Source of the DNA: Zygnema cylindricum
Lineage: Eukaryota > Streptophyta > Zygnematophyceae > Zygnematales > Zygnemataceae
Length of the DNA stretch: 35,485 nt
NCBI GenBank assembly: GCA_037447655.1
Contig: JBBHKE010002131.1
Span: 1-35,485, forward strand
Direction: 5' to 3'
Under the pieces are notes generated by a model. The model did no database searches, had not been told where the DNA came from, and was given only the letters and a program-made list of their open reading frames with translations. Of this stretch, positions 1 to 35,485 are shown piece by piece; position 1 is the stretch's first letter, and each line of letters starts with the position of its first letter. Made by a program: the position numbers and the translations under genes.

Positions 1-2247
1 ATCGGCATACCTTTCTCTCCTCCCCTTGCTCCACAAATCCTTCGGCTTCTCGCATGAAAATTTCCTCTTCGAACTCTCCATGTAGGAAGGCCGTCTTGAT
101 GTCCATCTGATGCACTTCCATGTCTTCTGCTGCCGCCATACTGAGAAGTATTCGAATAGAGTGAAACCTGACGATCAGAGCAAAAGTCTCCTTGTAGTCA
201 ATTCCCTCTTTCTTGGTAAATCCCTTCGCCACTAACCGAGCCTTGTAGCGCTCAATGGTGTTATCCAGGTTAAGTTTGAATTTGAATACCCATTTACACC
301 CGATTAGTTTCCTATCAGGGGGATAGTTCACCGATTCCCACGTCTTGGCTGTCATAATCGAAGCCATCTCCTCATTAATGGTTGTCTTCCACTGGTTCCT
401 CTCAGGCCATTTCATCGCCTCACCATAAGTTTGGGGTTCATCACGATGAGACAGTTTGGTTGCCTTGTTGTTAACTTGTTTCTCTTGCAGCCTTTTGCTG
501 TTTTTTCTTCCATCCTCAAACTTTAATGCTGGAATGGATTGCTCTTGTGGATTCTTTCACATAGTTTCGACTTCTCCCCTATCCCTTAATCCCTTGTCTA
601 TTTCCACCACGTCTTCCTCTTCGGTTAGACTTGGCACTTGGGATTCCACGGCTGAATCCTCCTCGGTTTGATTTGTACCTGCAAGATCATCACCTTGTCA
701 AAAACCTAGATAGTTAGGAAGCTCAAAGTCATCAGAATTTTATGACTCAAATCTGATTTTGACTGTCTTTGTTTGCTTAAAGGGATCTATGGATTTCCCT
801 TTATCCATGAATACTAGATGTTGTACTATGATTATATCTTCTCTTTTGAGATCATAGACTCTATATCCTTTTACATCTTCATCATATCTTAGCAGATATA
901 CTGGTTTTCCTTTCGGATCCAGCTTCCAATTTGACTGATCTGTGTCTAGGCTGAATACTTGACTACCAAAAACCTTTAAGTGTGAAACATCTGGTTTTCG
1001 GTCGGTCCATCTCTCATAAGGAGTTTGGCTTTTTACTGCCAAGGTAAGAAATCTATTCTTGAGGTAATTTGCACAGTTCATAGCTTCGGCCCAAAATCTC
1101 TTTCCTATTTTTTTATCTGAGAGCATACTTCTACCACTATCACTTAGTGTTCTATTTAACCTCTGGGCTACACCATTGTGGTCAAGATTTTCAGCAATTG
1201 TCATTTGGTGTTGCACTCCATCTTCTCTCAAAAAATCCTCAAACTGATTGGAGGTATACTCTCCCCCATAATCACTTTTTACTCTCTTAATAGGGGTTTC
1301 ATGAAGTTTCTCACACCATGCCTTATATTCCATACAAACATGTGGGGCCTCTGATTAAAAAAAAAAAACACACTTTAGAGTAATGAGACCAATTGTTAGT
1401 GATTGTCATCATAAAACTTTTACCACCAAGTGAGGACTTCCCCAAATATCACTGTGTACCAAGTCTAACACTTATTCCCCTTCATAAATGACTTTATTTG
1501 GGAAGGGTAATCTGTGTGCTTTACCTTGAGCCCAACCACTACAGTCACTTAGGTTTTCACTTTCTCCGAACTAAATTCCTTCCACTATTCCCATCTATTT
1601 CATTTCTTTCAACTTTTCTAAATGCAAATGTCCAAGCCTCTTATGCCACAACATAATATCATGATCACCAACATAGTAAAGTTTCTTTTTTTCATTGCTT
1701 AAGTTCAGCCTAAACATTCGTTGGCTACCTTTTTCAGCGGTGAAATAAACTTCCTCCTCAAAACTAGCAGTAAAGGTTCCCTTCCTAGTGCTAGTCTCAA
1801 AACCCTTATCGTCTAACACATATGTCTAGATGAGGTTTTTGTTTAGATCAGGAATAAAAAACACATCAGAGAATGCCATTAAGGATGTCTTTCCCTCCAC
1901 TAAGACTTTCATATATAATGATCCTACCACAGTAGTAGTGACTACCCTCCCATCCCCATTCTTTATCTCTATGGTGGGAATCTTTCTCATCTAAGTGAAC
2001 AAGTGTTTATCCTAACACATGTGCATGGAGGCACGGGAAACCACAATCCAACCTCCTTCACCTTTGAAACCTCCAAAAGCACTTTTCTGCTTTCGTGGTA
2101 TTTCGACCTCGGTCATCGCTTCCAACTCTTCATCCAGCAAGAACTCACCCTCATCGTCCTTGGATTACGCTTGGTGTACCATAGTCACAAGAGCCTTTTT
2201 ATTTCCCTTTGGAGGTCCACCGATTTGCCCCTCCTTTAAGCGAAGTC
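1..2247 (-). pseudogene. Copia element A pol remnant (protease, integrase, start of reverse transcriptase)
   Basis: Decayed Ty1/copia Pol, read from high to low coordinates. The protease region (about 2000-2240) matches the intact copy at 30091-30720, but the catalytic D-S-G triad reads V-S-R near 2030-2045, so it is dead. The integrase zinc region lies at 1595-1819 and the integrase core at 740-1333. That core keeps the second catalytic Asp in 'KSDYGGEYTS', but the family motif NEVAERLN reads NGVAQRLN, losing the catalytic Glu. Stops follow near 740 and 690. From about 510 down to base 1 the frame is open again and encodes the reverse transcriptase N-terminus ('GCKWVFK', 'ERYKARLVAKGF', 'QMDIKTAFLHGE'). 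It then runs off the window edge before the YVDD box. Position 1 corresponds to about 28288 in element C. Family assignment is secure by alignment to C. Confidence 0.9.
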
Positions 2248-3152
2248 GATTAGCTTAGTGCACTCTGCCATATAGTGCACTGGTTTCTTACAAAAATGAC
2301 ACAAACCCTTGGGAGCCCTTGGTCCAAACTCCTCGGTCTGGTTTTACTGCCTCCCCCATCCATAATCTCCGACCGGTTTCCTAGAATCATAATTCTTCCA
2401 GTCGATATTAGCTGCCAAGGCTTGCCCACTTTTTCCTCCCATTTGGATCTCAATGGTGTTCTCCCAAACGAGAATCATCCCTACCACTGAATTCCATATC
2501 CACCTTGAGATTGGCAAGTCATGCATACGGTTGACTATATTCTCGAACTCATCTGGGAACTTCATGAACAAGCAATTAACCTTCATCTTCTTAGTTTCAA
2601 CCTATCGAGCAGTCTCTAGCTCCATGAAAAGTGTTGCGAGCTCATTACAAAAATCGAACATCTTCCCCCCTTTGAATACATATGCGTTAATTTTATGATC
2701 AGCCAACTGTTATTGCTGAATCGTACCACTTTGGTACATCTTTATGCCCTCTCTGCCTGCAAATGAGGAGATGCAAGCCCTTGAGTAAGATGGCGGAGGA
2801 TGAAGTGTTTTGCCACCATATTGTTCTTGTCCCAGGTATCAGTATTATTCTCCTTATTCCTCGGAATAGGTGACATGAATGCCAAATCGGTTGCTATCGG
2901 TGTGATTGTCTCTTTCTCCTTTCCTTTGTCCACCACATCCCCTTCTTTTGTGTCCTCTGTTGGAGATGCATCTGCATCTATGGTGAATCTACTTCCTTTA
3001 AACCCTGGAGGGATGCCAAGACTGGGTGGACGCCTCACCTGTCCACTCACTATTCCCCAAATCCTTTTCTCACATAGATCTCCTCTCATAATGCTCTCGC
3101 ACTATATAAAGATTGTTCCATTAAAGATGGGCACCCTAGAGGGTGGGCCCAT
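2248..3152 (-). pseudogene. Copia element A gag remnant
   Basis: Capsid/nucleocapsid gene of element A. The likely start is the ATG at complement(3152..3150), giving M-G-P-P-S-R-V-P, and this ATG lies inside the primer-binding site. A stop appears after 'NGTIFI', where element C has a tyrosine. The 2742-3089 stretch holds the N-terminal Gag ('CEKRIWGIVSGQ'), and 2344-2586 the later part ('MKFPDEFENIVNRMHDLP'). A CCHC zinc knuckle, 'CHFCKKPVHYMAEC' (CX2CX4HX4C), is readable near 2264-2310 in another frame, so at least one frameshift separates them. It is co-linear with element C gag. Non-functional. Confidence 0.85.
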
Positions 3153-3156
3153 AACC
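3142..3156 (-). other. Primer-binding site of element A (half tRNA-iMet type)
   Basis: The plus strand reads ggtgggcccataacc, directly abutting the LTR that begins TG at 3157. It equals the anticodon arm of plant initiator tRNA-Met (from memory), so the element RNA would pair with an internal tRNA fragment, not the 3' CCA end. Drosophila copia is primed this way. It is identical to the site of element C. Confidence 0.8.
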
Positions 3157-4030
3157 TGGAACTCTGAGACCTCCATTGGCCCTTTAAGTAAGCAGCTCCT
3201 TCAAAGCCTCTATGATAACCTTGACCCCTTTGTGTTTCAACAAAAAAAACCACCACCTTGGCAGTCAAAAGCTTTGACCACCTCCACTCATGTGAAGGTA
3301 AGACTCCCCTAAGTTGATAGCAGGAAGAATCTTTGAATTTTCTCCATTGAGAAGTAAGTTTTGGAGGGTCAAAATTTACCTTTTGTACAAAAGCTCTCTT
3401 GGAGAGAGGGTCATATCTTCCATATTTTCTTAAGTCCTATCTCTCGCTAAGACTTTATCTACTGAAGTACGGCACCAATCAAAATACTGTGTCGCATAGA
3501 AAGGTACAAGTGGAGGTATACCTTCTATTTGGCAATTGTACGACATGGCAAACCAGTTGACACATTTCATATCTAGATTCATTCTTGTAATCCTCGAAGA
3601 TGTTGTTATCCAATGCGGTCGTGCCACGTGTCAATCGATGTGGCGATGACCGAAAACCACCAAAATCTTATTCCGCGATCTCGGCATCTTTCACAACTGT
3701 CCAATCAAAATCGGGTTTTAATCGTAGCCGTCATAAATTGTTGCGCGATATATATTTAGCTTTCAAAATAAAATGCCCGGTATCCATTTTGGAACCTTTC
3801 TATACTCCGTACTTTAGAAACTTGTATCCATGCGCGACGTCTATAGTTTCACTTTAATGAATTAGTTCACGCTTCACAGTTTATATATTTGTCAAACCCT
3901 ATATGTTTCAGCACCGATCCTAGACTATAGGATAAAGCTACCGTCTGTTTCAGACTTGATGGACGGCAGGTACCAGGATCACATCGTAGGTCGTCAAGTA
4001 TATTTTGGTATATCTACCAAAACCTACCAC
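3157..4030 (-). repeat. 5' LTR of copia element A (distal end not resolved)
   Basis: Starts TG at 3157 next to the primer-binding site and aligns block by block with the LTRs of element C. Shared landmarks are 'gacctccat', 'ctctcttggagagaggg', 'gccacgtgtca' with 'gatgtggcgat', 'gatcgtagccgt'-like sequence and 'ggcaggtaccaggatc'. Divergence from C is much greater than between the two C LTRs, so this is an older or separate subfamily. A tRNA-like block lies at about 3921-3990 on the plus strand. Similarity fades after about 4000 and I could not find the expected ...ACA terminus, so the outer end is approximate. Confidence 0.75.
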
Positions 4031-5141
4031 CTGTCTCTCTATCTCGTAAGCAGCATTATCATGCCGTATTACGTCGGCGCAATTAATTATTTTTAAGCAC
4101 ATGGAAATGGTCATTCGAATGGGACGCCACACTATTTTAAACGTGGGTACGTTTCAGTGACGACATGGCCGTACAAATTCTAGACAGAAGGCGTGAAACC
4201 CGCGGACGATTTGGATTCCATACGCGAAATCGACAGTCGCCGGAATTCCACGAACGAACTTAATTTGCCGGCCGGAATTTCCACGAACCACTTTGAGTTT
4301 TCGTCTTTACAACTGGTGACGTGAAATGTCGATCAACATAATTTACACGTACCACCTTTGACACGAATGTGAATCCACGGCCACAAAGGATGCAAAGGAA
4401 CGGACAATTCGGATTCAGTCTGCACACGGCGACGCAATTGGTTAATTTCAAGTCGTGGACCCTTGGAGGTCGCACGCATTCACATGTAGCGTAGGAAGGG
4501 TTTTTATCCGCAAGTTGTAGATTTTGTAACGTAAGGCATACGATTATACTCGCCTATTGGTCAGAATCCAAACTAGGAGAAAACACCTACATAAAACGCA
4601 TGCATTCGTAGTAAGGTAGACTCTCAGCTATAAACTTTGTACTTAGCGAATTTTAGGTGAATTCTGTGCTCTCAATTTCAAGAGCACACGAGTTCTCTTT
4701 TTGGAAGATTTAACCTAAACTTTTATTATTTTCTTGTGAAATTGTCAGGACAGGTTTAGTGACTATTTTTGTGGTCATTAAACATTATGCTGCCTAGCTC
4801 GCTCTCACCTTTCTTTGTAATCTGCCTTCTAATTTAGTCTACGCGGCTCACGCCGAAGCCTAACCGATTTCCGTTCACTTCTTCTCTCTTCATATCAAGT
4901 GGATAGAGGCTCAGTTTTCTATCTCAAGTTGTTGGTGAACCCTAGATTGTGATTGGACTGTTTTGGGTTTGCTTTGTGGTTGTTTGGTGATAGTGGATTA
5001 GGGTTGACTTTTTTTATTTGTTTTGTTTCAGTCTATGTGTTGTGATATTTAGGTTAAATATTTATTTATTGAAATCTTATAAGGAGTATAAACTGACCAA
5101 GGAGCCTAGTGGCTATCCGTTGGCTTAATATTCCTGTGCTC

Positions 5142-5211
5142 TTGAAATTGTCTCTTTCTCTTCTATTTTTTGCAATTTGAAATTGTCTCTTTTTCTTCTA
5201 TTTTTTGCAAT
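5142..5211. repeat. Two-copy tandem repeat, 35-bp period
   Basis: The unit starting 'ttgaaattgtctcttt' and ending in a tail like 'ttttttgcaa' occurs at 5142 and again at 5177 with one difference. A partial third unit ('ttgaaattgtcagttttt') follows near 5240. Confidence 0.85.
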
Positions 5212-5503
5212 TTGACATTTTCAGTTTTTCTCCATAATTTGAAATTGTCAGTTTTTCTAAGTTTCTTTATTCCTTGTGTCAATTGGTTGTTCTGTCTAGT
5301 TTTTGTTAATTTGTCTGTATGTTTAGATTTTTGCTATGCTTTATTTTCATTTTATTTGTTGTCTAGTTTGTTTTTGAGTTGTTGAATCTGAGATTGCTGA
5401 ACTGTCCGGTATCGTTTTCTCTTCTTTCTTCCTTCCGAATTAACTCAAAATAACACCTAGCAAACTTAAACAAATAAAAACTTACAAAAAAAAAAAACCC
5501 TTA

Positions 5504-5505
<2 letters not shown>

Positions 5506-5568
<63 letters not shown>
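5506..5568. repeat. (AT)n microsatellite
   Basis: About 31 uninterrupted AT dinucleotides, preceded by a short poly-A and 'cccttaag'. Simple repeat in the non-coding stretch upstream of the gypsy gag. Confidence 0.98.
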
Positions 5569-5570
<2 letters not shown>

Positions 5571-6617
5571 TTGCACGAATTATCACATAAAATTACCATT
5601 GTTTTATAGTCGGGCAAAGCGTGGCATAGTGTTGATACGCGTGCCCTAACAGGCAACTAACTAAGTTGGCAATTGAGATGTGGTGTCTACTCGACAATTT
5701 GGAGTGGAGATAGTGGAGCTGATTCATTTTTGGGAGCTCTGCAAAACTCCGGTTGGAGCAAACAACTGCAGTTCACCCTTGGTAATCACCAGATCGCTAA
5801 GAGTGGTTTGTAAGTTCACGATGCCTTACGGGTGCCGGCGTGTGTCAGGATAGTTGTCGATTGTTTAGAGGGTACGTGAGTGGATTGGGTCCATCTGGAC
5901 CTAATTGTATTGAGCATTTGCACTATCCACGCTTTCCATGCTTTTCATCTGGCCGTGAGTGGCCTTGTGTTTTCTCTTGTTGTCTGTTTGGCATGGAATT
6001 TTATTGTTAGATCTGGTCGTTGGTGGCCTTGGATAGAACTATTTTCTGCATGTTAAGCTTTAGATCTGCACCTCCGGGTGTTTTTTTAGCAATTTTTCGC
6101 CTTTATAGATCTGGCCTTTTAGCCTTGCCCACTCGCTTGCAGTGTAGAGGTTTTGGTAAAAGTGACCTCTTGAACTACATCTTGCCATCGTGGCCTTGTT
6201 AGAGACTCTTTGAGATTGTTGCCTACGTATGTGGTATGGTTTGGCATTTGTAGCACCTCGTATAGGGCGTATCCATTAGCGGATTAGTTGTTATCTCAGT
6301 CATATTTATGCCCACTGATTAGGATAATCTTGACCACTTATACGGATACTACACGTAGTGGTGGAACTTTCTGGTCATCAAATTTCGATCAATCAAATTT
6401 ATCAAATTCGGTTCCTTTGACATTAAGTCTTTTAATTGAATCTATAGCGTCCTCTACTCGTTCAAATTTAACCACAGTCTCATCTTTGTCATTCATACTT
6501 TCCACGCTATTTGTGGAAGAGGTTGATAAAGAAAGGGAACCCGATTCAGATTTCCTTTCTTTTAGGTCTCCGTTAGCACCGATTCAGGCTTTCAATCCGA
6601 CCAACTCGTCTCTTTTG

Positions 6618-7702
6618 ATGGCCTCCACATCGGAAGGCACTCTTGGTAAACTCTAATTTTGCTTTTCCGGAATGAAGGATACTATGAGTTTATCTCATTT
6701 TCGAATGCAATTCGACACTGAAATGCGAGATCTAGCTTTCCGTTATCAAGATAGATTTGACATGCGGGTCGTTTCCTCCTTTCTCGGGCGTTACCTTCGG
6801 GGGTCTGCCCTTACCTTATATTCCCGCAAGTATGATGTCATACTTGCGATGACTAAATATTCTCCACAATTCGCTGGTACGCATGAGGTCATAGGTCAAG
6901 CACAAATTCCAAATCAAGCTGCTATTCCCAAGGTCTTAGATGCGCTTGGCAATGTTTTTTACCCGGCTGAGGCGGAGGTTCCCCACCAATTTGCCATTCA
7001 GCCCGAGCCGCCGTCCCCGCACGACACAAGATGACTATTCCGTTTCCAGACCCTCTCCCCATAATGTCTAAATTGTTATAAGAGGAGTATCGCATGCAAA
7101 ATCCTGACCAAGTTAAGGAATTAATGAATTTTGAGCGTAAACCGAGCGAAACTGCCCCCGCTTTACGAGCCCGCATGGAGACCTTGCGGGAAACGTTACC
7201 CGATTTGATATCAAATGCCGAAGCTGTCCAGAAGTTTGTTGGACAGTTTCCTTTCCAGTTAAAGAAATTTATTCAAAACCATCTTACCCAAACATATGGT
7301 CTCAAATTTACGTTCGACCAGGCAACTCAATACGCCGTAGAATACGAGATGACGAATTGTTGGTGGGAGGCCCACGATCGACCAAAAACCCCTCAAAAAG
7401 AACCTAACCCTTTCAATTCCCCAAATCCTCGTAACTTGGGGCCAAATAATCGGCCACCAAGGGTCCTAGCCATGGGGACCCATCCAAATCAACCATCCAA
7501 TCGGATTTGTTTCCGATGTGGCAAGATTGGGAATGATGCTCAGATGTGCCTTGATAAATCTGCGACTTGTACACACTGCATACAGACGAGCCACTTTGTG
7601 AATCGTTGTCACATGAAAAACCCTAAATTTTCATATCAAAATCAGATTCGAAATGGTGGCATACAAGCTAGATCTGTTAAAGAAGTCCAACCTGTTAAAT
7701 AG
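6618..7702 (+). pseudogene. Gypsy Gag remnant with two zinc knuckles
   Basis: Likely start ATG at 6618 ('MASTSEGTLGKL'), with an in-frame TAA at 6654-6656. The frame then continues into 'MSLSHFRMQFDTEMRDLAFRY', a retrotransposon-Gag-like segment, up to 7034. A frameshift near 7040-7090 moves to the 7094-7702 frame, which holds the capsid C-terminal region ('ALRARMETLRETLPDL', 'QNHLTQTYGLKF'). Two nucleocapsid knuckles follow. The first, 'CFRCGKIGNDAQMC', has Asn where His is expected. The second, 'CTHCIQTSHFVNRC', is a perfect CX2CX4HX4C. A stop at 7700 ends the frame. The 7727-8119 stretch is probably the linker to protease, with several frame changes. Confidence 0.8.
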
Positions 7703-8106
7703 CTAAAAAAAAACTCTCCACTTAAAGTGTCTTGGAGAGAAAAAGAAAGAGAGGAAATGCAAACTCAAATGGTCGTTATGATCAAAGACCAATTTGCAGC
7801 CCTTATGGCTCAAATGAAACCGCCGACTCACCTAACTGGTATGGCTCGTACAGTTGTCCACCTTCCCACGCTAGCTGGTCGAGTTTTACGATATTCAACC
7901 ATTCAAAAGCGGGCAACCACGTTTGACAAGTGGACATTGGTCACAATCACGAGGGTAAACTGTCTAGAACACATCTACCATTATCATTTTCTAAAGAAAC
8001 CACAACCAATTTGCCCAAAACAGCTTCCACCATCACGGCTGAAGCACTCACAATTCTTGACCGCTCTATTCAGGACATCCATTAGGTTAAAGAAAAATTA
8101 TGTATT

Positions 8107-8660
8107 TTGTCTACTATGATTTCCGATTCACCCAACCTAAAAACTACGGTCACATCCATCCCATTTGCAGCATTACAGGCTTTACAAATGAATTGTAATC
8201 TTGACGCTCTTAGGCCTATCTCTACCAACGAGTGTAGTTCACTTGACCCACACATTAGTTTTCTAGATAATGGGAACGGTGCATTTTCAGTCAATGGTGT
8301 CATACCGTAATTACCACTTATGGACACCGGTGCAAAACTAGTTATTTTGGGGTCATCTTTTGCACTGAAACTAGGTCTGACAGCTGATAAACTTCAGTCC
8401 ACTTCCACATGTTTACTCACCTCACCGGAAACAACCGAACCAGTTTTGCGTATTACAAAAGATCCACTCTGTTTTAGGTTTCAAAATGGTACAGAATCTG
8501 ATTTTGCGGAAGTTTGTGCTCACGCATTGGTCACCAAATATATTGATTACGAGTGTTTAGTGGGGCAAGATGTGATTTTTAGAGTAGGAGGCGGCGTTGA
8601 TATGTACGATCAGAATTTTTCTTACCGTCCTACCAGTTATCCGGAAAAGAAAATCTTTCT
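8107..8660 (+). pseudogene. Gypsy aspartic protease
   Basis: Retroviral-type protease domain of the gypsy polyprotein. The catalytic motif D-T-G-A is intact at 8323-8334 ('MDTGAKLVILGSSFALKLGL'). Upstream, in the frame from 8107, lies 'NGNGAFSVNGVIP', the expected N-terminal strand, ending in a stop at 8308-8310. The C-terminal part contains 'DYECLVGQDVIFRVGGGVDM', the conserved late strand of gypsy proteases, followed by 'YDQNFSYRP'. The downstream frame stays open into the methyltransferase domain, so the two were parts of one polyprotein. Confidence 0.8.
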
Positions 8661-8961
8661 CCCTCTAATTTCAACACGCCAACCAATACCCATTATGACT
8701 CACGCATCCCAATTTGTCCCTGCTTATTCTGGAAATTCAGTGGGATTTGAAAATTTTCAATCTCTTTCCGCAGAGGAAATTCTGCCCGACAGTCCTTCTT
8801 TGCCTGAACTTTTCGATAATCCAGGTTTTATAATTGATTCTCGCGAGTTTGATCACATCTACAAACACACACTTCAGATTCCTTTATCGAGGGTTCCACC
8901 TCTTCCTCTTATTTATGTAGATCCTTCCGGTTTTCTTCCCATTAATTGGAAACCAATTCAG

Positions 8962-9707
8962 GTCAAACCTCATCAAGATGGTCTAGTCATTTTAGACCTA
9001 TTTGCAGGCATAGGTACCTCTCTACTCTCATGCCTTTGCAACACATTACTTATCAAGCAGTTCTACACAGTTGACACTAACCCTTTAGCTCGAAAAGCCC
9101 AAACACATCACTCTAATCTTTTACACGGACAATATCCACATCTTTTCCCTAAATCTGCCTTTGCTCACATGAGTACAACCTTACCTCAAGATATTTGTTT
9201 GATAGGTAACCAACACCTTCTCGATGTGGAACCAATCAATCTTCTCTTTGCCAGTTGGGAGTATCAACGAATGTCACGAGCAGGCAAAGGTCTAGGCTTA
9301 GCTGACCCTCGCACTTTGAATTACTTCGTATGGTGCATTTTTTGCAATCATTTGATAGACCATTGGGATATATTTTGGAAAACGTGACAGTCTATAACGA
9401 TCATCGACTTACGGTGTTAGCTGATTACAAACGCATAGAAGCATTAATTAGTCCTCCTCTTATCATTGATGCCGCTCGCTACGTGTCGTTAGCTCATCGG
9501 ACCAACTTGATTGATATTGAACGCCTTAGAGAAGGAAATCTTTCAGTAAGACTTTTTTTTACAGTTATCCAGACTGCACTTCTTCTATTTCACAAAGTCC
9601 AAGCATGCCTGCACCGATATCACCCACCGAATTAAAACATCAACGTCTCAGGTCAACCACTAAAAGTTCCCCTTACTCTAATGTCTTATCCCCACTCTCA
9701 CGCTTTT
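8962..9707 (+). pseudogene. C5 cytosine DNA methyltransferase, N-terminal and central part
   Basis: Catalytic domain of a cytosine-5 DNA methyltransferase inside the gypsy polyprotein. It transfers a methyl group from S-adenosylmethionine to cytosine. Motif I (SAM binding) is 'LDLFAGIGTSLL', with the Asp codon at 8995. Motif II is 'YTVDTNPLARKA'. The motif IV region reads 'SWEYQRMSRAGKGLGLADPR': the catalytic Pro-Cys is replaced by Glu-Tyr (codons 9259-9264), so this copy is dead. A frameshift near 9360 leads into motif VI, 'YILENV' (ENV at 9378-9386), and then a motif VIII-like 'SLAHRTNLID'. The last stretch before the insertion reads 'VPLTLMSYPHSHAF' in another frame. The domain is cut at 9707 by element B and resumes at 13963. 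Assignment rests on four ordered motifs. Confidence 0.88.
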
Positions 9708-10832
9708 TGAAATTCCATGGGCTCCATTGCCCACAAAATTCGCAGATCCAAAAGAAGCTAATCTAATTAGTGCCGACTCCAAGTTGATATAAACCCAAAT
9801 GAATGACCCCTTGACAATTATAATCCCAATATACCTTCACCGATGTGAAGAGAAGACCTTCCGTGTGCTCGGTTCCACCACAGAATGAAAAGCTTAAAAA
9901 TGTGTTTTGGACAATATTCCCCACTTTGACTTTCCAACTCAATAAGTGCCACCCTATCACGCAATGACTCTGACCGACTACACCTTTGTGTAGCTTGGAC
10001 TCCCTTGATTCCGTAGCAAAAAGAATCACTGAATTTGCTCACCCGAGCTGTAAGTTATGGTTGGTCAAAGATGACCTTTATAGTTACAAGCTCTCTTAGA
10101 GAGAGGTACCCAAATATCACTAAGTCTTAGTCTGCCTACTCACGACTACCTACTACTAAACCCTAGTCCAATAGGAACACTGTTTAGTACAAGAAGGTAC
10201 GATAGTCGATGTACTTATTGTACGACCATTGTACAATAGGGCCTACAAGGTGATATTTGCCAAATCGAGAGCCATAGTTCCTCTTCCCATCTTCTCCGGT
10301 ATCAATTAATGTGGCGCCACGTGACGCTATCCTCAAATGCCGCCGAAATCTTATTGTGGGTGGCGGTTGTAATGGTGGCCATCCGATCAGTTGTATTTGT
10401 ACGGCTTCGATTCGCTTCCATGAATTAATTGATTAATGCGCGTTTTTGTTAGTCTGTTGCGAATTAGTCATTTGGATCAATAGAAAATTATGCGTGAAAC
10501 ATTTCATGTGTATTGTTTCGTTAGTGCCTTAATGGATAAGGTGTGCGACTACACAGTGTTTTGCAGACCATGGTCAAATCTGGCCAGAGGCAGTATTTTG
10601 CTAAAACTAGTAAAACATCTTCTAATTCATTCTGCCTATTTTGCTACAACTAGTAGAATATCTTATAATTCATTCTGCCTCTTTCTAAATGACGCAGCAG
10701 CCATGGCCTACCTTTGGTCCTCTCTTTCTCTTTACATTCTAACTAAACTATAGAATTGAACTATTAATTACCTTTTTTCAACACTCTATTTATTTTTCCA
10801 ATACAGACCTAGAAAGTACATAAATTTCAACA
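9708..10832 (-). repeat. 3' LTR of element B
   Basis: TG at 9708 and CA at 10832, 1125 bp. Aligns with 12781-13962 through 'cccacaaaattcgcagatcc', 'gcaaaaagaatcactgaatt', 'gtggcgccacgtg' and 'gccatggcctacctttggtc'. It carries a private partial duplication near 10600-10680 ('ttctaattcattctgcct' and 'ttataattcattctgcct'), about 37 bp. A G-box CACGTG lies at 10318-10323, overlapping the palindrome gtggcgccac (10311-10320). Confidence 0.9.
10515..10599 (+). other. tRNA-like block with Pol III box A and B motifs in LTR B
   Basis: On the plus strand (antisense to the element) 'gtgccttaatggataagg' resembles the D arm/box A of arginine-type tRNAs. 'tggtcaaatctggcc' follows at box B spacing, then 'cagaggca', which partly pairs with 'gtttcgt' at 10515, and a TTTT run at 10596-10599. 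The other LTR copy has the better box B, 'ggttcaaatcc' (about 13743-13754). The anticodon loop is too long for a working tRNA, so this is a degenerate tRNA-derived sequence, not a tRNA gene. Confidence 0.5.
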
Positions 10833-10849
10833 CTCCTCTTATTTTCTAG
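10833..10849 (-). other. Polypurine tract of element B
   Basis: The minus strand reads ctagaaaataagaggag immediately before the LTR TG. This is the expected plus-strand primer site and is nearly identical to that of element C. The leading 'tag' is the position of the pol stop codon in C. Confidence 0.8.
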
Positions 10850-11197
10850 TCTTCTTTCTTTTCAACTCCCAATAAACACACATTTTTTTTTCTTCTCTTT
10901 TTCTTCTTTCTTTTCTCCTCAAAAAACTTTAAGTGAATACCCTCGTATTTAAAAAAGTGTATTAGATGAACTGAAATAATAATTACACCACACATATTAT
11001 TTTGCATGCCGCTTTTCATAAATTCGAGAAAAGATTTTATCCACCTCATCTCTTTTCCATCCACACTAAATCCAATTTCCCTCTGTCAGTTCAAATAGCC
11101 AGCCCCATCACCAATCTGCAACACACACCCAGATGCTAACCCTTTTACAGACACACTTTCCTAAATGCAATCACTCCCATTAGTGATGTCAAATCCA

Positions 11198-11395
11198 TTA
11201 CCCCCCAAATTTTCCAAAAAGTACAAGTGTCCCCACTAAGTTCCTCATAAGATCTACGTCTTTCGTACTCATATATTTATCCATGATACTCACCCCATTT
11301 TTTGAACTTTCCTCACTCTCTCCCATGGAATTCTTTCCGCTATCACTTTCTATTTTTATTCCCAACAAAAATTTCTCCTCACCTAAACCTTTCAT
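11198..11395 (-). pseudogene. Reverse transcriptase scrap in element B
   Basis: The segment 'EEKFLLGIKIESDSGKN' aligns with 'EAKYLLGIQVERDQKRK' of element C reverse transcriptase, and 'MRNLVGTLVLFG' with 'YRQVVGSLIYFM'. The sequence between them is shortened, and no YVDD box, RNase H or integrase is present in the element. It shows that element B descends from a full copia element by internal deletion and was not built from gag alone. Confidence 0.65.
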
Positions 11396-11530
11396 TAAAT
11401 ATTCATCTTCTCCCCTATCTTTTAAAACCCCCTCTAGATTTACTTCTCCCCTTTCCTCGGAATCCGTTGAACTCTCCCTTTCCGATCAGTTTTTTGTTTC
11501 CAAAACTTCTTTAAAATTATCCTCATTATT

Positions 11531-12776
11531 TTAATTTTTCCCTTTTTCAATTATAGATTCTAGATCTGACTTTCTATACTCCTTGACATCCACATCATGT
11601 CTAACTTCTTTAAGTACCTCCCTTCCCTTTACTTCTCTTATACCTCCAAAAGAACACTGTTGCTTTCGTGGAATTTCTGTGTACTTTTCTCTCTTCTCCA
11701 TTCTACCGATGTGGAGAAGCTCTAAGATTTCTTTATCCTCTTTTTGCTCTTTCCTTTGTTCCTTCTCATCCACATTCCAACTTCTAAGTTCTTCCAAACA
11801 AGGGCATCCTTCTATATAATGATCCGGTTCCCTACAAAAGAAGCAAACCCCCTTTTTCAAAGCTCCCATTTCTTTTACCTCTCTTTCCACCGAAGTTCCG
11901 ATAAGGTTTACCTTTGTCTTTCTTCCTCTCACCACGTTTCCACTCGTCACCCCCGTTCCTCTCATCACGCTTCGGCCAGTCACCACCAGCTGTAAATGCA
12001 ATCACCCTCTCACTTCCCCTACGAAGCTCCAAGGTGCTTTCCCTCACTAGAATTATCCCCATGGTAATGCCCCAAGTCCATGATGAGCAATCCATTCCGT
12101 GCATACGGTAAATGATGTCTTCGTACTCATCTGGGAGCTTCATGATTAGTGTATTAATATTTCTCACCTCAGATTATATATTTGCCGCGCTAGCAAGCTC
12201 AACATAAAGCGCAACTATATCATTGCAAAACTCTATCACATTACTTCCTTTATAAACATAGGCCTCTATATTTTATTTTACTAACTGCTGCCTCTATATA
12301 GTCTCACTCTTATAAATCTGAATTAGTGCTTCCCATATTTCAAAAGACTTGGTTAGACTTAAAAGAGTGATAGCTATGGACTTAGACACATATCTAAGTA
12401 TGAGATGTTTTAATATTGTGTTTTTATATTCCTTTATTTTTATGTCAGTTTCTTAAGTTTTAATCCCTACAAGTGGTACCGTAGCTGAGAGCCTAGCTCC
12501 CCTCACCATAGGTGTCATTTTTTCCTTCTCCCCTATTTCCCCATCCACGGCAAGGCTTTTCCCTTCACCTTCCGTTGCATATGAACTCCGGTTGATATTC
12601 TGGGCAGCCTTAGATGATTCTTCATAGTAAGCTCCTCCAAAGCCAGGTGGCGGACATCTCTCTTGTCCCGAAACAATTCCCCATAAGTGCTTCTCGAAAT
12701 GTAACCCCTCCATCGTAAACTCGTAATAAGTGAAGTATGATCCATCGAACATAGGCACCCTAGATGGTGGGCCCAT
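11531..12776 (-). pseudogene. Copia element B gag
   Basis: Gag on the minus strand. The start ATG at 12776-12774 is inside the primer-binding site and gives 'MGPPSRVPMFDGSYFTYYE', close to element C. The N-terminal frame runs to 12453 ('HLWGIVSGQERCPPPGFGG'). The middle part is at 11832-12167 ('IMKLPDEYEDIIYRMHG'). The C-terminal part at 11531-12001 holds a CCHC knuckle, 'CFFCREPDHYIEGC' (CX2CX4HX4C), then a Lys/Glu-rich tail not found in element C. At least two frameshifts and several stops break it. The acidic/basic tail may be a product of the deletion that removed pol. Confidence 0.8.
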
Positions 12777-12780
12777 AATG
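12766..12780 (-). other. Primer-binding site of element B
   Basis: The plus strand reads ggtgggcccataatg, 13 of 15 bases equal to the element C site (ggtgggcccataacc), and abuts the right LTR. The gag ATG is complement(12776..12774), inside the site. Confidence 0.7.
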
Positions 12781-13962
12781 TGAAAATTCTATAGGCTCCA
12801 CCGCCCACAAAATTCGCAGATCCAAAAGAGCCTAATCTAGATAGTGCCGACTCCAAGTTGATATAAACCGAAATGAATGACCCCTTGATAATTATAACCC
12901 CAATATACCTTCACCGATGTGAAGAGAAGACCTTCTGTGTGCCCAGTTCAACCACAGAATGCAAAGCTTGAAAATGTATTTTGGACAATATTCCCCACTT
13001 TGACTTTCACACTGAATAAGTGCCACCTCACGCAAAGACTCTAATAGACTACACCCTTGTGTAGCTTGGACTCTTTTGAGTCTGCAGCAAAAAGAATCAC
13101 TGAATTTGCTCACCCGAGCATTAAGTTATGGCTGGTCAAAGATGACCTTTATAGTTACAAGCTCTCTTAGAGAGAGGTACCTAAATATCACCAAGTCTTG
13201 GTCTGCCTACTCACGACTACCTACGACTAAACCCTAGTCCAATAGGAACACTATATAATACAAGAAGGTACGATAGTCGATGTACTTATTGTACGGCCAT
13301 TGTACGACAGGGTCTACAAGGTGATATTTGCCAAATCGGGAGCCATGGTTCCTCCTCCCACCTTCTCCGGTATCAAATAATGTGGCGCCACGTGGCATCG
13401 TGTGACGTTATCCTCAAAGGCCGCCAAAATCTTATTGTGGGCGCGGTTGTAATGGTGGCCATCTGATCAGTTGTATTTATACGGCTTCGATTCGCTTCCA
13501 TGCATGAATTGATTAATGCAGGTTTCTTTAGTCTGCTGCAAATTAGTCCTTTAGATCAATAGAAAGATATGCATGAAACATTCATGTTTATCGTTTCGTT
13601 AGTGCCTTAATGTATAAGGCGTGCGATTGCTGCAAATTAGTCCTTTAGATCAATAGAAAAATATGCATGAAACATTCATGTTTATCGTTTCGTTAGTGCC
13701 TTAATGTATAAGGCGTGCGATTACACAATATTCTGCAGACCCTGGTTCAAATCCGGCCAGAGGCAGTATTTTGCTAAAACTAGTAAAATATCTTCTATTT
13801 CATTCTGCCTCTTTCTTAATGACGCAGCAGCCATGGCCTACCTTTGGTCCTCTCTTTCTCTTTACATTCTAACTAAAATATAGAAGTGAACTATTAATTA
13901 CCTTTTTTCAATACTCTATTTATTTTTCCAATATAGACCTAGAAAATACATAAATTTCAACA
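12781..13962 (-). repeat. 5' LTR of element B
   Basis: TG at 12781 and CA at 13962, 1182 bp. It differs in length from the 3' LTR by a private 94-bp tandem duplication (13534-13721) and by lacking the roughly 37-bp duplication of the other copy. Contains gtggcgccacgtgg at 13382-13395. Numerous substitutions separate the two LTRs, so insertion is not recent. Confidence 0.9.
13534..13721. repeat. 94-bp tandem duplication in the 5' LTR of element B
   Basis: The unit beginning 'tgctgcaaattagtcc' starts at 13534 and again at 13628. Both copies end '...aaggcgtgcgat'. The duplicated block covers the tRNA-like box A half, so this LTR has two box A sequences and one box B. Confidence 0.9.
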
Positions 13963-14200
13963 CTTTCTGTGGTGATGGGCTCGGCGTGCTCATAAATATT
14001 CACACAGGCGGCCTAGATGAACCGACACCCACAAAACGAGAACACCTTATGCATTTCCTTCCCAACATTATTGCTGCACATGGTCTCACATATTGACAGC
14101 GCTACATCCTTTTAGGTTGGGTCATGGACCCTCAATCTCTCTCATTTGTCTGAGGCCTCGGATTTGCAGCAGGTCATTACGCACAAACCCATCCGTCTTA
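13963..14200 (+). pseudogene. C5 DNA methyltransferase, C-terminal part (motifs IX-X)
   Basis: Resumption of the methyltransferase after element B. The frame starting TGT at 13968 reads 'CGDGLGVLINIHTGGLDEPT', then 'KREHLMHFLPNIIAAHGLTY', a stop, 'QRYILLGWVMDPQSLSFV' and a second stop. The E-P-T...R-E...M-x-F-L-P block and the 'LLGWVMDPQSL' block are the expected target-recognition/motif IX and motif X regions of this methyltransferase type. They are co-linear with the part upstream of 9708. Two TGA stops break it. Joined with 8962-9707 the domain is about 330 residues, typical for a catalytic C5 methyltransferase domain. Confidence 0.8.
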
Positions 14201-14640
14201 ACTAGCTGGGGGGGGGGGATGCATCACCAATTTCTAAACACATACTTACACGATCTCTAGTCACCTTTATAAGGACACCTTCTTAATTTTTCCTCTTTCC
14301 ATCCCCTATAAAATCTTCTCTAGAAGTCACCATCTACGATTTTTTGAATCCTAGTCATATGTCATGGTCCATTCCGGCATATACTGCTGCCCAATCTACT
14401 CCCTCTAGTCATATTTCAACACCTCCTCACTGGACCGCAACCTTTCCTACTCGTAGCTAGCACCATTGGACAAACTAATTACAGGAAACACCGGTTGTTT
14501 ACTCATTAGGTCAGTCACTTATCGCGGATGAACAACTAGCTTTTTTACAAGCCATGGAAGCAATGTCGATTTAAGGTTCGGAAACTCCTAAATGGAAATT
14601 TGGCTCTAATCTCTCTTAATCTGAACATGATCTACTAAAC
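14201..14640 (+). other. Linker between methyltransferase and reverse transcriptase
   Basis: No conserved domain recognised. Broken frames encode Ser/Thr/Pro-rich sequence ('HISTPPHWTATFPTRS') and then 'LGQSLIADEQLAFLQAMEAM', which probably leads into reverse transcriptase. A run of 11 G lies at about 14204-14218, a likely frameshift spot. Confidence 0.5.
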
Positions 14641-14643
14641 AAA

Positions 14644-15560
14644 GTGATTCTGCAAAATATCGACGTTTTTGTTTTTTCTATGAATGATCGTGGTCGCCAT
14701 ACCACGTATAAAATGCCTATAGATCTCGAAGACGATCGTCATATTTTCAAGCCGAAACACCGCTTATCTGAAACAGAATGGGAATTAGTGGACCATCGTT
14801 GCGCTGAATTGGAGGATGCTTGCCTCATTTATCAATCAGATTCTACTTTTGCAGCACCCACTGTCATGCCGAAGAAAAAGATGTCGAATGAAACTTTACC
14901 GATCGTCGGATGTGCGGCGATTTCTGTGAACTCAATGCTAGAACGATACAAGATCGACATCTAATGCCATTGGTTGAAGAAATATTTGATCATGTAGGAG
15001 GCGCTAAATATTTCAATATTGTGGATTTACGACAAGGCTTTAACCAGATTGAAATAGAGGAGAATGATAGGCATAAAACCGCCTTTTGGGGTAGTGATGG
15101 TCATGGGAGTGGGTTGTCATGCCTTTTGGACTTAAGAACGACCACGCAGTTTTTCAAAAAGTAATGGATTCAGTTTTAGGTGGTTTCAAGTTTGCACGAT
15201 GTTATATAGATGATTTGATTATCGCCTCTGCCACAATTGAAGATCACGTAGCTCATATCGAATGGGTCCTAACTGAACTGAAAAAGGTCTTATTAAAATG
15301 TCATCCTACTAAATGTACTTTCGGGTCCGAGGGTGTGCCTTACCTTGGACATTTTATTTCCTCTAAAGGAATCACACCACTTGAAGCAAAAACCGAGGCT
15401 ATCAACAAACTACCAACCCTCGTTGATCTCACGAGTCTTCGAGCCTTACTATGATTAGCTAATTATTATCGCAGATTTGTCCCTAGTTTCAGCACTGTCG
15501 CTTCACCATTGAACGATCTACTAAAAAAAAAAGTCATTTTCGTATAGGGACCTGATTAGA
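14644..15560 (+). pseudogene. Gypsy reverse transcriptase
   Basis: RNA-dependent DNA polymerase domain in three overlapping frames. The first (14644-14964) has 'KPKHRLSETEWELVDHRCAE' and the fingers motif 'AAPTVMPKKK'. The second (from about 14900) has 'MCGDFCELNARTIQDRHLMP' and 'YFNIVDLRQGFNQI', the first catalytic Asp. The third (15119-15454) has 'MPFGLKNDHAVFQKVMDSVL' and the catalytic Y-I-D-D at 15203-15214, intact, then 'YLGHFISSKGITP' and a stop. 'NYYRRFVPSFSTVASPL' follows near 15465. Frameshifts lie near 14900 and 15095. Motif order and spacing are typical of Ty3/gypsy. Confidence 0.88.
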
Positions 15561-15577
15561 TTTTGGCTTTTTAGAAG

Positions 15578-16051
15578 TTGAAAGATGCCCTCTCTAGTGC
15601 TTCCATCCTCCGACCTCCTAATCACAAATTACCTTTCAGCCTACGAACAGACTTTGGAAAGCTTGGCATTGTGGCCATCTTAACTCAGCGTGAACTAACA
15701 GGAGAAGAATGCGTGGTTGCTTATGCAAGCAGGAGTAAGAATCGTGCGGAGTCAAATTACAGTAGTTATGAAGGAGAATGTCTGGCAGCAGTTTGGGGTA
15801 TTGTACATTTTCGTCAATACCTTTACGGAAAACCATTTACCCTTCTAACCGACCATCAACATTTACATTGGCTGATGACGAAAGATAAACTGTCAAGAAA
15901 ATTAGAGCGATGGCCATTAATTTTACAAGAATATGATGTTGAAATAATTCACCGTCCAGGATTACTTAGCCTGAATGTAGACTGCATTTCCCGAAATCCT
16001 TTGCCATGGACCACAAACAATGGAGTCCAGCAGGTTTCGATGACAACTTAG
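15578..16051 (+). pseudogene. Gypsy RNase H
   Basis: 157-codon open frame encoding the RNase H domain that degrades the RNA strand during reverse transcription. It contains 'LRTDFGKLGIVAILTQ' (first catalytic Asp), 'YSSYEGECLAAVWGIVHFRQ' (Glu), 'FTLLTDHQHLHWLMTK' (Asp) and 'RWPLILQEYDVEIIHRPG', the standard landmarks of the gypsy type. 'NVDCISRNP' near the end replaces the usual N-x-A-D-x-L-S-R. One of the few domains here without an internal stop. Confidence 0.88.
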
Positions 16052-16219
16052 CTTCTATGTCAGCAGGGTTTTACATCACACATTCTGTAGCTTCGTTGCT
16101 TGACTCCCGTTCTGCCCTAGATCCATGGCGAGACGGAGCACTAATTCTTTTCCTCTCCTCACAGACCTTCCGACTAAGGCACTACATCCGAGGAGGAGGA
16201 ACGAGTAAAGAAAAGAGCT

Positions 16220-17060
16220 AACAATTATCTTTGGCTAGGTGGATCGCTAGTTCGATTGTTAGCGGACAGTAGTCACAGGCACGTGCCTCGCCCGACTGAA
16301 CGCCTCTCGCTGATTGAACAAATTCACACCGAGCTGGGTCATTATGGGACCAAGCGCACCTTAAGCTTGGTGCAGGCACGCTATTGGTGGTTTGGGATGC
16401 AATCTGATGTCGCAGCGGTATTGCACAAGTGTGCAATATGTGATCGTCTACGTACCTCTTTTAGCAACCGACAGACTACCCTCCAACCATTACCCATCAA
16501 AGGGTTATTTTACCGCTGATCGTGCGATTTGACTGATACCCTTTCCCATATCACGGAGGGGGAAACAATATATAATGATCATGATTGAAAATTTCATCAA
16601 ATGGGTTCAAGTAGTAGCACTACCACACAAAACTGCAAAGCTCACCACCGCCGCTTTTATAGAACATGTCCTCATGAGATACGGCGCGCCAACCGAAGTC
16701 CTCACAGATCAAGGGACTGAATTCGACGGAGAATTCCAAGAAATGATAGATGACGCTCTCATTGACCATCGTCGAACAAGCCGCGATCATCCACAATCTG
16801 ATGGATTGGCGGAACGCGCAGTTCAGACGTTGAAGCGGGCATTACGCAAGCATTGCTTGTAAAAATATATAACACTGTGGGACGAGTCACTTGGCTATAT
16901 TGTCATGGGGTATCGAATGTCAGTACAGGCGAGTCTTACCAATTTCAGTCCATAATCTATCTTATTTGGGCGTCCACCCTTGTTGGGTAGGAATATCCAG
17001 AAAGCCGCAAGCTTTCCGCTTCCCTTACTATCTGACGGGGTTTTTCTGGAAGAACTTATT
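16220..17060 (+). pseudogene. Gypsy integrase
   Basis: The zinc-binding domain in frame 16256-16519 reads 'IHTELGHYGTKRTLSLVQAR' and 'LHKCAICDRLR' (HHCC). After a frameshift near 16510-16575 the catalytic core (16575-16862) gives 'IENFIKWVQVVALP', 'EVLTDQGTEFDGEF' (second catalytic Asp) and 'DHPQSDGLAERAVQTLKRAL' (catalytic Glu). The first Asp region around 16520-16560 is degraded. After a stop, 'LGYIVMGYRMSVQASLTNFS' and 'LFGRPPLLG' (16890-17000) are the conserved end of the core. The enzyme inserts element cDNA into the host genome, but this copy is broken. Confidence 0.88.
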
Positions 17061-17400
17061 AATAGGGCGTTGCTTTTTGCCTAAGAGATGCCCATCGCTT
17101 TTGACAACCTGCAGATCGCCCAGCACAAGGATACTTTGCGCTTCGCCACGACACGCATCGGCAGCTACCGGCCCCAGCAGAAGCCTTACCTAGTGGGAGA
17201 TTATGTCTACTTACGACGCTAATCCTTCGATACCTTATAAACAGATGTTTCACCTCATATCCTCCGAATTATCGAAGTTGCCATGAATGGCATGCTATGT
17301 CTTCAAGGAGTAGATACACGAACCTTTCGGGAGCATTCGAAGAACTACGCTCCATGTTATTTACCGAATCTCTTCAAGACATGGACCCTATGCGCATGCC
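17060..17400 (+). pseudogene. Gypsy post-integrase segment
   Basis: Frames at 17086-17225 encode 'AFDNLQIAQHKDTLRFATTR' and 'KPYLVGDYVYLRR', the SH3-like C-terminal domain of gypsy integrases. After broken codons, 'PHILRIIEVAMNGMLCLQGV' and 'TFREHSKNYAPCYLPN' follow (17250-17370). As I recall, this type of segment ends the integrase of some plant and algal gypsy elements just before a PHD finger. It may contact chromatin in the way a chromodomain does, which is inference. Confidence 0.65.
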
Positions 17401-17419
17401 TATCACTGAGACTAAAGAA

Positions 17420-17553
17420 TGCACACTTTGCAACCGAGCCGACGGAGAAACATCAATGTTCTGTGTGACCATTGCAACCAAGGATTTCACACGGATTGTT
17501 TGGTTCCTCCGTAAACTGTGGTTCGGGACGGTTATTGGTTTTGCCGCGGCTGC
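17420..17553 (+). pseudogene. PHD finger at the C-terminus of the gypsy polyprotein
   Basis: All eight zinc ligands of a C4HC3 PHD finger can be read if two frame changes are allowed: C-T-L-C from 17420, then 'CDHCNQGFHTDCLVPP' after a shift near 17457, then a stop, then 'DGYWFCRGCRE' (Cys codons at about 17542 and 17551). The Trp two residues before the penultimate Cys pair is the usual PHD core residue. PHD fingers bind histone H3 tails, often reporting lysine-4 methylation, so the domain could guide integration or the methyltransferase to certain chromatin. That role is inference. The broken frame means this copy is inactive. Confidence 0.75.
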
Positions 17554-17620
17554 CGAGAGTTACCAGTCGTATTCGCGAGCTCTTCGGCAGGCTAAAGAGT
17601 TGGGGGGGGAAATAAACTGA

Positions 17621-17939
17621 GCCTCATAGCTTCCTCTCCCACCTTACCTTTATTTTACTTATGATATGTTTATTTGTTTCTTGCTGCTTATACATATTCA
17701 TTTTCACTTGTTCTCTGAGATGTTCATGACTTTCTTGCTTATTTCGTTATCATTTATCTTTCAGCTGGATGTGTTGCATATTTATCATTTTTTTTGGCAC
17801 ATGCTCAACATTTCTCCCACCCTACCTATGTTCCGTCCCACTACCATTTCCACCATCTATTTCCCATAGTGTCCTTTCCTCCTTCCCATTTCCCCCTTCC
17901 TCTCCGTTTATCACGTCCCATGCTTCTCCCACTGATTGA
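17621..17939 (+). other. Non-coding gap between gypsy polyprotein and non-LTR element
   Basis: Pyrimidine-rich sequence with no supported gene. It opens with a purine run ('gggggggaaataa', about 17603-17616) that could be the gypsy polypurine tract, but no 3' LTR follows. The rest is probably 5' untranslated sequence of the non-LTR element that starts coding near 17940. Confidence 0.45.
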
Positions 17940-18550
17940 ATGACCATGTCTGGCCGTGCATCCTCGCCTCTTCTCCCTCGTTCACCTCCTCCACCTAAAT
18001 CTCGCACAAAATCCTCAACACCGATAGAATGTACCAGGTGTCATAACCATTTCGCGGTTGTTGCCAGTATTGCCGGACATACAAAGAGTTGTCAACAATT
18101 TTTGGCCCTAAATGACCCTTCCTTTAGTATCATTTCTTCCACAACACTCCTTTTCGTACCTACGAGCAAAGATTGGTCATTTGTACCCAATTTAGACATG
18201 CTTGGAGCTTATGATTCGAGGGCCCCCGTCCGCGTTTATACACCCAGATTTCGATGGCTTGCGTATTATCGTACAGGACGCCCTCCACCTTCCTTTGTCC
18301 CGTATTTATGCGTATCCCACGGATGTTGGAACTTGGCACCTCTTTTTCATGTTCTCACTTTGGGTTCTAGTCTTACCTGGCCGTGGCGGTGGTAGCGGGG
18401 CCCGAGAAACTATGGGTCGATGTCGACGATTCTTTCGAGGCGATTGGCGAGCCCTTCATGCCGAGCACGAGGATCGAGTTGCGAGTGCTTCTTTCACCAC
18501 GTCGTACATCTCGGAATTCAAATGTGCCATCCTCCTATCGTTGTGCGATT
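17940..18550 (+). pseudogene. Non-LTR element N-terminal region with zinc finger
   Basis: Starts at ATG 17940. A Pro/Ser-rich leader is followed by 'CTRCHNHFAVVASIAGHTKS' ending in Cys, a CX2CX12HX4C finger like the N-terminal DNA-binding fingers of R2-type elements. After a frameshift near 18200, 'GPPSAFIHPDFDGLRIIVQD' and 'LFFMFSLWVLVLPGRGGGSG' lead to 'RRFFRGDWRALHAEHEDR'. The Arg/Gly-rich stretch followed by G-D-W-R-x-L resembles the region ahead of reverse transcriptase in related plant elements (recalled, not searched). The region is cut at 18550 by solo LTR D. Confidence 0.65.
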
Positions 18551-19820
18551 TGTTGTTCTTTGGTCTAGAATAGACTGCAGAAGCGACCCAAACTATCAAC
18601 CGTAAAGCTAAGCAAATCTAATCGAATGAATAATCCTTTGAAATGAATGCCCTCCAAATAAGTGAATGCATTCCCAGATGCATTCCCAAAAAATCCCCAT
18701 TAGACACACCATAGGTCTCCCAAAAACACAGATTAGTCTACAAATCTGTGACCATTTCACACAGACCAAACACACAATAGGTTTGCAAATCTGCAGAAAG
18801 CCTAAGACCACCCTAGGACAAATGCATACACAGATGCATTAAACAACAAAACAAATACATGCACAAGGCATGATAAACAAACATAAATAACTTAAATAAT
18901 AACAATTAATGAATGCCATCCCACATAACCAAATGTATAATCAGATAATTAAATGTATCATATAAATGTATGACCAAATCGGTAACCTTAAATTACTACA
19001 GCTTTGGTCCCTACTTTTCTAACCACCATTAATTAATTCGCTTACGAAGCTCATAGCTATATATACACTTGTAAGCTGTCAGCCAGTCACGTAACTGTCA
19101 CTAAGTCCTATGTAGACGTAACACACTTCTACTACGAGTAAGTAAATCGTAAGCGTACACCTGAGAGTCAAACAATCATAAGCGTACATTTGTCAACAAG
19201 TACGACACTATACACACTAATTAAACTGTCGAAACCCTAAACCACTTAATTATAAGTCACACAATATAAAACATTTGTAAAATAGCGGCCGATGCCGTCC
19301 GCCGTCAAATGTAGCACAATCCACTTGCCAAAATGACACCGTACGATCCTAAAACCTTTCTGTACGGAACTGCGTCCACTTCAATAAATGCGGCTCGTCA
19401 CTTTCATTTCGAAATCTGTTTGTCATTATTATGATTCGTACGGCCAGCGTACAATGTGAAACACTTCGAATATTTCAAGTCGGATCGCTTTGCGATACGC
19501 CGTCCATTAATATCACGTATTCCGCGCCACTCAATCAATCTTTTATGTCCCTTTAAATCTATCCGTACATTTACTCCCCCAATTAATGGACCATGCGAGC
19601 CTCCACGCTACACTTGGTGAACATGTACGCACTAAAAACCGCGTATACACAAAACATCGCCCTTACACAAACTACTATGGCTGATAAGGCTGCTCTAGCT
19701 GCTCTGATATCAGTCAGCGCAGCTGCAATATTAGAGCAGCGCAACTGCGATGTCAGACTAGCACAACATGGCAGCATAACAACATAATATAGAGAGGACT
19801 AAAGGTTTTCAAAAACAACA
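18551..19820 (-). repeat. Solo LTR (element D) inserted in the non-LTR element
   Basis: Starts TGTTG at 18551 and ends CAACA at 19820, flanked by cgatt (18546-18550) and cgata (19821-19825), a one-mismatch 5-bp duplication. The reverse complement of its right half matches the 3' LTR of element E: 'tgttgttttt' at the terminus, 'tggaggctcg', 'attgggggag' and 'cggatcgc..gcgat'. It therefore belongs to the same family in the opposite orientation. No internal sequence is present, as expected after recombination between two LTRs. Confidence 0.75.
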
Positions 19821-20814
19821 CGATACATTTGGGCCGAGTTGGTGAGCTCTCTCGAGCCGTTCGGGCCCACCAATGCTTCTTTCACACAACGTCGTACATC
19901 TCGGATTTCAGATGTGCCATCTTCCTATCACCGTGGTGTACGTTTGGGTCGAGTTCGTGAGCTCTCTCGAGCGTTTCAGGCCCTCCAACCTTTTAATCCT
20001 GCTCCTCGAGCTGCTGCGACTGTTGAGATTCTCCGAGCTCGTCATTTGCCAACTCTTTCCCTTTAGTCCCCCTCTATTCACACTTTCGAGCCAACAAAGT
20101 GTTTTCTTTTGGATCGAGACTCTTTCATTAAAGCCCTTACGACTTCTGCACATCTTTCAGCAAGGGGTCATTCGGGCACTGTTTATGAGTTATTTCGTGA
20201 TGTTTTGCCTCAAGAATCTGGTGCTCGGGGCTTTGATATAATTTTTGTGGTATGTTCCCTTATTATGGCTGGCACTGTCCCTTCTCGTATTTGCGATCTC
20301 CTCACAGCCTCCCGCCTCGTGGCTGTCACCAAACCCAATGGGGAAATCCGTCTTATTGCAGTGGCCGAGGTATTGTACCAATTGGTGGCCCGTGCGATTT
20401 GCATCCAGCTCTAGCCCGCTTTCCATGATTATTTCTCTCCTCATCAGTTCGGAGTGGCAAACGGGAGGGGTTGTGAGGCCGTGGTCCACGGGATCCGAGC
20501 TTTTTTAGATGCCAATCCGGATCGGTTAGTCCTCCAGGTAGATGTTTCTAATGCCTTTAATATTATGGATCGGAATGCTAACTTTTCAGAGCTTTTGGTT
20601 GCACCTTCCCCGATTGTCTAAATATTTTCTTTTGTGAGAGCCTTTTATTCTCTGAGCAATATCCTCTCTTTCTCCACTGATGTTGGTTTGGTCCCACTTT
20701 CCTCCACGACTAGCACCCGTCAGGGAGATCCTCTTGGGGGCCCTTTGTTTGCTCTATCCCATTACCGCGCCCTCCGAGCTTCCGCATCTGCTTACCCTTC
20801 TTGCCTCTTCCCTT
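19821..20814 (+). pseudogene. Non-LTR reverse transcriptase, first part
   Basis: After the solo LTR, frames give 'RVRELSRAFQALQPFNPAPR' and then 'DRDSFIKALTTSAHLSARGH'. Fingers motifs follow: 'ASRLVAVTKPNGEIRLIAVA', 'FHDYFSPHQFGVANGRGCEA' and 'LVLQVDVSNAFNIMDR' (first catalytic Asp, about 20540). Next comes 'TRQGDPLGGPLFALSHYRAL', the conserved R-Q-G-D-P motif of non-LTR reverse transcriptases (about 20715-20770). Stops and shifts lie near 20065, 20412 and 20620. Element E interrupts the palm at 20814, just before the second catalytic motif. Confidence 0.85.
19831..20060. repeat. 115-bp tandem duplication inside the non-LTR element
   Basis: 'gggccgagttggtgagctct' at 19831 recurs as 'gggtcgagttcgtgagctct' at 19946. 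The segment between ('cgtcgtacatctcgga') also recurs upstream at about 18498. It predates or accompanied insertion of solo LTR D. Confidence 0.7.
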
Positions 20815-20876
20815 TGTTGTTTGTAAAATTAGATTCGTGCGTACAGGACATTTTTTGTGCGTAACTACTAAGTGGG

Positions 20877-21705
20877 TTTAAGAGCGCAACCGGGAACACT
20901 GAGAGAATATGTAACGGGAAAATGGGGAGACTTGAGCGACGTATCAGGAAACTTTTTGAGAATTTGGTACAGTAGCTTCAGTAACATACATATAAGGAAA
21001 TGGATGGCGTGGAAGTATCTAACAGGGAGAATGTGCAACAATTGTTTGATAAAAGTGTGTAGAAAATAGATTTTCAACAAATCTGATAACATGGCTTAGT
21101 GACGATTACGAGTGGAAATTCGGATTTACAGGAGAGTGTTATAGCATTAGTAAAGGGACAGTCTGGCGTTTATGGCAGAGGGGGAGCTGTTACAGGACGA
21201 ATTTTCCAAGGTGGCATTTTTCACGAAGGCAAAGGATGGGAAACGGCGACGTCACCATAAGCAGTGTTGATGTGTTGGTCTTGCTAAATTTTTGAATGAT
21301 GAGTAGTGAAGGTTGTGAAAGAGAATTTTTAATCTCTAAATATTTCTACTTTCTTATTTTTGTTGGAGAAGATATATCTGCATACAGAATGGACTTCAGA
21401 GTCTAAAGCTTTAGGGGAGTGTTGAGTTTGAAAGTTGTAGTCTCAGTAGATGAGGTTGTGAAGAAGAAGTTAAGGGTAAAAAGGAGCGGCTGCTAGGGCT
21501 GCAATGTCAAAAAAACGCAGCATGACAACATAGAAGTACAGGCTGCATAATTTATTCGTACTGGGTTGCGATGTCGAAATTAGCGCAGCATAGCAATACA
21601 CGTTGCACTTTTACTGCGCTCCGATATCGAACTAGCGCAGCGTAGCAACATAGCATTACACGCTGCATATTTTTCTGAGTGCACGAAACTAAATTTTTAG
21701 GGGAG
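20877..21705 (+). other. Internal region of element E
   Basis: About 830 bp without a recognisable protein domain. A frame near 21095-21255 gives 'VTITSGNSDLQESVIALVKG', which I do not recognise. A second polypurine-plus-LTR-start ('ttaggggag' then TGTTGAGTTTG) occurs at about 21410-21430, suggesting an earlier tandem LTR junction. Three degenerate units related to 'gcgatgtcgaaattagcgca' follow. Confidence 0.55.
21499..21690. repeat. Degenerate 53-66 bp repeats with GCGCAGC words in element E
   Basis: Units begin at about 21499 ('gctgcaatgtc'), 21565 ('gttgcgatgtcg') and 21618 ('gctccgatatcg'). Each is followed by a cgcagcat/cgcagcgt word and a tail resembling 'tacacgctgca'. A related block lies in solo LTR D at about 19706-19790. 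Confidence 0.65.
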
Positions 21706-22685
21706 TGTTGTTTTGAAATGTTAGTTTCGTGGGTACGAGACATTTTGTGCGTAACTGCTAAGTGGATTTAATATGGAGGCTCGAATAGATTCACGGATTG
21801 GGGGAGCGAACTTACGGATAAAATTAAAGTGGCGTGAATAGGCACTAACAAATAGATGGCGGATCGCGAAGCGATCCGATATGGAATAAACCAAGTATTG
21901 AAATATGAGCCGCCGGTACGGTGGAGCTGCGACGCAGTTAAGTCAACACAACTGCGGCTATTTTCATGATCCGTACGGACAGCGCAGCCAGCGCAGCTGC
22001 AGAAAATATGAATAGGATAGATTTTGAGTAATGATGATTGTACGTTAGTGGTAGCTTAGTAGTTGTTTAGCGGTAGCTTGGTTTTTCTGACATACGAAGA
22101 TTGCGGAGATGTCGGTGTAAATATTCTGTACAACAGAGGTTTATCCTTTTGGCTAATTAGTTTATTAGAGTAGATAGAGTACGGTTGGTATGCCTCCGTA
22201 CAGTTAGTAGTGAACTTTATGAGTATAACTTGCAGGACTTAGATTATTTTTTTGTATCGCAGTCAAGTATTATCAAAGCAATGGTAGATTTTTTTCTACA
22301 TCTTTGACCTGTTGGTGTGATCACTCTGTTTAGTGATTTCATGTGAAACTCTGTGGAGTTTTTCTAAGATAGAGAATATATATGTGCGTTAAGTTTCATT
22401 CTATTTAGGTATCTCTGTAAGATTCTATGAGTAGTCTAAGTGGTTAGTTTGTGAATGTCTTAGCTGTTTTTGTGAAACTCTGGAACTTATATCATCTAGA
22501 TTCCTTCGTGGATTTGATTGTAACTTTGGTATCTTATAGTGTCTATAGTATAATGCTTATTGGTGTAGTTTGAGGAGATTTTGTGTATTGTGGAGCAATC
22601 TGTGCTGTGTGAAACATAGCTGTTTGAGGGGTAGTCCGTGGTGCTTTTGAGAGTAATCCATGGCTGAAATAGGCTATGGACAACA
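21706..22685 (+). repeat. 3' LTR of element E
   Basis: 980 bp from TGTTG to CAACA, preceded by a polypurine tract. It contains a perfect 8-bp stem hairpin with GAA loop (cggatcgc-gaa-gcgatccg) at 21860-21878, conserved with one change in solo LTR D (19481-19499). Confidence 0.85.
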
Positions 22686-24323
22686 CCCTTCAGTTGCGCA
22701 TGACACACACATTATAGGTCCTTCAGACCAAGTTATACCGGCCTATAACTTTTTCAAGGCTCGCTTGGCCAAACTCAATCTTTCGGTCTAACCCACTAAG
22801 GGCGTTGTTTGGTCCCCACGTCCTATTCCTCCTCCTTTCACTCCCCCTCCTGGTTTCCAAACTCCTCTTTCCAAAGGCATTCGTGTGTTGGGTTGTCCCC
22901 TTGGTTCTGAACCATACGTCAAAAAATTCCTCGATTCCGCATTTTAGACAGATTTGTCCCACGTGGACGACCTTCCTCACCTTTCTGATCCCCAAGTGGC
23001 CTTTGCGCTTCTGACACGATGTTTCCCCCACCGGCCATTCTACCTTACTCGCACTTCCCCTCCTACCCCATCCTTTGTGTCCTCACTTTCTACATTCGAT
23101 GATCGCCTTATGGATGTCCTCCACACTTTGTTGGGTCGTGGAGCTTTTGATCGCGAGTTTGGCCTGTGGCACTCATCAAAGCCTCTCTTCCTATCTGGGC
23201 TGGCGGTTTGGGTTTACTCTCGACGGCGCATGTGACTCCAGCATCCTATTTGGGAAGTTGGTGCCTTGTTTCTTCCACTATTGTCACTTGTATTTTGGCT
23301 GGGGAAGCTCGTATTCTTGAGGGCGTGGTTCCCCGTCTCTCAGATAGTGAGCTCGCCTTCCAACGGTCCCTTTTGGATACATCACGTTCTCTTAATCCGG
23401 CCGCAATCGAGGACATGCGGATGTTTTCCACTCTTGTTACGACATCAGTTGCGCGTGTTCAGGAATCCATTTCTGATCGGGTTGTCGCCGCTATTAAATC
23501 CGAGCTTCTCGAGGCGCTTACTTTCGATTCTTCGCGTGCACGCTTTTTGTCTTCTGGCGGACCTGGCTCTGGAGCTTAACTATTTGGCTGTCCCTATCTT
23601 GTCCACTCTTCGTTTCACCTCGGCTCAGTTCACAACAACCCTTAGGTTCCAACTTGGCCTCCCTCACCCACCTTTGCTTGGCTCACTTGTTTGCTCTTGT
23701 AGACACGTTCTCGAGCGCGACGGGGTCCATTTGTTTCGTTGCTCCTATGGGGGCGAGTTGATTCAAGCGCACGACACGATTCGAGACATTATCCCTACTA
23801 TCGCTTATGAAGGCTGTTTTTATGTTCGTCGAGAAATCTCTCACATTATTCCTTCGCGTCGGATTGACTTTGTATTACTTCATGGTGCGCGTCGTACATT
23901 TGGTGACATTGTTTTGGCGAACCCTACATCAACTACAGTCGTCAACCAAGCGGCTCGGCATGCGAGAGTGGCCGCTGGTGACGCGGCTAAATGGAAGGAG
24001 CGTCATTATGCCTGTCGCGAGGCTATGGATGGCTTCATTCCGATGGCGGTCGAGATATTTGGTTATTTAGGTGTGGCTTTGGATGAGTTTTTCTGTACTT
24101 GTGGTCGACGCTTGTTCAAGAGGCGGGGACTTGGGAGCCCTTCTGTTTTAGTCCTTACTTCTTCTTTTTCGTCAACGTTTTTCCGTGGCCCTACAACGGG
24201 TGTTGGCTTCTATATTATTTCGATCGTCTATTGCAGTTATGGATCAACGACGTGTTCCAGAACTTCCTCCTCGTGCTCCGTCCGGATTCGGGGGCTTACG
24301 TGGTTGCTCTCCGTAGATTTTTA
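22686..24323 (+). pseudogene. Non-LTR element: end of reverse transcriptase, CCHC finger and restriction-like endonuclease
   Basis: Directly after element E the frame reads 'SVAHDTHIIGPSD', the reverse transcriptase active-site strand (A-D-D becoming A-H-D). 'KGIRVLGCPLGSEPYVKKFL' (about 22880) and 'SLPIWAGGLGLLSTAHVTPA' (about 23185) are the thumb and downstream regions. The 23266-24324 frame has the finger 'CSCRHVLERDGVHLFRC', then 'HDTIRD', 'RRIDFVLLHG' and 'FGDIVLANPTS', consistent with the R-H-D and D...D core of PD-(D/E)XK endonucleases in R2-type elements. This nuclease nicks target DNA to prime reverse transcription. The first active-site Asp appears lost and stops are present. Confidence 0.78.
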
Positions 24324-24634
24324 ATTATGTTGGGAGTTTTTTTGGATGCGTGCATAGTTGTCCTATTCGTACGGATTTGGACTTTTTTCCAGAAACTACG
24401 TAGTATTCGCGAATTTTATATATTTCGTAAAATTCGTTTAAATTTCGCTGCAAGGAAAAATGTACGGAATTTAAAAAAAATAGACGTTGCACTAATTGCG
24501 CGGCCGAAGTTTGATTTTTTTTAGAAAGGACCTCTCTGAAGAGGAATTTGCCATTGAAGATGCAATAGAAGCGGCCAGTAAAGGTACCATTGGAACCGCC
24601 TTTGAAGCTTTCGCGGACCTCACCATAAGCATCC

Positions 24635-26078
24635 ATGCCTAAAACTCACGGAATAGAGTGGGATTATGTTAAGGCTCCAGACGGGGGGCTACTTGGAAAC
24701 AACCGAATATTATTCGTATCTACTACAACTTCGTATACAATGGTCAAACAACAAGGATTAGAAACCACTTTATTGGGAATGTGAAAAGTGGAGGAATTAG
24801 AGCTTGCCATTTATGTCCGGACGAGGTGAAAGAGGAGTTTACTTTATCGAAAACTGAGAGAACTTCTCATGGCTCTCAGAAACGTGTCATATCTGATTTG
24901 GATGATCTCACCGAGTGTCCTGGTGGATCTAGCCATAGTAGTAAGGTGCAAGGTGTTCAAACAAAAATAACGAAATTAATTGATATGCAAAACAAAAAAG
25001 AGGTTGATGTAGCATGGGCTAAGGCTTTCTTTGCCAACGCCTAGCCGTTCGGACTATTAGATGACCCCTATTTTAAGGCAGCAGTGAAGAAGACCGGGGA
25101 GATAGGGGGTTCTTACAAGTTACCTCACCGCAATGCCATGAGAACTCGTCTCTTGGCAGAGACAAAGGCAACAATAAAACAAGACTTGAGGAGCTACGTG
25201 AAGACGTTAGAAGCCACTAGTGCCTCGATCACATCAGATGGATGGACAGTAGTTGATGACACGCCTCTCATTAACATTATAGCTGTCACCCCCAAGGGTG
25301 ACATGTGTCTCACGGCGGAAGACACTAGCGGGAAAATTAAGGATGCTGGTTACGTTTGTAAGGTGTTAGAGAAGGGAGTTATTGCGGTAGGGGTCGAGAA
25401 TGTGGTGCAAGTTGTGTCAGATTCTGCCCTTGTGAATAAGGCTGCAGAGTCTCTGCTCGTGAGTAAATACCCTTCGATCACCTGAACGCCATGCGCTCCC
25501 CACGTATTGGACTTACTGTTGGAGGATTGGGGCAAGTTACCATTTATTTCAACACTTGTCCGAGAGGCAAAAGAGGTGCTGAAATTTATTACCAAACATA
25601 ACATGAGTTCTGCCATGTTCAAAAAAATCTCTGCACTTCGGTTGTTGAAACCTGGAGAGACAAGGTTTGCGACAAATTTCATCATGCTCCAAAGATTTTT
25701 ACATGTGAAGGACAACTAGGAGTGCTTAATGTTTGATGACAGTTAGAAGCACTGGATGGGTAAGGCTACATACAAGATCGAGGGGCTAAAGATTAAAGAT
25801 CACATTTTGAGCCTAACGTTTTAGACGAGAGTGACGGAGGCTGTGGCAGTTTCAAAGCCGGTGGTGTGGCTAATGAGGGAGTGTGACAAAGGGGCCCTGA
25901 ACGTGGGAAAGGTTTATTAGGGTTTTTAACCGTTGGTCAGTTTTTGCAGAAGTTATCCATCGATGGAGGTGAAAGAAATTATGAAGTCATACAGGCATTG
26001 GAAGAACTGAAAACATCGTTCATGGGCAGATGGGAGATGGCCCATAGTCCCATGTATACCGCCGGCTTTGCACTCCTT
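24635..26078 (+). pseudogene. hAT transposase, N-terminal and central part (BED-like and DUF659)
   Basis: Starts at ATG 24635 ('MPKTHGIEWDYVKAPDGG'), the first half of a BED-type zinc finger. After a frameshift it continues as 'TRIRNHFIGNVKSGGIRACH'; the first Cys pair is not seen. The DUF659 catalytic core lies at 25084-25485, with 'SASITSDGWTVVDDTPLINI' (first Asp) and 'VVSDSALVNKAAESLL' (second Asp). 'PHVLDLLLEDWGKLP' and 'LKPGETRFATNFIMLQRFLH' follow at 25507-25719. After more stops comes 'MAHSPMYTAGFAL', where element C interrupts. Stops lie near 25042, 25483, 25717, 25744 and 25828. This family cuts and pastes DNA with 8-bp duplications. Confidence 0.88.
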
Positions 26079-27126
26079 TGAAACTCTAAGACCTCCATAA
26101 GTCCTCAAAGTGGACAGCTTCCAAGAAGCCTCTAGGATAACCCTGACCCCTTTGTGTTTCAGCAAAAATAACTGTCACCTTGACAGACAAAAACTCTGAC
26201 CAACTTCACCCCTGTGAAGACAAGACTCCCCTGAGTCGATAGTAAAAAGAATCTCTGAATTTGCTCCCCTGAGCAGTAAGTTATGGAGGGTCAAAGTTGA
26301 CCTTTTGTACAGAAGCTCTGTGGGAGAGAGGGTCCTATCTTCTAATTTTTCTAAGTCATATCTCTCTCACAGACTCTATCTACTGATGTACGGAACCAAT
26401 CAGATTACAGTTCCGTACGAAAAAGTACAGCTGCCGGTGTACTTTATGTTCGGACACTGTACGACATGGCCTAAATGTCGACACGTGGTATGTCCGGATT
26501 CGCTCCTTTAATCCTCGGAGATGCCGCGCTCCAATGTAACATCGCCACGTGTCATCCGATGTGGCGATACCCACAAACTGCCGAATTCTTCTTCCGCGAT
26601 CTCGGCGCTAATTCCGGCCGTCCGATTAAACTCGTATTTGATCGTAGCCGTAATAAATACATGCGCGGTATTTGTTTCGCTTACGAAATCTATGCGCGGT
26701 ATTGATTTCTTATCCGTACCGCAATTCGTACTTTTACATACCAGATCTATGTATCCCGTTAACAATTATAGTTAAATGATATATCTTACGAATTATTGTT
26801 TAATTAATTATCGTACTATATAATGCGTAATACTACTTCTAGACTTAACGGCTAAGGCTACCGGCTAATTACTATCTGTCGGCCGGCAGGTACCAGGATC
26901 AAATCCAGTGACCGGCATATACCTTATAGTTAATTATCCCCTAACTAGTATAAATTTCCCATAAACCTCAGGATAGCCTAGGTAGCCATGGCTCTAGCTT
27001 CCTCTCCAATTTCTCAGTGACTGCGACAAGTTTGAGAGTTTGGAGAGAGAAGTTAGAGGTAGACTCCCTCGGCTTCTTTATTTCTATTCAGACCTAGAAA
27101 ATACTTTAAAACCATTAATTTCTACA
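26079..27126 (-). repeat. 3' LTR of copia element C
   Basis: 1048 bp, TG at 26079 and CA at 27126, nearly identical to 31480-32593 apart from one 66-bp copy-number difference. A box-A/box-B tRNA-like block is at 26841-26916 on the plus strand. An 8-bp inverted repeat atcgccac/gtggcgat at 26541-26568 encloses a G-box-like ccacgtgtca. Confidence 0.95.
26841..26916 (+). other. tRNA-like block with Pol III box motifs in LTR C
   Basis: 'gacttaacggctaaggc' resembles a tRNA D arm/box A and 'ggatcaaatcc' at 26896-26906 fits the box B consensus GWTCRANNC. A matching block is in the other LTR (32242-32318) and a diverged one in LTR A (about 3921-3990). It reads antisense to the element. It does not fold into a convincing cloverleaf, so it is a tRNA-derived or convergent promoter-like sequence. 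Confidence 0.45.
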
Positions 27127-27143
27127 CTCCCCTTATTTTCTAG
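27127..27143 (-). other. Polypurine tract of copia element C
   Basis: The minus strand reads ctagaaaataaggggag, directly before the 3' LTR TG. The pol stop codon (TAG, complement 27142..27140) sits at its upstream edge, so coding sequence ends exactly where the tract starts. Confidence 0.9.
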
Positions 27144-27661
27144 TCAATCTTTAATTTCGGACCACACTTCTCGCTGCAAAAAATTAGCTTAGGGGAAGGC
27201 ACAGGTTTGGTCATCATATCTGCTACCATCTCACTATCTGGTCGGTACTCTAAACTGATTATTTTATTTTCTACTTTCTCTCTAACAAAGCTGAGTCTGA
27301 TGTCCATGTGTTTGGCTTTAAAATGATGTTTAGGATTGGCAGAAATAGCAATTGCTGCCTGATTATCACAAAATATTTTATGCACACCACTCCTAAGATG
27401 ACCAAGCTCACGAAGCAAAGACTTGACCCACATCAATTCTTTTACAGCAGAACAAGAGGCCATATACTCAGCCTCCATGGTGGACTGAGCAATAACCTTT
27501 TGCTGTTTGTTACTCCAACAGCAAGCCCCATCACCCACATATAATACATATCTAGAAGTGCATCTCCTCATCGGAGCATCACCATAACTGGAATCACTCC
27601 AAGTAGTGATGTCAGTATTTTCCCCACCCAAATGCAGCCATAGATCCCTAGTTCCTATCAA
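27140..27661 (-). pseudogene. Copia element C RNase H
   Basis: C-terminal RNase H domain of Pol: 'DITTWSDSSYGDAPMRRCTS' (first Asp region), 'WSNKQQKVIAQSTMEAEYMA' (Glu) and 'KIFCDNQAAIAISANPKHHF' (Asp), then 'HMDIRLSFVREKVENKIISL' and 'MVADMMTKPVPSPK', all copia landmarks. It is separated from reverse transcriptase by a single stop ('WEAAN' stop 'VLRYLIG'), otherwise co-linear and in the same frame. Ends in TAG next to the polypurine tract. Confidence 0.92.
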
Positions 27662-27673
27662 GTATCTAAGGAC

Positions 27674-28675
27674 TCAATTAGCTGCCTCCCAATCCCTCTT
27701 AGAGGGAGCATTTATTCTTCTACTCAGCACTGCTACAGCTGCAGCTAAATCCGGCCGGGTACAATTCATAAAATAGATTAGACTTCCCACTACTTGCCTG
27801 TAAGGAATAGTCTGCATGAACTTCTGTTCTTCAGGAGATAATTCCTCGTCTAAGACTATGCCTCCTTCTTCCTCACTCCCCTCACTTCCCTTCTTCAACT
27901 CTATTGGAGTTGTACAACTATTAGCTTTATCCATTTGAAATTTTTCAAGCATGTTCCCTATTGCTTTCTTTTTAGTCAATCTTATAATTTTTCTTTTTTG
28001 GTCTCTCTCTACTTGAATTCCCAAAAGATATTTTGCTTCCCCCATATCCTTCATTTCAAATCTCCCCTTAAGATCGGTTTTCAGTTTTTTAATTTTTTCC
28101 ATTGATTTACTTAAAACAAGCAAATCATCAACATAAATTGCAATAAATATAAAACCTTCCTCATCTTCTAAAACATAGATTGAGTGATCTGAGCTGATCC
28201 GGATATATCCCAGACCGGTAAGAAACTCATCAAGCTTCTTATTCCACTGTCGAGGCGCCTGTTTCAAACCATACAGAGATTTAATCAGCCGGCATACCTT
28301 ACTCTCCTCTCCTTCCTCCACAAACCCTTCGGGTTGTCGCATGAAGATCTCCTCTTCCAATTCTCCATGCAAAAAGGCTGTTTTGATGTCCATCTGGGGC
28401 ACTTCCATGTCTTCCGCTGCTGCCAGGCTGAGAAGTATGCGGACGGATGGAAATCTGACCACCGGGGCAAAGGTTTCCTCGTAGTCAATTCCCTCTTTTT
28501 GTGTAAATCCCTTTGCCACTAATCGGGCCTTGTAGCGCTCGATTGTGTTATCTGGGTTCTGTTTTAATTTGAAAACCCACTTACAACCGATTGGTTTTCG
28601 GTTAGGTGGACAATCCACCAGCTCCCAAGTATCGGCTGCCATAATTGAGGCCATCTCTTCATTGATGGCTGTCTT
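27674..28675 (-). pseudogene. Copia element C reverse transcriptase
   Basis: A 326-codon open frame covering nearly the whole domain: 'NRKPIGCKWVFKLKQNPDNT', 'ERYKARLVAKGFTQKEGIDY', 'QMDIKTAFLHGELEEEIFMR', 'SLYGLKQAPRQWNKKLDEFL' and the catalytic Y-V-D-D at 28124-28135 ('FIAIYVDDLLVLSKS'). 'MGEAKYLLGIQVERD' and 'YRQVVGSLIYFMNCTRPDLA' follow. Active-site residues are intact. The frame is closed at both ends by stops that replace Trp/Gln codons, typical of late decay. An acidic linker of about 20 residues ('GSEGSEEEGG') lies before the connection region. Confidence 0.94.
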
Positions 28676-30113
28676 CTACCGGTTTCTTTCTGGACAAGTC
28701 ATCGCCTCTCCATAAGTTTGAGGTTCATCTTGATGAGATAGTTTAGTTACCTTGTTATTAACCTGTTTTTCTTGCAGTCTTTTGCTACTTCTCCTCCCCC
28801 CCTCAAAATTTGAGGTCGGAATAGATGGTTCTCGTGGATTCTTTCGAACAAACTTGGCTTCTCCCCTATCCCTTGATTCTGAATCAATTTCCACCACGTC
28901 TTCCGCTTCGGGTAGAGTTGTTACTGGAGTTTCCACAGCCGAGTCCTTTTCGGTCTGATTTGTACCTGCAAGAATGTCATCGTCTCTAAAACCCGGATAG
29001 TTAGGGAGCTCAAAGTCATCGGAATTTTCTGACTCAAATCTGATTTTTACTGACTTTGTATATTTGAAGGGATCCACAGACTTTCCTTCATCCATAACTA
29101 CTAGATGCTTTACTAAGATTATATCTTCTCTTTTTAGATCATAAACTTTATATCCTTTAACATCCTCTTCATATCCTAATAAGTATCCCGGTTTTCCTTT
29201 ATGATATAGCTTCAAATTAGACCGATCTGTATCTAGACTGAATACTTGACTGCCGAAAACCTTTAAGTGAGATAAGTCTGGTTTCCGGCCTGTCCATCTC
29301 TCATAAGGTGTTTGATCTTTTATAGCTGAAGTAAAAACTCTATTTTTGAGGTAATTAGCACAGTTCATTGCTTCTGCCCAAAACCTTTTTCCTATCTTCT
29401 TATCCGACAATATACTTCTAGCACTATCACTTAGTGTTCTATTTAACCTTTCAGCCACCTCATTCTGTTCCGGATTTTTTGGAACTGTCTTTTGGTGTTA
29501 GACCCCATCTTCCCTCAGAAAATCCTCAAACTGGTTAGAAGTATACTCTCCACCATTGTCACTCCTTACTCTCTTGATTAGAGTTTCATGGAGTTTTTTG
29601 CTCCATGCTTTATATTGTCTAAAACAATCTTGAGCTTCTGAGTTGTTTTTCAAAAAATACACTTGAGAATACCGAGACCAATCATCAGTTATAGTCATCA
29701 TAAATCTCTTCCCCCCCCGGTGAGGGCACTCTAGCCGGTCCCCAAATATCTGTGTGTACTAGATCTAGAATTTTTTCTCCCTTATAGGTGGTTGTTTTAG
29801 GAAAAGGTAATCTGTGTGCTTTACCTTGAGCACATCCACTACAATCACTTATATCATCACTCTCACTGAACCGAATCCCTTCCACCACTCCCATCTTTTT
29901 CATCTCTCTTAACTTATCTAGATTCACATGCCCAAGCCACTTATGCCACATCATAATATCATGAACAACACCATAATAAAGTTTCTTTGTTTCATTACTT
30001 AAGATCAGCCTAAACATCCCATGGCTACCTTTTTCAGCAATGAAATAGACATCCTCCTCAAAACTAGCAGTAAAGACTCCTTCCCTAGTGCTAGTGAAAA
30101 AAACCCTTATCAT
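28676..30113 (-). pseudogene. Copia element C integrase
   Basis: The zinc-binding region at 29685-30113 has 'MMWHKWLGHVNLDKLREMKK' and 'CSGCAQGKAHRLPFP' (H-H-C-C), then 'LDLVHTDIWGPARVPS' with the first catalytic Asp. A frameshift near 29700, in a run of C, leads to 'TITDDWSRYSQVYFLKNNSE' and 'VRSDNGGEYTSNQFEDFLRE' (second Asp), then a CAA-to-TAA stop near 29500. The 28676-29458 frame starts 'MAERLNRTLSDSARSILSDK', with the catalytic Glu just after the stop. 'TPYERWTGRKPDLSHLKVFG' and an acidic/basic linker lead to reverse transcriptase. The triad is intact by position. Confidence 0.92.
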
Positions 30114-31475
30114 ATAATATAGATGTAGAAATAAGGTTTTTGTTCAGCTCCGGAATAAACAATACATCGGAGAATGTTAATATGGATGTCTTTCCTTCTA
30201 CTAACACTTTCAGATCTACCGATCCTACAAGAGTAGTGGTGACTATCCTCCCATCCCCGTACTCTATCTCTACGGTGGGAATCTTTCTTATCTTAGTGAA
30301 CAGGTGCCTATCCTTACACATGTGCATGGAGGCACCTGAATCTATAATCCAGCCTGCTTCACCTTTCAATCCACCGTAAGCACATTTTTGCCTTCGTGGA
30401 ATTTCAACCTCATTTTTCGCCTCCAACTCCTCATCCAAAAGGAGCTCATCGTCCTCGTCCTCTAATTCCGCCTCAAGTACCTGTGTGACAAGGGCCTTTT
30501 TCTTTCCTCTCGGGGTACCATTGGTCTGCCCCTCCTTTAACCGAAGCTCGGTTAGCTTAGTGCACTCTGCCATATAGTGCCCCGGTTTCTTACAGAAATG
30601 ACATAAAACTTTGCGAGCCCTTGGTTCGAACTCGTCAGCCTGTTTTTTCTGCTCCCTACCCCCATAGTTTCCGACTGGTTTCCGGGAATCCTTGTTCCTC
30701 CAGTTTGTCGCTGTTGCCAAGGCTTGGCCACTCTTTCCTTACGTTCGGATCTCAATCGTATTCTATCGAACGAGAATCATCCCTACCACTGAGTTCCATA
30801 TCCACCTTGAGTCCGGCAAGTCGTGCACACGGTTGACTATGTTCACGAACTCATCAGGTAACTTCATCACTAAACATTTAACCTTTTCTTTTTCACTAAA
30901 ATCTTTTCCCGCACTCTGTAGCTCCATGAAGAGTGTAACAAGCTCATTGCAAAAATCCAACATATTTCCCCCTTTGTATACATACTCCTTAACTTTCTGA
31001 TCAGCCAACTGTTGTTGCTGAATCGTACCACTTCGGTACATCTCTATGAGAGCCATCCAAAGATCGGATGCCCTTTCTACCTCAAATGAGGACATGGAAG
31101 TCCTTGAGTGAGATGGCGTAGGATGAAGTGCTTTGCCGCCATATTGTTGAAGTCCCAGGTTTCAGTATCATTCTCTTCCTTCCTCGGAATAGGTGACATG
31201 AATGCCGAACCAGTTGCTATTCGTGTGGTTGCCTCCTCCTCCCTTTCTTTTTCCACCACCTCTCCTTCTTTTGTTTCCTCCGTTGAAGGTGGATCCTCTT
31301 TCCTGGTGAATCTGCTTCCTCCAAACCTTGGAGGAATTCCAAGACTTGATGGGCGCCCCAACCGTCCACTCACTATCCCCCATAACCTTTTTTCGCATAG
31401 AGCTCCTATCATCATACTTTCCCAGTATATGAAGCTAGTTCCATTAAAGATTGGTACCCTAGAGGGTGGGCCCAT
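30091..31475 (-). pseudogene. Copia element C gag and protease
   Basis: Gag begins at ATG complement(31475..31473), inside the primer-binding site, as 'MGPPSRVPIFNGTSFIYWES'. An in-frame ATG eight codons upstream (31499) lies in the LTR and is an alternative. The N-terminal part ends in a frameshift near 31085. 'ASDLWMALIEMYRSGTIQQQ' and 'CLVMKLPDEFVNIVNRVHDL' follow (30763-31095), then two stops. The 30091-30720 frame holds the zinc knuckle 'CHFCKKPGHYMAEC' and the protease 'GWIIDSGASMHMC', with the catalytic D-S-G intact (Asp at complement 30342..30340), then 'LFIPELNKNLISTSILYDKG'. Confidence 0.92.
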
Positions 31476-31479
31476 AACC
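31465..31479 (-). other. Primer-binding site of copia element C (half tRNA-iMet)
   Basis: Plus strand ggtgggcccataacc, directly next to the 5' LTR. It equals 15 bases spanning the anticodon (CAU) of plant initiator tRNA-Met as I recall its sequence. The element RNA reads GGTTATGGGCCCACC, the type known from Drosophila copia. The central ATG is the Gag start codon. Confidence 0.85.
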
Positions 31480-32593
31480 TGAAACTCTGAGACCTCCATA
31501 AGCCCTCAGAGTGGACAGCTTCCAAGAAGCCTTTAGGATAACCCTGACCCCTTTATGTTTCAGCAAAAATAACTGTCACCCTGACAGACAAAAACTCTGA
31601 CCAACTTCAACCCTATGAAGAGAAGACTCCCCTGAGTCGATAGCAAAAAGAATCTCTGAATTTGCTCCCCTGAGCAGTAAGTTATGGAGGGTCAAAGTTG
31701 ACCTTTTGTACAGAAGCTCTCTGGGAGAGAGGGTCCTATCTTCTAATTTTTCTACGTCCTATCTCTCTCACAGACTCTATCTACTGATGTACGAAACCAA
31801 TCAGATTACAGTTCCGTAGGAAAAAGTACAGCTGCCGGTGTACTTTATGTACGGACACTGTACGACATGGCCTAAATGTCGACACGTGGTATGTCCGGAT
31901 TCGCTCCTTTAATCCTCGGAGATGCCGCGCTCCAATGTAACATCGCCACGTGTCATCCGATGTGGCGATACCCACAAACCGCCGAATTCTTCTTCCGCGA
32001 TCTCGGCGCTAATTCCGGCCGTCCGATTAAACTCGTATTTGATCGTAGCCGTAATAAATACATGCGCGGTATTTGTTTCGCTTACGAAATCTATGCGCGG
32101 TATTGATTTCTTATCCGTACCGCAATTCGTACTTTTACATACCAGATCTATGTATCCCGTTAACAATTATAGTTAAATGATATATCCTACGAATTATTGT
32201 TTAATTAGTTATCGTACTATATAATACGTAAGACTACTTCTGGACTTAACGGCTAAGGCTACCGGCTAATTACTATCTGTCGGCCGGCAGGTACCAAGAT
32301 CAAATCCTGTGGCCGGCATATACCTTTTAGTTAATAATCCCATAACTAGTATAAATTTTCCGTAAACCTCAGGATAGCCTAGGTAGCCATGGCTCTAGCT
32401 CTCTCTCCAATTTCTCAGTGGCTGCGACAAGTTTGAGAGTTAGCCTAGGTAGCCATGGCTCTAGCTTTCTCTCCAATTTCTCAGTGACTGCGACAAGTTT
32501 GAGAGTTTGGAGAGAGAAGTTAGAGGTAGACTGCCTCGGCTTCTTTATTTCTATTCAGACCTAGAAAATACTTTAAAACCATTAATTTCTACA
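31480..32593 (-). repeat. 5' LTR of copia element C
   Basis: 1114 bp, TG at 31480 and CA at 32593. It exceeds the 3' LTR by exactly 66 bp, explained by a tandem duplication at about 32380-32510 ('tagcctaggtagccatggct' twice). Palindromic 'ggtcaaagttgacc' near 31689 and atcgccac/gtggcgat at 31942-31969 are candidate regulatory sites. Confidence 0.95.
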
Positions 32594-33115
32594 TCAATCT
32601 CGAGTACCAAAGTGCTTCCTATGGGCAGAATAAAAATGCGATAATAAAGAAGCCTTTGAGACAATGCTTGAAAAAATGTTACCAAACGTCGAGGAGCAGA
32701 TAGAGGCCTGCATTGAGCTGTCTAAATATAGAGATTTCGAGGGTGTTTTTGGAAGGGATGTAACGAAAGCTTGTGCTAGGAAGATGCTAGGGTGGAAATG
32801 GTGGAAGGAGTTTGGAGGTGTCACCCCGATCATGCAAAAGGTAGCAATTAGAATCCTCGCCCAATGCTCAGTTGCCACCGCATGTGAGAGCAATTGGTCA
32901 ACCTATGACCATATTCACTTTAAGAAAAGAAACAAGCTCACAGCTAATAGGGCCAAAGATCCGGTATAGGTTTTTAGCAATTTTAGATTGTTACAGAAGA
33001 CCAAGAATATTAGTAATGAAGAGGCCATGGTAGCATGGGAAGAAGAGGAAGGGGAGGTAGGGGAGGAAAGGGAGGAGGTTTTTCTAGATGACATGTTTGA
33101 CTTAGATTTGGAGTA
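32594..33115 (+). pseudogene. hAT transposase, C-terminal part (dimerisation domain)
   Basis: Resumes the transposase after element C: 'NLEYQSASYGQ', then the 32664-32969 frame 'MLEKMLPNVEEQIEACIELS' and 'WWKEFGGVTPIMQKVAIRIL', and 'SVATACESNWSTYDHIHFKK', the hallmark of the hAT C-terminal dimerisation region. After a stop at 32967, 'VFSNFRLLQKTKN' and an acidic tail ('EEEEGEVGEEREE') end at TAA 33113-33115. Together with 24635-26078 it forms one transposase of roughly 650 codons, within the family range. Confidence 0.9.
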
Positions 33116-33996
33116 AAGTGATTTCCAATAAGGAGAGATAAAGGAGAGATGTCTTGTCACTGCTTGCAACGAGATGAGATAATTTTAATGTGAAAACAAA
33201 ACCATATCCTACAAATTAATGCAAAGATTATTTTTTTGTGCTTTAATGTGAACCTATCATTTTTCATTGTTGGTATGGTGAAACATCTGTAAGTCAATAG
33301 AAAGATGGTTTTTATTTTTCTGCCATGTGAACTTGAATTTTTTCATTTTTGACATTTTATAATAAATCCATGTTGAACCAGCGACGATGCACCCTGGTCA
33401 CTTGTCCCTATAGTAGTTCAGCGGTGATACGGCTTCGTCGCTGGTTCAACAACCAGCGACGATACAACTTGGTCGCTTGTTCGGTATCCTGGTTGTTGGT
33501 TCAGCACTGTGGTTGTCGCGTCGCTGTTTTTTTCACTTCACTATTTTTCTGCGTATGCCGTATCGAAAATTTGAGATGTGAAACTCTAAAAAATCAGAAA
33601 ATGTACGGAAATGTATTGGTACATCGGTAGGTACGCATTTTATAACATTTATTTCATCGTTAAATGCGTATCGTGCGTAGTATTCGCGCGTTCGTGTCGT
33701 GCGTATTATGCGCACGGGGCAACTATGATTTTAGGCTTTTGGCGCTGTCAGCTGAAAACCAGCACACCTATGTACGACCAAATCCGCCATCCGCTCGGCG
33801 GAACCTCAAAAAGTACAAACGTACAATAGACTCGAACACGAGTAATGAATAGCCCCTCTCCTAAAAGCGGATCGCGCCTCTCGGTACTACACCGCCATTC
33901 GCTTTTAGCGTAGAAGTTTTTTTAGCGTACATGAAAAATTACCGTGGTTTACGCTAATTAAGAATTTAAAATTTTGAAAAAAAACATACATTATAA
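33116..33996. other. Non-coding stretch: hAT 3' region and flank
   Basis: No gene. It contains the hAT untranslated region, the inverted repeat at 33372-33450, the candidate hAT terminus at 33727, and a 9-bp inverted repeat ctaaaagcg/cgcttttag around 33861-33910. Confidence 0.5.
33372..33450. repeat. 16-bp perfect inverted repeat, 47-bp loop
   Basis: gttgaaccagcgacga (33372-33387) and its exact complement tcgtcgctggttcaac (33435-33450). A third partial arm, aaccagcgacgata, begins at 33451, and a degraded partner lies near 33490-33530. It sits between the transposase stop and the hAT terminus, so it may be a subterminal structure or a small inserted repeat. Confidence 0.85.
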
Positions 33997-34734
33997 GGGT
34001 GAAGTTCCATCATACGTTTTTGTAATTGTACAGCAAACTGTACATACCGGGTCGATTGAGTTGATGTTCCATCACGTAGAGTCTGTAAGCCACGTGTTAT
34101 AAGTTGACAAGCGCCACGCAAGCTACGATCCGATATTGAATATCTTTCAGATTTGTAGCACTGACAAACTTAACTTCAAATCTTGACTTGCGTACCATGC
34201 ACCTGCGTACGAAGTAATCATACGACAAAACTTTTTTACTCTTTGCAGACGCGAGTTTGTACGCCAGCTCATTTTTTAGGGTTTCAGTTTTCGAACATAA
34301 CGAAAGTCATTTGAGAGAAATAGTGTGACGAACATAAGTTACAAAAAATAGCGTGACGAGGGAACGTTACGAAATTTCGTTTTTATTTTCGGTTGTATTT
34401 TGGAAAGCGCGTGTCATGTGCAAATCTTAAGATTTTTCGTTGGTTTTCCATCATGACATGTAGCTTAATCGTCCAGCGTGTCACGATTTTGTTTTTTCTG
34501 TATCTGCCAACCCACCTCCTCGAGGTGGGTTGATAGTTACAGAAAAGAATGAAGTGAACTCCTCGTAGGTGAACATCCGACGGCCAGTATTACCTCCAAG
34601 ACCTTCGGAGAGTATCGGCAATATTATCTGTAATGTTGTTTTTCGTATAAAAACAAATTAGGCGGTACGATTTGGTACGGAGGGTCGCGGATTTATGTAA
34701 ACTACGCCACTTTTTGCCTGATGGAACGTCACCC
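33997..34734. mobile_element. Tourist/PIF-Harbinger-like MITE
   Basis: 738 bp with terminal inverted repeats gggtgaagttccatca (33997-34012) and tgatggaacgtcaccc (34719-34734), 15 of 16 complementary. They are flanked by the trinucleotide TAA on both sides (33994-33996 and 34735-34737). TAA/TTA duplications and GGG-starting ends fit the PIF-Harbinger superfamily. No open frame of note, so non-autonomous. A strong central hairpin is at 34508-34532. Confidence 0.75.
34508..34532. repeat. Perfect 11-bp stem hairpin in the MITE
   Basis: caacccacctc, loop ctc, gaggtgggttg. The surrounding ttctgta and tacagaa also pair, extending the structure after a small bulge. Confidence 0.9.
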
Positions 34735-34737
34735 TAA

Positions 34738-35485
34738 TTGTTTAATAAATATAATTAATTTGGGTCTTTGAAAAAAATTAATGTCGGTCGCAAACATGCT
34801 TACACTAATATAGGTATTCGTACAAAATTTGACAAATCGTACACAAATCGTACGTTCACACAGTTGGAACGTGGTTGCTGGATGAATATGTGCGAACGTG
34901 ATATTTGACAACTCGATTAGATCCCCTTTTTAGAGCGCACATTCTCATGCATCCGCGGCTACTAAAACTCATTAATTATACTTTTTCACTTAAAAAGGTA
35001 CAATTTACACGGTCTGACACTGTTCGTACACCACACTAATTAACTGATGGCGTACTTCCATTTGTACGGTCATAAAAAATTAATCCTAAATAGAGTAAAG
35101 AAAAAAATAGAATGAACTACGCTAATGGAGAATAAATATAAAAAAAGCGGGACGGAATTAGTGTACACAACGCTAATAGCGATTGGCGGTGTACTGTACT
35201 GTACGTCTCTGTACTGTTAGTTAATGACGGTCAGATAGAGCCGTACATGTTGACGACATTCGAAAGGTAATCGGCATTGTCCCGCTTTCTGACAGTCGCG
35301 TTAATTAGTAAAAACGGAAATAAGACCATTTGAAGTTTTGAACCGCTATTAAAACGTTTTTATAGGCTGCCCGCGCGAGTACTGTAGCTTGTGCTTATTA
35401 TGCATCTGGTAATTGCTGGGCAATGGGAAGCTGACACGTTGACTGGTAAAGAAAACGATGTTTCACGTCGCCTATTTTCGGAAAA
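34738..35485. other. Non-coding right flank
   Basis: AT-rich DNA with short GTACGG/CGTAC words and a small 'gtactgtactgtac' microrepeat near 35190-35215. I see no gene, repeat pair or transposon end. Confidence 0.5.

Follow-up and report, generated by a model that had tools for sequence, protein, structure and literature searches.

A decayed Ty3/Gypsy retrotransposon with a Dnmt3-type cytosine methyltransferase in Pol, and its split-repeat relatives, in the Zygnema cylindricum genome

The window analyzed here, a 35,485-nucleotide stretch of the Zygnema cylindricum genome, contains at positions 4057-17810 a dead, decayed copy of a Ty3/Gypsy element with a Dnmt3-type C5-methyltransferase inserted in Pol. 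The order of the domains is gag, protease, C5-methyltransferase, reverse transcriptase (RT), RNase H, integrase and PHD finger; RT and RNase H followed by a DDE integrase, all with Gypsy-type domains, place the element in Ty3/Gypsy. The edges of the copy, namely, the start of repeat A and the end of repeat B, were set by comparison with the genomic copies L021/L022 and L035. The following features were delineated.

4057..17810, plus strand: whole Gypsy-Dnmt3 copy of family A, from repeat A1 to the end of B1
4057..5130, plus strand: 5' terminal repeat A1; matches A2 of L035 and stops before TTCCTG
6207..7924, plus strand: gag, frameshifted (tblastn, C1344 polyprotein fragments as queries)
7484..7660, plus strand: two CCHC-like zinc knuckles within gag (tblastn with C1344 polyprotein pieces; residues read)
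8311..8880, plus strand: aspartic protease, MDTGA (tblastn, 260 bits)
8878..9327, plus strand: methyltransferase motifs I-IV (methyltransferase profile A2, E 8.6e-66)
9363..9707, plus strand: methyltransferase motifs VI-VIII in a shifted frame, motif VIII partly lost (profile A2, E 7.5e-38; alignment)
9707..13964, no strand assigned: nested LTR element inside the methyltransferase (LTRs at about 9710-10834 and 12784-13964, K2P 0.089)
13947..14186, plus strand: methyltransferase motifs IX-X (profile A2, E 3.6e-10; tblastn, 92.8 bits); its first ~18 bases are shared with the end of the nested LTR
14671..15391, plus strand: reverse transcriptase, frameshifted (Pfam RVT_1, 57.2 bits; tblastn)
15389..15991, plus strand: RNase H (Pfam RT_RNaseH, 112.8 bits; tblastn)
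16178..17372, plus strand: integrase with zinc-binding domain, DDE core and C-terminal part (Pfam Integrase_H2C2, 58.9 bits; rve, 35.8 bits; tblastn)
17417..17592, plus strand: PHD finger, frameshifted (tblastn with a C1344 piece, 64.7 bits)
17611..17810, plus strand: repeat B1; matches B1 and B2 of L035, directly 3' of a G-run

A sequence-only reading of this DNA had proposed a decayed Gypsy element with a C5-methyltransferase between protease and RT, and both the placement and the decay are borne out. Profile A2, a methyltransferase family profile built from six copies elsewhere in the genome, was searched against the 669 six-frame stop-to-stop pieces of the window (at least 30 aa each) and, at E <= 0.01, matched only the three expected pieces. 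In tblastn, the methyltransferase domain of one relative matched the window with 218, 167 and 92.8 bits, whereas none of 50 shuffled queries exceeded 24.6 bits. The Pfam DNA_methylase profile, the check suggested in that reading, produced no match to the window pieces even at E 10. Read to the letter, this outcome fulfils the first refuting condition of that reading, but the matches of the family profile override it; the window pieces are tied to the Pfam family because intact relatives match it (44.4 and 48.9 bits, cut-off 22). Protein searches with the decayed window pieces as queries returned no matches, whereas long relatives used as queries did match; a PDB search with a decayed window piece alone gave chance matches only, and a viral scan with such a piece gave none. 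The window protease matched Pfam Asp_protease_2 weakly (16.2 bits, below the cut-off).

The LDLFAGIG of motif I is located around 8992-9015 and the region of motif IV around 9250-9330, but motif VI (YILENV), within 9363-9707, is in a different frame from motifs I-IV; contrary to the initial claim, the domain in this copy is thus split over more than one frame. The copy is inactivated in three ways: by the frame break near 9330, by replacement of the catalytic Cys with Tyr (codon TAT at 9262-9264), and by the 4.26-kb LTR insertion. The latter (about 9707-13964) is a later insertion that splits the methyltransferase, which is uninterrupted at this site in L028 and L035. The span originally assigned to the element, 8962-14200, therefore does contain the methyltransferase, but it also includes the nested element, which is not part of the gene, and falls short of the full extent of the copy. 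Repeats A2 and B2 are absent after B1 in the window copy, which has A1 and B1 only, and no target duplication was seen at its edges. Strong CpG depletion, a sign of methylation, was not seen (observed/expected 0.63-0.95); in the window lineage, C-to-T/G-to-A changes are more common at CHG (31/213) and CG (24/238) than at CHH sites (48/908).

The 353-Mb genome holds at least 123 Pfam methylase matches and at least 89 RT matches. The presence of the methyltransferase was assessed at 41 of these 89: upstream of 21 RTs, a Pfam DNA_methylase match lies less than 6 kb away, and among 20 copies sliced from the remaining 68, picked mostly for long open frames, 18 carry the methyltransferase at the expected place, and two (C2304 and C846) have unrelated sequence at that position. 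The search for a clean protease-RT junction that the sequence-only reading had called for found none among these 41. The window copy is 89-91% identical to its nearest genomic copies; end repeats without a single difference over 911 bp occur in one copy, and others retain long open frames. The family is both young and old, not solely old, so that the earlier notion of an old burst applies, at most, to the subfamily of the window copy.

Methyltransferase dN/dS was 0.18 in one family A pair and 0.13 in one family B pair; between A subfamilies, dN was 0.13-0.18 and dS was saturated. Judged by these two ratios, the methyltransferase in the relatives is under purifying selection. Domain-wise dN/dS in the A pair was saturated, and the integrase value was discarded as an artefact of a truncated frame. 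The catalytic Cys, the motif VI Glu and two motif VIII Arg are retained in all 53 long rows (35 public and 18 from the Z. cylindricum genome, a few of the 18 being the same place twice), which comprise sequences covering 300 or more profile positions in a single frame and leave out broken copies.

Comparison of profile A2 with PDB sequences yielded the best matches to DNMT3A (5e-18), DNMT3C (3e-17) and DNMT3B (1e-14), and weaker ones to HhaI (1.5e-7), DNMT2 (3.9e-6), DRM2 (1.5e-5) and DNMT1 (0.48). For a structure model of the relative P0039 (mean pLDDT 68.9, mostly 84-95 in the domain), all 50 Foldseek matches listed were DNMT3 structure chains. By profile and predicted structure, the retroelement methyltransferase is Dnmt3-like, with a catalytic domain closest to DNMT3. 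No animal-type ADD or PWWP companion domains were detected in the frames of the four relatives scanned; protist and algal Dnmt3 likewise come without companion domains (PMC12344493).

Two architectures were identified. The MT-RT-IN order occurs in P0003, P0006, P0016, P0025 and the Z. cylindricum genome (P0042 shows MT-RT), and the RT-MT-IN order, where the enzyme follows RNase H and precedes integrase, in 19 protein matches, with two more incomplete. Such a distribution of the domain over two places could reflect two independent captures, one lineage having taken Dnmt3 before RT and another before integrase, and the MT-RT side is indeed weak in the trees: 92/88 in one methyltransferase tree and not one clade in the other, and 81/41 in the RT tree, where P0042 falls elsewhere. 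However, all retroelement enzymes used form one clade (100/100) relative to 30 viral enzymes and DNMT3A, in trees that left out plant and algal host Dnmt3 genes and for which profile scans supplied 2 and 33 viral loci with C5 enzymes as outgroup. The deepest split of this clade agrees with the deepest split of the RT tree, where the RTs without a methyltransferase had been collected by a search skewed in favor of the methyltransferase. Furthermore, PHD fingers are found on both sides (MT-RT and RT-MT). We therefore consider two captures rather unlikely; both architectures are most simply accounted for by one capture in an ancestral element and one move of the domain within Pol. Support is 99/94 for the RT-MT-holding side of the methyltransferase tree and 100/99 for RT-MT as one clade in the RT tree; on these phylogenies, the RT-MT group is a sister clade whose enzyme lies between RNase H and integrase.

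The PHD finger of C1344 matches Pfam PHD with 38.1 bits (cut-off 24), and that of family B with 17.5 bits, below the cut-off; none is listed for P0006, P0016 and P0025. A domain of the histone-reading type, it is probably a chromatin reader. A second family has a conserved TAG stop codon, in the context TAG-CAATT, in front of the methyltransferase.

The relatives, as exemplified by C1344, have the layout A1-ORF-B1-A2-B2, that is, split direct repeats with TG...CA outer ends. Two complete LTRs do not flank the coding region of C1344, which is therefore called a split-repeat variant with Gypsy domains. Among 40 scored B matches of 389 candidates, classified by reading coordinates, there were 21 B1-GC-A2 junctions, 13 B2-like matches, five B repeats without A2 and one partial match. 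The junction is palindromic (GACA-GC-TGTC). Target duplications of 4 bp accompany the split repeats in five of the nine copies with both ends read and are absent in four. C783, in which B1 is not followed by A2, has no target duplication, and the A1 starts of the C783-like copies C628, C2415 and C1234 were not found at the expected positions. The G-run just before B1 is probably the polypurine tract. Together with the TG...CA ends within B-A and the joining of A2 and B2 without extra bases, this G-run would also suit an origin of the split repeats in which the integrase opens a two-LTR circle (LTR = B-GC-A) within one of its LTRs; but such a circle should yield A-B-A-ORF-B insertions too, and with none among the 40 B matches listed of 389 candidates, we find this origin unlikely.

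The explanation that we favor, and deem likely as a whole, combines the identity of the element and a single capture with the following cycle. The ends of the DNA copy would be completed from the internal B1-GC-A2 junction, and the DDE integrase would join this copy to the chromosome. The co-packaged methyltransferase would mark the new cDNA while reverse transcription proceeds or once it is complete, so that the cDNA would already be methylated on reaching chromatin, and the PHD finger may help to choose or read the target chromatin. Thus, the enzyme is proposed to methylate the element's own cDNA. Alternatively, it could act in trans on host DNA or rival elements, as a chromatin or counter-defence tool: the PHD finger encoded with it in one polyprotein might recruit it to nucleosomes, and the discussion in PMC5890265 leaves the role open. 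The fusion inside Pol, however, would place the enzyme with RT, and we regard the trans role as improbable. Less probable still is a role of the domain in protecting cDNA against host editing or the sensing of foreign DNA, or in methylating RNA, as suggested for sister systems (PMC5890265).

Retroelements with a de novo methyltransferase of their own invert the idea of DNA methylation as a weapon of the host only, and a genome in which young and old copies sit side by side allows selection, age and methylation context to be measured. Split direct repeats and target duplications in an element with a DDE integrase also weaken the association of split repeats with tyrosine recombinases. Ty3/Gypsy chromoviruses carry a chromatin-reading chromodomain behind the integrase; the elements described here likewise have an extra, probably chromatin-reading domain at this position, with a PHD finger instead of the chromodomain. 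To our knowledge, DIRS and PAT elements lack target-site duplications. Unlike DIRS, PAT and Ngaro, the present elements have a DDE integrase (rve) in place of the tyrosine recombinase, TG...CA ends and 4-bp duplications; the A1-B1-A2-B2 split direct repeats are shared with all three, and DIRS-group elements encode a putative adenine-type methyltransferase domain (PMC4157794). The dinoflagellate SymbioDIRS-Dnmt3 elements also combine Dnmt3 in Pol, A-coding-B-A-B repeats and two coexisting domain orders, but with a tyrosine recombinase (PMC5890265).

The closest described counterparts are the Dnmt3-bearing Gypsy elements with DIRS-like repeats of the green alga Klebsormidium nitens, and the likeness to charophyte elements of de Mendoza et al. 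2018 (PMC5890265) noted in the sequence-only reading is supported. The comparison rests on the published description and leaves aside the place of the enzyme in Pol. Shared with KnitGypsy-Dnmt3 are the Gypsy domain set, Dnmt3 in the Pol ORF with conserved functional residues, purifying selection on the domain (evaluated here in two pairs of relatives) and, in the relatives, Dnmt3 motifs in unrearranged order and A-coding-B-A-B repeats, of which the window copy has A1 and B1 only. None of the 51 protein matches is named as a K. nitens protein. The self-methylation idea in PMC5890265 rests on dinoflagellate enzymes; the K. nitens Gypsy enzyme produced no methylation in yeast, a result that the authors call inconclusive. 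The PHD finger, the conserved TAG of the second family, the TG...CA ends with 4-bp duplications and the RT-MT sister clade go beyond the text of PMC5890265, the main text of which, figures and supplements aside, makes no mention of a PHD finger, readthrough or target site. We tentatively speculate that split-repeat copying is the reason why methyltransferases ride retroelements, so that DIRS with adenine-type enzymes, dinoflagellate DIRS with Dnmt3 and split-repeat Gypsy elements with Dnmt3 and a DDE integrase would have converged on one and the same pairing. The enzyme would then serve a step specific to this cycle, such as the marking of free or circular nuclear cDNA; the writer, Dnmt3, and the probable reader, PHD, joined in one Gypsy polyprotein, were perhaps inherited together since before the streptophyte and chlorophyte carriers parted.

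The window holds one decayed Gypsy copy, whose domains were mapped by aligning to it pieces of the polyprotein of C1344 (locus L021), a relative in the Z. cylindricum genome:

4057-17810, plus strand, whole Gypsy element
6207-7924, plus strand, gag
7484-7660, plus strand, zinc knuckles
8311-8880, plus strand, protease
8878-9327, plus strand, methyltransferase motifs I-IV
9363-9707, plus strand, methyltransferase motifs VI-VIII
13947-14186, plus strand, methyltransferase motifs IX-X
14671-15391, plus strand, RT
15389-15991, plus strand, RNase H
16178-17372, plus strand, integrase
17417-17592, plus strand, PHD finger

The sequence-only reading had placed a C5 DNA methyltransferase, in a decayed state, between the protease and RT of a Gypsy element, to be checked with the DNA_methylase profile. 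The Pfam model gave no match above cut-off in the eight window frames scanned, where RVT_1, RT_RNaseH, Integrase_H2C2 and rve all exceeded theirs; in intact relatives, it reached 44.4 bits in family A, to which the window copy belongs, and 48.9 bits in family B (cut-off 22). The check succeeded with a methyltransferase profile built from six relatives (profile A2, distinct from terminal repeat A2 below). Run on the 669 six-frame window pieces of at least 30 aa, it matched the three expected pieces (8.6e-66, 7.5e-38 and 3.6e-10) and no other at E <= 0.01. In tblastn, the domain of one relative scored 218 bits against the window vs at most 24.6 bits for fifty shuffled queries. The methyltransferase in the protease-RT interval is thus real.

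Its decay was confirmed as well: the frame shifts near 9330, the catalytic Cys codon encodes Tyr, motif VIII is partly lost, and a nested LTR element (about 9707-13964; LTRs K2P 0.089) splits motifs VIII and IX. The genomic loci L028 and L035, the nearest relatives of the window copy (89-91% identity), are continuous across this point without the nested element, so the insertion is later than the Gypsy copy. On the window copy's own lineage, C-to-T/G-to-A changes affected 31 of 213 CHG, 24 of 238 CG and 48 of 908 CHH sites, a pattern that would fit decay under a plant-like CG/CHG methylated state. The LTRs of the nested element are about 1.1-1.2 kb long, each with a tRNA-like stretch recognized by eye; no Pfam match was obtained in the two minus-strand frames scanned. 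Other elements in the window are:

26079-32593, minus strand, Copia element (RVT_2 282 bits, Pol_BBD, SH3_retrovirus; LTR K2P 0.031)
25045-25482, DUF659 match (Pfam, 85 bits), which we take to be a probable hAT-type transposase fragment

Positions 3-3783 are 79% identical to 28290-32103 and represent a second, cut Copia copy.

Among known enzymes, profile A2 matched DNMT3A best (5e-18), followed by DNMT3C and DNMT3B; HhaI (1.5e-7), DNMT2 (3.9e-6) and DRM2 (1.5e-5) were weaker, and DNMT1 was barely matched (0.48). A structure model of the public-database relative P0039 retrieved DNMT3 structures in all 50 listed matches. Unlike DRM, in which the motif order is rearranged, the retrotransposon enzyme has its motifs unrearranged. 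All 53 sufficiently long alignment rows retain the catalytic Cys, the Glu of motif VI and two Arg of motif VIII. The dN/dS ratio is 0.18 for one pair of family A copies and 0.13 for one pair of family B copies. Comparisons across A subfamilies give saturated dS and a dN of 0.13-0.18.

In the Z. cylindricum assembly (352.8 Mb, 2689 contigs), at least 123 Pfam DNA_methylase matches were scored among 782 candidates, and two families were prominent among the retrieved loci, A and B, with motif IV WECQG and WPCQG, respectively. One family A copy is a single 2395-aa frame, from gag through the PHD finger. In family B, TAG separates protease from methyltransferase in all 17 loci (15 distinct places, several decayed; L024 and L026 included). 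CAATT directly follows on the 3' side in 14 of the 15 places, a count that is biased, unlike that of TAG, because the search pattern (two mismatches allowed) was built on the following bases with the codon left free. Two more pattern matches (CCT and ATG) were unrelated places. The conserved amber stop, with frames otherwise open on both sides, suggests a candidate programmed readthrough.

At least 89 RT matches were scored among 4517 candidates in the assembly; for 21 of them, Pfam DNA_methylase also matched within the 6 kb upstream. For 20 of the other 68, mostly long open frames, 200 bases were read at the expected place: 18 held motif IV-VI sequence, and two (C2304 and C846) unrelated sequence. 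No clean protease-RT junction was found among the 21 Pfam-supported and 20 read copies of the 89.

A profile search of proteins gave 51 matches among the best 7995 candidates, 43 with the methyltransferase domain. Organism-named sources of the latter were Closterium sp. NIES-54 (two proteins), Haematococcus lacustris and the eukprot label Mesvir1, presumably Mesostigma; a Tanacetum match lacked the domain. The methyltransferase precedes RT (MT-RT) in the Z. cylindricum genome and in the public proteins P0003, P0006, P0016, P0025 and P0042, and lies between RNase H and integrase (RT-MT) in 19 matches, with two more ending before integrase. PF00628 (PHD) was detected in 21 of the 43 domain-bearing matches, some of which are fragments, and in none of the other eight; among public MT-RT proteins, only P0003 has it. 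The Z. cylindricum PHD finger scored 38.1 in family A, above cut-off, and 17.5 in family B, below it. P0037, P0040 and P0041 end about 90 residues past the methyltransferase, as if gag-protease-methyltransferase and RT occupied separate frames in these elements. P0047, from the chlorophyte H. lacustris, has its methyltransferase on the RT-MT side and, if not contamination, would extend the family beyond streptophytes.

In a tree with 30 viral enzymes and DNMT3A, 28 retrotransposon methyltransferases formed one clade (100/100), divided into sides holding the MT-RT (92/88) and RT-MT (99/94) elements. A quicker 66-row methyltransferase tree recovered RT-MT as one clade (99) and did not join the MT-RT groups into one. 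In the RT tree, RT-MT was one clade (100/99), the MT-RT side was weak (81/41), and P0042 grouped, on a long branch, with methyltransferase-less rows. One capture and one relocation would be the simplest reading of these trees, which were built without green-algal host Dnmt3 genes.

C1344 has the order A1 (931 bp), ORF, G-run, B1 (about 243 bp), GC, A2, B2; A1 and A2 do not differ in the 911 bp that were compared, B1 is 99.6% identical to B2, and the outer ends, TG and CA, are flanked on each side by TTGG. Its palindromic inner junction, GACA-GC-TGTC, recurs in L027 and L032, in altered form in L035, and, in family B, in L025. The best 40 of 389 B-repeat candidates, read from coordinates, comprised 21 B1-GC-A2, 13 B2-like and one partial match, and five stopping at or near GACA without A2; B-A without a preceding G-run was not found among these 40. 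A 4-bp duplication flanks five of the nine copies with both outer ends read (C1344, C2130, C54, C1093 and C215; in C215 it was identified by eye, automatic anchoring having taken an earlier TGTCATG) and was not found in C1643, C1571, C1234 and C561. Short A-B forms of about 1.2 kb, the solo-LTR counterpart that A1 x A2 recombination would be expected to leave, make up six of these nine copies. The window copy, like C783, stops at B1, without A2-B2 and without a duplication.

To the enzyme, its position, selection, end structure and target duplications, which are direct observations, a working model can be added: the element's protease would release the methyltransferase, which may act on new cDNA; the ends would be completed from the B1-GC-A2 copy, and the DDE integrase would join the element DNA, and the PHD finger might serve in targeting or reading.

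For several features of this lineage, we did not find a description in the literature searched. A search for Dnmt3-bearing Gypsy retrotransposons of Klebsormidium yielded PMC5890265 alone, a word search of its main text found no PHD, readthrough or target site, and among the titles listed, no further one was recognized as describing such elements for PHD-finger Gypsy elements, integrase with split direct repeats or Haematococcus methyltransferase elements. In the yeast assay of that report, DIRS enzymes gave CG methylation and the Gypsy enzyme none, a result its authors call inconclusive (PMC5890265). The window element is a real, decayed copy of an already known kind: KnitGypsy-Dnmt3, with DIRS-like repeats according to a legend, was reported in 2018 by de Mendoza et al. 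(PMC5890265), a finding restated in passages of an opinion article from 2019 (PMC6338049) and of a paper from 2025 (PMC12344493).
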